From NCBI GenBank assembly GCA_918272565.1, contig CAKJYW010000022.1:1-53844 (forward strand): DNA of 53,844 bases, in the 5' to 3' direction. The translations under genes and the position numbers were made by a program. Under the pieces are notes generated by a model that was not told the DNA's origin, made no database searches, and saw only the letters and a list, made by a program, of their open reading frames with translations. This stretch comes from Bacilli bacterium. Lineage in GTDB: Bacteria; Bacillota_I; Bacilli_A; ML615J-28; CAG-698. Positions 1 to 53,844 of the stretch are shown here, one piece after another. Each line of letters opens with the position of its first letter. Positions within the stretch are counted from its first letter, which is position 1.

Positions 1-3000
1 TGAATAGATTGTATTGAATGCTGCTTTTTCATCATCAATTAATGCATCATAAGCATCTCTTGCTGCTCTAATTGCAGCTTCGTCAGTTAATTTAACTTTT
101 GAAGCAGCTGGTAAATCAGCGATTAAATCAGCAACTGGGTCGATTACTGCAAAAAATTTCAATTCTGCAATTCTAGTTTCTAAAGCAGCGATTTCATCGT
201 AGTTGCTAACTAATGCCTTTTGACGAGCAGTCAAATTATTATAGGCTTCTTTTGCGGCTTTAACACTAGCTTCATCAGAAATTTGAACACGTTTAACAGC
301 AGGTAAAGCATCAATCATATCTTCAACGATACCAGCAGCATATTTATCTAAAGCTTCAGGTAATGCAAATAAGTCTTCTAAAATACCTTCTTCATTCCTA
401 CCACTAAAGTTACCGATAGCAGCAGTCAATACATAATATGTTGCTTTGTTAGCGATGTCTGGATTTTCTACTTCTGTATATGGATATACACCATTAGTAT
501 CAGCAATACCCCTAGTATAGTAAGTAGTGTTAGGATCTAATGCTGTAGCAGTTTGATCCATTAATTCATAGTAACCAGCAATAGCGCTAGCAGCATTAAC
601 GATTCTAGCAAGGTTATTATCACTTAAATCGTTCATCTTTAGATTTTGATTAATCAATCCTAAAGAATAGTAAGCTCGTATTAATTCATCAACTTTACCA
701 GTATAAGATAATTTATCATTGTACTTCATCAGATCATCATAAGTGGATTGATAATTGCCTAAACCGTAATTCGTAACATCTCTAGCAGATGGCAATATAG
801 AAGCAGTTTCTTTAATAGCATTAGCTAACGTAACAGTTCTAGCCATTAATTCTACTCTATCAATAGTTTGAGCTAATAATGCGTTGAAGTGAGCATCAAT
901 ACCCCAAGTGATAGTTCTATCGTCATTCTTAACATATTTGAATGACTGAGCAATATAAGCGACATCATCATTAACGTCTTCGCCGGCCCACTTATTAATC
1001 TTGTAATATAAGTCGTTAGCCCACTCAGTTTCATTAGAAAGGCCATAACCTACAACAACATATTCTTCATTTACTTTCTTGAAATATAATCCGTTAGCAA
1101 CAAATGCAGGTTCAGTTGTTCCATGAATTACTTGAACATAAGTGTTAGTAGGGTATTCTCCACCATTTAAAGTAGCAATCATAACTTTTGCAGCATTGAT
1201 TTCAACAGTTGTTTCATCAACTGTAGTAGCTTTCATGCTTAATAAATCAACAACAACTTTTAATAAATCTAATTTATGTTTAATCTTAGTGTTGATTAAA
1301 GCTTTTCCAGCATCACTTAGATCATTGTACTTCTTTAAAGTTCCACCATTAATAGAATGATAGCTATTATAAGTAACGATCTTATCCTTGTTAGATTCAG
1401 TTACTTTATCACTTAAAGCGATAATTTCATTTGCTAGATTGATAGCTGTTTCAATATAAGCTGTTTCTTTCTTAGCAAAGTTAAATTCTGCAATACCAGC
1501 AGTTGTAGCATAACCATTATCATATAATGCTTTTTGACCATCAGTCATTGAATCGTAGTTACGCTTAGCAGTAGCTAGTAATGCTTGGAATGAAGCACTT
1601 TCATAGTAAGCTTTAGCAGTAGCAGAATCTAGGTTAGCAGTAACAACGTTAGTAATATATTGATCTTTTACATTATTGAATAAACTTTCAGTTAAATCAA
1701 TAATTTCTGCTTGAGATACTAATTTGTTAGCAGCAACATTGATAACACGTTGTAATGCATTAGTAGCTCTAACAACTTCTTCAATTTGTTTATAACTTTC
1801 GTTCAGAGCATCTAATCCAGTCTTTAAACCTTCTATCTCTTCTAATTCAGTTGGACCCAAATCATTAAACGCAATAGAAACCCCATTAAAGTCAGCAAGT
1901 GTATTAAGATTATTGTATTCATCAGTAGTAATACCAGTTAATGCAGTGAAGTAATTTCTAATTACTATTACTTGATATTCATAATCACTTTCTTTATAAA
2001 AGCGAGCAACTAAACTAATATTACTATTATATGTGTATGTTCCACTTGTTACTTCTTCATCACCATAATACCAACCAAAAAATGTATATCCATCTTTTGT
2101 TGGAACTGGAAGGTTGAATGAAGAATTGTAATTAACATTAACTGTATTACTTTGTAATTGGTCTCCTCCATTTACATCTAATGTGATTGTATATGGATTT
2201 CCTGTCCATCTTGCAACTAATGTAATATTACTATTATATGTGTATGTTCCACTTGTTACTTTTTCATCTCCATAGAACCAACCATCAAATGTGTAATTAT
2301 CCTTTGTTGGAACTGGAAGATTGAATGAAGAATTGTAATTAACATTAACTAAATTACTTTGTAAAGCATCTCCGCCATTAACATCAAGTGTAATTGTATA
2401 TGGATTACCTATCCATCTTGCTTCAAGTGTAACATTTGATGTTACTTCAAATGTATTTCCAGTAATCTTCTCTTCTCCATTATACCAACCAGTAAGCATA
2501 TAATTTGTCTTTTCTGGAACAGGAAGGTTAATAACTGTACCACTAGTTACAAGTTGAGAATCAAAATCTCCTCCACCATTAGTGTTAAACACTACTTGAT
2601 ATTTTGTAGGCCATGTTGTAACTACATTATTAACATAATGCCAATAATTACCAGTTGCATTTGGTTCAGTATCACTTAAATAATAAACTGTAACCTTATT
2701 AGGAATATGGCTTAATTTATTAAACTGACTTTCATTTCCAGTGTAATAAATAGTATCAAAACTATCACAATAACTGAATGCCTCTAATCCAATTGTTGCA
2801 ATACTGCTTGGTAAAAGTAAAGTCTTTAAAGCTGTACAATATCTAAAAGCATCTGTTCCAATAGAAGTTACGCTACTAGGTATATCTAGATCGATTAATC
2901 CTGCGCATCCAACAAATGCTCCATCAGCTATTGTTATTACAGTATTAGGAATTACAGTGTTCTTACAACCTACAAGTAAGCTATTAGTTTCTTTACTAAT

Positions 3001-5652
3001 AATTGCATTAGAATTATCCCTTGAATCATAATTTGTATTATTTGCATCAACTGTGATAGCAACTAAATTAGGAGTATTAGCAAATGCTTTATCGCAAATA
3101 CTAATTACGTTACTAGGAATAATCAAACTAGTTAATCCAGTATTGCTAAATGCTTCTGCATTAATAGTAGTTAAGGATTCTGGGAATGTAACACTAGTTA
3201 AACTTGTACAATAACTAAATGCACCTAAATCAATAGTAGTTAAAGTGTCATTAAAGTTAATTGTAGTTAGACTTGTACATTTACTAAATGCATATTGACC
3301 AATTGTAGTAATACTTTCTGGTAATGTGATAGTTTCTAAACTTGTGCAATTGCTAAAAGCATTGCTTCCAAGTGAACTAACACCATTTGGTAAAACTAAA
3401 GATGTTAAAGAACTACATCCATAGAATGCACCAGCTCCAATTGATAAAACACTTGATGAAATTGTCAAATTAACTAAATTACTGCAGTTTTCAAAAGCAG
3501 ATGCATTAATCTTTTTAATAGTATTAGGAAGTATTACAGTAGTAATATTAGTGCAATTAATAAAGGCATTTCCTCCAATACTAATTACATTCTTATCTTC
3601 AATTTTACTAGGGATGTAAACTACTGCATCAGTTCCTTTAAACTTAGTGATTTCAACTGTATCACCATTAACCTGATACTCGTAATCACTTGCTTTATAG
3701 AAGTGAGCTACAAGTGTTAAATTACTTGAATAATTATATATTCCACTATCAACTCTATCACATCCATTAAACCATCCATCAAATGTGTAGTTTTCTTTTG
3801 TTGGAATAGGTAGAGTGAAAGTAGTATTAGAAACTACATTAATTGTTGAAGATTCTAATGGATCTCCTCCATTAACATCAAGAGTAACAATAAATGGTGC
3901 ACCCCATTTAGCTTTTAAAGTTACATTAGATGTAACCTTATAAGTTGTTCCCTCAATCTTTGTTTCTCCATTATACCAACCAAGGAATGTATAGTTTTCT
4001 TTAGTTGGTGTAGGTAAAGTAATAGTTGTTCCACTATTTACTGTTTGAGAAGCTATTTGATTTCCTCCATCAGTATTAAAAGTAACAGTATATTTAGTAG
4101 TGACAGTAGATGATCCTCCACCTCCTCCACCACTATTCTTTCTTTGCCATGTTGCTTTAACAGTTACATCTTCTGTTTTATTCCATGTTCCAGCTTCTAA
4201 TCTTGTCTCACCATAATACCAACCTCTAAAAGTGTATCCTTGACGAGTAGTTGTTTGTAATGTGAACTTCTGTCCATATGTTACATATTGAATGTTGTTT
4301 TCTAAATCAACACCACCATTAACATCATAGATAATCTTATAAACATTAGCTGTCCACTTAGCTTCAACACTAACATTCTTAGCTATATCCCATACACCAC
4401 TTTCAATTTTTGTTTCACCTTCAAACCATCCATTAAATGTAAAGCCAGTTCTAGTAGGTGTTGGAAGTGTGACAGTAGTGCCATAAGTAACTTCTTCGCT
4501 TGTTTTTCCTATGCTATCTCCACCATTAACATTAAATGCTAAAGTGTAAACATTAGCAGTCCATTTAGCTTCTAATGTAATATCACTAGTATAGTTATAT
4601 GCTCCATCAGTTACTTTATCATTACCTAAATACCAACCTTCAAACTTATATCCATGACGTCCTGGAGTTGGTAATGTGTAATTCTTTGTATATTTAACAT
4701 TTATTTCTTTTTCAGTAAGACTATTTGCTCCATTTTCATTTAATGTAATCTTAAATGAAGCTAGACTCCAATGAGCGACAAATGTAGCATCACTAGCAAC
4801 ACTCCATTTACTTGATACAACTTTTTCATTATCTAGATACCAACCATCAAAAACATAACCAGCTCTTGTTGGTTCTGTTAATGTAAATGCGTCATCATAT
4901 ATTACTTCTTGTTTATTATTTTCTAAATTATCTCCACCATTAACATCTAAAGTTAATGTGTATGTGTTTGGAGTAAAATGAGCTTTTAATTCTACATTTT
5001 CTGCTAATTGCCATTTACCATTATCTATTTTTTCATTTTCTAAATACCAGCCTTCAAATGTATATCCATCTTTATAAATGATAGGTAGAATAAAATCAGT
5101 ACCATATAATACTTCTTGAGGATTTACATTTTCTAAATCAAAAGAAATTATATATTTATTAGGAGTAAACTTTGCAATAAGTTCAACATCTTTATCTATA
5201 TTCCACTTGCCATCTTCAATTTTTGTATTATCTAAATACCAGCCATCAAAAGTGTATCCTTCTTTTTCTACAAAAGGCACACTAAAACTAGAGTCATATT
5301 CTATTTCTAACTCTTTAACTTCATCACCATTCTTTAAAATGACTTTATATTTATTAGCACTCCATTCTGCTTTTAAATTAATATCATTCTCTATATTAAA
5401 CACTCCGTTATCACTAAACTGTTCGCCGTTATAGAACCAGCCTAAAAAACTGTACCCAGTTCTTGATGGTACAGGAAGTGTAAAATCACTAGAGAGAGTA
5501 GCAGTTATAGATTTTGGAGAGACATCTCCTCCATTTGCATCTAAATTAATAGTGTACTCTTTATTGGCAACTGGACTATTCTTGCCAATTGTGCAACTAG
5601 TCAAAATAAATAAACTAGCAAATAAAAATAAAATAGATAATAATCTTTTCAT
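1..5652 (-). CDS. Giant InlB-repeat / BspA-LRR lipoprotein (C-terminus beyond window)
   Basis: Open frame from ATG at 5652 to the window start, at least 1884 residues. The N-terminus is a lipoprotein signal with lipobox LTSC (Cys20), so it is exported and membrane-anchored. I count nine Listeria-Bacteroides (InlB B, Flg_new) repeats at about residues 30-655, each with a GW(Y/F) core and an NGGD start, and a poly-Gly linker near residue 509. A BspA-type (LRR_5) leucine-rich block follows at about 660-985, then three more InlB repeats at about 1010-1222. A long helical region follows, ending in repeats with an A..AYxxLTxxQKALV pattern. The RBS is GGAGG just before ATG. InlB and BspA repeats are known from surface adhesins, so adhesion or matrix binding is the likely role; the ligand is unknown. 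The true C-terminus, and any anchor, are not visible. Confidence 0.9.
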   Translation of the reverse strand, partial: MKRLLSILFLFASLFILTSCTIGKNSPVANKEYTINLDANGGDVSPKSITATLSSDFTLPVPSRTGYSFLGWFYNGEQFSDNGVFNIENDINLKAEWSANKYKVILKNGDEVKELEIEYDSSFSVPFVEKEGYTFDGWYLDNTKIEDGKWNIDKDVELIAKFTPNKYIISFDLENVNPQEVLYGTDFILPIIYKDGYTFEGWYLENEKIDNGKWQLAENVELKAHFTPNTYTLTLDVNGGDNLENNKQEVIYDDAFTLTEPTRAGYVFDGWYLDNEKVVSSKWSVASDATFVAHWSLASFKITLNENGANSLTEKEINVKYTKNYTLPTPGRHGYKFEGWYLGNDKVTDGAYNYTSDITLEAKWTANVYTLAFNVNGGDSIGKTSEEVTYGTTVTLPTPTRTGFTFNGWFEGETKIESGVWDIAKNVSVEAKWTANVYKIIYDVNGGVDLENNIQYVTYGQKFTLQTTTRQGYTFRGWYYGETRLEAGTWNKTEDVTVKATWQRKNSGGGGGGSSTVTTKYTVTFNTDGGNQIASQTVNSGTTITLPTPTKENYTFLGWYNGETKIEGTTYKVTSNVTLKAKWGAPFIVTLDVNGGDPLESSTINVVSNTTFTLPIPTKENYTFDGWFNGCDRVDSGIYNYSSNLTLVAHFYKASDYEYQVNGDTVEITKFKGTDAVVYIPSKIEDKNVISIGGNAFINCTNITTVILPNTIKKINASAFENCSNLVNLTISSSVLSIGAGAFYGCSSLTSLVLPNGVSSLGSNAFSNCTSLETITLPESITTIGQYAFSKCTSLTTINFNDTLTTIDLGAFSYCTSLTSVTFPESLTTINAEAFSNTGLTSLIIPSNVISICDKAFANTPNLVAITVDANNTNYDSRDNSNAIISKETNSLLVGCKNTVIPNTVITIADGAFVGCAGLIDLDIPSSVTSIGTDAFRYCTALKTLLLPSSIATIGLEAFSYCDSFDTIYYTGNESQFNKLSHIPNKVTVYYLSDTEPNATGNYWHYVNNVVTTWPTKYQVVFNTNGGGDFDSQLVTSGTVINLPVPEKTNYMLTGWYNGEEKITGNTFEVTSNVTLEARWIGNPYTITLDVNGGDALQSNLVNVNYNSSFNLPVPTKDNYTFDGWFYGDEKVTSGTYTYNSNITLVARWTGNPYTITLDVNGGDQLQSNTVNVNYNSSFNLPVPTKDGYTFFGWYYGDEEVTSGTYTYNSNISLVARFYKESDYEYQVIVIRNYFTALTGITTDEYNNLNTLADFNGVSIAFNDLGPTELEEIEGLKTGLDALNESYKQIEEVVRATNALQRVINVAANKLVSQAEIIDLTESLFNNVKDQYITNVVTANLDSATAKAYYESASFQALLATAKRNYDSMTDGQKALYDNGYATTAGIAEFNFAKKETAYIETAINLANEIIALSDKVTESNKDKIVTYNSYHSINGGTLKKYNDLSDAGKALINTKIKHKLDLLKVVVDLLSMKATTVDETTVEINAAKVMIATLNGGEYPTNTYVQVIHGTTEPAFVANGLYFKKVNEEYVVVGYGLSNETEWANDLYYKINKWAGEDVNDDVAYIAQSFKYVKNDDRTITWGIDAHFNALLAQTIDRVELMARTVTLANAIKETASILPSARDVTNYGLGNYQSTYDDLMKYNDKLSYTGKVDELIRAYYSLGLINQNLKMNDLSDNNLARIVNAASAIAGYYELMDQTATALDPNTTYYTRGIADTNGVYPYTEVENPDIANKATYYVLTAAIGNFSGRNEEGILEDLFALPEALDKYAAGIVEDMIDALPAVKRVQISDEASVKAAKEAYNNLTARQKALVSNYDEIAALETRIAELKFFAVIDPVADLIADLPAASKVKLTDEAAIRAARDAYDALIDDEKAAFNTIYS
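2010..2423 (-). repeat. Tandem near-identical 207-bp InlB-repeat units
   Basis: Two adjacent units inside the giant lipoprotein gene are nearly identical at DNA level. The stretch starting at 2017 recurs at 2224, and the stretch at 2101 recurs at 2308; both offsets are exactly 207 bp, or 69 codons. The other InlB repeats in the gene are much more diverged, so this pair looks like a recent in-frame duplication. Confidence 0.85.
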
Positions 5653-5697
5653 TTTCGCTCCTCCATTTAGAAAAAAATAAATATACGCATCTTTTTT

Positions 5698-5726
5698 ATT
5701 ATACTTTATTATGAAATCGATTTCAA
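5698..5726 (-). promoter_or_regulatory. Sigma-A type promoter of the giant lipoprotein gene
   Basis: On the minus strand, -35 TTGAAA (5726-5721), a 17-bp spacer and a perfect -10 TATAAT (5703-5698) lie about 45 nt before the ATG at 5652. Confidence 0.75.
5712..5725. promoter_or_regulatory. Perfect palindromic cre-like operator
   Basis: TGAAATCGATTTCA is a perfect 14-bp palindrome that satisfies the CcpA cre consensus TGNAANCGNTNNCA at every fixed position. It covers most of the -35 and the spacer of the giant lipoprotein promoter, where bound CcpA or another LacI-family protein would block RNA polymerase. It could also affect the divergent gene at 5832. Confidence 0.6.
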
Positions 5727-5831
5727 TATAATAAAACACTATTTAACATTAGTTTTTAAATGATTATTTTCATTAATCTTTACTAATATTTATTTTTATG
5801 TTAAACTTTTTTTGGAAACGGGAGGAAAAGA

Positions 5832-6431
5832 ATGGATAAATTAGTTTCAACATTTAAAAAAATCGCTAGATTATTATCAATAATCTTGCTTTTAGTTTTA
5901 GCAGTTCTTCAATTAATCCAACTAATTAATGCCCTAAGCGCTGGCGGATCATTTATGGGTGTTGTTAGTTCAATCACAATTGATCTACTACTTGTTTTAC
6001 TATTTGCTACACCTGCCATCTTACTTTTATTAAAGAAAGATACAGAAGCAAAAATCGCATTAAGTTTCTTACTAGGATACTTATTTATAAGTGCAGTAAT
6101 TAACTTAGTAAGCTATGGCGTATTAATTGATGGTAATGCTCCAGCTCTAAGAGTAATCTATGCTGTAATAAGCTTCATCTTAGGACTTGCTTATGGATTT
6201 GTATTAATTTGCTTCTTATTAGAAAAGATCTTCAAACTAAAACTAATGAAATTAGGTTTCTTAGTATTAGTATTTAGCCTTGCTCTAATTGCTTTATTAA
6301 TAATATTTGAAATTGTTGTGGCAATAGACGAAGGTTGGACATTTGCTGGATACTTGAATAACTTTGCATATGATATTGTTATTCCACTAGTAATGGTATT
6401 TGGTTTAATGTTACTTGATGAAGACAAATAA
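5832..6431 (+). CDS. Polytopic membrane protein, unknown function
   Basis: 199 residues with a strong GGGAGG ribosome site before the ATG. The sequence is almost entirely hydrophobic, with about six predicted membrane segments separated by short polar loops. A charged N-terminus (MDKLVST) and an acidic end (LLDEDK) probably lie in the cytoplasm. I recognise no family, and there are no obvious catalytic or ligand residues. It stands alone between the divergent giant lipoprotein and a bidirectional terminator. A similar but shorter membrane protein of unknown role occurs at 53020-53469, without clear sequence similarity. No function is proposed. Confidence 0.8.
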   Translation: MDKLVSTFKKIARLLSIILLLVLAVLQLIQLINALSAGGSFMGVVSSITIDLLLVLLFATPAILLLLKKDTEAKIALSFLLGYLFISAVINLVSYGVLIDGNAPALRVIYAVISFILGLAYGFVLICFLLEKIFKLKLMKLGFLVLVFSLALIALLIIFEIVVAIDEGWTFAGYLNNFAYDIVIPLVMVFGLMLLDEDK

Positions 6432-6438
6432 AAATGAA

Positions 6439-6470
6439 GGATTCACTTCAAAAGTGAATCCCTTTTTTTT
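6439..6470. terminator. Bidirectional intrinsic terminator
   Basis: A 10-bp stem GGATTCACTT / AAGTGAATCC (6439-6448, 6452-6461) with a 3-nt loop is followed by a run of eight T. It lies between convergent genes ending at 6431 (+) and 6478 (-). The A-rich left flank allows use on the minus strand. Confidence 0.85.
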
Positions 6471-6477
6471 ACTAATC

Positions 6478-6768
6478 TTAATCTTTTAGATTAAATTCAA
6501 AGCTAAAGCCAAAAGCATTACCATCATATTTATAAGTAACAGTTTCGTCTTTCTTAATTAAATATTTGTTTTCTTTATCATAATAGAAGATAGAGAAAGA
6601 AACGGTGTCACTTAAAACTTCATTGATAGTGATGAAGGCTCCTTCTACTGCTGTTGAGTGCTTCTTATTTACTTCTTCTAATGGAATAGAGTTTTCGAAA
6701 TTACCAAAACTCATCCCATAGCCATTGAAGCGCCTTATGCTTCCTTTATATTGTAACTTTAAGCCCAC
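6478..6768 (-). CDS. Small beta-rich protein, last gene of AAA-protease cassette
   Basis: 96 residues, probably from a GTG at 6768 that overlaps the end of the upstream gene by 23 nt; a shorter in-frame ATG at 6714 is possible. It has no signal peptide or membrane segment, so it is probably cytosolic. Alternating hydrophobic and polar residues predict a small beta-sandwich. The pattern around residues 48-94 (hydrophobic strand, FYYD, charged hairpin, aromatic strand) resembles the C-terminal half of the cassette's first protein (15036-15770), suggesting but not proving common origin. No known family is recognised. The overlap implies co-translation with the 142-residue protein. Confidence 0.6.
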   Translation of the reverse strand: MGLKLQYKGSIRRFNGYGMSFGNFENSIPLEEVNKKHSTAVEGAFITINEVLSDTVSFSIFYYDKENKYLIKKDETVTYKYDGNAFGFSFEFNLKD

Positions 6769-7174
6769 TCTTTAATTTCCCCCATTCGTTAACTACTATA
6801 GTGTAAAAGCCTTCCTTTATTTTTCTTTGAAAAACTAAGTCATTGTGATAAAGAGGAAATCTCTTACTTAGTGCATATCTATCAACAGTGTGCCAAGCTT
6901 CTTCTGCTGATTTTTCTAATACACTAACATAAACATAATTATCTTTAATTGCATGGATAACAAGCTCAAAGCTATTAGGAAATTCTACATGAACTGCTTT
7001 TTCTTTTCCTATTTTTTCTTTTAGGTCTTTTGTAGAAAAACTTTGTTCAAAGAATGGTTTAGTTGGATCATCTTTATAAAACTGAACTTTTATAGAAACA
7101 TCTTCACTATCCTCATATAGAAAGTTCCAACAATCAAAATACTTCTCATCCATACTTACAAATTTTTCATCCAT
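6746..7174 (-). CDS. Beta-rich hypothetical protein of AAA-protease cassette
   Basis: 142 residues starting 2 nt after the AAA-protease stop, with AAGGAG about 10 nt before the ATG at 7174; Met8 is a less likely start. There is no signal peptide. It is predicted to be mostly beta strands, with an acidic N-terminus rich in Asp and Glu. The segment around residues 70-130 (FELVIHAI, YVYVSVLEK, FYTIVV) has the same strand rhythm as the other beta-rich proteins of the cassette. No enzyme motif is visible and no family is recognised. Tight coupling to the AAA-AAA-protease gene suggests a partner, substrate receptor or regulator of that protein. Confidence 0.7.
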   Translation of the reverse strand: MDEKFVSMDEKYFDCWNFLYEDSEDVSIKVQFYKDDPTKPFFEQSFSTKDLKEKIGKEKAVHVEFPNSFELVIHAIKDNYVYVSVLEKSAEEAWHTVDRYALSKRFPLYHNDLVFQRKIKEGFYTIVVNEWGKLKSGLKVTI

Positions 7175-7176
7175 AA

Positions 7177-10100
7177 TTATTTGTTCTCCTTATATTCTTT
7201 TTCTAGCAAACTCCAAACATAATCAATTGGACGTGCATAATTAATCTCTTCAGTAATTTCAGCTCCATGTGAGATAGCTGACCCACAGAATACTCCTAAA
7301 ACCTGAGATGTTTTTTCGTCAATTAGAGGTGAACCACTATTTCCGCCTTTTGCTTGAATGTCTAAATTGATTTGAGCTAGCATCTTGCTATTCTCTTTTT
7401 GGAATGAAGTAATTTTACCTTCATTGATTGACATTTCATCAAATCTAGAAACACCAAATGGATAGCCCATAATATAAACTTTATCAAGCTTTTCGTTTAC
7501 GTTATTGCAAGGAGCTAAAACTAAATAATCAAACACTTCATCGCCACTTGTTTCAATCTTACATAAAGCTACATCGGCTTTTTCATCGATAGAAACGACT
7601 TTTGCATCGTAATTTAGATCAATATAGCGATTATGGTGGGTAATTCTACGTCTAGCCACAATTTTATCTATTCCTTTTACGCAGTGAGCGCAAGTTAAGA
7701 AATAGCCATCATTAGTAATTATAAATCCTGTTCCTTCTCCAACCCTATCACCACTCATCTTTAAAGCTAAAATGGCTTCACTCATTTCATTCTTCTTCTC
7801 ATTAAATGGTGACGCTTTAAAATCTTTCAAGTTATTTAGTAATACTTCAGGGTTAAGCTTAGGAATAGTGATTTCGCTCTTTTCGCTCTTTGATATTTCA
7901 TCAAATTCTTCTTTACTAAATACAGCTTTAATATCTTCTAAATCTAATTCCTTAGAATTGATATCTCCGCCAATTTGTCGCATACGACCAGCGTGTTTGA
8001 TTTGAAGCTTTGATAAAGACTCTCTTAGAGTTCTAACATTTGCAAAATTTGGTTTATTCCTTTGAATAGAAACAAATTTAACGAAAAGTTTTAGGTCTTC
8101 GTCATTCATCACGTAACCTTCACGCTTTAAGAATAGGCGAGCGATCTTTTCAAGTTCCTCATCGCTATAATCTGGAAATTCAAGTTCAAACTTAATACGT
8201 GATTTAAATCCAGGGTTTAAATCATATAGTTTCTTCATTTCACTAGTATAACCAGCCAAAATTACACAGAATTCACCACGTCTATCTTCCATGGCTTTAA
8301 GTAATTCCGCAATTACTTCCGGTCCAAAGTCACGTTCTCCACCATAAGCTAAAGAGTATGCTTCATCAATATATAAAACTCCACCCATCGCTTTATCGAT
8401 TATATCACGGGTGATAATAGCACTTTGTCCGATGTATTGACCTACTAAATCACGTCTAGTTACTTCTAAGAACTTGCTAGTTCCTAGGATTCCTTCTTGG
8501 CAAAGAAGTTTTCCAATAATTCTAGCTACTTCCGTTTTACCTGTACCAGGATTACCAGTAAAGGACATATGGAAGTCAACTCTTTTACCTCTATTTATAG
8601 CAAAATAGGCAATCAAATCATCTACTGTTTCTTTAATCTTTTCTAAACCAACTAATTCATCTAGTTTCTTTCTTGCTTCAGATTGATAGCCAGTCTTTTG
8701 ATCGATAAAAGCGATGTCATTTTCTAAAACGTAGACATCAACATCATCTTTGATGATCGTTTTATCATCAACAAGCTCTGTTCTAACGTTTTGAATGATA
8801 ATTACTTCTTCTAAAATAGCGATCGCAGCTGTTGCATTGATGTTATTACCATATGACTTAGATAGGAAGATAACATCAAGTAGCCTATCAAGAGCATCTT
8901 TATCAATGTAATATCCTTTTTCTTTAACTTTAATCTTTAAGATTTCCCCTAGTTCATCTCTAGTAAAATCTTTGAAATTAACTCTAAAGCGAATCTTATC
9001 TTGGAATAAATCTTTGTGATTTTCTAATATTTGATTGATATTGTATTTATTATCACACAAAATGAAGCAAGTATTGTGATCTCCTGCCATAAGGTTAGAT
9101 AAGGCTAAAAGTCCTTCTCTAACATTAGATAAATTGAGGCCTTCTAAATAATGTAGGTCGTCAATTAGAATTACTCCACCATATCCCTCATGATAAAAAT
9201 CATTCAGATTGGTTGTTGTAACGCCAGTCGTGCTATCAAACAGCTCTTTTGCACTAGTTTCACTAAAGGTGTCTCTATCAATTGCCCCATATTTAAACAA
9301 AACTTTAGCAATCAACCTACCAACAGTAGACTTACCAACTCCATTTTCTCCACTAAATGCAATATTTTTATAAATGCTTCTTGTATCATTCTTTTCAACA
9401 TAGGCTTTGATGCGCTTGAATTCCTTCTTAGCATCTTCTTGACCAATTAGATGCATCATTTGATATTCAGGATTTGTTGTATCATCAATTGCTCTATTCG
9501 GATGTTTCTTTAATTCAGCTTGCTCAAATTCCTTTTTAGCATAATAATAATCAGTCCAACCATTTCCTTCATCAAAAGAAAGTTCACTTAAATATCTAAT
9601 TCTAGCACATCTATCAGTGTCTAATACGTCTCCTGTACTTGAATCACATAAAATAACTTCTTCACCTTTAATTGTGATAATAGCAGATGATGAAAGCTTG
9701 TTACCATCTTCTTTTAAGATAGTAACAACTGTAAAGCCATCATCCTCAATTTGAACTTTTGGACCATCAAATTTATTCTTTGTAAGATTAAATACCATGT
9801 AATAATCATCAAATTGATGCATTTGATAACCACTATTGTTACCTTTTTCAAATTTAATGATCTTTCTTTGACCATTCTCATCACTAATTAGACCGATACC
9901 AGTAGCAACATCTTCCTCAAAACTAATCTGAGATAGACCTGCAAAATCAAGTAACTCTTTAATGTTTTCGTATTTTAATTCTAAAGGATAATTGATTCTC
10001 TTATCACTCTTAATAGGATTTTTAACATTAAACTCTTTAGGAACAGTTACTTCCTCATCAATAAATCCCTCATCATCGTATTTCCTAAATTTAAATAAGT

Positions 10101-10488
10101 GAGATAAGCCATCATAATAAACAGCATAACCTATTTTATCTCCAGGAAAATTATCACGATAAATTTCAAAACTTGAATCTTTTAAGCAGATATATAGAGT
10201 TGTATTAAGGTCACCTTTTTTACATAGAGTAATCCTAATATCACCATTTTCTAAAATATCAGTATATGGATAAATTATTTCTCCATTATCATATTTAGCA
10301 AACCTAGTTTTAAATTTAGCTACATTGATATTTAGTCCATTTGGCTTCTTTTCTTCATTAAATTCACCAAAATTATAAGAATCTCTCTCTTTTATATACC
10401 CAAAGAAAGGTCCTTCTGTTTTAGAATTAAAATCGCCAAAGCAATTGTCACTTATCTTTTCCCATTTCTTAGAAATATTAGTTCCCAT
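7177..10488 (-). CDS. AAA+ / AAA+ / trypsin-like protease fusion (1103 aa)
   Basis: Four parts are visible. Residues 1-330 are beta-rich, perhaps with degenerate MORN-like repeats. The first P-loop AAA+ module (345-570) has Walker A GENGVGKST (380-388) and Walker B ILIDD near 440-444. The second, of CbbX/SpoVK/EccA type (610-860), has Walker A GNPGTGKT (645-652), Walker B VLYIDEA (704-710) and an arginine finger near R764. The C-terminal trypsin/HtrA-like protease (900-1103) has an intact triad: H935 in TCAHC, D972 in ADVALC and S1051 in GNSGSP. No signal peptide or membrane segment is seen, so it is probably a cytosolic ATP-driven or ATP-gated protease. Its ATG overlaps the upstream stop as TAATG, with GGGAGG before it. 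HtrA-like proteases normally act outside the cytoplasm, so fusion to two AAA+ modules is unusual. Role unknown; conflict, defence or quality control are candidates. Confidence 0.9.
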   Translation of the reverse strand: MGTNISKKWEKISDNCFGDFNSKTEGPFFGYIKERDSYNFGEFNEEKKPNGLNINVAKFKTRFAKYDNGEIIYPYTDILENGDIRITLCKKGDLNTTLYICLKDSSFEIYRDNFPGDKIGYAVYYDGLSHLFKFRKYDDEGFIDEEVTVPKEFNVKNPIKSDKRINYPLELKYENIKELLDFAGLSQISFEEDVATGIGLISDENGQRKIIKFEKGNNSGYQMHQFDDYYMVFNLTKNKFDGPKVQIEDDGFTVVTILKEDGNKLSSSAIITIKGEEVILCDSSTGDVLDTDRCARIRYLSELSFDEGNGWTDYYYAKKEFEQAELKKHPNRAIDDTTNPEYQMMHLIGQEDAKKEFKRIKAYVEKNDTRSIYKNIAFSGENGVGKSTVGRLIAKVLFKYGAIDRDTFSETSAKELFDSTTGVTTTNLNDFYHEGYGGVILIDDLHYLEGLNLSNVREGLLALSNLMAGDHNTCFILCDNKYNINQILENHKDLFQDKIRFRVNFKDFTRDELGEILKIKVKEKGYYIDKDALDRLLDVIFLSKSYGNNINATAAIAILEEVIIIQNVRTELVDDKTIIKDDVDVYVLENDIAFIDQKTGYQSEARKKLDELVGLEKIKETVDDLIAYFAINRGKRVDFHMSFTGNPGTGKTEVARIIGKLLCQEGILGTSKFLEVTRRDLVGQYIGQSAIITRDIIDKAMGGVLYIDEAYSLAYGGERDFGPEVIAELLKAMEDRRGEFCVILAGYTSEMKKLYDLNPGFKSRIKFELEFPDYSDEELEKIARLFLKREGYVMNDEDLKLFVKFVSIQRNKPNFANVRTLRESLSKLQIKHAGRMRQIGGDINSKELDLEDIKAVFSKEEFDEISKSEKSEITIPKLNPEVLLNNLKDFKASPFNEKKNEMSEAILALKMSGDRVGEGTGFIITNDGYFLTCAHCVKGIDKIVARRRITHHNRYIDLNYDAKVVSIDEKADVALCKIETSGDEVFDYLVLAPCNNVNEKLDKVYIMGYPFGVSRFDEMSINEGKITSFQKENSKMLAQINLDIQAKGGNSGSPLIDEKTSQVLGVFCGSAISHGAEITEEINYARPIDYVWSLLEKEYKENK

Positions 10489-12740
10489 TACTTTTCCTCC
10501 CTTTGTTTTATAGATGAAAAGTAATTGAAAGCACTAATGAATAGTTTCAATCCCTTTAAATAACCTTGTGACTTAAGCAAATGGATACCCATCTCAAGTC
10601 TATTTAAATAGTCATTTGGATAAATTCTACCAAAGTACATGTAGATTGCTCCATAGACTTCAGGGTAATAACAATACTCAATGTCAATGATAACACTAAA
10701 CATAATTGGCTCTAAGTAAGATGATAGTTCCTTATTAACCCATCTATTTTCACCTAAGAAAACGTAAGTCTTTAAAGCTAAATAAGCATACATTACCCTA
10801 ATAAAGACATTCTCTTCTTCTTGGTATTTACTACTATATAATCTTACTTTTTCTTTTAGCATCCTAAAATCAGGATTTTCTTTCTTAAGTTCTCCTAAGA
10901 TTAGATCAAGTTCATTAACTACATCTTCGTTACCATTATTTAAAACAAAATCAACAATCGGACAAACATTATATTGATCTAACTCATCTTTAAAGTTACT
11001 ATTAACTAAGGCACCATTTTCATCCATCACTTCAGCAGCTAGAGTAATTAGTTCTCTTTGAAGATTATTAAACTCATCTTCTTTAAATAGATGAGCAAGG
11101 CATCCAGCTAAAGGAACAAATACTCCATAACCATCAGCTGTAGCGTTTAAAACCTTAGTTTGATAGTCATAAGCTGTATTAATGTACCTACAAACGATTC
11201 GTTTAAACATTCTTCTTGATTTTGAAGCGATTAAATATAATAAATATTTATTTGTTAGAATGTTATCAATAGATGAGTAGTTTGTAGCAGACTCGGCGAT
11301 GACTGTGGCTCTTTCAACAAATGAAAGCATGAAAGATTCTTTATCTGATATTTCTTTCTTATCAAATTCTTTGTAGCTTTCTAATGTTTTACCAAATGAA
11401 GCAATCTCTAAAGCTAACCTATCTAAAAGCACATCAAATATCGCATTTTTAACAAGGTTCTTCTTAGCTATTTTATTATTAATGCCGATATCATTTAAGT
11501 AGATATCTTTATCAACTGAATAAGTTGATTTCTTATTGTAAATATATCTAGTGATTTCTACTTTATCAAACTCTTTATAAATATAATCGATAGCATCAAC
11601 TAATCTTTTTTCATAACGACTAGTTACGTATCCTGTTAAAATCATCGCATTGGAGCCGATAAAATCTTTGATAGTTTTATCGCTCATAACTAGTCTATTA
11701 TCTTCAAGACAAGCAAAAAACTCTAGGAATGATGAAATCTCTTCTTTTTCTTTTACTTCTATTTCATCATAATTAATTAAATATTTGTTTTCTTTATTTA
11801 ATAAATATCTACCTGAATTAATAACTTCATCTAAAGTTAATCCAAAATTAAACATATAAAGGTCGATTAAGCCTTCACTAAAAATAGCTTTTCCTTTTTC
11901 TGATAACTTCTTATAGAAATCATTAAAGATATAGAATAAGATTTCTTCAGTGTTATATTTAGAAAGCATTACTTGTAAAGTGCGATTATAATCATCTATA
12001 GGGCAGTAATTAAGGATGAATTTAGCTACATAAAAATAATCATTTAGTTTTAATGTAGGAGTTGCAAGGAGTAGTAACTCATCGCTTAACTTAGCACCAC
12101 CCATTTCCATTAATTCTTTAAATAATAATTTAGGATTAGATATATCTTTTTCAAATTCAACAGTATTTAAATATTCACTTAACTGTTCTTTTTGTTGTTT
12201 ATTGTTAGTGATTAGAAAAACATGTAAGTTTTTAGGTAAAAACCTCTTATCAAACACAAAATGACGATAGAAAGTAAGTGAAAAGTCATTATCATAAGGT
12301 AAATCAATATTATTTATTAAAATGTATAATGGTTTATCTAACTCTAATGAATAAAGATCAGTCTTTAAAATACCTAATAGATTATCATAATATGTTTCTA
12401 CATCAACTTTTGCTTCACATTTAGGTGTGAAAGAGTAATCACCTTCATAATGAATATTAAATTCATCTAATTTCTCATATATCTTTTTAACAAAGAAAGG
12501 CGCAGGAAAAGATGAGGAATAACTAATATCACTAAAATCGATAAAAATCTTATTTCCTTCTTTTTTGTTTAGCGCTTCTTTAAAGAATTCATCTTCATAT
12601 GTTTTTGAATTCAAATAAACTAAAAGTGCTTCTCTTTTTAATTCTTCTAAATCAATGATTTTATCTATCTTTTTTTTCAAATAATCATTATTAGAAAAAT
12701 AAGAGCTTCTTTTTAATAATTCTTTTATTTCTATTTGCAT
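10488..12740 (-). CDS. Large STAND/AAA-like protein with degenerate P-loop
   Basis: 750 residues, no signal peptide. The N-terminal 220 residues look like a STAND/NACHT-type fold: strand KIFIDFSD followed by an SYSSS turn and a helix, then a Walker-B-like strand LYILINNID near residue 150 and a sensor-like strand LHVFLIT. No GxxGxGK[ST] Walker A is present where one would be expected, around residues 36-60, so ATP binding is probably lost. The remaining 500 residues are helical and may form a repeat scaffold. The stop overlaps the AAA-protease start (TAATG), implying coupled translation and a likely complex. Its own ribosome site is weak and it follows a hairpin, so its level may be lower than that of upstream genes. 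The fold is inferred by eye; the reading frame is certain. Confidence 0.8.
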   Translation of the reverse strand: MQIEIKELLKRSSYFSNNDYLKKKIDKIIDLEELKREALLVYLNSKTYEDEFFKEALNKKEGNKIFIDFSDISYSSSFPAPFFVKKIYEKLDEFNIHYEGDYSFTPKCEAKVDVETYYDNLLGILKTDLYSLELDKPLYILINNIDLPYDNDFSLTFYRHFVFDKRFLPKNLHVFLITNNKQQKEQLSEYLNTVEFEKDISNPKLLFKELMEMGGAKLSDELLLLATPTLKLNDYFYVAKFILNYCPIDDYNRTLQVMLSKYNTEEILFYIFNDFYKKLSEKGKAIFSEGLIDLYMFNFGLTLDEVINSGRYLLNKENKYLINYDEIEVKEKEEISSFLEFFACLEDNRLVMSDKTIKDFIGSNAMILTGYVTSRYEKRLVDAIDYIYKEFDKVEITRYIYNKKSTYSVDKDIYLNDIGINNKIAKKNLVKNAIFDVLLDRLALEIASFGKTLESYKEFDKKEISDKESFMLSFVERATVIAESATNYSSIDNILTNKYLLYLIASKSRRMFKRIVCRYINTAYDYQTKVLNATADGYGVFVPLAGCLAHLFKEDEFNNLQRELITLAAEVMDENGALVNSNFKDELDQYNVCPIVDFVLNNGNEDVVNELDLILGELKKENPDFRMLKEKVRLYSSKYQEEENVFIRVMYAYLALKTYVFLGENRWVNKELSSYLEPIMFSVIIDIEYCYYPEVYGAIYMYFGRIYPNDYLNRLEMGIHLLKSQGYLKGLKLFISAFNYFSSIKQREEK

Positions 12741-12776
12741 TTTTTATTCTTTTCTTTCTTTAGTTTTGCACTTTTT

Positions 12777-12806
12777 AAAAACTCTTCTTCATAGAAGAAG
12801 GGTTTT
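12777..12806 (-). terminator. Intra-operon attenuator-like hairpin
   Basis: Minus-strand stem AAAAC-CTTCTTC / GAAGAAG-GTTTT around a short loop runs into a T tract, between the 220-residue and 750-residue genes. It resembles an intrinsic terminator but has cassette genes on both sides, so partial termination is likely. Confidence 0.55.
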
Positions 12807-12808
12807 AA

Positions 12809-13471
12809 TTAATCAAACATAACATTTGGATTTAATAGATTTGGAGGTGTCCAAGTAATTCCTTTTTCAGCAAGGTATTCTTGTTTTAGACTCCAAGTTT
12901 CAAAGCAGCTACCCATTCCGTGATATTTTCTGTTTTTATCGATTTTCTCTTCAACCTCATCAATAACAGCTAAATATTCAGGGCTCATTTCAACAGGGTC
13001 ATTCTTTAATGTTCTTCTTGATTTCATTCTCTTTTCAAAGATTTCATCAATTTTTTCATCCTTTAGTAACCCGCTGCCTTTAACCAATTCTTTAATATCT
13101 AAGCAGTCATCATCAACAAAGAAATTACGGAAACGTAAAAGATCAGATAAAAGGCTACTTGCATCTTCCTTTATTTCTTCAATCTTATATATTTCATAAA
13201 CCTTAATCATCACTTCTAGTGCTTTCTTTAAATAGTCAGCTACAATACTCATTCTTGTGAGTGTTTTATACTCTGTAGCTAAAAACATATAGTTTTCATA
13301 GGCATAAAGAAGTGAAGCTTCCTCGTCATCAATATTACGATTAATTAACTCATCGATTTCTTTTAAATCTTTGATGTCACGGTATGTTGCTGCGGCGTAT
13401 TCGTGCTCTTTTCTTGAATTAATGTTATTAATCAATTTTTCAATTTTTTCTTGTATTAAAGCATCAAACAT
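12809..13471 (-). CDS. Helical hypothetical protein of AAA-protease cassette
   Basis: 220 residues starting at ATG 13471, which overlaps the DUF1963 stop (TAATG) with GGAGG upstream, so the two are translationally coupled. The sequence is strongly helical with many Leu, Lys and Glu. Segments around residues 40-110 suggest TPR-like or coiled-coil packing. The C-terminal 40 residues are different: aromatic and proline-rich (MGSCFETWSLKQEYL, then TWTPPNL). No signal peptide and no catalytic motif. I do not recognise a family. Coupling to the YwqG-like protein suggests a working pair. Confidence 0.75.
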   Translation of the reverse strand: MFDALIQEKIEKLINNINSRKEHEYAAATYRDIKDLKEIDELINRNIDDEEASLLYAYENYMFLATEYKTLTRMSIVADYLKKALEVMIKVYEIYKIEEIKEDASSLLSDLLRFRNFFVDDDCLDIKELVKGSGLLKDEKIDEIFEKRMKSRRTLKNDPVEMSPEYLAVIDEVEEKIDKNRKYHGMGSCFETWSLKQEYLAEKGITWTPPNLLNPNVMFD

Positions 13472-14031
13472 TATGAGAAATCCTCCACAATCTTAACATC
13501 TTTGAAATTCTTCTTGTCTTTACCAAAGAATAAATAAATCATTCCATCGAATGTTGGGAATAAGCCCATTTCATCATTATCCATTGGGTCAAGTTGGAAT
13601 AATAACTCGTCTGGTTCTTCACTATATTGCCAATCACCAGGGCAACCAAGTAGCTTGTTACCAGTGTCGCTCTCATCACATAATTCGAATTCAATTAAGA
13701 AGTCTTGTGTGAAGCTTTCAAAGTCAGGAATAGATGCATTGAAGTCTTCGATAACCTCTTCTGGATCTTCTTTAGAATACTTAACGATAGGTTTAAGATC
13801 GTAGATTCCATTTTCAGTTCCTAAGAAAAAGTACAAATAACCTGTGTGAGGTAACTTATTATCTTTATCTAAATCCTTGATATCCTCTAACTTAATTTGC
13901 ATCAAAAAAATCGCATCATCAGGTAGTTCATCCATCATACCTTTAGGAAGTGTAGGATTACCTAACATCTTAGAACAACCTAAATCGTAATCTCCAATAG
14001 CTTTTTTAGTTTTAATTTTAATTGCGTTCAT
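13471..14031 (-). CDS. YwqG-like (DUF1963) protein
   Basis: 186 residues with AAAGGAGAT before the ATG. It matches the DUF1963/YwqG pattern: KMLGNPTLPKG near the start, a strand with FLMQIKLEDI, GYLYFFLG, then LLGCPGDWQY, LLFQLD and a final GMIYLFFGKDKKNF strand. Family members are cytosolic and of unknown biochemical role; B. subtilis ywqG sits beside an LXG toxin-immunity locus. Here it sits between the 65-residue motif protein and the helical 220-residue protein, 2 nt from the first and overlapping the second. The family call is by motif; the role in the cassette is unknown. Confidence 0.8.
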   Translation of the reverse strand: MNAIKIKTKKAIGDYDLGCSKMLGNPTLPKGMMDELPDDAIFLMQIKLEDIKDLDKDNKLPHTGYLYFFLGTENGIYDLKPIVKYSKEDPEEVIEDFNASIPDFESFTQDFLIEFELCDESDTGNKLLGCPGDWQYSEEPDELLFQLDPMDNDEMGLFPTFDGMIYLFFGKDKKNFKDVKIVEDFS

Positions 14032-14033
14032 TT

Positions 14034-14231
14034 TTATCTCCTTTTATTTTTAATATCTTTTAGTGTTTTCACATCATCAAGTGGATCATTTGGTGTATAT
14101 CCATTTTGATCAGTCACATCTTTAATTGTTTTCACATCATCAAGTGGGTCTTTTTCTTTTGTTAGACTCTCCCAATCGATGTCTAGTCCTAAATCTTCAA
14201 TTTCTTTTTCTTTTTTCTTCTTTTTATCCAT
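14034..14231 (-). CDS. 65-residue protein with doubled DPLDDVKT motif
   Basis: A small, highly charged protein. It starts with a Lys/Glu-rich segment, then carries two copies of the peptide DPLDDVKT(I/L)KD about 22 residues apart, and ends in KNKRR. It has too little hydrophobic content for a stable fold, so it is probably disordered. GAGG lies before the ATG, and it sits 2 nt before the DUF1963 gene and 10 nt after the upstream gene. Two copies of one short motif suggest a tether, adaptor or protease-recognition peptide that binds two copies of a partner. That is inference; no homologue is recognised. The position between tightly packed genes supports it being a real gene. Confidence 0.7.
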   Translation of the reverse strand: MDKKKKKEKEIEDLGLDIDWESLTKEKDPLDDVKTIKDVTDQNGYTPNDPLDDVKTLKDIKNKRR

Positions 14232-14241
14232 AATAACCTCT

Positions 14242-15033
14242 TTATAAAGTTTCTTCTAAAGCATCTTCTAAATCGACATGTTCATATTCTTTTTCTTTGC
14301 CTTTAAACATCACATCAACAATTGATTTAGGATTTTTTATTATTATATTGCTATCATCGTTAACTTGAATAAAAATGTAATTATATCCACTTGTTGAAGA
14401 GTTTTCTTCATTATAACAATGTAAATAATATTTCTCATCGCTTGATAGCTTCACTCCATCAACATCCTTAAATTCATCAATTAGAATTGATGAATATTTA
14501 TATAAAGCATCTAAGAATGCTTTGTAATCATTTTCTTTTACTTCATTAAAGTTATATCTAGCGATTAAAACGTAAGGAACTCCTTCTTTTCTAAAGAATT
14601 CTAACTTAATAGGGAAGTTAGGTAAAACTGGTCTAAAACCATATTCTTTACAAAATCTCTCATATTCATTGTCTTCAACTTCTTGTTTTGTTTCTTCTTT
14701 ATTAGGATTTAAATGATCAAAAACAAGATTAACTTCTTTTTCACTCAGTGGTAGTGGATTAAAATTCCTATCAGTCTTACAAAGAAGCATAAATGATCCT
14801 ATATAATCATATCCTGAAAGGGCGCATGCTTTTTCGTTATTGACATCATCACCATTCCTATCAACAAATCCCATCAAGTGAACTCCAAGCTTATTAGATA
14901 ACTCTTGAGTTTTTGCGGTGTGGACTGTTGAAAGGGAAGAAGCGTTTAAAGCGCTATAGATATTATTAATATCCGAAAAATCAATTTCAATCTTAATTAT
15001 ATCTAAATGTCTTACTAGAATAGCATTTTCCAT
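14242..15033 (-). CDS. Hypothetical protein, weak DUF3846-like N-terminus
   Basis: 263 residues, cytosolic by sequence. The N-terminal ~105 residues (IYSALNASS, GFVDRNGDD, DYIGSFMLL, then LSEKEVN) weakly recall DUF3846, a small domain common in phage and plasmid genes, where an RNG-type turn precedes an IxG strand. A charged linker (~110-125) leads to a second alpha/beta domain with the strands YVLIARYNF and YNYIFIQVND, and the protein ends in an acidic tail. The ATG at 15033 lies 2 nt after the upstream stop. It is the second gene of the cassette. No catalytic residues can be assigned, and the DUF3846 resemblance is only a suggestion. Confidence 0.7.
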   Translation of the reverse strand: MENAILVRHLDIIKIEIDFSDINNIYSALNASSLSTVHTAKTQELSNKLGVHLMGFVDRNGDDVNNEKACALSGYDYIGSFMLLCKTDRNFNPLPLSEKEVNLVFDHLNPNKEETKQEVEDNEYERFCKEYGFRPVLPNFPIKLEFFRKEGVPYVLIARYNFNEVKENDYKAFLDALYKYSSILIDEFKDVDGVKLSSDEKYYLHCYNEENSSTSGYNYIFIQVNDDSNIIIKNPKSIVDVMFKGKEKEYEHVDLEDALEETL

Positions 15034-15035
15034 AA

Positions 15036-15770
15036 TTAGTATCCTTTTTTAATAGAAAATTTTGTACTTCCATCAATTACTAATTCTACTTCTATTGACC
15101 AATACCATGATTCATGATCATACCTAGTGGCGTATCCCCCACTCCTTGTTTCATAGTATAAAAATGTTTCATTGATTTCAAAACTATCTTTAAGTTCATT
15201 GAATTTCCCATGATTATCGCAATAATAATAGATAGATTCGATAGATATCTTAGAGCCATTAATCTTTGTAACATTTAAAGTGTATCTATTATCTATCATT
15301 AACTTTGCTTCATAAACAGTACCAATTTTAGCATTTACAGTTTCTTCTACATCACCATTTTTGAACCCTTCCCCACAAGAAGTGTACCCTTTTTCATGGA
15401 TTTGCAATTTGATATTGTTTTCATCAAAGTCAACTTCTTTTGTTTTGTAATTTAATTCAATCTTGAAATCTCGATAAACTGTTTCCCATAAATCTTTATC
15501 CCATTTACCTTTTTTATCTTCAATTATTAAAGACTTACCTTTTTCTAAGAGTAATTCCTTTTCTAAAGACCCTTCTTCACCATTAAACGAGAATTTTATG
15601 AGAATGTTTCCATCATCAAGTATCTTAATATCTCTAAATTTGGAATCTACATACAACTTATCAGATTCAAAAGAGATTTTTTTATGTATTGGATCAAATG
15701 ATCCTTGAAAAGTCTCCCCATCTGAATAAATCAGTTTTGAAGAGAGTTCGCTTACAATTGTAATTTTCAT
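15036..15770 (-). CDS. Beta-rich hypothetical protein, first gene of AAA-protease cassette
   Basis: 244 residues from an ATG with AAAGGAAC upstream. There is no signal peptide or membrane segment. It is predicted to be nearly all beta strands in two halves. The first half contains a SDGETFQGSF turn; the second (~145-244) has a strand-rich region with a YYYC stretch and an aromatic SWYWSIEVEL strand. The second half has a strand rhythm similar to the 96-residue protein that ends the cassette. There is no known family and no enzyme motif. A promoter-like -10 and a cre-like site precede it, so it probably marks the 5' end of the operon. Confidence 0.75.
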   Translation of the reverse strand: MKITIVSELSSKLIYSDGETFQGSFDPIHKKISFESDKLYVDSKFRDIKILDDGNILIKFSFNGEEGSLEKELLLEKGKSLIIEDKKGKWDKDLWETVYRDFKIELNYKTKEVDFDENNIKLQIHEKGYTSCGEGFKNGDVEETVNAKIGTVYEAKLMIDNRYTLNVTKINGSKISIESIYYYCDNHGKFNELKDSFEINETFLYYETRSGGYATRYDHESWYWSIEVELVIDGSTKFSIKKGY

Positions 15771-15812
15771 AAAGTTCCTTTCTTCTTTTATTTTTCCGGT
15801 AACAATAATAAG

Positions 15813-15829
15813 TGTATTAAACGCTTACA
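15813..15829 (-). promoter_or_regulatory. cre-like site downstream of cassette -10
   Basis: Minus-strand TGTAAGCGTTTAATACA contains 12 of 14 matches to cre (TGTAAGCGTTTAAT) and ends in an ACA half-site shifted by 3 nt. It lies between the -10 and the first ATG, where a bound repressor would block transcription. Confidence 0.35.
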
Positions 15830-15839
15830 TTTCAATATT

Positions 15840-15845
15840 ATTATA
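15840..15845 (-). promoter_or_regulatory. Probable -10 of AAA-protease cassette promoter
   Basis: A perfect minus-strand TATAAT lies about 70 nt before the ATG at 15770. The -35 position holds only TCTTTT, a poor match, so the promoter may need an activator or be weak. Confidence 0.45.
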
Positions 15846-15874
15846 ACATATAAGAAATAAATAAAAGAAAGAAA

Positions 15875-15920
15875 AATAAAAAAAAGAATTAAAGCATTCT
15901 TTTTAGCGCCTTAATTCTTT
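15875..15920 (-). terminator. Terminator after the M28 peptidase gene
   Basis: Minus-strand stem AAAGAATTAA / TTAATTCTTT with a GC-containing 18-nt loop is followed by a long T run. It separates the M28 operon from the AAA-protease cassette. Confidence 0.75.
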
Positions 15921-15928
15921 AAAAATAC

Positions 15929-17170
15929 CTATCTACTATAATATTTTTCGATTTCTTGTTTCATATTATCAGGAATTGCTTTGTCAACAGGAAAAGCTAC
16001 ACTATTAATTAATGTCTTACTCCATTCGATGATAAAGTTACAAGTTCTATAATAATTATCTTCACTCAAAAAATCCATTACATCTTTTCTTGAATGAATT
16101 ACAGCTCCACCTCTAACTGCTCCTCTACAAAAGCTTAAGGAAGGCACTCCTTTATCAGCAAACGGAGTAGAATCTGATGAATAAACTCCTTGCCATGCTT
16201 TTAGTCCGAAGCCAGTAACTTTAGAATAATATTTCAAATAATTAACTAGCGCCTCTTCTGCAGTTACACAAGCAATATCATTACCTAAAGTAACACCAAC
16301 CATATCGATGTTGATATCTAGTTTGTATTTATCTAATTCTTTTGCATGGTGCGCAACATATGCTTTAGATCCTTCAAGTCCAATCTCTTCAGCTCCACAC
16401 CAAACAAAAACTAAAGTTCTATCTGGTTTATTCTTTTTATAGTATGATGCTATTTGCATAATGGCAATTGAACCAGTTGCGTTATCATAAGCTCCTTTGG
16501 AGTACGGAACGCTATCATAATGAGCGCTAAAAGCAATCACGTCATCAGGCCACTTTCTTCCTTTAATCTTAGCTACAACATTTCGGCTTTTCACTGTCTT
16601 TTCTTCTTGAATTAGCTTAATATAAGCCATTTTAGGCATATTTCTAACTAATTTTTCAGCATCTTGTATCATAATACAAACTGTAGGAATAACCCCTTCT
16701 TTACTAGCGTTAGGGCGAATCATATAAGGGTCAATATCAGTGTTTTCCTTTGCTTCATACAAATCACCTGTAGCATGAACGACTCCAATTGCCCCTTTTT
16801 TTACCAAAGTTGAATAGATTTTTGAAGGAATCAGCTTGCCAATTACCAAGGCAATTTTTCCTCTTACATCCTTAACTTCTAAGTCTTCTAAAGAGTCAAT
16901 GTAAATAAATTCACCGCTTACGCCAGCATCAGAAGTTGAGCCACTTAATCCTGTAGCTACAACGTCTAAAAACGATTCTGAGTCAAATTTTAGGGCGCAT
17001 TCTTTAACCTCGTAGCTCTTAATATCGAATTCTTCGATTTTGGCTTTTATTCCTAATTTAGCGCATTCAGCTACCAAAATCTCAGCTGCCCTTAGTTCTT
17101 CAGCGCTACCTGCTGTTCTAACAAAATATAAATCATTTAATAATTTAAAACTTTCGTAATTATCTTTCAT
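15929..17170 (-). CDS. M28-family zinc aminopeptidase with PA domain
   Basis: 413 residues. The di-zinc site is complete: H217 in SAHYDS, D229 in GAYDNATG, E261/E262 in GAEEIG, D289 in NIDMVG and H359 in VIHSRKD. An insert at about residues 85-170 fits a protease-associated (PA) domain, with GAIGVVHATGD. No signal peptide is seen, so it probably trims peptides in the cytosol, which fits the neighbouring oligopeptide transporter. The ATG is 3 nt after the PHP phosphatase stop, and it is the last gene before a terminator. The exact substrate preference cannot be read from the sequence. Confidence 0.9.
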   Translation of the reverse strand: MKDNYESFKLLNDLYFVRTAGSAEELRAAEILVAECAKLGIKAKIEEFDIKSYEVKECALKFDSESFLDVVATGLSGSTSDAGVSGEFIYIDSLEDLEVKDVRGKIALVIGKLIPSKIYSTLVKKGAIGVVHATGDLYEAKENTDIDPYMIRPNASKEGVIPTVCIMIQDAEKLVRNMPKMAYIKLIQEEKTVKSRNVVAKIKGRKWPDDVIAFSAHYDSVPYSKGAYDNATGSIAIMQIASYYKKNKPDRTLVFVWCGAEEIGLEGSKAYVAHHAKELDKYKLDINIDMVGVTLGNDIACVTAEEALVNYLKYYSKVTGFGLKAWQGVYSSDSTPFADKGVPSLSFCRGAVRGGAVIHSRKDVMDFLSEDNYYRTCNFIIEWSKTLINSVAFPVDKAIPDNMKQEIEKYYSR

Positions 17171-17173
17171 TCT

Positions 17174-17935
17174 TTACCTCAAACATTCAAATTTATTACC
17201 AATATAAGTGTAATCGTGAGCATCACTTGCTTTATAAATTGTAACTTTATTCTTAACTAATATATCATAAAATTCATCATTTAAACCGATATTTGTTAAA
17301 CCATACCTATCAAAACCACTATTATTTTCAGTAGTCATATGGTATTCAAACAATAATTTAGCTATTTTTTCATACCTACTAGTTAAACTAAACGAAGGAA
17401 AATAATCGAATATTTTAATACTATCAGGATGAGCAAGATGATTAAAGAGCTTACTTTTAATCAAATCTTCCATAATAGAATAATATCTATCATATAACTT
17501 ATCTACATCCCTTCCAATCCAGCTTTCTTTATCTAAATCAAAAGCAAAACCATCGATATGATGAACACTTCCAATCAAAAAGTCAAACTTGTATTTACTT
17601 AATTCTTCTTTTAATTCCTTTTCAAATTCTTTAAAATAACAAACCTCTAAACCAAATAAAAGTTTCACATTGTACTTTTCTTCTAATCCACTTCTTTTAA
17701 CTAAATCAATAAAATCTAAATATTCATTAATAGGAATATATTTCTTATTTTTGTAATGATTAAAAGTGAATTCATCTTTCTTTAATTGATATAAGAAACT
17801 AAATTCTTGAAATTTGTGAGTATGATCAAGTAGATAAAATTCATCAATTCCTCTTTTTTTACCTACTTCTATTATATTTTGTACTACATCAATAGTATAA
17901 GGTTGCTTATGAAAATGAATATGAACATCTTTCAT
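17174..17935 (-). CDS. PHP-domain histidinol-phosphatase-like phosphoesterase
   Basis: 253 residues with the PHP metal motifs: an N-terminal HIHFH, DHTHK near residue 38, E and H in the middle (GLEVCYF, GSVHHID), HLAHPD near residue 163 and a C-terminal ASDAHD. The layout matches the HisK/HisJ histidinol-phosphatase group. No histidine biosynthesis genes are in the window, so it may act on another phosphoester. It sits 7 nt after the SGNH lipoprotein gene and 3 nt before the M28 peptidase gene. Family call is firm; substrate is not. Confidence 0.8.
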   Translation of the reverse strand: MKDVHIHFHKQPYTIDVVQNIIEVGKKRGIDEFYLLDHTHKFQEFSFLYQLKKDEFTFNHYKNKKYIPINEYLDFIDLVKRSGLEEKYNVKLLFGLEVCYFKEFEKELKEELSKYKFDFLIGSVHHIDGFAFDLDKESWIGRDVDKLYDRYYSIMEDLIKSKLFNHLAHPDSIKIFDYFPSFSLTSRYEKIAKLLFEYHMTTENNSGFDRYGLTNIGLNDEFYDILVKNKVTIYKASDAHDYTYIGNKFECLR

Positions 17936-17942
17936 TGCCTTA

Positions 17943-19439
17943 TTAATTACCCCAAGAACTCATTAATGCTCTAAAGAAAACATCTCCTATTTGGTTATAA
18001 CCATAAGTATTTGGATGCATTCCCATTGAATTACCAACATTTTCTTTTACAGTTGAATTAGTTCCGTTTACACTCTTTGATTCATATGGCATATTCCATT
18101 CACTATCAAATTGACCTTTAACATCAACATACCTTAACCAACCAGCGTAACCTTCCATCTTACTCCACTCTTCTAAGAAATTATCATATTCATGAATTCT
18201 AATTTGAACACCATAATTGTCACTATAAGTTTTATTTATCTCATAATGTGCGCCAAGTCCCGCATAAGTTGATGTTAGTGGTAAACTCATTAAAGTCACT
18301 TTTACACCAGGATATTCAGAATGGATTTGATCAACTAAAGTCTTAGCTTGAGTTAAGAAATTGCTACTAAAGTCATAAACATCAGTTGATGTAAAGCCAT
18401 TAAATGTCATTAAGATGTAAACTTCATCAAATCTCTCTAGATTATTTCTAGATAAATAGCTAGAAAAACTTAATCCACTACCATCATTAAATGGTGATTT
18501 TGTTGAAGAATCGTATTTAGTAACAAATGATGACCATTGCCAGCCACCACGACCTTCATGGTTAACAGTTACACTATTTGCTGAACCAATAGTTGAAGCT
18601 GATAGGGTAGATGACTTAGTACCAATAGTTTTAATTGTTCCACCAGCTGCTTCAAATTTAGCAACGCCACGAGCTATCCACTGTCCACTTTGAGTTAAGC
18701 TATCACCGATAACTAATATTTTCTTATTACGAGTTGTAGAATTAGTTACAACAGTTAATTTTGTTGTGTCACTTCCTAAAACATTACCATTTTCATCACA
18801 AACTTCAATCTTTAAATTATAAACTCCAGAAGTTTCTGGTTTGAATTCATAGTAACGGTTATAAGTGTGTCCTTTATCACCAGTTACTCTAATATAGTAT
18901 CCATAAGGATCTGGTGCTTGAATAACAGAGCGATAGAATAATTGGAATGTATCATTAACAACAAGATAATATCTATCAGCTAGATTAACATGAACTTCTT
19001 TAGTAGCTCCACTATTATCGATACTTGATTCTATTGTGGTGATTTTACCACTGATTTCAGTATAATTATTATCAACCTTAGTTCCTAAAGATTGAGCATC
19101 AGACTTAACTGCCTCTAGTTCATTAGTTAATCCAGCAATTATAGCCGCATTATCTTTTAATTGTTGCTCTAAATCATTGATTTTACTGCTATAATCAGGA
19201 GCACTCTCTGATGATGAATCCTCTAGTGCTTTTTCTAAAGCGATAATCTTCGCCTCGTTTTCTTTTATTTCTTGCTCATATTCTGCAAGTTTACTTTCTG
19301 TAGAAACTTTGTATTCAGCAATTTCGTTTTGTAGTTTAGCGATATCTTCGCTATTATCTACTCCACCACAAGCACTAAATGTAAAAATAACAAATAAAGA
19401 CAAAACAAAAACAAATAATAATTTAATACTTCTTTTCAT
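17943..19439 (-). CDS. SGNH/GDSL-hydrolase lipoprotein with coiled coil
   Basis: 498 residues. A lipoprotein signal ends at FSAC (Cys24). A coiled coil spans about residues 30-140, an Ig-like beta domain about 145-232, and an SGNH hydrolase 240-498. Block I is GDSLTQ with Ser247; a GxN-like block is TFNGF; block V has His475 in GMHPNTYGY, lacking the usual DxxH aspartate directly before it. It is exported and membrane-anchored, with the coiled coil probably holding the enzyme away from the membrane. Family members deacylate esters of polysaccharides or lipids. It lies between a plsC-like gene and the PHP gene. Confidence 0.85.
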   Translation of the reverse strand: MKRSIKLLFVFVLSLFVIFTFSACGGVDNSEDIAKLQNEIAEYKVSTESKLAEYEQEIKENEAKIIALEKALEDSSSESAPDYSSKINDLEQQLKDNAAIIAGLTNELEAVKSDAQSLGTKVDNNYTEISGKITTIESSIDNSGATKEVHVNLADRYYLVVNDTFQLFYRSVIQAPDPYGYYIRVTGDKGHTYNRYYEFKPETSGVYNLKIEVCDENGNVLGSDTTKLTVVTNSTTRNKKILVIGDSLTQSGQWIARGVAKFEAAGGTIKTIGTKSSTLSASTIGSANSVTVNHEGRGGWQWSSFVTKYDSSTKSPFNDGSGLSFSSYLSRNNLERFDEVYILMTFNGFTSTDVYDFSSNFLTQAKTLVDQIHSEYPGVKVTLMSLPLTSTYAGLGAHYEINKTYSDNYGVQIRIHEYDNFLEEWSKMEGYAGWLRYVDVKGQFDSEWNMPYESKSVNGTNSTVKENVGNSMGMHPNTYGYNQIGDVFFRALMSSWGN

Positions 19440-19460
19440 ATATCCATCCTCCTATATTTA

Positions 19461-20327
19461 TTACCATGACTTTTTATATCCAACACCATATTCTTTAGTG
19501 TAATAATCAACACGCTCATCATTATTAAAGATTGGTCCATATAAATTATCTTTTGGATCAATTCCAGCAAGTCTACATACTGCTTCATGTGCTTCTATTG
19601 TTAACTTCTTTTCTCTTTCTTTAATTGGTAAACTTAAATCAGGATAAATAGGTTCCCCAATTGATAAAGTAAAACTTGCGGGACTATTAAATAGTTTCCT
19701 AAACCAACCATTCTTTCTATAAGAGTAAGCTAAAGGAATAATAGGCTTATTTGCTTTACATGCAAAATAACTAGCACCTTGTTTAAAAGGTCTAATAGGC
19801 TTATAGAACTCCCACATGCTTCCTTCAGCATAAATGTGAAGCCATCCTCCATCTTCTAGATAGTCTTCAACAGCTCTAATATAGGCTTTTGTTCCTCCAA
19901 AATCATTATCAGGAACAGGGATTCCCCCAACATTTCTGATTAACTTCCCGTTTTCTCCTCTAATGTTAGGAGCCCATGCTAAAATCTTTGTTTTGTTAGG
20001 TTTAACCGCATTCATAATAGACAAATAATCCCACATATGAACGTGATTACAAACACTAACAACACCTTTCTTTATCACATCTTTATATTTCTTTAAATTC
20101 TTTTTACCAACAATCCTCAAATTCATTCTAATTCTTGCAATTAGAAATGCCATAATATATAAAACAAACCTAGTTAGTCCGTAACTAAATCTATATTTTT
20201 TAGACTTATCAATATATGGATAATCCTTATCAAACACTAATCCATTGTTCTTTTTTACTTCTAGATAATGTTTATCAGTAATAAGTGGATAAGGAAATCT
20301 ATTAGTTTTAGGGTCAAATCTTTCCAT
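19461..20327 (-). CDS. PlsC-like acyltransferase (1)
   Basis: 288 residues with the LPLAT motifs: HX4D as NHVHMWD (near residue 93), a later G/N-rich block, the EGS motif in YAEGSMWEF, and PIIPLAYS. One hydrophobic segment (YIMAFLIARI) may attach it to the inner face of the membrane. Expected reaction: acyl transfer to lysophosphatidate or a related lysolipid. The final motif and longer N-terminus differ from the second PlsC in this window (32964-33776), so they are not recent duplicates. It starts a four-gene operon with the SGNH lipoprotein, PHP phosphatase and M28 peptidase; a possible extended -10 (TGGTATCAT) precedes it. Confidence 0.85.
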   Translation of the reverse strand: MERFDPKTNRFPYPLITDKHYLEVKKNNGLVFDKDYPYIDKSKKYRFSYGLTRFVLYIMAFLIARIRMNLRIVGKKNLKKYKDVIKKGVVSVCNHVHMWDYLSIMNAVKPNKTKILAWAPNIRGENGKLIRNVGGIPVPDNDFGGTKAYIRAVEDYLEDGGWLHIYAEGSMWEFYKPIRPFKQGASYFACKANKPIIPLAYSYRKNGWFRKLFNSPASFTLSIGEPIYPDLSLPIKEREKKLTIEAHEAVCRLAGIDPKDNLYGPIFNNDERVDYYTKEYGVGYKKSW

Positions 20328-20411
20328 AACGTTCTCCTTTTATATTATGATACCATAAAAAGCATTAAAATAGGACTTTTTATCTACACTAAACATCTAA
20401 AACTGTCCATT

Positions 20412-20450
20412 AAAAAAAGAGCTAGTTTATCATTATAATAAACTAACTCT
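20412..20450 (-). terminator. Terminator of the opp operon
   Basis: Minus-strand stem AGAGTTAGTTTAT / ATAAACTAGCTCT (20450-20438, 20430-20418) is followed by seven T. It begins just after the oppF stop. Confidence 0.9.
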
Positions 20451-20457
20451 ATTTTTA

Positions 20458-21849
20458 TTAATCTTTTAATTCTTGTTTGAATTTTTCAAATTCAGGAGCA
20501 TTACAATAAATGAAATGACCTGGTTTGATTTCTTGCATGAATGGTTTTTCCTTACTGTAATCATGATCTAAATCAGGACGGTAAACGATTCTTTCTCTAT
20601 GCCTTTCAACAATTGGATTTGGCTTAGGAATAGCTGATAGTAATGATTTAGTATAAGGATGTAAAGGATTCTTGAATAGTTCACTACTTGGAGCTAGTTC
20701 AACAATCTTACCATAATACATAACGGCAATACGATCACAGAAATATTTAACAACTGACAAGTCATGAGCAATGAAAATCATTGTTAATCCTAATTCTTCT
20801 TTCAAATCATTAAGTAAGTTAATGATTTGGGCACGAATAGAAACGTCAAGGGCACTGATAGGTTCATCACAAATCAATAATTTAGGATTCATGATTAAAG
20901 CTCTAGCAATACCGATTCTTTGACGTTGTCCACCTGAGAATTCATGAGGATAACGAGCACAGTGTTCAGCAACAAGACCAACTTTCTCTAACATTTCAAC
21001 AACTTTTTCATGGTTTTCAGCACGATTGTTATGACCTTGGATTCTTAAACCTTCTTGAATGATGTCTTCAACAGTCATTCTTGGGTCAAGTGAATCAACA
21101 GGGTCTTGGAAAATCATTTGAATTTCATTGACAAGTTTTCTAGGGAAATGTTTATTATCAAATTTGATTTGTTTGATCTTTGCTCTTTGAACGCTGATAA
21201 TTTCATTAGCTTTTTCAGTTTCAGCTAAACAAGTATTATCATATTGTTGTTTGATTCGTGCAATCTTTTCCATATACATAGGATCGCTCTTAGGAACGTC
21301 GGCACAATCCTCAACGTATTTCTTCTTAGCAGCATCTAATGCTTGGTTCTTACGAATACGTGTGAATTTAATTTCTTTCTTGTTCCAACGTGTTCCACCA
21401 GAGATTCTAAATCCTTTGTAATAAACAGATCCAGATGTAATATCATATAATTTAATGATTGAACGTCCAGTTGTTGTCTTTCCACAACCACTTTCACCAA
21501 CTATACCAAAACATTCACCTTTATAAACATCAAAAGAAACATTAGAAACAGCTTTCAATTTTTGTCTATTAATACCAGTTCCAAAGAAGAAAAATTGTTT
21601 CAAATATCTAACAGAAAGTAAGATATCGCTATCAATTAATTCAGGTTTTCTCTTAATATGTGGATTAATATGATATTGAGCTTCCATTTCTTTTTCTTTT
21701 TCTGATTTCTCGTGTTTGTTTAAAGCATTATCATTAGATAAAACATCTTCATGATCATCAGAAATTGGAGAGTCTTGTTCGTCAGCCACAATCTTGCTTC
21801 TTAATTCTTCATCAAGATTGAAGTCGCCAGATTTGTTAGAATTACGCAT
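20458..21849 (-). CDS. oppF: Oligopeptide ABC transporter ATPase OppF
   Basis: 463 residues from ATG 21849, chosen because GGAGGGTG lies 8 nt upstream and the ATG overlaps the oppD stop as ATGCGTAA; the longer frame to 21900 would overlap oppD by 59 nt. Walker A is GESGCGKT (118-125), Q-loop FQDP (247-250), signature SGGQ (305-308) and Walker B LLICDEP (~324). The C-terminal oligopeptide/dipeptide domain has HPYTKSLLSAIP. An insertion of about 85 residues (~151-238, helical, Lys-rich) lies between Walker A and the Q-loop, where ordinary OppF has a short loop. An acidic N-terminal extension is also present. It is the last gene of the operon. Confidence 0.95.
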   Translation of the reverse strand: MRNSNKSGDFNLDEELRSKIVADEQDSPISDDHEDVLSNDNALNKHEKSEKEKEMEAQYHINPHIKRKPELIDSDILLSVRYLKQFFFFGTGINRQKLKAVSNVSFDVYKGECFGIVGESGCGKTTTGRSIIKLYDITSGSVYYKGFRISGGTRWNKKEIKFTRIRKNQALDAAKKKYVEDCADVPKSDPMYMEKIARIKQQYDNTCLAETEKANEIISVQRAKIKQIKFDNKHFPRKLVNEIQMIFQDPVDSLDPRMTVEDIIQEGLRIQGHNNRAENHEKVVEMLEKVGLVAEHCARYPHEFSGGQRQRIGIARALIMNPKLLICDEPISALDVSIRAQIINLLNDLKEELGLTMIFIAHDLSVVKYFCDRIAVMYYGKIVELAPSSELFKNPLHPYTKSLLSAIPKPNPIVERHRERIVYRPDLDHDYSKEKPFMQEIKPGHFIYCNAPEFEKFKQELKD

Positions 21850-23635
21850 CTTGTTCACCCTCCTTTTCTTCATCATTCTTATTAGCATTTGGATCAACAC
21901 CAGCTAATGCATTCTTGATTCTTTCAGAAACAATCTTAGGAATCTCAACTTTTGGAGCTTTTTCATGAAGTAGCCATGTAGCTGCATAGTGAGTATCACT
22001 GATTTTGAAGAATGGAGGTTCTTGCTCAAAATCAATTCCTAATGCATATTTATTACGTAATGCGAATGCATCTCCTTTTGGAGGATGAATCATGTTAGGT
22101 GGAGTTCCAGGAATTGCGTCAAGTCTTTCTTTAGAGTCAACATCAGGGATACTAGCAAGTAGTGCCCAAGTGTAAGGATGTTGAGGGTTAAAGAAGATTT
22201 CATCAACAAGTCCATATTCAACGATCTTACCAGCGTACATTACTGCAACACGGTCAGCCATGTTCGCAACAACACCTAAGTCATGAGTAATAAAGATACA
22301 TGAAATATTTCTTTCTTTTTGAATCTTTTGAATCAATTCAAGGATTTGAGCTTGAATTGTAACGTCTAGAGCAGTAGTAGGTTCATCACAAATTAAGATT
22401 TCAGGAGCAGCAGTTAAAGCAATAGCGATAACGATTCTTTGTCTCATACCACCTGAGAACTCAAATGGATATTGACGGAATCTCTTTTCAGGAAGAGGAA
22501 TACCTACTTCTTTCATTACTTCAAGAGCACGACGTTTAGCTTCTTGCTTTGTAATACAAAGCTTATTAATATGCTTTTCTTTTTCACTAGCATATTCTTT
22601 ACGTAAAGCTAAGATTTCAGGACCTTTTTCTGCTTCTTTATAGCGTTTAGCCCAGTCTTTCTTATATTGCTTTAATTCATCGTCTTTTTCGGTTTTAATT
22701 TGCTTTAAAACTCTTTCTAAAGCCATTACTTGACCAAAAGCTTGTTCAGCTTTAGCAGTTTCCATCTTCTTATTGAAGTTATCTTCAATTTGCTTTAATT
22801 CTTCATCGTGTTTAGCTTCATAATCAGCTAATTCTTTCTTTAATTCATCAAGTAATGATGAGTCTAAAGAAACGTGAGCTTTAGATAATCTTTGTTTCCA
22901 CTCAGCTGTGTAATCATTAAAGCGTTTGTTTTCTTCTTTTTCGAAAGCTTTAACTTCAGCTTTTGCTTCTTTTTTCTTCTTATCTAAAGCAGCCTTAAGC
23001 TCAGGAAGTTTAGCTTTAGTTTCTTCTTTAATATTAGTGATTTTTTCACTACTTTGAGCCTTAACATCATTAATCTCTTTTTGAATTTCAGCTTTTCTTT
23101 CTTCAGTCGTATCTTCTTTAGCTAGTTCAGCTTTAAGTTCAGCAACTTTCTTATTACAAGCGTTCTTTTCAATTTCAATATTGATGTTTTGCTTTGCTAT
23201 AGCGTTCTTATAAGCAACTAATTCTTCCGCAATCAAATCATTATACATGATTTTTAATTTGTCAGAATTAATTAACAATGTTTCAGTAATTTGTTTACCA
23301 ATTCTTACGATTGGGTTCAAACTTGATAGAGGGTCTTGGAAGATCATTCCAATTTTCTTACCACGAATACGATGGAATTCTTCTTCAGAAACTTCTAGTA
23401 AGTTCTCACCTTCATACATTATACTTCCGCCACCAATAATAGCGTTTGCGGCTAAGATACCCATTATCGCTTTACTAGTAACAGATTTACCACTACCACT
23501 TTCACCAACGATACAAAGTGTTTCACCTTTGTATAGGTCGAATGATACGTTTCTAACCGCATGCAAAATACCGTTATCGGTTGTAAAGTCGATGACTAAA
23601 TCTTTAACTTCAAGAATCTTTTTCTTTTCTTCCAT
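21842..23635 (-). CDS. oppD: Oligopeptide ABC transporter ATPase OppD with coiled-coil insertion
   Basis: 597 residues, against about 330-360 for a normal OppD. Walker A is GESGSGKS (44-51), Q-loop FQDP (99-102), signature SGGMRQ (394-399), Walker B ILICDEP (413-419) and switch His451. The C-terminal HPYTWALLASIP oligopeptide-domain motif is present. Residues ~128-365 are a Lys/Glu/Ala-rich coiled-coil insertion in the helical subdomain, before the signature. All catalytic motifs are intact, so it should work as the partner of OppF. Its gene follows oppC by 2 nt. Confidence 0.95.
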   Translation of the reverse strand: MEEKKKILEVKDLVIDFTTDNGILHAVRNVSFDLYKGETLCIVGESGSGKSVTSKAIMGILAANAIIGGGSIMYEGENLLEVSEEEFHRIRGKKIGMIFQDPLSSLNPIVRIGKQITETLLINSDKLKIMYNDLIAEELVAYKNAIAKQNINIEIEKNACNKKVAELKAELAKEDTTEERKAEIQKEINDVKAQSSEKITNIKEETKAKLPELKAALDKKKKEAKAEVKAFEKEENKRFNDYTAEWKQRLSKAHVSLDSSLLDELKKELADYEAKHDEELKQIEDNFNKKMETAKAEQAFGQVMALERVLKQIKTEKDDELKQYKKDWAKRYKEAEKGPEILALRKEYASEKEKHINKLCITKQEAKRRALEVMKEVGIPLPEKRFRQYPFEFSGGMRQRIVIAIALTAAPEILICDEPTTALDVTIQAQILELIQKIQKERNISCIFITHDLGVVANMADRVAVMYAGKIVEYGLVDEIFFNPQHPYTWALLASIPDVDSKERLDAIPGTPPNMIHPPKGDAFALRNKYALGIDFEQEPPFFKISDTHYAATWLLHEKAPKVEIPKIVSERIKNALAGVDPNANKNDEEKEGEQDA

Positions 23636-23637
23636 TA

Positions 23638-25569
23638 TTAGTCACTTCCTTTCAATGATGGGTTAAGTGCATCACGTAATCCATTACCAAACAAGTTGAA
23701 TGAAATCATTAATAGTGAAATTATGAATGCAGGGAATAAAATCAAGTAAGAATAACTATTGATATATTGTTGGTTATCAGACAAAATTACACCGAATGAT
23801 TGAACACCTTGTAAACCTAATCCTAAGTAAGATAGTGTTGCTTCACTAAAGATTACTAGAGGGATTCTTAGAACGCTTCCGGTAACGATTGTACCTAAAG
23901 CATTAGGTAAGATGTGTCTAAAGATCAATCTCATATCTGAAGAACCAAGTGTTCTACTTGATAAAATATATTCTCTACCTTTGAAACGATAGAATTGTGT
24001 ACGAGTCAAACCGGCGGTACCTAACCAACCAGTCAAGCAGCTCGCAATAGCGAATGTTCCAATAGAGTTACCCCATTTGATGATGATTAGAGTCATCAAA
24101 ACGATCCAAGGCATACCACCTAAGATTTCACAGAAACGTTCCATTGCTAAGTCAACATTTCCGCCAAAGTAACCTGAAATTGAACCCCAGAATAGACCAA
24201 ATGTCAAGCAAACTGTACTAATAATAATAGCAACAGCAAGTGAAGTTCTTAGTGATGAGAATGCTCTAGTAAATAGGTCAAAACCAGAAGAGTCAGTTCC
24301 TAAAATAAAGTGTGGCATATTCTTAAAGCCTAATACTTTATAAACTTGAACATCACAAACTAAGTTAATTACTTCATTACCAGCAATTGTAGCTGATTTT
24401 TGTTCATTTACTTCTTCTATTGGGCAACGATCTGATAATTTAACAAATGATGATGGACCAACACTAAAGTCATAAGTACACCAACCATTTGCAATGTATC
24501 CTTCCATTACTGATTTACCAATTTCATAATCACTAGCAAATCCTAACTTATCTTCATATTGGTCATAAAGGAATGTCCAATAAGAAACGTAAGTCTTGAT
24601 AACACGCATTGTACCTGTAGAATGCCAATAACCAGCAGCTGTTGTAGGTAATAGCTTTGTGGCATTAGCATCAGTGATGTTGATGTCATCTAGGTATTCT
24701 AAGAATTCTTCGTTTTCTTCTGCTTCAGGATCAAGATTTGTAGTATATTCAAAACTATCGATGTATAAAGCACCATAAGGTGAAATACCATCACTCTTGA
24801 TATCAAAACGAATATAACCATTGATTAAATCAATGTTATTTTCAGTTAAGTAAGCACTAATATCGAATTCGAAGTCTTCTACATTAGTTGTCCAATCTCT
24901 TAGAACGATATAATTATCTGTTTCAGTATTCTTTTGTAAAACGATACGATATTCAGGTGTCTTATTGACATCAGTTTGAATCTCACTTTGATCAGCAAAT
25001 TTAACAGTAACCTTAATTCCAATTTCTTTAGTGAATGGAACAGGGTTCTTATGCTTCATAAAGTCATAAGTATAAGTACCTTCAGTTTTCTTAGCTTTGC
25101 TACCTTCAAAAATGAAGATTCCACCATGCGAATAAATACTTGAGTCATTTAGATAAACATCATCTACTTTATAAACCTTAACAATTGCACTCTCCTTAAA
25201 TCCGGCAGGAGACTCAGTTGCAGGGTCATAAATAATGTTTTCAAACTTCTTAGTACCATCCCAGAAACCACCACCAGCTTTGAAGATTCTTGGTGATAAG
25301 AAACTTTGCTTAATATGTGGAGTCTTTAAGTCATGTGGACTTAAAATAGGAACAGTGAAAGCAAGTATCAATAATAAACCAATAATAATTGCAGCAACAA
25401 TACTAGATTTGTTTTTACAGAAACGTCTGAAAGCATCTTTAGCATATGTTGTTGTCTTAGTTTCAAATTTAACATCGTGAAGAACTTTGTTTTGTTGAGT
25501 AAGCTCGAATGCTTTCTCATCAACAACTTTTTCTACACCTTGGGCATTAATAATCTTAATTTCTTCCAT
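23638..25569 (-). CDS. oppC: Oligopeptide ABC permease OppC with large external domain
   Basis: 643 residues from ATG 25569 (1 nt after the oppB stop), against about 300 for a usual OppC; the longer frame to 25614 overlaps oppB and is less likely. Membrane segment 1 is at ~56-76. An insertion of about 340 residues (80-420) follows, mostly beta-rich with a possible sandwich near 120-280 and two Cys in its last third. It should lie outside the membrane. The standard permease core resumes at LGTDSSGFDLF (423), with five membrane segments and an EAA-type loop (SSRTLGSSDM, HILPNALG). The insertion may dock OppA or peptides. Confidence 0.93.
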   Translation of the reverse strand: MEEIKIINAQGVEKVVDEKAFELTQQNKVLHDVKFETKTTTYAKDAFRRFCKNKSSIVAAIIIGLLLILAFTVPILSPHDLKTPHIKQSFLSPRIFKAGGGFWDGTKKFENIIYDPATESPAGFKESAIVKVYKVDDVYLNDSSIYSHGGIFIFEGSKAKKTEGTYTYDFMKHKNPVPFTKEIGIKVTVKFADQSEIQTDVNKTPEYRIVLQKNTETDNYIVLRDWTTNVEDFEFDISAYLTENNIDLINGYIRFDIKSDGISPYGALYIDSFEYTTNLDPEAEENEEFLEYLDDINITDANATKLLPTTAAGYWHSTGTMRVIKTYVSYWTFLYDQYEDKLGFASDYEIGKSVMEGYIANGWCTYDFSVGPSSFVKLSDRCPIEEVNEQKSATIAGNEVINLVCDVQVYKVLGFKNMPHFILGTDSSGFDLFTRAFSSLRTSLAVAIIISTVCLTFGLFWGSISGYFGGNVDLAMERFCEILGGMPWIVLMTLIIIKWGNSIGTFAIASCLTGWLGTAGLTRTQFYRFKGREYILSSRTLGSSDMRLIFRHILPNALGTIVTGSVLRIPLVIFSEATLSYLGLGLQGVQSFGVILSDNQQYINSYSYLILFPAFIISLLMISFNLFGNGLRDALNPSLKGSD

Positions 25570-25570
25570 A

Positions 25571-26611
25571 TTACTTCTTAGCCCCCATTCTAATTCTAGG
25601 GTCAATGAATCCATAAGAAATATCTAGGAATACGCCAGATACTAATCCAATAAGTGTATACAACGCCATATCAACAAACAATACGTTATAGTCTTGTGAG
25701 TTAATAGCAGTTACATACAATTTACCAGTTCCAGGAATACCATATAGTTGTTCTAGAATCATAGAACCACCTAGTAAACCAATAACTTCTGCCAAAATTG
25801 ATGGTAGAATTGGAACCATGGCATTTCTTAAGGCATGACGTACGATAGCTTGATTCTTTGTTAGCCCCTTAGTTCTTGCTAGTAATAGGTAATCACTTGA
25901 CATAACTTCACAAAGTTCTGCTCTTACACCACGGGCGTAACCGCATATTGAACCAAATGATAAACATATTACTGGAACTATATATCCTTTAATTCTTTCC
26001 ACCGTACTAGCGGTTAGAGATGATGGCCATTGTGTAGGTAACCAACCTGTCTTATAACATAAAAGTAGCATCATGATAGTAATCAAAACGAAACTTGGTA
26101 TTGATGTAAATATCATGATAGAGGTTGATATGATATGGTCTGTTGGCTTGTTCTTCTTCAAGGCAGCCCATATACCTAGTAATATTCCTAAAGGAACAGA
26201 GAATATTACTGACCAAATATTAATTTTAATTGTTGTTGGTAATTTAGACATGATGATAGCACCAGCAGAATTACCAGGATTGATATAAGTTGAAACACCC
26301 CAATCCCATTTAGTTATGATATTACCTAACCAAATAAAATATTGTTTTCCAGTAGGTGTTTGATAAATATATCTTGTTCCAAGCATCTTTAATTCAACTC
26401 TATCAACAAGTTTACCTGCTGAAGGGTCTTCGCTTGGAAGTTCAAATAGATATCCTAAATGGATTTCTTTTTGATAATAACTATATCTAGCCTCATAGTT
26501 TCCTAATGGCTTTTGATATGGTAGTAAATGAATTAAAAAGAAAGATAATGAGACTATAATTACAGACGTAACGAATGCTAGTCCAATTCTCTTTAATACA
26601 TATTTCCACAT
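25571..26611 (-). CDS. oppB: Oligopeptide ABC permease OppB
   Basis: 346 residues. An N-terminal membrane segment is followed by an external loop of ordinary to slightly enlarged size (~30-130), then five more membrane segments. The EAA-like loop reads LLLARTKGLTKNQAIVRHALRNA, split here as RTKGLTKNQAI and HALRNAMVPILP. It pairs with OppC to form the membrane channel. Its ATG has a GGAGAAAG ribosome site. A probable promoter lies 57 nt upstream, after the terminator that follows oppA, so the transporter core can be expressed apart from the binding protein. Confidence 0.95.
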   Translation of the reverse strand: MWKYVLKRIGLAFVTSVIIVSLSFFLIHLLPYQKPLGNYEARYSYYQKEIHLGYLFELPSEDPSAGKLVDRVELKMLGTRYIYQTPTGKQYFIWLGNIITKWDWGVSTYINPGNSAGAIIMSKLPTTIKINIWSVIFSVPLGILLGIWAALKKNKPTDHIISTSIMIFTSIPSFVLITIMMLLLCYKTGWLPTQWPSSLTASTVERIKGYIVPVICLSFGSICGYARGVRAELCEVMSSDYLLLARTKGLTKNQAIVRHALRNAMVPILPSILAEVIGLLGGSMILEQLYGIPGTGKLYVTAINSQDYNVLFVDMALYTLIGLVSGVFLDISYGFIDPRIRMGAKK

Positions 26612-26667
26612 ACGACTTTCTCCTTTCGTTTTTTCTTTTACAATTTTCGTGTTTTTTATTATTACTT

Positions 26668-26673
26668 ATTATA
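26668..26673 (-). promoter_or_regulatory. Possible oppB promoter (-10)
   Basis: Minus-strand TATAAT lies 57 nt before the oppB ATG and after the oppA terminator. No good -35 is seen at 16-18 nt, so support is moderate. Confidence 0.4.
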
Positions 26674-26732
26674 CTACATTTTGGCTTATAATTCACTAAC
26701 TGATTGTAAAAGAATAATTGATTTAAACTAAA

Positions 26733-26766
26733 AAAACAATAGGGCTAGCCATTTCTGGCTGGCCCT
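26733..26766 (-). terminator. Terminator between oppA and oppB
   Basis: Minus-strand stem AGGGCCAGCC / GGCTAGCCCT (26766-26757, 26750-26741) is followed by a T-rich run. It follows the oppA stop directly and probably keeps binding-protein mRNA more abundant than the transporter core. Confidence 0.88.
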
Positions 26767-26793
26767 AATTAGTTTATTCAAATAATATTTCTA

Positions 26794-29568
26794 TTATTCT
26801 GCAGGAACCCATTCAGGAGCAAATTCAACAGTATCAATTTCGCTAGAAGGTACTTCATTGTATGAGTTGTTGTAGTGAACATCAATCATAACATAGTGGT
26901 AACCAGCAGCTGCTATGTAGTAGTTATCATCACCAAATAATACTGCAGCAGCTTCAGCAGGAACAGTTACTGTTAATAATCCTGTAGCTTTGTCATATGT
27001 GAATTCACAAGCCCATTCTTGGTAAGAAGCAGAGCCGTTATATCCATCGAATGCAACACTTTCAACATCAACATCTAAGCCTTCAACACCTTGTAAAGCG
27101 TTAGTATTGATATATAATGTGTAAGTTCCATCATCATTAATCTTATAGCAGTTAGGATCGTAATCTTCTTCTTCGCCTTCACCCTTCATGATCATACCAG
27201 CAGCATGAGCAGGAGTTAAAACGCCTTTATAGAAGTATCCACCAGTATCAGCAGCTTGCCATAATGAGTCGAATGACCATAATTTACCATCAAATTCAAG
27301 GTTAACTTCAGATGTATCAGCACCCCAGTTTAGAGTGAAACCAGATGAGTTATCTGATTTTAATACTTCTAAGAAGTTAAGTGGGTTCAAAGCATTACCA
27401 GAAATTGAACCAAATCCGATATCGAATTGACCAACCATCATCTTCTTATAGTAAACGTCGCTCCATACAGCACCAGCCCAGTTTACAACTTTAAGAGTTA
27501 GACCATATTTTTCACCAACAGGTGCGAATGCAGATTGCCACATTTCAATGATTGGATCACCATAGTTAGTGAATTGAGCATTTGTTTGCCATGCGATTTC
27601 GATTTCAATTGTATCGCCAGATTTATAAACACCAGCTTCAGTTAATTCTTTACAAGCTTCATCGAAGTAGCTCTTTGCAACTTCTAGGTTATAACCAACA
27701 GGATATTGACCATCCATTGTTAAAGCAGCCATAGCCTTCTTATGAGCTTCAGTTGTATTATAAACAACACCGTTTTCTGGGTCAGATAAGTATGCATCAC
27801 CGAAGTAGTTGATACTTGGACCACGTCCTAAGCTTTGAGCTAATGTTTCACGGTCAAGTGCCCAGCTTAAGCCTAGTAAGAAGTTAGAGTTACTCATTGC
27901 AGGTTCGCAAACCCAGTAATCTTCTTTTTCAGTAGTTGTAATAGTACCATTTTCACCGAATAATTCTTCCCATAATTCTTGATTACAAGCATTAACATTT
28001 AGTTTGTAGTTACTTGAACCAGGAGTATAAACTGCATATGCCATGTCATCGTTTCTTGTTCTATCTTGTTTTTGAGTAGATGGAACACCACAAGCACTTA
28101 AGTTACCAGCATTGAATTCTTTCCATGCAGCTTCTGGGTCATTATTAGCAGCTTCTAAAATATCGAAGTGAATACCAGCAATCTTAAAACGGTCAGCACC
28201 GCAGATTGTGTAGTTAGGGTTACGTTTGAATACGATTTCTTCATCCTTAGCCCATGCTTCAATAGTGTAAACACCAAGTGATAAGTATGTATCAACTGGA
28301 GATAAGCCTAGGTCAACGCTTGTCTTACCGAAAATAGCAGCTCCCTTAAGCCATTCTTCACCTTCAGCAGCACCATTTAATTTACCTAAAGCTTTAATGA
28401 AGTCTTCAGGAACAGGTGAGAACATACTAGATGCCATGTAATACATTGCATAGAATGGAGTACAAGGAGTATTGAATTCAACGCTCATGTACCACTTGCC
28501 ACCTTCTTGGTAAACCTTTAGACCAACATTTTCCCATGCAGCAGCATCAAATCCATTAGCAGATGCATTATAGTAAGCAGCAGAACCTTTGATTGATCCA
28601 GCGCCATCTAAGTTTTCAGCACTACGTGCCCAACCTAGAGCTTTTGTATAATACATTTGATAAGGAGTAATGTAGTCTTGAGCTTCTACTGCTCTTCCCT
28701 TGAATTGAGCAAGAGTTGCGTTAGCAGTTAGTGTATCATATTTAAGATCTCCACCAACTTTAATAGACCACTTGTATTGAGTTGCTAAACCAGTCTTAGC
28801 ATTTGCATTAACTGCAACTGGTTTTTCATTAGCAAGTAGAGGATACCATTCATAACCATCATTAGTTTCATTTAATCTTGTATCCCAGTAACCACTTGCA
28901 ACGTAGCCAACTAAGTCACCAACAACTGAACCTTTATCATCAGCATAGTTGATTTGGTTAGGATCAGATGTTTCGAATGAGTGATAATATCTCTTCCATA
29001 CAGGATTAGTTTCACCACTTAAATCAGCGATAATTTCACCATCAGAAAGTGTTGCCCAACCATATCCAGGAACGTATGTATCAACACCACGTTTTACAGT
29101 CTTACTGAATAATTGATAACCACCATCATCAATCATAGAGAAACCAGTTAAGAAGTGTTCGTAAGCATAAGCTTCTAGAATAGCAAGAATTTCAGTTCTT
29201 TCAGCATAGCTTGATGCAACATATGAATAAACACCTGTAGCATAAACTTTTGCTTTTGCTAATTCATCGTTATATGACTTCTTAATTGTAGCTAGTGCTT
29301 CAGCAAGTTCTTCAGCAGTTGTTGCTTTAGCAATCAATAGATTTGCATCAGCTTGAATTGCATCAAAGATTGCTAAATCTTCGTCAGCATAAGCTTCACG
29401 GTCAAGTTTAGCAAATAATGCATCAACTTCATCTTGAGTAGTCTTTCTTACTTCTTCAACATTTACAGGTTCTGGTTCAGGTGGAGTTTCTCTGCCTTTA
29501 CAAGCAAATAGTCCAACAGCCAATAGAAGAGTAAGAACAACTAAAAATAAACCTTTAAATTTTCTCAT
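26794..29568 (-). CDS. oppA: Oligopeptide-binding lipoprotein OppA
   Basis: 924 residues, larger than typical OppA (~540-600). The signal peptide ends at a LFAC lipobox (Cys23). Residues ~38-115 form an extra Ala/Glu-rich helical region before the SBP family 5 fold. SBP_5 features include a long central region with PVPEDF, SLGVYTIEAW, FKRNPNYTI (the KNPxY-type motif) and LSWALDRE. The extra N-terminal region and the enlarged OppC loop may fit each other (inference). It is the first gene of the operon, with a good promoter, two upstream cre-like sites and a strong GGAGG ribosome site. Confidence 0.93.
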   Translation of the reverse strand: MRKFKGLFLVVLTLLLAVGLFACKGRETPPEPEPVNVEEVRKTTQDEVDALFAKLDREAYADEDLAIFDAIQADANLLIAKATTAEELAEALATIKKSYNDELAKAKVYATGVYSYVASSYAERTEILAILEAYAYEHFLTGFSMIDDGGYQLFSKTVKRGVDTYVPGYGWATLSDGEIIADLSGETNPVWKRYYHSFETSDPNQINYADDKGSVVGDLVGYVASGYWDTRLNETNDGYEWYPLLANEKPVAVNANAKTGLATQYKWSIKVGGDLKYDTLTANATLAQFKGRAVEAQDYITPYQMYYTKALGWARSAENLDGAGSIKGSAAYYNASANGFDAAAWENVGLKVYQEGGKWYMSVEFNTPCTPFYAMYYMASSMFSPVPEDFIKALGKLNGAAEGEEWLKGAAIFGKTSVDLGLSPVDTYLSLGVYTIEAWAKDEEIVFKRNPNYTICGADRFKIAGIHFDILEAANNDPEAAWKEFNAGNLSACGVPSTQKQDRTRNDDMAYAVYTPGSSNYKLNVNACNQELWEELFGENGTITTTEKEDYWVCEPAMSNSNFLLGLSWALDRETLAQSLGRGPSINYFGDAYLSDPENGVVYNTTEAHKKAMAALTMDGQYPVGYNLEVAKSYFDEACKELTEAGVYKSGDTIEIEIAWQTNAQFTNYGDPIIEMWQSAFAPVGEKYGLTLKVVNWAGAVWSDVYYKKMMVGQFDIGFGSISGNALNPLNFLEVLKSDNSSGFTLNWGADTSEVNLEFDGKLWSFDSLWQAADTGGYFYKGVLTPAHAAGMIMKGEGEEEDYDPNCYKINDDGTYTLYINTNALQGVEGLDVDVESVAFDGYNGSASYQEWACEFTYDKATGLLTVTVPAEAAAVLFGDDNYYIAAAGYHYVMIDVHYNNSYNEVPSSEIDTVEFAPEWVPAE

Positions 29569-29591
29569 TTTTTCCTCCTATTTAGTTTACT

Positions 29592-29605
29592 TGTCCCAAT
29601 GGACA
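29592..29605 (-). promoter_or_regulatory. Small hairpin in the oppA leader
   Basis: TGTCC-CAAT-GGACA, a 5-bp perfect inverted repeat with a 4-nt loop, lies in the oppA leader between the promoter and the ribosome site. It may stabilise the mRNA; it is short and could be chance. Confidence 0.3.
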
Positions 29606-29630
29606 GTTTAAGAAAATTATTCTTTTTAAT

Positions 29631-29659
29631 ATTATATAATAACTTTGTTATATAATCAA
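29631..29659 (-). promoter_or_regulatory. oppA promoter
   Basis: Minus-strand -35 TTGATT (29659-29654), an exact 17-bp spacer and -10 TATAAT (29636-29631) lie about 65 nt before the oppA ATG. Confidence 0.75.
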
Positions 29660-29683
29660 CATTTTTCATAAAATTGCATTTGC

Positions 29684-29697
29684 AGAAAACGATTTCA
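29684..29697. promoter_or_regulatory. cre-like site 1 upstream of oppA
   Basis: AGAAAACGATTTCA matches the cre consensus at all but the first fixed position. It lies about 25 bp upstream of the oppA -35, a position compatible with activation or weak repression by CcpA. Confidence 0.45.
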
Positions 29698-29735
29698 ATG
29701 TAAACAATATCAACCAATCAAGCCTTTTACTTACA

Positions 29736-29750
29736 TGTAAAGCGCTTACA
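29736..29750. promoter_or_regulatory. cre-like site 2 upstream of oppA
   Basis: TGTAAAGCGCTTACA is a near-palindrome (TGTAA / TTACA arms, AAGCGCTT core) and is one base longer than canonical TGTAAGCGCTTACA. It lies about 77 bp upstream of the oppA -35 and just past the DUF3899 gene. Confidence 0.45.
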
Positions 29751-29758
29751 TTTGTTTT

Positions 29759-30151
29759 TCACCCAACAATTAACAAGATTATGAATGAAACAATCATGAA
29801 AATAGTTCCAACTGCTAGATAGTCAATGAAAATAAATGCAGCGGGTTTTCTTTCTATTTTCTTTCTTTCTGAGTATTCGTATAAGCTCTCTCTATGATCA
29901 CCTACATATTTTGATCTAAACATATAAGAAAATATATCAAAACCACCAAAATAGTTTACTACTGTTAGTAATCCAAACAAAAATAGAGTTGCTCCACCGA
30001 TAAATAAACCATTTGAATAAGATATAGCATAGCTAAATCCATCATTTGAAAAATTATATATAACACAGATTACTATCCCATAAACGATTGATGCTACGAG
30101 TCTAATCCAGTGATTCTTTAAATATTCTCCTACAATTTCAAAAAAGCGCAT
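29759..30151 (-). CDS. DUF3899-like membrane protein
   Basis: 130 residues with about four hydrophobic segments. The pattern SNGLFIGGATLFLFGLL, then VVNYFGGFDIFSYMFR, a charged cytosolic stretch (YEYSERKKIERK) and a final membrane segment matches the DUF3899 layout (NGLFxxGxxxxxxGxL, GFFDxxxYGF). Function of the family is unknown. The ribosome site is AGGGTGAT. A good promoter (TTGCAA, 17 bp, TATAAT; 30208-30180) lies upstream. Its stop lies just before the cre-like sites of oppA. Confidence 0.7.
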   Translation of the reverse strand: MRFFEIVGEYLKNHWIRLVASIVYGIVICVIYNFSNDGFSYAISYSNGLFIGGATLFLFGLLTVVNYFGGFDIFSYMFRSKYVGDHRESLYEYSERKKIERKPAAFIFIDYLAVGTIFMIVSFIILLIVG

Positions 30152-30179
30152 AATATCACCCTCTTCTTTTATTTATATT

Positions 30180-30208
30180 ATTATATAACAAAACTTATTT
30201 TTTTGCAA
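30180..30208 (-). promoter_or_regulatory. Promoter of the DUF3899 gene
   Basis: Minus-strand -35 TTGCAA (30208-30203), 17-bp spacer and -10 TATAAT (30185-30180). Confidence 0.7.
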
Positions 30209-30222
30209 AAAAACGCTTTAGT

Positions 30223-30252
30223 TTGTGTTTTTATAATAAATTAGTGTATAAT
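30223..30252 (+). promoter_or_regulatory. Promoter of the DUF885 lipoprotein gene
   Basis: -35 TTGTGT (30223-30228), 18-bp spacer and -10 TATAAT (30247-30252). It is divergent from, and close to, the DUF3899 promoter. Confidence 0.6.
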
Positions 30253-30284
30253 AATGATAAGTTTTTAAAAAGGGAGGAAATTAA

Positions 30285-32903
30285 ATGAAAAAATTTAAGA
30301 ACATTTTAAAGATATTTATCATTGTATTTATCCTTGGCTTATTTACATTTGGTTTAACTTCTTGTGGGGAAGATAAACCTACTCCAGATCCAGATCCAGT
30401 AGTTGATCCAACAGATGATCCTACTACTGATCCAACTGAAGAGCCAGAAGATATTGACATATCAAAAGTTAAATTCTTTGATGGTGTCTATAGTTACGAT
30501 GGTAAGGAAAAGAGTTTGTCAGTTAACCCTATGTCAATTCCTAAGGGAGTTACAGTAGAATATGAAGGAAATGGACAAACTGAAATAGGTAAGTATACTG
30601 TTAAAGCTATCCTAAAAGATTCTAAAGGTAATGTTTTAGGTGAATTAACAGCTACATTAACAATTAACAAACAAAAAAAGAATGTTTCAAAAGTTACTTT
30701 TGAAGATGCTACTTACGAATGGGAAAAAGGTAAGACTTACGAAATTAAAGCAAATAACATCCCAGAAGGCGTTAGAGCAGAATATGAAAACAACACTTTA
30801 ACAGATGTTGGTAAAGTTGAAGCAACAGTTAAACTATATGATGAATATGATAATGAACTATTGCTAACAATCAAAGCAACATTAACTGTTAAATATCGTG
30901 CTATCCACGATGAAGCAGTATTTGCATCAAAAGACGTTGTTTATGATGGAACTGAAGTTCTTCTTGCTCTAGATGAGGCTGAAGCAGCAAAATTTAAAGA
31001 AATTAAGTACACAAACAACAAAGCAACTGAATGTGGAACATATTTAGTTACAGCCCTAGTTACTACAACTGATGATGATAAGTACGAATATCGTGCTGTA
31101 TTAAAGATTGAAAACCCATTTAATCAAGAATTTAGAGATTACACAGACGAAATGTTTGTTTACTTCTTAGAAGGTGACCAATCTACATTAAATATTTTCA
31201 TGATTGATTATGAAGCTTATGGATTTGAACATCAAGATGCTACATGGTACAAATATGAAAAATATACTGAGGAAGATCACAATAGTGATTTAGAAGAAAT
31301 CGCTAGACTTAAAGAAGAATTTGCTAAATTTGATAGAAGCAAATTAAATTCATATCAAAAAGTTGATTACGATAAGATTAAACAAGAAATTGATTATCTT
31401 GATTTCATGATAAACAATACTGAATATGTCTTAATGCGTCAAACATACATCGACCAATTTGGTGGTTATGCAGGTGATATCCCATCAACAATGGAAGCAT
31501 ATCAAGTTAGAACTAAACAAGATATTGAAGATATCATTAGTTACATCGACTCAGTTGATGAAGCATTTGCATCATACGTTGACTGGGCACTAGATAGAGC
31601 TGAAGCTGGTTATCCTCTAACAAACTTCACAATCAGCAATATGATTGATTATCTAGATGGTGTTAGTAAACGTAATCCTAAAGAAGATGATGAAAATAAA
31701 GATGAACCTTATTATCTAATTGCTTTATTAGAAAATAAGATTAAAGATAGTAAAGAAAAATTAGGTTTAACTGATGATGAAGTTAATGCATACATCACTC
31801 GTTTAGATGCAGCATTCGTTGATTTTATTCAAGCTCATATTGATTTAGCAGTTGATTTGCAAGAAAAATGCATGAACAAAGCAACTGATGAATTATCTCA
31901 CTACCTAGCAAGTTACGGTGAAAAAGGTAAGATTTTATACGAAGTATTATTAAGAAACCGTCTTGGTATTACAATGTCAATGGAAGATTACATTAATTTC
32001 ATCGATGAAACAATGAAGAAATATTATACAGCTTATTCAATGGTATCTTCTTCTTCTGCAGCTAGTGCTATCATCAATGGTGAAGTAAGAGTTTTAGATA
32101 CTGATGATCCTAATGAGATTGTTGAATACTTAAGAAATGTATTTGCTAAGACAATCGTTAAAGATTTAAAGAATTCTCCAACAATCGACATCGCATACAT
32201 GGATAAGACTGTTACAGCTAACACAACTACTCTAGCTTACTACATGAAGTCAGCTTTAGACTCTACTGAAAACGAATATATCCACTTAAATGGTGAAGCT
32301 CTAGGTAAAGATTATCTTGAAACAATCAAGACATTAGCCCATGAAGGTTACCCTGGACACTTATATGCTTACGTTTATAGTAAAGAAAACGAAAACCTAT
32401 CTAACTTTGTCCGTGTTTCAACAAACACTGGTCATGGTGAAGGTTGGGCAAAATATGTTGAATGTGCTCTATGTGACTTCTTAGCAGAAACTAAGAAAGG
32501 TGATTGGGTAGGAGCAATGCAAAAGAGTAAGTATTGGGATTTATTCGTATACCTAATCTATGCTAGAATTGATGTTGGTATCGGCTACCAAGGCTGGGAT
32601 GTTAAAGATGTTTTGAAGTTCATGAAGAACCAAAACTTATCAGTTGATGAAAATTCAGCACGTGACATCTTACTAGACTTAATTGAAATGCCAGGCCAAT
32701 ATGCACCATATGGTTATGGTCAAGCATTATTCTATGAACTTCACGATGAAGCAAAAGCATTATTACAAGATAATTACAATGAACAAGACTTTAACGAAAT
32801 GTTATTAAGTCATGGTTGGATTGCTTTAAGTGATTTACAAGAATTATATGATTCATACATGGAAGAACAATGCTTCTTAAATAATGTTGAATACACTAAA
32901 TAA
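30285..32903 (+). CDS. DUF885-family zinc metallopeptidase-like lipoprotein
   Basis: 872 residues. The signal peptide ends at a LTSC lipobox (Cys27), followed by an acidic Pro/Thr/Asp linker (~30-62). Three Ig-like repeats of about 75 residues follow (~65-285), of the YDG/MBG type, with YSYDGKE, TYEWEKGK and VVYDGTE. The rest is a DUF885 domain, with the diagnostic HEGYPGH at 686-692, which combines a zinc-ligand His-Glu-x-x-x-x-His arrangement, and NTGHGEGWAKYVE after it. DUF885 proteins are predicted peptidases; surface anchoring suggests peptide or protein breakdown outside the cell. RBS is GGGAGG. Confidence 0.88.
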   Translation: MKKFKNILKIFIIVFILGLFTFGLTSCGEDKPTPDPDPVVDPTDDPTTDPTEEPEDIDISKVKFFDGVYSYDGKEKSLSVNPMSIPKGVTVEYEGNGQTEIGKYTVKAILKDSKGNVLGELTATLTINKQKKNVSKVTFEDATYEWEKGKTYEIKANNIPEGVRAEYENNTLTDVGKVEATVKLYDEYDNELLLTIKATLTVKYRAIHDEAVFASKDVVYDGTEVLLALDEAEAAKFKEIKYTNNKATECGTYLVTALVTTTDDDKYEYRAVLKIENPFNQEFRDYTDEMFVYFLEGDQSTLNIFMIDYEAYGFEHQDATWYKYEKYTEEDHNSDLEEIARLKEEFAKFDRSKLNSYQKVDYDKIKQEIDYLDFMINNTEYVLMRQTYIDQFGGYAGDIPSTMEAYQVRTKQDIEDIISYIDSVDEAFASYVDWALDRAEAGYPLTNFTISNMIDYLDGVSKRNPKEDDENKDEPYYLIALLENKIKDSKEKLGLTDDEVNAYITRLDAAFVDFIQAHIDLAVDLQEKCMNKATDELSHYLASYGEKGKILYEVLLRNRLGITMSMEDYINFIDETMKKYYTAYSMVSSSSAASAIINGEVRVLDTDDPNEIVEYLRNVFAKTIVKDLKNSPTIDIAYMDKTVTANTTTLAYYMKSALDSTENEYIHLNGEALGKDYLETIKTLAHEGYPGHLYAYVYSKENENLSNFVRVSTNTGHGEGWAKYVECALCDFLAETKKGDWVGAMQKSKYWDLFVYLIYARIDVGIGYQGWDVKDVLKFMKNQNLSVDENSARDILLDLIEMPGQYAPYGYGQALFYELHDEAKALLQDNYNEQDFNEMLLSHGWIALSDLQELYDSYMEEQCFLNNVEYTK

Positions 32904-32914
32904 ATAAAAATAAA

Positions 32915-32966
32915 GTCCTTATGCCAATTTGAACTCAGTTCAAATTGATATAGGGACCTTTTTTTA
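32915..32966. terminator. Bidirectional terminator with two-part stem
   Basis: CAATTTGAAC / GTTCAAATTG forms the inner stem with a 3-nt loop, and GTCC / GGAC closes the outside across short bulges. A T run follows, and the A-rich left side serves the minus strand. It lies between convergent genes; the T run overlaps the plsC stop codon at 32964. Confidence 0.85.
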
Positions 32967-33776
32967 TCTATTCTTCCTTAACTCTTCTAAGCCACTGTGC
33001 ATTATTTCAATGACTTTATCACCAATCTCTGTGGTATTCATTTCTTTAAAGTCATCATATTTCAATATTCCACATAGTTTAACATTAACTTTTGTCCTTC
33101 TAAATGGAGCATTAAAATGAATCTTATATTCATTATCAACAACAATTATCGCTATATCGCTTTCTGACCTAATCGCCATCTTAAAAGCACCATCACGGAA
33201 TCGTCCGATATCTGGGCCTTTGCTTCGTTTACCTTCAGGGAATACCCCAACAGGATATCCTTCTTCTAGCCTATGAACTGCTCTAATAATGGCCTTTAAA
33301 CCTTCTCGGTTATTTTCTCTATTAATTGTTAAGAAGCCACAACTAACTAAAGCAGGGCCAATTACAGGTAGTTTTTTGACGTTTTCACGCATCAAAAACG
33401 CTAAATCTATATTAGGCATTGAAGCAATAATAGTAATTGGATCCATCATCGCTTGATGGTTAGAAACAAACAAATATTTCTTTCCCTCTAATTTTTCTAG
33501 CCCATCTTTTTTGATTTTAATATTAGATACTAATATTATGAACCTACAAACCATATGGACTGCGCCCGTTAATAAGCGACTTGGTTTTCTAATCTCATTC
33601 TTAGGATTAGCTATTATTAAACCAATCACATAGACTACTAAAAGGAATATTAATATTAAAACAAAGCATATTCCTAAAAGCATCAAGAAGTGGAAATACC
33701 AGCTAATATCTAGAAAATAGATTAAAAGAAAATTAATTGTTGAAGCGATTAGAAGAATCGATAGTAAAAATAACAT
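32964..33776 (-). CDS. plsC: PlsC-like acyltransferase (2)
   Basis: 270 residues. Two N-terminal membrane segments (~1-55) are followed by the LPLAT domain: HX4D as NHQAMMD (near residue 111), the substrate block FLTINRENNREG, FPEGKRSKGPD and a late IIVVDNEY strand. This is the ordinary 1-acylglycerol-3-phosphate acyltransferase layout, making phosphatidate at the membrane. It begins 3 nt after the folA stop and ends the queG-trmL-thyA-folA operon. Confidence 0.88.
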   Translation of the reverse strand: MLFLLSILLIASTINFLLIYFLDISWYFHFLMLLGICFVLILIFLLVVYVIGLIIANPKNEIRKPSRLLTGAVHMVCRFIILVSNIKIKKDGLEKLEGKKYLFVSNHQAMMDPITIIASMPNIDLAFLMRENVKKLPVIGPALVSCGFLTINRENNREGLKAIIRAVHRLEEGYPVGVFPEGKRSKGPDIGRFRDGAFKMAIRSESDIAIIVVDNEYKIHFNAPFRRTKVNVKLCGILKYDDFKEMNTTEIGDKVIEIMHSGLEELRKNR

Positions 33777-33779
33777 ATT

Positions 33780-34244
33780 CTATTTCCTTTCGTAGATACA
33801 GAAATTTAAAACTCCTTTTTCTTCACTTTTAATTAAATCATATTTACTATAGTCAATTTGAGGAAAATAAATGTTTCCTTCATGAGTAGCATTAATATGA
33901 GTGATATAAAGCCTTTTAGCATATGGAAGAGATAAAGTATAAATCATCTTTCCTCCAATAACAAAGATTTCTTCTTCTTTCTCTTCGTTTTCTTTTAAGA
34001 AGCTAATTAAATCACCGATGATTATAGCATCATCTGCTTTAAAATCTTTGTTTAGGGTAGCTACATAGTTAGTTCTATTAGGTAGTGCTTTTCCAATTGA
34101 AAGGTAAGTATTATCACCCATTAGAACTTTATGGCCTTTAGTGGTGTTTTTAAAATATTTTAAATCCTCACTATAATGCCAAGGTAAACTATTATCTTTT
34201 CCAATTAAATTATTCTTATCCATTGCGAAAATCAAACTAATCAT
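33780..34244 (-). CDS. folA: Dihydrofolate reductase
   Basis: 154 residues, the usual length. Typical motifs are [23 protein letters not shown] (split: AMDKNNLIG and [13 protein letters not shown]), [13 protein letters not shown], and FVIGGKMIY near residue 95. It regenerates tetrahydrofolate from the dihydrofolate made by ThyA. Its ATG overlaps the thyA stop by 4 nt, so both are translated together. One departure: the GxxT[WY]xS motif reads MGDNTYLSI, as in several low-GC relatives. Confidence 0.95.
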
Positions 34245-35119
34245 ACCGCAACAGCTCCTTTGATTGTTGGATAAGGGTTATAATCGGTTAGTTCAAAGTC
34301 TTCGAACTTGAAATCATCGATGTTTTTAACATCAGGATTGATCTTCATCTTTGGAAGACTCCTTGGAGTACGTGATAATTGTAAATTAATTTGATCTAAA
34401 TGATTTAAATAAATGTGGCAATCACCGATTGTATGAATAAATTCACCAACCTCGAGTCCACACACTTGAGCTACCATCATAGTAAGTAGAGCGTATGAAG
34501 CAATGTTAAATGGAATGCCTAAGAAAGCATCAGCGCTTCTTTGGTAAAGTTGACAGCTAAGTTTACCATCTTTAACATAGAATTGATACATTGTGTGACA
34601 AGGTGGAAGAGCCATTTTATCGATGTATGCTGCTTGCCAACTATTAACAATTAGCCTACGACTGTCTGGATTAGTTTTTATTTCGTTAATTACCCAAGCA
34701 AGTTGGTCTTTATAGCAATCTTGTCCATCAAAATGACGCCATTCATGACCATAAACTGGACCAAGTTCGCCCCACTTTTTCGCAAATTCATCGCTTTCTT
34801 TTATCTTTTCAACAAACTCTTCTAAAGTTTCACCCTTATATTCACTTGATTCAGTGAATTTTTTATAAGGCCATTCATTCCAAATCTTAACATTATTATC
34901 AACTAAATATTTAATGTTAGTGTCACCTTTAATAAACCATAAAAGTTCATGAATGATTGCTCTTAAATAAACTTTCTTTGTTGTTAAAAGAGGAAAACCT
35001 TCACTTAAATCAAATCTCATTTGATAACCAAAAGCACTGATTGTTCCAGTTCCGGTTCTATCATCTTTCTTTGAACCATTTTCTAAAATGTATTTTAAGA
35101 AATCTAAATATTGTTTCAT
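34241..35119 (-). CDS. thyA: Thymidylate synthase
   Basis: 292 residues. Key parts are [19 protein letters not shown] (split: DRTGTGTIS and GYQMRFDL), the catalytic Cys in [30 protein letters not shown] (split: QRSADAFLG and IPFNIASYA) and [10 protein letters not shown]. It methylates dUMP using methylene-tetrahydrofolate in the cytosol. It lies in the common thyA-folA pair and 9 nt after trmL. All active-site motifs are intact. Confidence 0.97.
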
Positions 35120-35128
35120 CCTTATACC

Positions 35129-35653
35129 TTACTTTAATAAAAAGTCCTTTCCCTTCATTGTCTCTGGTTCAAATTCACTCAAACCTTTAAATCCTTGTTG
35201 GCGGAGCGCTTCATAAACAATTATCGCCGCAACATTGCTAACATTCAAGGCTCTAACCTTATCAGTCATAGGTAGCCTAATACATCTATCTAAATTATCT
35301 TTCAAGATTTCCTTAGGAATCCCTGTAGATTCTTTGCCTAAAACAAAATAATAGTCTTTTGTGTCATCTTTAGCATCAACATCATAGATATTATGAAGTC
35401 CATACCTAGTTAAAAAATACATCTCGCCTTTATTCTTTTCTAAAAACTCATCCCATGAGTCATATAAAATATAATGTACATCTTTAACGTAATTAGCACC
35501 ACTTCTTTTGATCTCTTTTTCATCTAAACTAAACCCTAAAGGTTTAATCATATGCAAAGTAGTGTTTGTGGCTAGGCACGTACGCATAATATTACCAGTG
35601 TTTTGAGGAATCTCTGGTTGATATAAAACCAAATTCATTTTTCCCATAATCAT
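35129..35653 (-). CDS. trmL: tRNA (cytidine34-2'-O)-methyltransferase
   Basis: 174 residues with the SPOUT family trefoil-knot motifs: LYQPEIPQNTGNIMRTC (N-terminal), FVLGKESTGIP and LPMTDKVRALNVSNVAAI near the C-terminus. It should methylate the wobble nucleotide of tRNA-Leu. ATG 35653 overlaps the queG stop by 4 nt. The ribosome site (AGGTGA) lies 3 nt before that ATG, so initiation at ATG 35647 or 35638 is at least as likely. SPOUT dimer residues are conserved. Confidence 0.93.
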   Translation of the reverse strand: MIMGKMNLVLYQPEIPQNTGNIMRTCLATNTTLHMIKPLGFSLDEKEIKRSGANYVKDVHYILYDSWDEFLEKNKGEMYFLTRYGLHNIYDVDAKDDTKDYYFVLGKESTGIPKEILKDNLDRCIRLPMTDKVRALNVSNVAAIIVYEALRQQGFKGLSEFEPETMKGKDFLLK

Positions 35654-36513
35654 TCACCTAATTTATTCTTTAAATATTCTAAATGATCATAAAACCATTT
35701 TACATCTTTATGCTTGTTTTGATAATATTCTATTCTTTCTTTACTTATATTTTTATTCTTAGTTTCTAAAACTAAGATGTTTCTTAACATCTTAAGATGC
35801 CCTATCCAGTTATAAGTCTTGTCTAAAGCAAACGCCTTGTAATCATCAATTTGTTCTAAAATCTCTAAATTAAGCTTTGATTTATCGTCAAAAGGAATAT
35901 CTCTATCGCTTTTGTTATAAGGACATGCATCTTGACAAGCATCGCATCCATAATATAATACCATATTATCGTATAATTTAAAGTCTTTTGATGCACTTTG
36001 CGTCAAAAAAGATAGACACTTGTTCTTATCATATCCATTATCTAGGGCATGATTAGGGCAACTCTTAATACATTTATTGCAATTTAGACACAAGTCTTCT
36101 TTTATTTCTTTATTATAATTAAACACCTCATCAGTAACAATGGTACCAATATTAAAAAAAGTACCAAATCTTTTAGAAATAAGTAATTGATTCTTGCCAA
36201 CTGACCCCATCCCTGCTAGGTATGATGCTACCTTTTCATTGATGAAATTAACATCAACTAAAACTTCGTACTTTTTTAAAGCCATTTTCTTTGCTTCTTC
36301 TTCTAAAAACTCTTTAATTACTTTGTGATAGTCAGTAGAATAAGCAAATTTAGCAGGTAAATAATTATCATAATAAGTAACATTAGAATAAGGGATATGA
36401 TAAATTATAATACTTTTCACCCATGAATATTTCTCTTTGTATTTATCTAAGACATTAATTTCCGCTAGATAATCACTAAAAGATATTATTCCTCTTTCAA
36501 AATCTTTTATCAT
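35650..36513 (-). CDS. queG: Epoxyqueuosine reductase-like iron-sulfur protein, short form
   Basis: 287 residues, shorter than usual QueG (~350-390), which carries a C-terminal HEAT-like region. Two 4Fe-4S sites are visible: CLNCNKCIKSCP and CDACQDACPYNK. The N-terminal cobalamin-binding part has GMGSVGKNQLLIS. The enzyme makes queuosine from epoxyqueuosine in tRNA. The missing tail suggests a compact form. It starts the trmL-thyA-folA-plsC group, with a GGGAGGG ribosome site. Confidence 0.88.
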   Translation of the reverse strand: MIKDFERGIISFSDYLAEINVLDKYKEKYSWVKSIIIYHIPYSNVTYYDNYLPAKFAYSTDYHKVIKEFLEEEAKKMALKKYEVLVDVNFINEKVASYLAGMGSVGKNQLLISKRFGTFFNIGTIVTDEVFNYNKEIKEDLCLNCNKCIKSCPNHALDNGYDKNKCLSFLTQSASKDFKLYDNMVLYYGCDACQDACPYNKSDRDIPFDDKSKLNLEILEQIDDYKAFALDKTYNWIGHLKMLRNILVLETKNKNISKERIEYYQNKHKDVKWFYDHLEYLKNKLGE

Positions 36514-36534
36514 AGTCCCTCCCTTTATAAAATA

Positions 36535-36554
36535 ATGAGCAATAAATTGCTCAT
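36535..36554 (-). terminator. Hairpin after sir2 (weak terminator)
   Basis: ATGAGCAAT / ATTGCTCAT, a 9-bp perfect stem with a 2-nt arithmetic centre (AA), followed on the minus strand by a T-rich but broken run. It starts just after the sir2 stop. Confidence 0.5.
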
Positions 36555-36557
36555 ATT

Positions 36558-37274
36558 TTATAACAATTCTTTAAAAACGTTGCCTAAAGAATCTTGTATA
36601 ACTAATTCAGCATAATTATCGTAACTAGTTACGTCACGATTAATAATAATTAAATGTTTGCCATTAAAATATTGAACTAATCCAGCTGCAGGGTAAACTG
36701 TTAGGCTTGTTCCTCCTATTATTAAGGTATCACATTTAGAAATATAATATAAACTCTTTTCTAAAACATTGCTATCAAGAGCTTCTTCATATAAAACAAC
36801 ATCTGGCTTAATAACTCCACCACAGTCGCATCTTGGTACACCACTTGTTTCTAATATCTTATCAAGACCAAAGAATTTATGACATTTCATGCAATAATTT
36901 CTTAAAACACTACCATGAAGCTCTAAAACATTAACGCTTCCCGCTTTTTGGTGTAGTCCATCGATGTTTTGAGTGATAACGGCTTTTAATTTACCTTCCT
37001 TTTCTAACTTAGCAAGTGCTAAATGCGTAGTATTAGGCAAAGCATCAGGATAAAGCATCTTAGAACGATAAAAATCATAAAAAAGTTCAGTATTTTCTAA
37101 AAAGAAATGATGAGACAAAATCTCTTCAGGTGGAACTTTCGCTTTCTCTTTATATAGCCCATCGCTACTACGAAAGTCAGGAATCTTACTTTCAGTAGAT
37201 ACTCCAGCCCCACCAAAGAACACGATGTTATTAGATTCCCTGATTATCTTTTTGAATTGTTCTATTTTGTTCAT
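36558..37274 (-). CDS. Sir2-family NAD-dependent protein deacylase
   Basis: 238 residues from ATG 37274, with TTGAGG about 8 nt upstream; a longer frame starting at TTG 37286 is unlikely. Motifs: FFGGAGVSTESKIPDFRS (GAGxS, PDFRS), TQNIDGLHQKAG, LHGSV, zinc ligands CMKCHKFF and CDCGG, and IGGTSLTVYPAA. It removes acyl groups from lysine using NAD in the cytosol. The gene overlaps the upstream racemase-like gene by 44 nt, a larger overlap than others here. Zinc ligands C-x2-C ... C-x-C are present. Confidence 0.92.
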   Translation of the reverse strand: MNKIEQFKKIIRESNNIVFFGGAGVSTESKIPDFRSSDGLYKEKAKVPPEEILSHHFFLENTELFYDFYRSKMLYPDALPNTTHLALAKLEKEGKLKAVITQNIDGLHQKAGSVNVLELHGSVLRNYCMKCHKFFGLDKILETSGVPRCDCGGVIKPDVVLYEEALDSNVLEKSLYYISKCDTLIIGGTSLTVYPAAGLVQYFNGKHLIIINRDVTSYDNYAELVIQDSLGNVFKELL

Positions 37275-38049
37275 TTTCGGCCTCAATTAAATCCTTTACA
37301 TTCATATATTTGTATTTAAGCTTAAACCATGGCGCCATTTTAACAAATTCTTCTTTTTCGATTGTTGAAAGGACAAGAAGTTTTCCTTGACCTTTTTTAT
37401 AGAACTCAATCTCTAGTTTTCCTAAGTTACTAGCTATAATGTCACTTACTTTAATGAAATCTTTAACCTTAAGAAATTCTAATATTTCAACTCTAACAAG
37501 CTCAATCCAAGGAGTAGTGTAGATAAAAACATCAAAATCTCTATTTTGGAATTGCTTAAAGATGTCGCTTGAAGCATTAAATGCTTTCATCGTCTTAATC
37601 TTATTGTTTTCAATAATGTTATCTAACTTGTTACTAGAAGCACTACTTAAGTGACCATATTTAATGTTCTTCTGGTAAAGATTAGCTTTTAAGATGTAAT
37701 CTTTAGTACAAAGGATCATATTCTTGTTTTCATAATTAAGATTAACATAATCAATAATTGACTGAACCAAGGAAATAACAGGAATATCTAATGATTCTAG
37801 GTATTCACTGCCATATTCAATTATCGTATCACTAACGATAATCAAGGCTTTTATCCCTAGAGATAATAGATATTCAACGTTTTTCTTAATGTATTTTAAT
37901 ATTATTTGGTGCTCTTTACCTTCATATGGAAGATTCTTTATATCGTTTAGATAAATGAAATCTTCATAAGGAAATTCTTGTTTTAGTGAATATAAAACAT
38001 TCATTCCTCCAAAATCAACGTCAATCACACCAATTGGAATTTTCTTCAT
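37231..38049 (-). CDS. Glutamate-racemase-like protein lacking both catalytic cysteines
   Basis: 272 residues, alignable by eye with MurI at 39300-40094: GVIDVDFGGMNVLY matches GVFDSGIGGITTLD, YLNDIKNLPYEGK matches YVGDTLNCPYGTR. The two catalytic Cys are lost: C74 of MurI is S73 here (IVSDTI), and C185 of GCTHF is T178 (IYTTPW), with the adjacent His replaced by Pro. The fold and Asp10 are kept. A racemase reaction is therefore unlikely; it may bind a ligand, regulate MurI, or do another reaction. It has its own strong promoter and overlaps sir2. Confidence 0.85.
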   Translation of the reverse strand: MKKIPIGVIDVDFGGMNVLYSLKQEFPYEDFIYLNDIKNLPYEGKEHQIILKYIKKNVEYLLSLGIKALIIVSDTIIEYGSEYLESLDIPVISLVQSIIDYVNLNYENKNMILCTKDYILKANLYQKNIKYGHLSSASSNKLDNIIENNKIKTMKAFNASSDIFKQFQNRDFDVFIYTTPWIELVRVEILEFLKVKDFIKVSDIIASNLGKLEIEFYKKGQGKLLVLSTIEKEEFVKMAPWFKLKYKYMNVKDLIEAENEQNRTIQKDNQGI

Positions 38050-38072
38050 CTTATTACCTTCTTTATAACATT

Positions 38073-38101
38073 ATTTTATCATACAAGGCCTTTTATTTCA
38101 A
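38073..38101 (-). promoter_or_regulatory. Promoter of the racemase-like gene
   Basis: Minus-strand -35 TTGAAA (38101-38096), 17-bp spacer and -10 TAAAAT (38078-38073), with an extended TGA before the -10. Confidence 0.7.
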
Positions 38102-38112
38102 ATGCTCTAACT

Positions 38113-38140
38113 AAAAAAGAAGCAAAATCAATTTGCTTCT
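38113..38140 (-). terminator. Terminator overlapping the isomerase-like stop codon
   Basis: Minus-strand stem AGAAGCAAA / TTTGCTTCT (38140-38132, 38126-38118) with a 5-nt loop is followed by six T. One arm contains the last codons of the isomerase-like gene. Confidence 0.85.
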
Positions 38141-39291
38141 TTTTCTAATATCTCGATTAATTCATCTTTATGTTTACCATAAAATACAATGTGGTGGTTG
38201 CCACATGGTTTTTTTAGTAAAGATGAAATATCGTCGCGAAATTCTACTTCTATTTGACTTCTACATAATGATGCTTCGTTTAAATTCCTTATAATTCTAC
38301 CTTCAGCTATAAAATAATCATGTAGATTAGATGATAACCTAAAGATAGTTACATCCTCTTCTTTTAATTCTCCCTTTATAGCAACTCCTATTCCACTTTC
38401 AAAATGGGTATCAAATTTATAAGACGTTACCATGTCAAGTGGTAAAGTGCAGTGGCATAAAACCATTTTTTTATTCTTAACATCAATTCGAGCAGGATTT
38501 GCTTGAAAACTAGATTGATTAAAATGCTTCTTTACTAGATACATCGAAATCATAGAGGCGATGTCACCTTCGCATGTAGCGATGAAGCCTTCTTCATTTA
38601 GAAGTGCTAAAGCCAAGCAGCTAGTTGTTTTAATAGATGTCAGTAAGTCAAAGCAGCGAATAGTGAGCCCCACTAAATCATATTTTTTGATTATCTCTTT
38701 TAAAGCGTAATACATCTTATTAGCTTTCTTTAATTCTGCTTTATCAAATTGTTCTTTAAAAGATATTTTGCTACCATCTAATTTATTATAGATATCAAGT
38801 ACTTCATCTAAACTTATATCAACAAGCTCAATACCAAATTTATCGATAGTTTTTACACTTGGAATTGAAGAGATTAGCCAATCAGATGGAGCGCCAATTA
38901 CTCCTAATCTTTCTAGTTCTTTATTTTTTGCATTTAATAGTTCTTTAATTCTACTAGCAATGTAAAAAGCATCTCCATGTAAAACTTCACCACTTAAATT
39001 ATTTAAGTTAAGGTAAGTTAATATTTCTAATGAGGCAGCAAGGCTATTATTTGTGCCACTTGTAAGTAAGTAATAAGGTGGCTTTAATTTATTAATATTA
39101 TCTAAAAAGATGCCTTCACTACCACCACTAGCGATAAAGATAAGTTTAAGATCGCAATCGTAATCATCTAACTTGCTTAGAGTAATCTTTTCACCTAATT
39201 CTTTTTCGATTTTTTCGATAAATTCTTTGTTTTCTAAAGTAAATGTAGCTGACTCATGAAGAAGAGAGCAAAGTAGGGATATTTTAATCAT
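38128..39291 (-). CDS. L-fucose/L-arabinose-isomerase-family protein
   Basis: 387 residues, shorter than FucI (~590). The C-terminal half carries the family signature: GLTIRCFDLL, ATCEGDIASM (metal-ligand Glu/Asp), LCHCTLP, THFESGIG, LCRSQIEVEF and CGNHHIVFYG. The N-terminal half has alpha/beta Rossmann-like segments (LKLIFIASGGSEG, YYLLTSGTNNS). It is likely a metal-dependent ketol isomerase or a relative in the cytosol, with unknown sugar. It sits 8 nt after murI, and the racemase-like gene follows its terminator. There are no sugar kinase or aldolase genes beside it. Confidence 0.75.
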   Translation of the reverse strand: MIKISLLCSLLHESATFTLENKEFIEKIEKELGEKITLSKLDDYDCDLKLIFIASGGSEGIFLDNINKLKPPYYLLTSGTNNSLAASLEILTYLNLNNLSGEVLHGDAFYIASRIKELLNAKNKELERLGVIGAPSDWLISSIPSVKTIDKFGIELVDISLDEVLDIYNKLDGSKISFKEQFDKAELKKANKMYYALKEIIKKYDLVGLTIRCFDLLTSIKTTSCLALALLNEEGFIATCEGDIASMISMYLVKKHFNQSSFQANPARIDVKNKKMVLCHCTLPLDMVTSYKFDTHFESGIGVAIKGELKEEDVTIFRLSSNLHDYFIAEGRIIRNLNEASLCRSQIEVEFRDDISSLLKKPCGNHHIVFYGKHKDELIEILEKEAN

Positions 39292-39299
39292 ATTAATTC

Positions 39300-40094
39300 C
39301 TATAAATGTATTTTTTTAGTTTCTTCGTGTTCTTTAGTGAACCACTTAATTTGACTATCAACGTATTCAGGATCACCTGTAGTGTAGATTGTGATCTTTC
39401 CTTTTTCTTTTTTATCGTTAAGTAAATCTTTTTTCTTTAATACTTTCTTTAGTTCTTCTCCTGTAGGGATTCCACATTCAACTAAAGTAGCATTAGGGAT
39501 ATTTGCTTTAATCTCTTTTTCTAAAAGACCAAAATGTGTGCACCCACAAACTACTAAATCGATATTTTTGTCTTTTAAATCACCTATTTTTTCTGTAACT
39601 TTTTCCAGTGCATAGTCTGTTCCCATTAGTCCTTCTTCACAAATAGGAACAAATTCACTAGCTTTAACGTAGTATCTCTTACCTTTTTTAAATAGACGCT
39701 TTTCAATTCGATTTTGGTATTTATTAGAAGCAATTGTAGCATTTGTAGCAAGAATTAGGATATTTTTATTCTTGCTTAGCTTATAAGCATAATCAGCTGT
39801 AGGGTTAATCACTCCAATAATAGGAATATTAGTTAATTTCTTTAAATGGCTAGAATTTGCGGTTGCGGTATTACAAGCAATAACAATCGCTTTAACATCT
39901 CTTTTAATTAAGAAGTTTGCTACATTAGTAACTAATGCTTCAATTTCTTCTTTTGGTCTAGTTCCATAAGGACAATTTAGGGTATCCCCAACATAAATAT
40001 AGTCTTCATTAGGCAAAATATCATAAATCTTATCTAGTGTTGTTATTCCACCAATCCCAGAATCAAAAACACCAATTGCTCTTTTATCACTCAT
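39300..40094 (-). CDS. murI: Glutamate racemase
   Basis: 264 residues. Motifs: IGVFDSGIGGITTL with Asp11, VGDTLNCPYGTR, IACNTATANS with catalytic Cys74, and VVCGCTHFGLL with catalytic Cys185 and His187. It supplies D-glutamate for peptidoglycan, which indicates that the host has a wall. It has a good promoter and an AAGGAG ribosome site; the isomerase-like gene follows 8 nt later. All catalytic residues are intact, in contrast to the paralogue at 37231-38049. Confidence 0.96.
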   Translation of the reverse strand: MSDKRAIGVFDSGIGGITTLDKIYDILPNEDYIYVGDTLNCPYGTRPKEEIEALVTNVANFLIKRDVKAIVIACNTATANSSHLKKLTNIPIIGVINPTADYAYKLSKNKNILILATNATIASNKYQNRIEKRLFKKGKRYYVKASEFVPICEEGLMGTDYALEKVTEKIGDLKDKNIDLVVCGCTHFGLLEKEIKANIPNATLVECGIPTGEELKKVLKKKDLLNDKKEKGKITIYTTGDPEYVDSQIKWFTKEHEETKKIHL

Positions 40095-40126
40095 TTTTTT
40101 AAATCTCCTTACATTTTTATATACTT

Positions 40127-40155
40127 ATTATACTATTTTTTTCCTCTTCCCTCAA
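40127..40155 (-). promoter_or_regulatory. murI promoter
   Basis: Minus-strand -35 TTGAGG (40155-40150), 17-bp spacer and -10 TATAAT (40132-40127). Confidence 0.7.
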
Positions 40156-40189
40156 GAAAAAAGGTTGCAAGTATTAAACTATGCAACCT
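40156..40189 (-). terminator. Terminator after the metallophosphoesterase gene
   Basis: Minus-strand stem AGGTTGCA / TGCAACCT (40189-40182, 40169-40162) with a 12-nt loop and a T-rich run. It abuts the murI promoter. Confidence 0.8.
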
Positions 40190-40195
40190 ATTATT

Positions 40196-42451
40196 TTAAT
40201 GTCTCTTTTTAATAAATAAAGCTAAACCTAAAATAGAAACTAGATACCAAACCATTTGAATAGCCCCACTTCCACAACCTTTCTTTGTAGGTTCTGGACT
40301 AATTGGTTCATCTGGTGTAGTTGGTGTATCTGGAGTAGTTGGTGTATCAGGTGTAGTTGGTTCATCTGGAGTAGTTGGTGTATCAGGCGTAGTTGGCTCA
40401 TCTGGAGTAGTTGGTGTGTCACTTTCAACCTTTTTAACTACAACTTTAACTTCTTTAGTTTCACCACTTTCTTTTAAAGTGATTGTTATAACTGCTTCTC
40501 CTTCTTTAATAGCACTAACTTTGCCACTTCCATCTACCTTAGCAATATTAGCATCGCTTGATGCAAATATAATTGTTGCTTGAGGTGTAGCAGTGTAATT
40601 AATATTAGCACTCTCTCCTTCATTAAGTTCTATTTTTTCATCACTTACAATAAGTTCATATTTTGTTTCTTCTTTACCATAAGTGAATGTGGCTACCAAG
40701 TGCTCAGCTCCACTATCATCAAGTGCCTTAAATTCGATTACATTTTCTCCATCAGTTAATAGACTCTTATTTACTCTAACATATTTAGATGATGATGCAA
40801 CGTTTTCAGCTAATACACCATTAGCATAAACATTTAAGCTCTTTGCAGCTGGTTTTAGATTATTAGTAAACTTAAATGTCGCTTTTTCACTTCCATCTGT
40901 CATTACTATATCATCAAGTGTACCAAATGAAATCTTTGTTGAAAAGTTAACTAAAGTTTCTTCTGTAGTTCCATCTTTGAAACTAACAACAACCTTAACT
41001 TGATAATCTTTGTCTTTAGTAAGTTTTTTAATAGTATAAGTGTTATATAAATCACTATCAGCCCATTGATCAAGTAAAAGTTTATCTCCATCATAAACTT
41101 TAACAGTATTTACCATACCATAGCCACTCTTATCAACTGTTAAGAAAGCCTCAGTATAATCATTATCGTTAGCTTCTATCTTTAATTTCTTCATAAAATC
41201 ATCTTTATCGATAGATGAAGCATAATTAGAACTTCTCTTTTGATTGATTACAAATTGTCCATAATATGTTCTATTTGAAGAATATTGTTTAACAACAATT
41301 GATGTATCAGTGATATTAAGTAGAGCGCTAACAGGAAGTGTATCAGTTGTATAAGTGTCAGCTAATTCTAAGTAATATGTTCCTCTTCCATCAACTGTTG
41401 ATTTCTTTCCATTATAATAATTCTCTGTCAATTTGTAACTATGATCATGACCAGCAAGACACAAATCAACACCTAAATCTTCCATTAATGGTCTCATATA
41501 ACTAGTCATTAGATTAGAGTCACTACTACCACCATAAACTGGAAAATGGAACATTGAAATAACAAATTGATATTGATTATGCTCTAATACATCTTTCATC
41601 CATAAATAGTGCTTTTGATAATTTGCTTCACTCTTTATGATATTGTTCCAAACAAAAATAATAGTGTTATTCCATTTAAACCAAAATGATTCGTTCTCTC
41701 TTCCTTCAGGAGCATTCTTAGGATTGTTATACATTGCACTATAGAATCTCGCATCACCTGGTAAATTACCATTATTTCCATCTAGATATTCATGATTACC
41801 AATTGTGAAAGCAATAGGAACATCATAAAAATACTTACTATCCATTAAATATGTCCAAGTATTATAATTACCACCAGTGTTAGTCATATCACCTCCACCG
41901 AGCATTAAATCTGGTAATCTTCCGTATTCACTTTCAGCAAAATAATAAAGATCTTCTAAGTGATTGTGCCAAATGGTTCTTGGACTACCTGAAGAGTATT
42001 GTTGAGGGTCAGCAACATAAGCAAGTAAAGTGCTTGTTCCGCCACTTGTTTTAAAACTTCTTGTTTCTGTGAAATTATTTCCTTCGCCAATCTTATAAAT
42101 ATATTTAGTATCAGCTTCTAGATTTGGCATCTCAGCTTGGCAACGATATTTACCATCGTATCCTACAGCTGCCCAGTCGCTACTATGCTCACCAAAATAT
42201 GCCGCAACACACTCACCGCTTACTTTGGCATTACTAAAACTAGTATCATCACTAGTTGTGTAATATAATTTCACATTTGAATAGTCAGAATACCAGTTAG
42301 CTCTAAATTCATTTGAAGAATCTTCGCCTGGAGTAACCATTATAACTGATGCAATAGTTCCATCAGCATTAACCTTAATACCAGGAATTAAAGCACATAA
42401 AATAAACACCAAAAACAATAACACGAATAATGATTTTCTTACTACTTTCAT
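40196..42451 (-). CDS. Secreted purple-acid-phosphatase-like metallophosphoesterase with C-terminal sorting tail
   Basis: 751 residues from ATG 42451, because GGAGGG lies directly before it; the longer ATG at 42463 contains that ribosome site. It has a signal peptide (~1-30), an FN3-like purple acid phosphatase N-domain (~35-135), and a metallophosphoesterase core with ADPQQ, GGGDMTN, IGNHEY, SMFHFPVYG and LAGHDHSYK. Two beta domains follow, then a BIG2-type Ig domain (~585-660). A Pro/Thr/Asp-rich spacer of six PTTPD[ET] repeats leads to KKGCGSGA, a membrane segment and KKRH. The tail has the sorting-signal layout without LPXTG. It probably hydrolyses phosphate esters at the cell surface. 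Confidence 0.9.
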   Translation of the reverse strand: MKVVRKSLFVLLFLVFILCALIPGIKVNADGTIASVIMVTPGEDSSNEFRANWYSDYSNVKLYYTTSDDTSFSNAKVSGECVAAYFGEHSSDWAAVGYDGKYRCQAEMPNLEADTKYIYKIGEGNNFTETRSFKTSGGTSTLLAYVADPQQYSSGSPRTIWHNHLEDLYYFAESEYGRLPDLMLGGGDMTNTGGNYNTWTYLMDSKYFYDVPIAFTIGNHEYLDGNNGNLPGDARFYSAMYNNPKNAPEGRENESFWFKWNNTIIFVWNNIIKSEANYQKHYLWMKDVLEHNQYQFVISMFHFPVYGGSSDSNLMTSYMRPLMEDLGVDLCLAGHDHSYKLTENYYNGKKSTVDGRGTYYLELADTYTTDTLPVSALLNITDTSIVVKQYSSNRTYYGQFVINQKRSSNYASSIDKDDFMKKLKIEANDNDYTEAFLTVDKSGYGMVNTVKVYDGDKLLLDQWADSDLYNTYTIKKLTKDKDYQVKVVVSFKDGTTEETLVNFSTKISFGTLDDIVMTDGSEKATFKFTNNLKPAAKSLNVYANGVLAENVASSSKYVRVNKSLLTDGENVIEFKALDDSGAEHLVATFTYGKEETKYELIVSDEKIELNEGESANINYTATPQATIIFASSDANIAKVDGSGKVSAIKEGEAVITITLKESGETKEVKVVVKKVESDTPTTPDEPTTPDTPTTPDEPTTPDTPTTPDTPTTPDEPISPEPTKKGCGSGAIQMVWYLVSILGLALFIKKRH
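40304..40420 (-). repeat. 18-bp tandem repeats encoding PTTPD[E/T]
   Basis: Six imperfect 18-bp units encode a Pro/Thr/Asp-rich wall-spanning spacer in the metallophosphoesterase gene. The copies are very similar, so copy number may vary between strains. Confidence 0.8.
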
Positions 42452-42512
42452 TTTTCCCTCCATTTATATTAATATTTTATCATACATTTTGCTTTAATAA
42501 AACCCTTAAATA

Positions 42513-42521
42513 TGCTATAAT
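42513..42521 (+). promoter_or_regulatory. psuG promoter (extended -10)
   Basis: TGCTATAAT is a perfect extended -10 (TGnTATAAT). The -35 region is poor. The predicted start leaves a leader of only about a dozen nt, beginning at the ribosome site AGGTGGTG. Confidence 0.6.
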
Positions 42522-42540
42522 CCTATAGGTGGTGAAAAAC

Positions 42541-43449
42541 ATGAATAAATATTTATCAATTAATGAAGAAGTAAAAAAAGCACTTAGCGAAGGAAAGCCA
42601 ATCGTGGCATTAGAATCTACTATCATTAGTCATGGTATGCCTTACCCTGAAAATGTAAAAACAGCCCTAGAATGCCAAAGAATAATTAGAGAAAATGGAG
42701 CCGTTCCTGCTACAATTGCTATTATTAAAGGTATGTTAAAAGTGGGACTGACTGATGAAGAGATCGATTATTTAGGTAAAAGCGGTGTAAATGTCCAAAA
42801 AACATCTACTCGCGATATCCCATATATCGTTAGTCAAAAGCTAGATGGTGCTACAACTGTTTCAGCTACATCATTTATTGCAAGTCTTGCTGGAATAAAA
42901 ATCTTTGCAACAGGTGGTATCGGAGGAGTTCATAGAGGTGCTCAAGAGACATTCGATATTTCAGCTGACTTAGATGAACTATCAAAAACAAAGATGGCTG
43001 TTGTTTGTGCTGGAGCTAAATCAATTTTAGATTTAGGATTAACACTAGAATATTTAGAAACTAAAGCCGTTGATGTTATTGGCTATAATACTGATATTTT
43101 ACCTGCCTTCTACACTTCAAAAAGTGACTTTAAAGTTAATCACAGATTAAATACTCCAACTGAAATTGCAAATTTAATCAAAGCAAAATGGGAAATGGGA
43201 ATGCCTGGTGGTGTTTTAATTACTAATCCAATTCCAACTGAATATGAAATGGATAAAGAAACAATAGATAAAGCAATTAATGAAGCACTAGCAGAAATGG
43301 ATAAACTAGGAATAAAAGGAAATAAAACTACTCCTTATTTACTAGCAAAAATCAAAGAAATCACTAAAGGTGATAGCCTAGAATCAAACATCAAATTAGT
43401 TTATAATAACTGTAAATTAGCTAGTCAAATAGCAAAAGATTTATATTAA
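42541..43449 (+). CDS. psuG: Pseudouridine-5'-phosphate glycosidase
   Basis: 302 residues from ATG 42541, preceded by AGGTGGTG; the GTG at 42529 is inside that ribosome site. Family motifs: ALESTIISHGMPYPEN (split as ESTIISHG and PYPEN), GAVPATIAI, TVSATSFIA, FATGGIGGVHRGA, and KSILDLGLTLEYLET (split as SILDLGLT). It splits pseudouridine 5'-phosphate into uracil and ribose 5-phosphate, a salvage step. No pseudouridine kinase gene (psuK) is adjacent. A terminator follows directly. Confidence 0.95.
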   Translation: MNKYLSINEEVKKALSEGKPIVALESTIISHGMPYPENVKTALECQRIIRENGAVPATIAIIKGMLKVGLTDEEIDYLGKSGVNVQKTSTRDIPYIVSQKLDGATTVSATSFIASLAGIKIFATGGIGGVHRGAQETFDISADLDELSKTKMAVVCAGAKSILDLGLTLEYLETKAVDVIGYNTDILPAFYTSKSDFKVNHRLNTPTEIANLIKAKWEMGMPGGVLITNPIPTEYEMDKETIDKAINEALAEMDKLGIKGNKTTPYLLAKIKEITKGDSLESNIKLVYNNCKLASQIAKDLY

Positions 43450-43454
43450 TAAAA

Positions 43455-43482
43455 AAATCTCCAAAATAAACGGAGATTTTTT
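43455..43482 (+). terminator. Terminator of psuG, fused to tmcAL promoter
   Basis: Stem AAATCTCC / GGAGATTT (43455-43462, 43472-43479) and a T run. The last T's begin the extended -10 of the next gene. Confidence 0.85.
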
Positions 43483-43490
43483 GATATAAT
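43482..43490 (+). promoter_or_regulatory. tmcAL promoter (extended -10)
   Basis: TGATATAAT is an extended -10 directly following the psuG terminator T run. Predicted leader is about 12 nt, including AGGTGG before the ATG at 43509. Confidence 0.6.
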
Positions 43491-43508
43491 AGAATTTAGA
43501 GGTGGATT

Positions 43509-44663
43509 ATGAAAATATTAGGAATCGTAATGGAAGCTAATCCCTTACACAATGGACATAAATATTTCTTAGATGAAGCAAAGAAGCAAACTAACCCTGA
43601 TTTAGTAATAGCTGTTACTTCAACAAATTTCTCGATGCGAGGAGACGTATCAGTTATCGATAAATTCACTAAAACCAAGCTTCTTCTTTCACTCGGAATT
43701 GATTTAGTTTTAGAACTTCCATTCTCTTCAACAAATTGTAGTGCTGACTATTTTAGTTTTAATGCAATTAACACTTTAGCACATTTTAATATCACCGATT
43801 TAGCGTTTGGAGCTGAATGTGATTCGCTTAATGAACTTAAAGAACTCCAAAAATTACAAAAAGCCCTAGATAATTCAAGTATTGTTAAAGAGAATCTAAA
43901 GAAAGGTTATTCATATTCTACTTCAACATTTAAAGCGATTAAAGAAATGACTAGCGATGAAGCTTTAATTAATAACTTTTCTCTACCTAATAACACATTA
44001 GCACTTCACTACTTAAATGCTTTAGAAAAGCTTAATAAAGATGTCAATATCACATTAATAAAGCGAATTGAGAATAATTATTACGATGAATTAGCTACTA
44101 ACTCTATTTCTAGTGCTACATCCCTAAGGCTAAAGTTAAAAAGAAGCGAAGATATTTCTTCTTTTGTTCCTTTTAAGGCTGATTTTAAAAACCCTAGCGT
44201 TTTAGAAAACAACTTATACAAATTATTCCAATACAAGGTTGCATCAACAAAAACAAGTGATTTATCTCTTTACCAAGGAGTTAATGAAGGAATAGAAAAT
44301 AGGTTATCTAGTTTTATTAATCTAGATAGTTATGAAGACTTTGTTAAAAATGTGGAAACAAAAAGATACACTAAAGCATATATCAAAAGGATTATCTTAA
44401 ATATCTTACTAGAAAACTACAAAGAAGAGCAATTATATGATTATTTAAGAATCTTAGGAATGAATGAAAAAGGTAAAGCTTATTTAAAGAAATTAGATAA
44501 AGAAACAAAGGCTATGTTAATTACTAGTCCTAAAGATTGTATTAACAAATTATTACAAAAAGAAATGCTAGCTACTAAAATTTATGGTATAATATCATCT
44601 AATGCGAGTATTTATTTAGATGAATACAAATTACCAATAATAAAAGGAGAAAATGATGCCTAA
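43509..44663 (+). CDS. tmcAL: tRNA-Met cytidine acetate ligase (TmcAL/YlbM)
   Basis: 384 residues, usual length. Motifs: MKILGIVMEANPLHNGHKYF with the HxGH nucleotide-binding motif in PLHNGH, STNFSMRGDVSV, ELPFSSTNCSADYF, and FGAECDS. The enzyme forms N4-acetylcytidine at the wobble base of elongator tRNA-Met from acetate and ATP. The stop overlaps the start of the Mrp-like gene by 11 nt. The Asn in EANPLHNGH position replaces the usual EYNPFHNGH, a mild change. Confidence 0.92.
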   Translation: MKILGIVMEANPLHNGHKYFLDEAKKQTNPDLVIAVTSTNFSMRGDVSVIDKFTKTKLLLSLGIDLVLELPFSSTNCSADYFSFNAINTLAHFNITDLAFGAECDSLNELKELQKLQKALDNSSIVKENLKKGYSYSTSTFKAIKEMTSDEALINNFSLPNNTLALHYLNALEKLNKDVNITLIKRIENNYYDELATNSISSATSLRLKLKRSEDISSFVPFKADFKNPSVLENNLYKLFQYKVASTKTSDLSLYQGVNEGIENRLSSFINLDSYEDFVKNVETKRYTKAYIKRIILNILLENYKEEQLYDYLRILGMNEKGKAYLKKLDKETKAMLITSPKDCINKLLQKEMLATKIYGIISSNASIYLDEYKLPIIKGENDA

Positions 44664-45660
44664 TTTAACAATTCAAGAAGTTAAAGAAAAACTAATAAAT
44701 ATAGTTGACCCATATAACGGTAAAACTCTAGGAGAAAACAATGCCATTAAACATATTGGGATTGATCCTGATAAAGATTTGGTTGTTTTAATCGTTTCTA
44801 TTGGTAAAATGGGTGGTTTAGAAGAAAAAGCTGTTAGACGCGCCCTTGCTAAGATAGTTAAAATTGATCTAGGGTTTAAAGGTGTTAAGATTCAACTAGA
44901 AGAGAAAAGGAAATTAGAATCAATTGTTAATCGCAATGTTAAATTTATCATCGTAATGAGTGGTAAAGGAGGCGTTGGTAAGAGCACTGTTGCGGCAAAC
45001 TTAGCTTATGCCTTAAAGCGTAAGGGTAAGATTGTTGGTATAATTGATGCTGATATTTATGGTTCTTCTATTCCTCAAGTTCTAGAGATGAAGCATGAAT
45101 ATCCTAAATGTGCTGAAGATCAAAAGATTATCCCACTAGAAGCATTTGGAATGGAAGTTATTTCCACTGAATTCTTTGCTGAAGAAGGTAAACCTATCAT
45201 TTGGCGTGGAGCAATGCTTGGTAATATGATTGAAAACTTCTTCTACGAAGTTAGATGGAACAAAAACACTGACTTTATAATCATCGACTCACCTCCAGGA
45301 ACTGGAGATATTCCACTAGATATTAGAAATATCGTTCCTAAGGCTGAAGCATTACTTGTAACTACACCACACCTTGCTGCGAGTCATGTAGCTGTTAAAG
45401 CTGGTTTTGCAGCAGGTCAACTAAATCACGAAATAATCGGTGTAATCGAAAACATGTCATATTACTCAAATCCAGTAAATGGCGAAAAAGAGTTCATCTT
45501 TGGAGCAGGTGGTGGAGAGAAAGTAGCTACAGAGCTTAATACTGAGCTTCTTTGCCAAATCCCAATCACTCAACCTACTCATCACCTTTCACTTTATGAA
45601 AGCGATGAAGAAATAGGTAAAATCTATGATGATCTTGCTGACATTGTTATGATAAGATAA
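44653..45660 (+). CDS. Mrp/NBP35-family ATPase lacking the CxxC motif
   Basis: 335 residues. An N-terminal MIP18-like domain (~1-85) leads to the P-loop domain, with deviant Walker A GKGGVGKST (104-112), DADIYGSSIPQ (~132) and IDSPPGTGD (~211). In canonical Mrp/ApbC a CPxC pair binds a shared iron-sulfur cluster; here the equivalent segment reads YSNPVNGEKEFIFGAGGG (residues ~271-288) with no Cys. The ATPase part is otherwise intact. Cluster transfer by the usual route seems unlikely. The ATG overlaps tmcAL by 11 nt, with AGGAG ribosome site. Confidence 0.9.
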   Translation: MMPNLTIQEVKEKLINIVDPYNGKTLGENNAIKHIGIDPDKDLVVLIVSIGKMGGLEEKAVRRALAKIVKIDLGFKGVKIQLEEKRKLESIVNRNVKFIIVMSGKGGVGKSTVAANLAYALKRKGKIVGIIDADIYGSSIPQVLEMKHEYPKCAEDQKIIPLEAFGMEVISTEFFAEEGKPIIWRGAMLGNMIENFFYEVRWNKNTDFIIIDSPPGTGDIPLDIRNIVPKAEALLVTTPHLAASHVAVKAGFAAGQLNHEIIGVIENMSYYSNPVNGEKEFIFGAGGGEKVATELNTELLCQIPITQPTHHLSLYESDEEIGKIYDDLADIVMIR

Positions 45661-45664
45661 AAAG

Positions 45665-45692
45665 AATCTCACTTGTAATAGTGAGATTTTTT
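45665..45692 (+). terminator. Terminator of the Mrp-like gene, fused to next promoter
   Basis: Stem AATCTCACT / AGTGAGATT (45665-45673, 45680-45688) with a 6-nt loop and a T run that merges into TGTTATAAT. Confidence 0.88.
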
Positions 45693-45700
45693 GTTATAAT
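45692..45700 (+). promoter_or_regulatory. Extended -10 promoter for a leaderless gene
   Basis: TGTTATAAT (TGnTATAAT) ends only 6 nt before the ATG at 45707, so the expected transcription start is at or next to the start codon. No Shine-Dalgarno sequence is present. Confidence 0.6.
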
Positions 45701-45706
45701 CTTTAT

Positions 45707-46585
45707 ATGAAACAGATTATCCCAAAACTATCCAAAGAGAAAAAAGAAAAAATAACAATAAAATCTCTAAAAATATTAAGAGGTTTCATCTTAATTGGAC
45801 TTTTATTTATAATATTACTCCCTTATTATGAAATCTTCTTAAATGCTATAAATGCTTCAGGCATTTCTAGATACACAAATGCTTATTGGATTCCAACAAG
45901 AATCTCATTTTCATCTATTAGACGTGTTTTTAGAGAAACAATCATGCAAAATGCTATGGTTAATTCCCTAACTATATCATTTATTACATCAATCCTTCAG
46001 ACATTCTTTTGTGCTCTTTATGGTTATACTTTTGCTAAACTCAAATTTAAAGGAAGCAACGTTATATTTTGGATAATCTTATTATCAATATTTATTCCAC
46101 TTGATGCTTTGCAAATAGCTAGAGTCTTACATTTTACAAATGATCCATTATTTGGAATAAAACTAATAGGTAAATCATACACTTTATATTTAATGGCACT
46201 TCTTGGAGTTGGATTAAGAGCACCTCTATTTATTTATATCTTTAGGCAATACTTTAAAGCAGTTCCTCAAGATTTAGAAGATGCGAGCCTAGTTGATGGA
46301 TGTGGAGTTTTTAGATCATTTTTTAAAGTGATGCTTCCAAACGCTAAAGGAGGAATCATCACAACATTCATCCTAACCTTCGTTTGGACCTATAATGATT
46401 ATTATTACCCAGCACTCCTCAGATTTTCAACAAACAACATCACCCTACTTTCAACAAGACTTATGGGTGGAAGATACTCTAACGCTAACGCTTCAGCACT
46501 AATGATGATTATACCTTTATTAATAATCTATCTAATAACCCAAAAATATCTAATTGATGGAATCAAAAAATCTGTCATTGTATAA
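45707..46585 (+). CDS. Orphan sugar-type (MalG/CUT1) ABC permease
   Basis: 292 residues with six predicted membrane segments. The EAA loop is EDASLVDGCGVFRSFFKVMLP (split as EDASLVDGCG and FKVMLPNAK), the MalG-type signature that docks the ATPase. It would import a sugar with a partner permease, binding protein and ATPase, none of which lie beside it. It is probably translated from a leaderless message. It could be a surviving fragment of an old operon or use partners encoded elsewhere. Length and EAA motif argue for a functional protein. Confidence 0.88.
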   Translation: MKQIIPKLSKEKKEKITIKSLKILRGFILIGLLFIILLPYYEIFLNAINASGISRYTNAYWIPTRISFSSIRRVFRETIMQNAMVNSLTISFITSILQTFFCALYGYTFAKLKFKGSNVIFWIILLSIFIPLDALQIARVLHFTNDPLFGIKLIGKSYTLYLMALLGVGLRAPLFIYIFRQYFKAVPQDLEDASLVDGCGVFRSFFKVMLPNAKGGIITTFILTFVWTYNDYYYPALLRFSTNNITLLSTRLMGGRYSNANASALMMIIPLLIIYLITQKYLIDGIKKSVIV

Positions 46586-46588
46586 AAA

Positions 46589-46612
46589 AAGGCTGTCACA
46601 GGACAGCCTTTT
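46589..46612. terminator. Bidirectional terminator
   Basis: AAGGCTGTC / GACAGCCTT (46589-46597, 46602-46610) with a 4-nt loop, A run on the left and T run on the right. It lies between convergent genes ending at 46585 (+) and 46618 (-). Confidence 0.88.
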
Positions 46613-46617
46613 ATCAA

Positions 46618-46986
46618 TTATTTATGATGGTGATGATGTTCACATCCACAGTCACAATCTTCATCACATTCTTCTTCACAATCTTCGCAGCAACAATCGC
46701 AGCCTTCTTCGTCAAATTGTGCTAAAACAGATTCAACTAATTCCCATTCTTCATCAGTTTCAATAGGATTAAGTTCTCCAACTGTTCCATCTTCTTGAGG
46801 AATGTAAGATGCAGCCGCAACTTCTACTTCTCCATCTTCATTTTCTTCACTTGATACAGGTGAGAATAATACATAGCTTTTTCCAAATTCATCTGAGTCA
46901 AATGTGAATAAAATGTTACATAAAACTTCAGTTCCGTCTTCATCAACTAAAATTAGTTGGTTTTGTTTTTCTAATTGATTTTCCAT
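46618..46986 (-). CDS. DUF1292 (YrzB-like) protein with Cys/His-rich tail
   Basis: 122 residues. The first ~90 match DUF1292: ILVDEDGTEVLCNILFTF (split as VDEDGTEVLCNIL) and YVLFSPV. The alaS-ruvX-DUF1292 order matches the Firmicutes alaS-yrrK-yrzB block. The last ~30 residues are an unusual tail with nine Cys in CDC, CCC and CGC groups among Asp/Glu, then HHHHH. Such a tail could bind zinc, copper or other metals. DUF1292 itself is of unknown function. It starts 13 nt after ruvX. Confidence 0.85.
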   Translation of the reverse strand: MENQLEKQNQLILVDEDGTEVLCNILFTFDSDEFGKSYVLFSPVSSEENEDGEVEVAAASYIPQEDGTVGELNPIETDEEWELVESVLAQFDEEGCDCCCEDCEEECDEDCDCGCEHHHHHK

Positions 46987-46999
46987 TTATTTTTCCTTT

Positions 47000-47416
47000 C
47001 TATCTTTTAGTATCTAAATATGTTTGTAAAATGATTGAAGCAGCTAGCTTATCAACATTTTTCTTTCTTTTGTTTCTACTTAAATCAGCACTAAGCATCG
47101 CTTGATGCGCCATTTTTGTTGTTAAGCGTTCATCAATCATAATAACTTCTTTTTTTGTGGCTTCTTCAAGCATCTTTTTAAATTCTAAACAATATTCTGC
47201 TTGAAATCCGATTGAGCCGTTCATGTTTTTAGGTAATCCTAAAACAAACTTATCTACGCTATGCTCTTTAGCTGCTTCTAAAACTAATTTTAGTGCAGTA
47301 TTTAAATCTTGCTCTTCAAAGCGAAATGTTCCAATAGGAGTTGCAATAACTTCTAAATAATCACTAACCGCAATCCCTACTGTCCTATTTCCTAAATCTA
47401 AGCCCATTATTTTCAT
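47000..47416 (-). CDS. ruvX: YqgF/RuvX nuclease-like protein
   Basis: 138 residues, usual length. Motifs: MGLDLGNRTVGIAVSD (the DxGxxxxG catalytic start), FVLGLPKNMNGS, and IDERLTTKMA. Members mature 16S rRNA 5' ends and resemble Holliday junction resolvases. The ATG overlaps the alaS stop by 4 nt, the usual coupling. The catalytic Asp residues (DLG, and DE in IDERL) are kept. Confidence 0.95.
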   Translation of the reverse strand: MKIMGLDLGNRTVGIAVSDYLEVIATPIGTFRFEEQDLNTALKLVLEAAKEHSVDKFVLGLPKNMNGSIGFQAEYCLEFKKMLEEATKKEVIMIDERLTTKMAHQAMLSADLSRNKRKKNVDKLAASIILQTYLDTKR

Positions 47417-50106
47417 AGAGCACCTTTAATTAATGCTTCAACCTTAGCTAAAGCTTCGTTAACTTTAGTAACGTCTTTTCCACCAGCTTGAGCAAAGTCT
47501 GGTCTACCTCCACCATTACCACTAGTAATGATTGCGGCTTCTTTTACTAAGCTACCAGCATTAACTTTATCTGTCTTATTCTTACATACAAAGATTACTT
47601 TTTCACTAACTAAAGCAAAGAAAATGATACAAGAACCAACTTTATCAGCTAATCTATCACACAAATCTTTGATTTCATTAACTTGATTAGATTCTAGTTT
47701 TTTTATCAAAACCTTAACACCATTAACTTCACTAAATTCACCTAAGAATTCATCCATAGATAAAGTGTTCTTTTCTTTAAGTAATCTATTATATTTCTTA
47801 TCAAGTTCTTTAACATCTTCACGCAAATTAACTAGATATTCTTTTACTTTTAAGATGTAACTATATGATGCTTTATAAGGAATATCTTCAAGTTTATTTG
47901 CTTCTAGCTTAATTCCATTAGTTAAAGCGTTATTTAAGATATCATTTTTCTTTCTTTGAAGTTCTTTAATCTCATCATTAACGCTAGATAAAGTTCTTTC
48001 AATTTCATCTTTAATGTTTGATGCTGTTGTGGCTTCAATTCTAAAGATACCTGATCCTTTACTTTCTACACCTAAAATAGCAAATTTTTCAATCTCTCTA
48101 GTGTTTTTAACATGACATCCACCACAAAGTTCCTTACTGAACCCTATTTCAACAACTCTAACGATATCACCATATTTTTCACCAAAGACAGCTTGAACGC
48201 CTAACTTCTTAGCTTCATCTAATTTCATTTCTTTGATTATTGAATCCGCTTCTTTCTCTATTTCAGCGTTAACTAATTCTTCTACTTTAAGTAGTTCAGA
48301 TGCATCTGGCATTGTGAAGTTATTAAAGTCGAATCTTAAACAAGATTCATTAACATTTGAACCTTGTTGGTGAAGATGTTGACCTAAAACGATTCTTAGC
48401 GCTTCATTCATAAGGTGAGTAGCTGAGTGATTTGCACTAATCTTGCTTCTTAAGAACTCATCTACTTTTAGTGTAACTTTATCATTAACTTTTAGTTCAA
48501 TTCCATCGCACTTAACATGCATTGCAGCTTGTCCATTAGGAAGCTTAGTTGTATCAACTACATCTAGATGGTCTAAATCAGCGATTAATTCACCTTTATC
48601 ACCAATTTCTCCACCCATTTCTGCATAAAATGGAGTAACTTTAGTAACAACTAAAGCATCTTTATTAGTTTTATCTACTCTCTTACCATCTTCAAAGATA
48701 GCGATGATTATGCTATCAGCTTCTAATCTTTCATATCCAACAAAACTAACTTCATCTTTAAATGAAAGCATGTCGACATTTTGTAAGTTCATTGATTGTT
48801 CGTCGCCTCTAGCATTTCTTGATGCTTCTTTTTGACGAGCAAGTTCAGCTTTAAATCCATCTAAATCTACACTAAATCCATTTTCTTCTGCTACTTCTAA
48901 AGTTAATTCAAATGGGAATCCAAATGTATCATATAATAAGAAGCTAACATCTCCAGGAATAACTTTTTCTTTAGCGTTTTTCATGAAGTCAACTAATTTC
49001 TTTTCACCATTATCAAGTGTTTGTAAGAACTTTTCTTCTTCTTGCTTAATAACTCTAGCTACACTTGCTTCAGTATCAAGTAAATATGGATAGAAGTTAC
49101 TCATGTATTTACATACAACGCTTACTAACTTATACATGAATGGTTCATTCATTCCAAGTTTTCTTCCGTATCTTACTGCTCTACGAAGGATTCTACGTAA
49201 AACGTAGCCTCTACCTTCATTAGAAAGCATTGCCCCATCACTTACCGCAAAAGTTACGCTTCTAACATGGTCAGCGATAACCTTAAATGCCATTTGACCA
49301 GTGTATTTAACACCTGTAAGTTTTTCAACTTCGTTTATAATTGGCATAAACAGGTCAGTATCATAGTTAGTTTCAACTTCTTGCATTACGCAAGCTAGAC
49401 GCTCTAAGCCGCAACCAGTGTCGATATTCTTACTTGGAAGTTCTTTATATTCACTTCTTGGAGTATCAGCTTTAGCATTGAATTGACTAAATACGATATT
49501 CCAAATCTCAATATAACGGTCATTTTCAATATCATCTTCTAATAATTTGATTCCTAATCCTTTAGGATCATATTTTTCACCACGGTCATAGAAAATTTCT
49601 GTATCTGGTCCACATGGTCCTTCACCAATTTCCCAGAAGTTTCCTTCTAACTTAATGATATGACTAGGAATTACGCCTAAAGAAATCCATTTATTAATGG
49701 AAGCTGTATCATCTGGATAAACAGTGAAATATAATTTATTGATATCAAAATCAAACCATTCTTTGCTAGTTAATAGTTCATAAGCCCAAGTTAAAGCTTC
49801 ATCTCTAAAATAATCACCAATAGAGAAATTACCTAACATTTCAAAGAATGTGTGGTGACGAGCAGTCTTACCAACATTATCGATGTCGTTAGTTCTTATT
49901 GACTTTTGGGCATTAGTCATTCTCTTATTAAGTGGCGTTTCTCTACCATCAAAATATTTCTTTAATGGTGCAACCCCTGCATTAATCCATAGAAGTGTTG
50001 GATCATTTACAGGAACTAAGGAAGCACTAGGAACAACGTAGTGTCCTTTACTCTTAAAGAAATCTAGCCACATTTGTCTTATTTCATAACTTTTTAAATT
50101 TTTCAT
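47413..50106 (-). CDS. alaS: Alanyl-tRNA synthetase
   Basis: 897 residues. Class II motifs appear in the first 250 residues (SASLVPVNDPTLLW, NFWEIGEGPCGPDTE). The editing domain has NHSATHLMNEAL and CGGCHV zinc ligands, and the C-terminal C-Ala/DHHA1 region has GGGRPDFAQAGG. It charges tRNA-Ala and clears mischarged Ser/Gly. It starts 15 nt after the RNase J-like gene, so no T-box leader fits between them and regulation is likely from the upstream promoter. Confidence 0.98.
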   Translation of the reverse strand: MKNLKSYEIRQMWLDFFKSKGHYVVPSASLVPVNDPTLLWINAGVAPLKKYFDGRETPLNKRMTNAQKSIRTNDIDNVGKTARHHTFFEMLGNFSIGDYFRDEALTWAYELLTSKEWFDFDINKLYFTVYPDDTASINKWISLGVIPSHIIKLEGNFWEIGEGPCGPDTEIFYDRGEKYDPKGLGIKLLEDDIENDRYIEIWNIVFSQFNAKADTPRSEYKELPSKNIDTGCGLERLACVMQEVETNYDTDLFMPIINEVEKLTGVKYTGQMAFKVIADHVRSVTFAVSDGAMLSNEGRGYVLRRILRRAVRYGRKLGMNEPFMYKLVSVVCKYMSNFYPYLLDTEASVARVIKQEEEKFLQTLDNGEKKLVDFMKNAKEKVIPGDVSFLLYDTFGFPFELTLEVAEENGFSVDLDGFKAELARQKEASRNARGDEQSMNLQNVDMLSFKDEVSFVGYERLEADSIIIAIFEDGKRVDKTNKDALVVTKVTPFYAEMGGEIGDKGELIADLDHLDVVDTTKLPNGQAAMHVKCDGIELKVNDKVTLKVDEFLRSKISANHSATHLMNEALRIVLGQHLHQQGSNVNESCLRFDFNNFTMPDASELLKVEELVNAEIEKEADSIIKEMKLDEAKKLGVQAVFGEKYGDIVRVVEIGFSKELCGGCHVKNTREIEKFAILGVESKGSGIFRIEATTASNIKDEIERTLSSVNDEIKELQRKKNDILNNALTNGIKLEANKLEDIPYKASYSYILKVKEYLVNLREDVKELDKKYNRLLKEKNTLSMDEFLGEFSEVNGVKVLIKKLESNQVNEIKDLCDRLADKVGSCIIFFALVSEKVIFVCKNKTDKVNAGSLVKEAAIITSGNGGGRPDFAQAGGKDVTKVNEALAKVEALIKGAL

Positions 50107-50121
50107 AAAATTTACCTTCTT

Positions 50122-51795
50122 TTATTCTTGTTCACTATCAATTACACTGACAATTACAACAGGCATCTTATCAGTTAAACGTCTAATCACATATTGTAAT
50201 CCATCTCTTAAATCGACTCTAAAGCCTTCAATATTTAGATATTTAGTCTTTAAAAACTCTTCAAGTCTTTTATTTGTGTAATCTAAAATCTCATCTATTA
50301 TTTCTTCATTGTTTTGTTCTAAGATGAAACCTTTCATCTTAAGTTTAGGCAATGATGTAATTTTCTTATTTATTAAATCAACGCTAGCACTAACAAAGAC
50401 TGCTCCATCAATTGATAGTTGCTCTCTTTCACGCAACACTACATCATTAATATCACCAACTAATGATCCATCAATTAAAACGTCTCCGGTAGTTACTTTA
50501 TCAATAGTCTTATCTAACTCTCCATCATACATTACTATTTTGTCACCATTTTCAAGCATCAAGATTTGGTTATCATTAAATCCAAGTTCTTTTGCTATTG
50601 ATTTTTGTTGGTACTGATGACGGAACTCTCCGATGATTGGAACGATGTATTTAGGTTTTAAAATCTCATAAAGCATCTTTAAGTCTTCGCTATCAGCGTG
50701 AGAACTCTTTAGTTTCTCTTTTGAAAGATTAGTGATTTTAACTCCTACTCTACTAAGCATATCGATGCAGTCAGTTGCGATTTTCTCTGTTCCACTAATA
50801 GGAGGACAGATTATCACCACATTATCATCTTTCTTGAGTTCAATTAGCTTATCTTGACCTAACATCATACGTTGCAACCCAAAATAAGGTTCATGACGAA
50901 CACCAGTAACAATAACAACCAAATTATCATCATCGTTTCTATTGGTCTCATCCATAAATTTAAGGTTAACTAAGTTTTCTTCTGGAACTGTTAAATACCC
51001 TACTTCCATAGCTACCTTAATAATCTTTTGCGTTTTACGCCCAAAGATAGCAATCTTGCGTCCTCTAGCAGCGCAAAGATCTACAATCTTTTGAATTCTA
51101 TCAAGTTCAGATGAATACATCGCAAAGATTACTCTTTTAGAATGAGCTAAAACATCATTAACCATGAAATTTAATGTGTAATCATTGTTAGTACGACTGA
51201 TGTTACTAGTTCCAACACTTTCACTTAATAGCATCAAAACCTTATCATTACTTATTTCACTTAATTTCTTAAATGATGTTTTGTATTTTGGATGCTTATG
51301 TGAAGCAAATGTAAAATCAGGAGCATAAACGATAGTGCCATCATATGTTTTAAATGCTACACCAATTGATTCAGGAATAGAGTGGGTAGTGTTATAGAAT
51401 GTTACACTAACATTACCAAATTTAAGGTCTTTGTTATCATTGATTCGATATAACCTATAATTACTAACATCACACCCTGCTTCTTCTAGAGCAAGTTCTA
51501 CAAGTGATAAAGTAAAGTGAGTAGCAAAAACCCCAACATCAAGCTCTTTTAATAGTTCAACAACTGCTCCGATTGCTTCTTCGTGGGCGTGTGATAAAAA
51601 GATTCCTTGAACTTTCTCTTTCTTCTGTTTTAGATAATTGATTGATGGCATTACCTTATCAACACCAAATAGTTCCATATCTGGATACTTTATCCCACAA
51701 TCTAAAACAAAGATTTTTTCATCAATTTCTAGAACATATAAGTTTTTTCCATTTTCCCCTAGTCCACCTAGAGCACAAAACTTAATTACACTCAT
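50122..51795 (-). CDS. rnjB: RNase J-family protein with degraded metal motif (J2-like)
   Basis: 557 residues. Beta-lactamase/beta-CASP order is complete: LGGLGENGKNLYV, motif II region, NTTHSIPESIG, VYAPDF, the beta-CASP part (VIFAMYSSELDRIQ, GRKIAIFGRKTQKI), ICPPISGTEK and GEFRHQYQQ. The canonical HxHxDH metal motif is HAHEEA (69-74): Asp73 and His74 are changed to Glu and Ala. In B. subtilis J2 this site is also degenerate, so I favour a J2-like structural or weakly active partner. A fully active RNase J1 would be expected elsewhere. It leads the alaS-ruvX-yrzB operon. Confidence 0.85.
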   Translation of the reverse strand: MSVIKFCALGGLGENGKNLYVLEIDEKIFVLDCGIKYPDMELFGVDKVMPSINYLKQKKEKVQGIFLSHAHEEAIGAVVELLKELDVGVFATHFTLSLVELALEEAGCDVSNYRLYRINDNKDLKFGNVSVTFYNTTHSIPESIGVAFKTYDGTIVYAPDFTFASHKHPKYKTSFKKLSEISNDKVLMLLSESVGTSNISRTNNDYTLNFMVNDVLAHSKRVIFAMYSSELDRIQKIVDLCAARGRKIAIFGRKTQKIIKVAMEVGYLTVPEENLVNLKFMDETNRNDDDNLVVIVTGVRHEPYFGLQRMMLGQDKLIELKKDDNVVIICPPISGTEKIATDCIDMLSRVGVKITNLSKEKLKSSHADSEDLKMLYEILKPKYIVPIIGEFRHQYQQKSIAKELGFNDNQILMLENGDKIVMYDGELDKTIDKVTTGDVLIDGSLVGDINDVVLREREQLSIDGAVFVSASVDLINKKITSLPKLKMKGFILEQNNEEIIDEILDYTNKRLEEFLKTKYLNIEGFRVDLRDGLQYVIRRLTDKMPVVIVSVIDSEQE

Positions 51796-51816
51796 AACGC
51801 TAATCTCCTAGGGTAT

Positions 51817-51845
51817 ATTATACCAAAAAAAGCATATAATAACAA
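51817..51845 (-). promoter_or_regulatory. Promoter of the rnjB-alaS-ruvX-yrzB operon
   Basis: Minus-strand -35 TTGTTA (51845-51840), 17-bp spacer and -10 TATAAT (51822-51817) with TGG before it (extended -10). It begins just after the fba terminator. Confidence 0.8.
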
Positions 51846-51850
51846 GAACG

Positions 51851-51881
51851 AAAAAAAGCCAAACTTTTTTGTAAGTTTGGC
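51851..51881 (-). terminator. fba terminator
   Basis: Minus-strand stem GCCAAACTT / AAGTTTGGC (51881-51873, 51866-51858) with a 6-nt loop and seven T. It stands 11 nt after the fba stop. Confidence 0.9.
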
Positions 51882-51892
51882 CTTAAATCATC

Positions 51893-52894
51893 TTATTTAT
51901 TTGTCAATTCGCTAGCTTTTCCGTCGCAACCTAAAACGTATTTAATCTTATGTTTTACAGTTTCACGAACGTTGTTTCTACCATCTGATAAATATTGACG
52001 TGGGTCAAAATGATCAGGATGCTCATCGAAATGTTTACGAATAGCAGCTGTCATACCTAAACGTAAGTCAGAGTCGATGTTGATCTTACATACAGAACTC
52101 TTAGCAGCTTCTCTTAATTCGTTTTCAGGAATACCGATAGCATCAGGCATCTTTCCACCATGAGCGTTGATAATTTCAACATATTCTTGAGGAACAGAGC
52201 TTGATCCGTGTAATACGATTGGGAATCCTGGTAATCTTCTTGATACTTCTTCTAAGATATCGATTCTTAGTGGAGGTGGTACTAAAACACCATCAGCATT
52301 TCTTGTGCATTGTTCAGCTTTAAATTTGTAAGCTCCATGGCTTGTTCCGATTGCTATAGCAAGTGAGTCAACGCCAGTTCTTGTAACGAAGTCTTGAACT
52401 TGACTAGGATCAGTGTAACTTGATTTACCAAATTCAACTTTAACATCATCTTCAACGCCTGCTAAAGTTCCAAGTTCAGCTTCAACTGTAATGTAACGTC
52501 CACGAGCTTTAACATCATGAGCATAATCACATACTTTCTTAGTGATTGCTACATTTTCTTCATAAGGATGACCAGAATAGTCAATCATAACTGATGTGAA
52601 ACCATCATCGATACAAGCTTTACATAATTCAAAGCTATCGCCATGGTCCAAATGAAGAGCGATTGGTAAGTCAGGGAAGTTTTCACAAGCTGCCTTAACC
52701 ATATGAATTAAATATCTAGAGTTAGCATATTTTCTTGCTCCACTTGATACTTGTAAAATAACTGGTGCATTTAATTCTCCAGCTGCTTCAGTGATTGCTT
52801 GAACGATTTCCATGTTATTAACATTGAATGCGCCAATTGCATATCCACCTTTATAAGCTTTTTCAAACATTTCTTTTGTGTTTACTAATGGCAT
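51893..52894 (-). CDS. fba: Class II fructose-bisphosphate aldolase
   Basis: 333 residues. Motifs: IALHLDHGDSFELCKACID (split as LHLDHGDSF and CKACID) with zinc His, VMIDYSGHPYEENV, VEAELGTLAGVED, GTSHGAYKF and IVLHGSSSVP. It splits fructose 1,6-bisphosphate in glycolysis, in the cytosol. Strong promoter, GGAGGA ribosome site, and its own terminator, so it is a single-gene unit. The active-site zinc and substrate loops are all present. Confidence 0.96.
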   Translation of the reverse strand: MPLVNTKEMFEKAYKGGYAIGAFNVNNMEIVQAITEAAGELNAPVILQVSSGARKYANSRYLIHMVKAACENFPDLPIALHLDHGDSFELCKACIDDGFTSVMIDYSGHPYEENVAITKKVCDYAHDVKARGRYITVEAELGTLAGVEDDVKVEFGKSSYTDPSQVQDFVTRTGVDSLAIAIGTSHGAYKFKAEQCTRNADGVLVPPPLRIDILEEVSRRLPGFPIVLHGSSSVPQEYVEIINAHGGKMPDAIGIPENELREAAKSSVCKINIDSDLRLGMTAAIRKHFDEHPDHFDPRQYLSDGRNNVRETVKHKIKYVLGCDGKASELTNK

Positions 52895-52933
52895 TTTAAA
52901 ATCCTCCTTAAATCCATCTTTTTACAATTCAAT

Positions 52934-52962
52934 ATTTTATCACAACTCTTAAAGAAAATCAA
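52934..52962 (-). promoter_or_regulatory. fba promoter
   Basis: Minus-strand -35 TTGATT (52962-52957), 17-bp spacer and -10 TAAAAT (52939-52934). Confidence 0.75.
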
Positions 52963-52976
52963 TTATTATGCTCTTT

Positions 52977-53003
52977 TAAAAAGGCCGTAATTTAATTACG
53001 ACC
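52977..53003 (-). terminator. Terminator after the small membrane protein gene
   Basis: Minus-strand near-palindrome GGTCGTAATT / AATTACGGCC around a very small loop, one C-A mismatch, followed by TTTTT. It lies 17 nt past the stop. Confidence 0.75.
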
Positions 53004-53019
53004 TCCTAATTCTCTCTTA

Positions 53020-53469
53020 TTATAGTTTAATTAATTTGCCTTTTAAGCATCCATAGAATACATAAGCAAGTCCTGCAATAATTCCAAAGATTCCAGAAAG
53101 AACTGCACCTACGCCTAGGCTTCCTCCACCAGCAAATGAAGCTGTACAGAAGAATAATACGCCAGCAACTAATAATAATAAACCAGCACCAAAAGCAACT
53201 AACATAGCATAATCAAATTTTTGTTTCATAACGATTAATGCTACTAAGAAGCATCCAGCTAAAACAGCTAAAATAACAAAGATTAATGCAACTAATAATC
53301 CACCGATGACACCATCGTTTCCAAAATTACCAATAGCACTATAAACTGAAGCGGAAACTTTAATTCCAATTACATTTCCAGTAATTCCATCAGCTGCCAT
53401 AAAAGCAAAGATTAAGGCATTAAATAATAATCCGCCACCTAAAACTAATAAATCCAAATACTTTTTCAT
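53020..53469 (-). CDS. Small membrane protein, unknown function
   Basis: 149 residues with four predicted membrane segments, rich in Gly and Ala, and a short basic C-terminus (KGKLIKL). There is no signal cleavage site, no charged residues inside membrane segments and no known motif. It starts 15 nt after the pntB stop with AAGGAGAG as ribosome site, so it is probably cotranscribed with the transhydrogenase genes. It may assist that membrane complex, but only the position supports this. Confidence 0.75.
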   Translation of the reverse strand: MKKYLDLLVLGGGLLFNALIFAFMAADGITGNVIGIKVSASVYSAIGNFGNDGVIGGLLVALIFVILAVLAGCFLVALIVMKQKFDYAMLVAFGAGLLLLVAGVLFFCTASFAGGGSLGVGAVLSGIFGIIAGLAYVFYGCLKGKLIKL

Positions 53470-53484
53470 TTTTCTCTCCTTCTT

Positions 53485-53844
53485 TTATTTATTTAATTTA
53501 TTTAATAAATCACCTAATGTATCTAGAGCATTACCTAATTCTAGGTAAACGCCATGATCTCTTTTATATAGGGGGTTTTCTACACCAGCATATCCTGGCT
53601 TTAAGTCATAATTAAAGATAATTACATGTTCACATTTATCAACATTTAATACTGGCATTCCATAAATTGGAGTACCTTCAGCGTTACGTGCAGCAGGATT
53701 TAGAACGTCGCTAGCACCAACTACGATTGTAAGGTCAGTCTTTTCAAATTCATCGTTTATGTCTTGCATTTCGTATAAGTCTTCGTAGTCAACGTTTGCT
53801 TCACAAAGTAGAACATTCATATGTCCTGGCATACGACCAGCAAC
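53485..53844 (-). CDS. pntB: NAD(P) transhydrogenase beta subunit, C-terminal part
   Basis: The last 119 codons; the gene continues past the window end, where VAGRMPGHMNVLLCEA reads in frame (split: VAGRMPGH and NVLLCEA). Family motifs: TIVVGASDVLNPAAR, PIYGMPVLNV and KPGYAGVENPLY, which form the NADP-binding domain III. The enzyme moves hydride between NADH and NADP coupled to proton flow across the membrane. All expected C-terminal motifs are present. The Met at 53832 is internal, not a start. Confidence 0.95.
   Translation of the reverse strand, partial: VAGRMPGHMNVLLCEANVDYEDLYEMQDINDEFEKTDLTIVVGASDVLNPAARNAEGTPIYGMPVLNVDKCEHVIIFNYDLKPGYAGVENPLYKRDHGVYLELGNALDTLGDLLNKLNK

Follow-up and report, generated by a model that had tools for sequence, protein, structure and literature searches.

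Single-chain AAA+ proteases are few, and the familiar bacterial ones are FtsH and Lon; the protease of FtsH is a zinc metallopeptidase. The protease of Lon uses a Ser-Lys dyad (PMC2605481). The SpoVK/CbbX/EccA clade of AAA+ proteins was defined in a 2023 preprint by Delerue et al. (PMC10659427), which reports N-terminal beta-helix, beta-prism and TPR domains in it and describes SpoVK, EccA and CbbX members as dedicated chaperones, several of them in envelope biogenesis or secretion. The same survey saw no sign that members of this clade are fused to or associated with peptidases, an absence that is a survey observation and not a strict definition. Trypsin-like peptidases occur in the iSTAND/MoxR/vWA ternary conflict systems (Kaur et al. 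2020, PMC7159879), and trypsin-like proteases activate nucleases in Hachiman and Avs (PMC12799240).

Within the window, the whole stretch of 53,844 nucleotides that was analysed, we found nine closely spaced minus-strand ORFs (g1 to g9, 6478-15770) arranged around a large AAA+-AAA+-protease, g7. Like FtsH and Lon, g7 carries an AAA+ motor and a protease on one polypeptide, but its protease is a trypsin-fold Ser-His-Asp enzyme of the HtrA type placed on a CbbX-type tandem AAA. It shares the protease fold and the His-Asp-Ser triad with the HtrA/Deg proteases (DegP, DegS, HTRA1), whereas a tandem AAA+ is attached to it, no Pfam match to a PDZ domain was obtained, and no transmembrane segment or signal peptide was found (maximum KD19 1.48); given the lack of transmembrane segments, g7 is predicted to be cytosolic. 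Known members of the SpoVK/CbbX/EccA clade are without peptidase fusion, whereas g7 and three homologues carry a trypsin-fold domain. Since the published survey found no such fusions, g7 is an exception to the clade, and the presence of a CbbX-clade motor and an HtrA-type protease on one chain contradicts the published generalisation. What holds up is narrower than the initial annotation had claimed: a protease fusion in a clade reported without them, together with a four-gene core shared by two species.

Among proteins without a protease, the closest architecture to g7 is encoded on the Ligilactobacillus salivarius plasmid NZ_CP062072.1 (L048:2033-4849), where a 938-aa protein with a beta-rich part and a tandem SpoVK-type AAA-AAA is 34% identical to g7 over 479 aa. 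A beta-rich N-terminus ahead of a tandem AAA is not new. The Ligilactobacillus gene adjoins large genes of no known kind and one encoding a zinc-finger protein, and no significant similarity to the partner proteins of g7 was found in this locus. The expectation that the cassette would match no named system was borne out.

Organization and conservation of the nine-gene cassette

The order, strand and spacing of the nine genes agree with the initial annotation. The genes are separated by gaps of 2, 10, 2, 68 and 2 nt or overlap by 1, 1 and 23 nt, and a purine-rich, ribosome-binding-like stretch lies 5′ of every start (nine of nine). The first gene of the run, g1 (15036-15770), recognised by its ORF and ribosome-binding site, encodes a beta-rich protein of 244 aa, and is followed by g2 (14242-15033, 263 aa) and g3 (14034-14231), which encodes a charged 65-aa peptide with a doubled DPLDDVKTxKD motif. 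The next genes are g4 (13471-14031), encoding a YwqG/DUF1963 protein of the TYPP superfamily, and g5 (12809-13471), encoding a helical protein of 220 aa with a conserved C-terminal tail (...EKxIxWxxPxxLNPxVMFD). The gene g6 (10488-12740) encodes a protein of 750 aa in which a putative P-loop-less STAND/AAA-like core (residues ~35-360) precedes a long helical C-terminus, and g7 (7177-10488) encodes the 1103-aa protein in which an HtrA-type serine protease follows a beta-rich N-terminus and two AAA modules. The run ends with two genes for beta-rich proteins, g8 (6746-7174, 142 aa) and g9 (6478-6768, 96 aa), the latter with a GTG start and responsible for the 23-nt overlap with g8. No family was recognised for g1, g2, g6, g8 and g9; g5 has the conserved tail only, and g3 has a marginal PHROG match. 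Sequence inspection, unscored, of the minus strand 5′ of g1 (15771-15928) revealed a hairpin resembling a terminator of the peptidase gene upstream, followed by a TATAAT-like promoter stretch.

In a congener, the second species of the genus (G038, assembly 61% complete), the gene order is repeated on a contig of 3.9 kb, which holds the end of g4, then g5 and g6 in full, and then the part of g7 that encodes its first 192 aa. The identities are about 67% for g4, 57% for g5, about 50% for g6 over its full length and 47% for g7, for which the comparison covers neither the AAA nor the protease part, as the contig ends inside g4 and g7. With both ends falling within genes, nothing follows from the lack of the remaining cassette genes on this contig. 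The one-base g4/g5 overlap is kept. Substitutions between the two species in g4-g7 are most frequent at third codon positions, then at first, then at second positions, and judging from this comparison the four genes are under purifying selection. This was the only other g4-g7 locus found, and the recurrence of the order g4-g5-g6-g7 in it upholds the claim of a real multi-gene unit: g4-g7 are a four-gene core in two species. Because this order is kept in the second species and substitution is third-position-biased, the nine-gene run is not a chance ORF array. The 68-nt g5/g6 gap (12741-12808, minus strand) had been said to hold an attenuator-like hairpin; a hairpin is present (about -10.6 kcal/mol), but a conserved attenuator is not supported, the gap in the second species being 14 nt long and without a hairpin.

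The genes outside this core have a different standing. No Pfam, NCBIfam or PADLOC match was obtained for g1, which was not found outside the source locus in 43 genomes of the order and 395 of the class, and no relatives of g2, g3, g8 and g9 were detected elsewhere in the genome sets searched. The protein encoded by g2, previously considered DUF3846-like, gave no DUF3846 match up to E=5, and the PHROG match of g3 is weak (3.9e-4 over 21 residues). A common origin of the small beta-rich proteins was rejected, as BLAST and hhalign comparisons were negative. As no relatives were found, operon packing is the one argument for including g1, g2, g3, g8 and g9, and the membership of g1-g3 and g8-g9 in the system is unproven.

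Domain architecture of g7

The protein g7 consists of an N-terminus (1-345), AAA1 (~346-573), AAA2 (~606-850) and the HtrA-type protease (~905-1103). Pfam matches (AAA 2.5e-22, Trypsin_2 2.5e-20), profile matches and motifs all support the fusion of two AAA modules to a trypsin with intact AAA motifs and an intact catalytic triad, as first proposed. The profile matches are to SpoVK (3.1e-85), CbbX (2.7e-79), EccA (1.2e-64) and DegP/HtrA (2.3e-16), none of which reaches the equivalog cut-off, and sequence matches in the PDB are to CbbX (8e-56) and to Deg/HtrA. Walker A motifs are located at 380-388 and 645-652, and Walker B motifs at 438-445 and 704-710. In the protease, the motifs TCAHC (932-936), ADVA (~971-974) and GNSGS (1049-1053) supply the triad H935, D972 and S1051, which is invariant in all four aligned AAA-HtrA homologues.

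The two AAA modules are related to each other: aligned as a pair, they are 23% identical over 208 aa (E 6e-17), and both match the SpoVK/CbbX/EccA models, AAA2 by far the best (3e-85). All motor motifs are present in AAA2, including the signature of the clade: the sensor-1 GY within AGY (745-747), the NPG..SR motif as NPGFKSR (758-764) and the sensor-2 Arg in NFANVR (814-819). By its sequence AAA2 clearly belongs to the SpoVK/CbbX/EccA clade. In AAA1 the Walker A motif (GENGVGKST) is intact, Walker B ends in DD and not DE, sensor-1 is without GY, and Lys occupies the arginine-finger position; on these motifs AAA1 is a degenerate relative of the clade.

The AF2 model of g7 is of low confidence (mean pLDDT 42, with about 50-75 in the protease part). 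Foldseek searches with this model retrieved HTRA1, DegS and DegP (E about 1e-13, with a target TM of up to 0.82) as well as CbbX (4e-13), and the N-terminus is mostly beta to about residue 280 in the same low-confidence model. Given that homologues in a sister family bear MORN repeats (PF02493, 1.7e-10) and align weakly to this region, the N-terminus is probably a decayed MORN-type domain.

The partner proteins g4, g5 and g6

The assignment of g4 to YwqG/DUF1963 was confirmed by PF09234 (E=1.8e-8, 35.4 bits against a gathering cut-off of 23), and a DUF1963 protein in G011, a genome of the sister family, is 42% identical to g4. DUF1963 and its eukaryotic relatives have been unified as TYPP domains, for which binding of extended peptides was suggested and a chaperone-like role proposed (PMC4275035). 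By analogy, g4 is predicted to be a chaperone-like peptide binder. In G011 and G012, a 461-aa protein ending in a g5-type tail (W.L...Y..EK..I.W..P...NP.VMFD) is followed by a DUF1963 gene (L024:552-2537, L025:10070-12055). These pairs are located on contigs other than those of the AAA-protease, so in these genomes the pairing of g4 with g5 does not depend on g7.

The protein encoded by g6 gave no profile match, and its AF2 model, like that of g7, is of low confidence (mean pLDDT 41-42 for the two models). The elements predicted in this model are H20-43, H50-58, E63-68, H80-93, H114-130, E138-143 and E172-177, followed by helices and a winged-helix-like hairpin near 344-351. Their order follows STAND/AAA proteins, with a degenerate segment at the place expected for the P-loop. 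Within residues 121-180, the blocks "LYILI..IDLPYD" and "LHVFL.T" are 77-80% identical to the second species, against about 50% overall, and a second, near-invariant conservation peak lies at 691-720 in the helical C-terminus. The best Foldseek matches, non-significant, were Orc-type AAA subunits and Avs4. The description of g6 as STAND-like without Walker A is weakly supported: no P-loop is present, and the STAND-likeness draws on element order and weak Foldseek matches, with no profile match. With moderate confidence, we interpret g6 as a putative nucleotide-dead STAND/AAA scaffold.

Distribution of g7 and genomic neighbourhood

Among 43 genomes of the order (E<=1e-50), g7-like proteins occur besides the source genome only in G011, G012 and G013, which belong to one genus of a sister family. 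The homologue there is a shorter, single-AAA MORN-AAA-HtrA protein (881 aa in G011; the G013 copy ends at the contig end). None of g1-g6, g8 and g9 was found beside its gene in any of the three genomes. A gene for a sigma-70-type factor lies near this standalone gene in all three (L007:9532-10047, L008:6320-6832, L009:15469-15984), and an ABC transporter flanks it on the other side in G011 and G012. The supposed tie between the AAA-protease and its partners therefore applies in part: the partners are linked to g7 in both carrier species of the genus, whereas the three sister-family homologues stand alone, so that partners are not obligatory for this protease type.

Wider searches gave no further g7-like protein among 395 genomes of the class (E<=1e-75, strict), 392 of the phylum (profile, 1e-90, strict) and 225 of the phylum (lid-linker-protease profile, 1e-12, not strict). 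No plasmid or phage record covered 80% of AAA2 plus protease, and no relatives were present in viral contigs. A scan of 85k genome contigs matched only an ordinary, membrane-anchored HtrA, from Desulfamplus, which was rejected as a g7-type fusion; as the scan used a weak single-sequence query, the AAA-protease fusion may occur elsewhere. The presence of g7 is patchy, since it is absent from the sister species G039 and G040.

The source genome (1.69 Mb, 47 contigs) is 97% complete. The window has 31.7% G+C, and the composition of the cassette, including GC3, is host-like. The cassette sits between a giant surface lipoprotein gene (1-5739, minus strand, running off the window), whose product combines InlB-type beta repeats with LRR_5-like ones, and a peptidase/oligopeptide-transport cluster. 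This one lipoprotein gene explains why the left flank seems poor in closed ORFs. An rRNA or structured-RNA neighbour was rejected, as Rfam gave no match and the left flank is the lipoprotein ORF. A mobile origin was likewise rejected given the host-like GC3, the lack of viral relatives and of plasmid or phage records at 80% coverage, and the absence of a tRNA.

Proposed mechanism and alternative roles

In biochemical terms, we put at about even odds the description of the cassette as an ATP-regulated, selective cytosolic serine-protease machine. We infer that g7 would form a hexameric ring in which AAA2, with all catalytic motifs present, serves as the motor, and AAA1, with its Walker B E-to-D change and lost arginine finger, may be a ring that binds nucleotide and serves assembly or regulation. 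The MORN-derived N-terminus and the putatively nucleotide-dead g6 may recruit or gate substrates, and the peptide-binding TYPP chaperone g4 would act together with g5, the tailed adaptor. Once triggered, the ring would remodel a few target proteins, which the protease would then cleave; phage proteins, toxins or damaged envelope proteins are candidates for target and trigger. Since CbbX assembles as hexamers and HtrA proteases as trimers, the six protease domains of a g7 ring could be grouped into two trimers. Since known members of the AAA clade act on dedicated clients, selective, triggered proteolysis would be likelier than bulk degradation. Given that the pairing is reported absent from the motor family and that the g7 gene lies behind the same three partners in a sister species, the cassette may encode a protease system that is regulated by ATP and has so far gone unstudied. 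It would offer a compact, testable case of how the cytosol can harbour a trypsin-fold protease without harm until ATP activates it. More tentatively, and with our confidence tilting against it, it may represent an unrecognised AAA+ protease class without described counterpart, with a tandem SpoVK/CbbX ring, a cytosolic HtrA-type protease, gating by g6 and a g4-g5 chaperone/adaptor.

As to biological role, a conflict (anti-phage or anti-element) system paralleling the iSTAND/MoxR-vWA systems is possible, if rather doubtful. Here g6 would sense the invader, the AAA chaperone would set the threshold, the protease would activate or kill, and the orphans would be variable modules. The combination of an inactive STAND-like partner (g6, on weak evidence) with an AAA chaperone as well as a trypsin-like peptidase matches the make-up described for such systems (PMC7159879), whereas no MoxR-clade AAA or vWA is encoded by the nine genes, and the trypsin is fused to the AAA and not, as there, to the iSTAND. 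The action of trypsin-like proteases in Avs and Hachiman (PMC12799240), the lineage-specific orphan partners and the patchy spread (g7 in 4 of 43 order genomes at the strict threshold, g6 in one other) fit this role; against it, the cassette has neither a tRNA nor atypical composition, and no recognisable toxic effector besides the protease itself, no nuclease family being recognised among the nine genes. Proximity to known defence genes, which had been put forward as a check, was not found among ten other window proteins tested, and a known defence system was rejected, as PADLOC returned generic AAA/trypsin scores only and no system match at meaningful scores. A defence role, if true, would add a proteolytic design that resembles those of the iSTAND/MoxR and Avs/Hachiman protease systems without being the same.

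We regard as unlikely a role in cell-envelope or secretion quality control, in which g7, like SpoVK and EccA, would serve one envelope pathway and cleave surface or exported proteins that had been misassembled, ahead of their export, with MORN-type repeats giving membrane placement: the envelope and secretion roles of several clade chaperones (PMC10659427), the flanking lipoprotein and transport genes and the sigma-70-type factor gene close to the sister-family homologue speak for it, but those flanking neighbours are known beside the cassette in the source genome alone, a housekeeping factor would not usually share its operon with small orphan proteins, and the two sister species are without g7. 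A T7SS/EccA context was rejected, since the 97%-complete source genome has no WXG100 or T7SS.

Two further observations were made. With a composite, approximate query, a g5-like tail motif was seen on the Parabacteroides plasmid NZ_OY725790.1 (59553-59855; L033:6809-7111), amid small hypothetical genes; as a lead only, this suggests that the tail is an unnamed C-terminal module of wide occurrence. Elsewhere in the window (37231-40094), a 387-aa gene of no known kind is flanked by two racemase-like genes, and its relatives lie in a conserved cluster in G036 and G037.

Follow-up and report, generated by a model that had tools for sequence, protein, structure and literature searches.

Bacterial AAA+ proteases use a small set of peptidase folds, namely ClpP, HslV/proteasome, M41 in FtsH and S16 in Lon, and HtrA proteases assemble as trimers. 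The SpoVK/CbbX/EccA clade is sister to the AAA domain of FtsH, and in their survey Delerue et al. 'found no evidence' that peptidases are fused to or associated with SpoVK, CbbX or EccA, unlike other classical AAA proteins; these characterised clade members are dedicated chaperones with narrow targets (PMC10659427). A gene that joins the two worlds, encoding an AAA domain of this clade and a trypsin-fold peptidase on one chain, was analysed here in a window of 53,844 nucleotides, positions 1 to 53,844 of contig CAKJYW010000022.1 of an uncultured gut bacterium of the Bacilli. An earlier note on this DNA had called such a protease–ATPase combination unusual, a judgement that the survey bears out. 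The combination was not described in the literature searched for AAA+/trypsin-type fusions, in a limited search where absence is not proof.

Domain organisation of the fusion protein

The fusion gene lies at positions 7177–10488 on the reverse strand, as do the operon genes, the flanking frames and the hairpin at 6437–6463 given below, and forms an uninterrupted reading frame with an ATG start. The encoded protein of 1103 aa consists of a MORN-like N-terminal domain (residues 1–335, positions 9484–10488), a degenerate AAA1 (residues 345–600, 8689–9456), a CbbX/SpoVK/EccA-type AAA2 (residues 603–849, 7942–8682) and a trypsin-fold, HtrA-like peptidase domain (residues 904–1095, 7204–7779). Pfam returned AAA in two stretches (2.5e-22), the first at about 345–540. 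Walker A motifs were located at residues 380 (GENGVGKS) and 645 (GNPGTGKT), and Walker B motifs at 439 (VILIDD) and 704 (VLYIDE). A motor and a peptidase are carried on one chain, with the catalytic residues of both intact in the sequence.

Neither a signal peptide, a hydrophobic N-terminus nor a transmembrane segment was found by inspection of the sequence and its hydropathy, since the maximum over 19 residues was only 1.48. From these absent export and membrane signals the protein is probably cytosolic, in agreement with the earlier note. The host contains five other Trypsin_2 genes, with open frames of 396–552 aa, and hydrophobic, lipoprotein-like N-termini were seen in those read (4 of the 5 loci). 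Because the fusion has no such N-terminus, the fused gene is set apart from the other host trypsins as a presumably cytosolic one. Some of those other genes lie in adjoining pairs (G000:C11:18843-20879 and C21:54896-56828), where the ones read are also lipoprotein-like N-terminally.

AAA modules

The assignment of the second AAA domain to the CbbX/SpoVK type, proposed in the earlier note, held up in profile searches. With NCBIfam, residues ~606–843 matched SpoVK (285 bits, 3e-85), CbbX (266 bits, 3e-79) and EccA (219 bits, 1e-64), and the PDB search retrieved CbbX (3syk/3zuh) at 8e-56. By curated scores AAA2 is none of the three proper, because it falls below each equivalog cut-off (CbbX 266 of 459, SpoVK 285 of 423 and EccA 219 of 467 bits). 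AAA2 retains Walker A, Walker B, the pore-loop YIG with Y685, the GY signature of sensor 1 (ILAGY, G746 Y747), the arginine finger R764 and the second arginine finger R819 (sensor 2). These motor residues are invariant across the fusions, all of which keep the GY signature. In the comparison with 30 relatives, R819 was invariant and N758 at least 90% conserved; the conserved arginine of the finger is R764 and not residue 762, which is K or E.

AAA1 retains Walker A and IDD. Its arginine finger is gone in 3 of 3 orthologues, being replaced by K or L, its sensor-2 arginine is likewise replaced by N in all three, and T, V or F stands at the position aligned with the pore-loop tyrosine. Because these three elements have been lost, AAA1 should be a nucleotide-binding or structural ring rather than a motor. 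The previous description as two AAA+ modules with paired Walker motifs is therefore right for the motifs, both pairs of which are present, but needs qualifying for AAA1 as a working module. In the AAA2 tree, both fused forms fell outside the well-supported group of other CbbX-type domains, beside two standalone ATPases, in an order that the tree does not settle.

Protease domain

The C-terminal domain had been read as a trypsin fold, and this was confirmed by the Pfam scan, in which Trypsin_2 matched at 919–1066 with a complete model (2.5e-20). The PDB search returned Deg/HtrA proteases, the best at 1.7e-10. The triad proposed in the earlier note is complete, with H935 (codon 7684–7686) within TCAHC, D972 (codon 7573–7575) within KADVAL and S1051 (codon 7336–7338) within GGNSGSP. 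No trypsin-bearing sequence in the alignment (A5), deep branches included, departs from H, D and S or from the GNSG oxyanion motif. Between the two sister-form genomes compared (G031 and G040), the protease domain gave a dN of 0.087, a dS of 1.07 and an omega of 0.08, being as constrained as the AAA domain with a dN/dS of 0.10. The protease domain is kept under selection.

The label HtrA, also given in the earlier note, fits the fold and little else. No PDZ domain was matched by Pfam in the fusion protein, whose C-terminus lies 8 residues past the protease domain, there is no export signal, and the score against the Do family was 60 bits compared with a curated cut-off of 416. An exported ordinary HtrA was ruled out on the first two of these grounds. 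In the protease tree, the fused domains form a single clade with 100/100 support on a long branch.

Orthologues, sister form and distribution

Full-length orthologues were found at two other loci, one of 1117 aa in an assembly from roe deer omasum (L027, JAFUFH010000050, 56%) and one of 1098 aa in RUG14810 (L028, CADCNT010000012, 48%). At the latter, an ABC transporter with an FtsX-like permease domain (L028:10677-13028) begins one base 3' of the fusion and is an unrelated neighbour. In the same-genus genome G002, the N-terminal 192 aa of the fusion are seen at a contig end. A sister form without AAA1, made of MORN repeats, a CbbX AAA domain and trypsin, is 875–876 aa long in G031 (L029) and G039 (L030), and a contig-end fragment of it is present in G040 (L031); L029, L031 and L030 are the same loci as L003, L004 and L005, respectively. 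An assembly artefact was ruled out, since two further assemblies of gut Bacilli show this architecture and another three carry the sister form.

The N-terminus of the sister protein carries MORN repeats by Pfam (PF02493), and the N-terminal domain of the window protein (~335 aa) matched this region remotely in a single pairwise profile comparison with hhalign (probability 87.6%, E 3.5e-6). Because of this match, the two forms appear to share one plan of MORN-like domain, optional AAA1, CbbX AAA and trypsin. A single fusion event followed by N-terminal change fits the fully supported clade of fused proteases and the AAA2 tree, although the latter falls short of proof.

Two overlapping sets, 395 genomes from the class and 392 from the phylum, gave matches to both domains only in known carriers, which rules out a widespread fusion. 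Among the best 80 protease relatives in the genome collection only five were fusions, in a scan based on short peptide patterns that remoter fusions could escape; the others contained neither AAA domain and were mostly ordinary HtrA-type proteins in appearance. A sample of 29 further CbbX-type proteins from the class contained no peptidase domain at E 1e-4. The search of same-genus genomes for the flanking peptidase, as an empty-site comparison, gave one match of 39% in a single genome. Fusion copies were absent from the phages, viral contigs and plasmids searched, and the 750-aa, 220-aa and DUF1963 genes described below had no plasmid copies. These results speak against a mobile or phage gene. 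Among the genomes searched, the fusion was found only in gut Bacilli.

Other genes of the CbbX type were observed in different settings. The gene at L022:826-3246 encodes a membrane protein of 806 aa that contains two AAA domains of the CbbX type, and the next gene, in the overlapping locus L012, encodes a multi-pass membrane protein resembling a conjugation channel component. At L111:1128-6512 (L107 region), a CbbX-type ATPase adjoins genes resembling DnaB-type helicase relatives.

Operon around the fusion

The fusion gene lies in an operon with the order 263 aa, DUF1963, 220 aa, 750 aa, fusion and 142 aa, separated by one-base overlaps or gaps of 2–210 bases. The first gene (14242–15033) encodes the 263-aa protein of no known family, which has 42% identity to its counterpart in L027, where the order is kept. 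It is followed by the DUF1963 protein of the YwqG/TYPP superfamily (13471–14031, 186 aa), the most conserved member of the operon with 74% to L027, and by its 220-aa partner (12809–13471), characterised by the C-terminal motif W.LK..YL.EKGI.W..P..LNP.VMFD. The 750-aa protein (10488–12740), also of no known family and without a match in the PDB search, shares one base with the start of the fusion and is a conserved upstream neighbour, with orthologues of 48–51% identity in the same position in L027 and L110. Two bases downstream of the fusion, the 142-aa gene (6746–7174) has a counterpart in the same place in L027 (27% identity, E 3e-10). The operon is conserved in three genomes: L027 has 6 of 6 genes in this order, and in G002 four can be seen before the contig end.

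Membership is uncertain for two flanking frames. A 96-aa ORF with a GTG start (6478–6768) overlaps the 142-aa gene by 23 bases and gave no homologue in L027. The 244-aa gene (15036–15770), 2 bases upstream of the 263-aa gene, has no Pfam match, and none of the ORFs that precede the 263-aa gene in L027 is homologous to it. A terminator-like hairpin follows the operon at 6437–6463. Another one, at window positions 12784–12800 between the 220-aa and 750-aa genes, could mean that the 750-aa gene and the fusion are transcribed less.

Further along, window positions 1–5739 encode a very long surface lipoprotein that runs off the window end, with 12 Listeria-Bacteroides (InlB B-type) repeats and BspA leucine-rich repeats. 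Its sequence character shifts after a repeated YKESDYEYQV unit, possibly by repeat collapse in the assembly.

Co-occurrence of the DUF1963/220-aa pair with the fusion

The operon DUF1963 protein matched PF09234 at 1.8e-8, with 35.4 bits against a cut-off of 23. A strong orthologue of it is present in 6 of 7 fusion genomes, in cis or in trans. Within the 43 genomes of the order, this was the case for 4 of the 5 with the fusion, the remaining one being 71% complete, and for 0 of the 38 without it, where weak matches were seen in two genomes (G038 and G042). The association gave a Fisher p of 4e-5 in a test that ignores phylogeny, with two genera involved. In addition, DUF1963 is encoded in cis in the genome of L027 and in trans in that of L028. 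In the latter, the fusion stands alone and the DUF1963 (56%) and 220-aa (44%) genes are found elsewhere, adjoining a 1095-aa DUF4062 protein. In G031 and G039, DUF1963 (43%) is located away from the fusion next to a 461-aa protein that is similar at its C-terminus to the 220-aa protein (32% over 93 aa, E 6e-7). Since the pair accompanies the fusion even when encoded elsewhere in the genome, it is the likeliest candidate for a client, target or adaptor of the fusion protein. For the TYPP superfamily, to which DUF1963 belongs, a chaperone-like, peptide- or protein-binding role has been proposed (PMC4275035).

At L159:6627-11112 (G528 contig C17), the 1095-aa protein of the DUF4062 (TIR-like NADase) family, with DUF4062 as its sole Pfam match, is encoded immediately upstream of genes for DUF1963 and a 220-aa-like protein. 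A conflict operon is possible at this locus.

Possible modes of action

The reading that we favour, with confidence and doubt in equal measure, takes the fusion for a single-chain AAA+ serine protease that acts in the cytosol and is based on a CbbX-type motor. AAA2 would form a hexameric ring, hydrolyse ATP and pull the target by its Tyr685-Ile-Gly loops, while AAA1 would bind nucleotide without hydrolysing it and gate or stabilise the ring. The MORN-like N-terminal domain might dock a partner. The trypsin domains would lie on the C-terminal exit side, the place of the peptidase in FtsH and Lon, and would cleave the target once it is remodelled. A dedicated target would in this way be remodelled or threaded by AAA2 and passed to the trypsin sites. 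We infer the coupling of proteolysis to ATP, the assembly of the ring and the identity of the target. In evolutionary terms, a remodelling motor of the CbbX/SpoVK/EccA clade may have gained a trypsin-fold peptidase and become an independently evolved, ATP-driven cytosolic serine protease, to which a DUF1963-containing module would be dedicated as client or adaptor; we regard this as an evenly balanced proposition. Against the ring protease, the trimers of HtrA would have to be squared with a hexameric ring, and motors of the CbbX clade are known as remodellers, not degraders. In an alternative reading, the ring serves to activate a single partner complex or to put it together, and trypsin only trims it, with no threading or bulk degradation. 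The narrow-target, dedicated chaperones CbbX, SpoVK and EccA would be its precedents (PMC10659427), and the chaperone-like protein-binding roles proposed for DUF1963/TYPP (PMC4275035) would suit it, but by itself it leaves the reason for the protease fusion unexplained, and the pore-loop tyrosine is equally compatible with threading. We consider it improbable. A trypsin domain serving as a peptide-binding module without useful catalysis is far less credible again, given the invariant H, D, S and GNSG in all aligned trypsin-bearing sequences and the dN/dS of 0.08.

A signalling or cell-death protease of a conflict system deserves somewhat more weight, being unlikely yet the likeliest of these alternatives. 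The two AAA modules would then act as an ATP-dependent, STAND-like switch and trypsin would make one limited cut, for instance in the DUF1963/220-aa pair or in a host target, upon a trigger sensed by the N-terminal domain or the 750-aa protein. The patchy distribution of the fusion speaks for it, as does the coupling of trypsin-like domains with NTPases that is seen in conflict systems (PMC7159879). It is also strengthened by the DUF4062 protein beside the pair in the genome of L028, because this family has been reported as a TIR-like NADase in anti-phage defence (PMC13174449). It loses weight because a system-level match and a mobile context are absent: PADLOC gave partial domain matches only, with no family fitting the whole fusion or the operon partners, which speaks against a known defence system, and the fusion and the partners searched have no phage-like or plasmid copies. 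Moreover, no defence island was seen around the window operon, the full motor of AAA2 with its pore-loop tyrosine exceeds the needs of a switch, and a homology of the 750-aa protein with the DUF4062 protein is unsupported, as no relation was detectable by comparison. For the ring protease, the client is directly testable, because motors of the CbbX clade mostly act on one dedicated partner and the operon gives few candidates.

Comparison with known systems

The operon DUF1963 protein is a member of the TYPP superfamily (YwqG, TSR4, PDCD2) by PF09234; here it is the partner of an uncharacterised 220-aa protein, and a link of TYPP to AAA+ proteases was not found in the literature searched. With the conflict proteins that combine trypsin and NTPase, such as the vWA-MoxR ternary systems and Avs1, the fusion shares a cytosolic trypsin-like peptidase coupled to an NTPase, but its motor is a classical AAA and not STAND, MoxR or vWA, and no family matches at the system level.

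HtrA/Deg (Do) proteases provide the best protease sequence matches, with the trypsin fold, the H-D-S triad and the GFIIT.DGY..T.AH and GNSG motifs in common. The fusion differs from them in lacking PDZ and signal peptide, in having the protease placed C-terminally behind AAA domains, in its TCAHC and GNSGS where those proteases have TNAHV and GNSGG, and in the separate clade on its long branch. CbbX/SpoVK/EccA are the best match of AAA2, which shares with them GY in sensor 1, the arginine finger R764, the sensor-2 arginine and the pore-loop tyrosine, whereas the C-terminal peptidase has no counterpart in the surveyed clade (PMC10659427). Since the clade is reported there without peptidase associations, the fusion would be, from its sequence, a new form of AAA+ protease, and that published generalisation would be broken.

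In overall plan the fusion resembles FtsH and Lon, with an N-terminal domain, an AAA+ module and a peptidase in the same order on a single chain. It is distinguished from them by a trypsin-fold serine peptidase in place of the M41 metallopeptidase or the S16 Ser-Lys peptidase, by having two AAA domains and by not being membrane bound. If the ring protease is right, AAA+ proteases would gain a new combination, in which a CbbX-type ring drives a peptidase of the trypsin fold.
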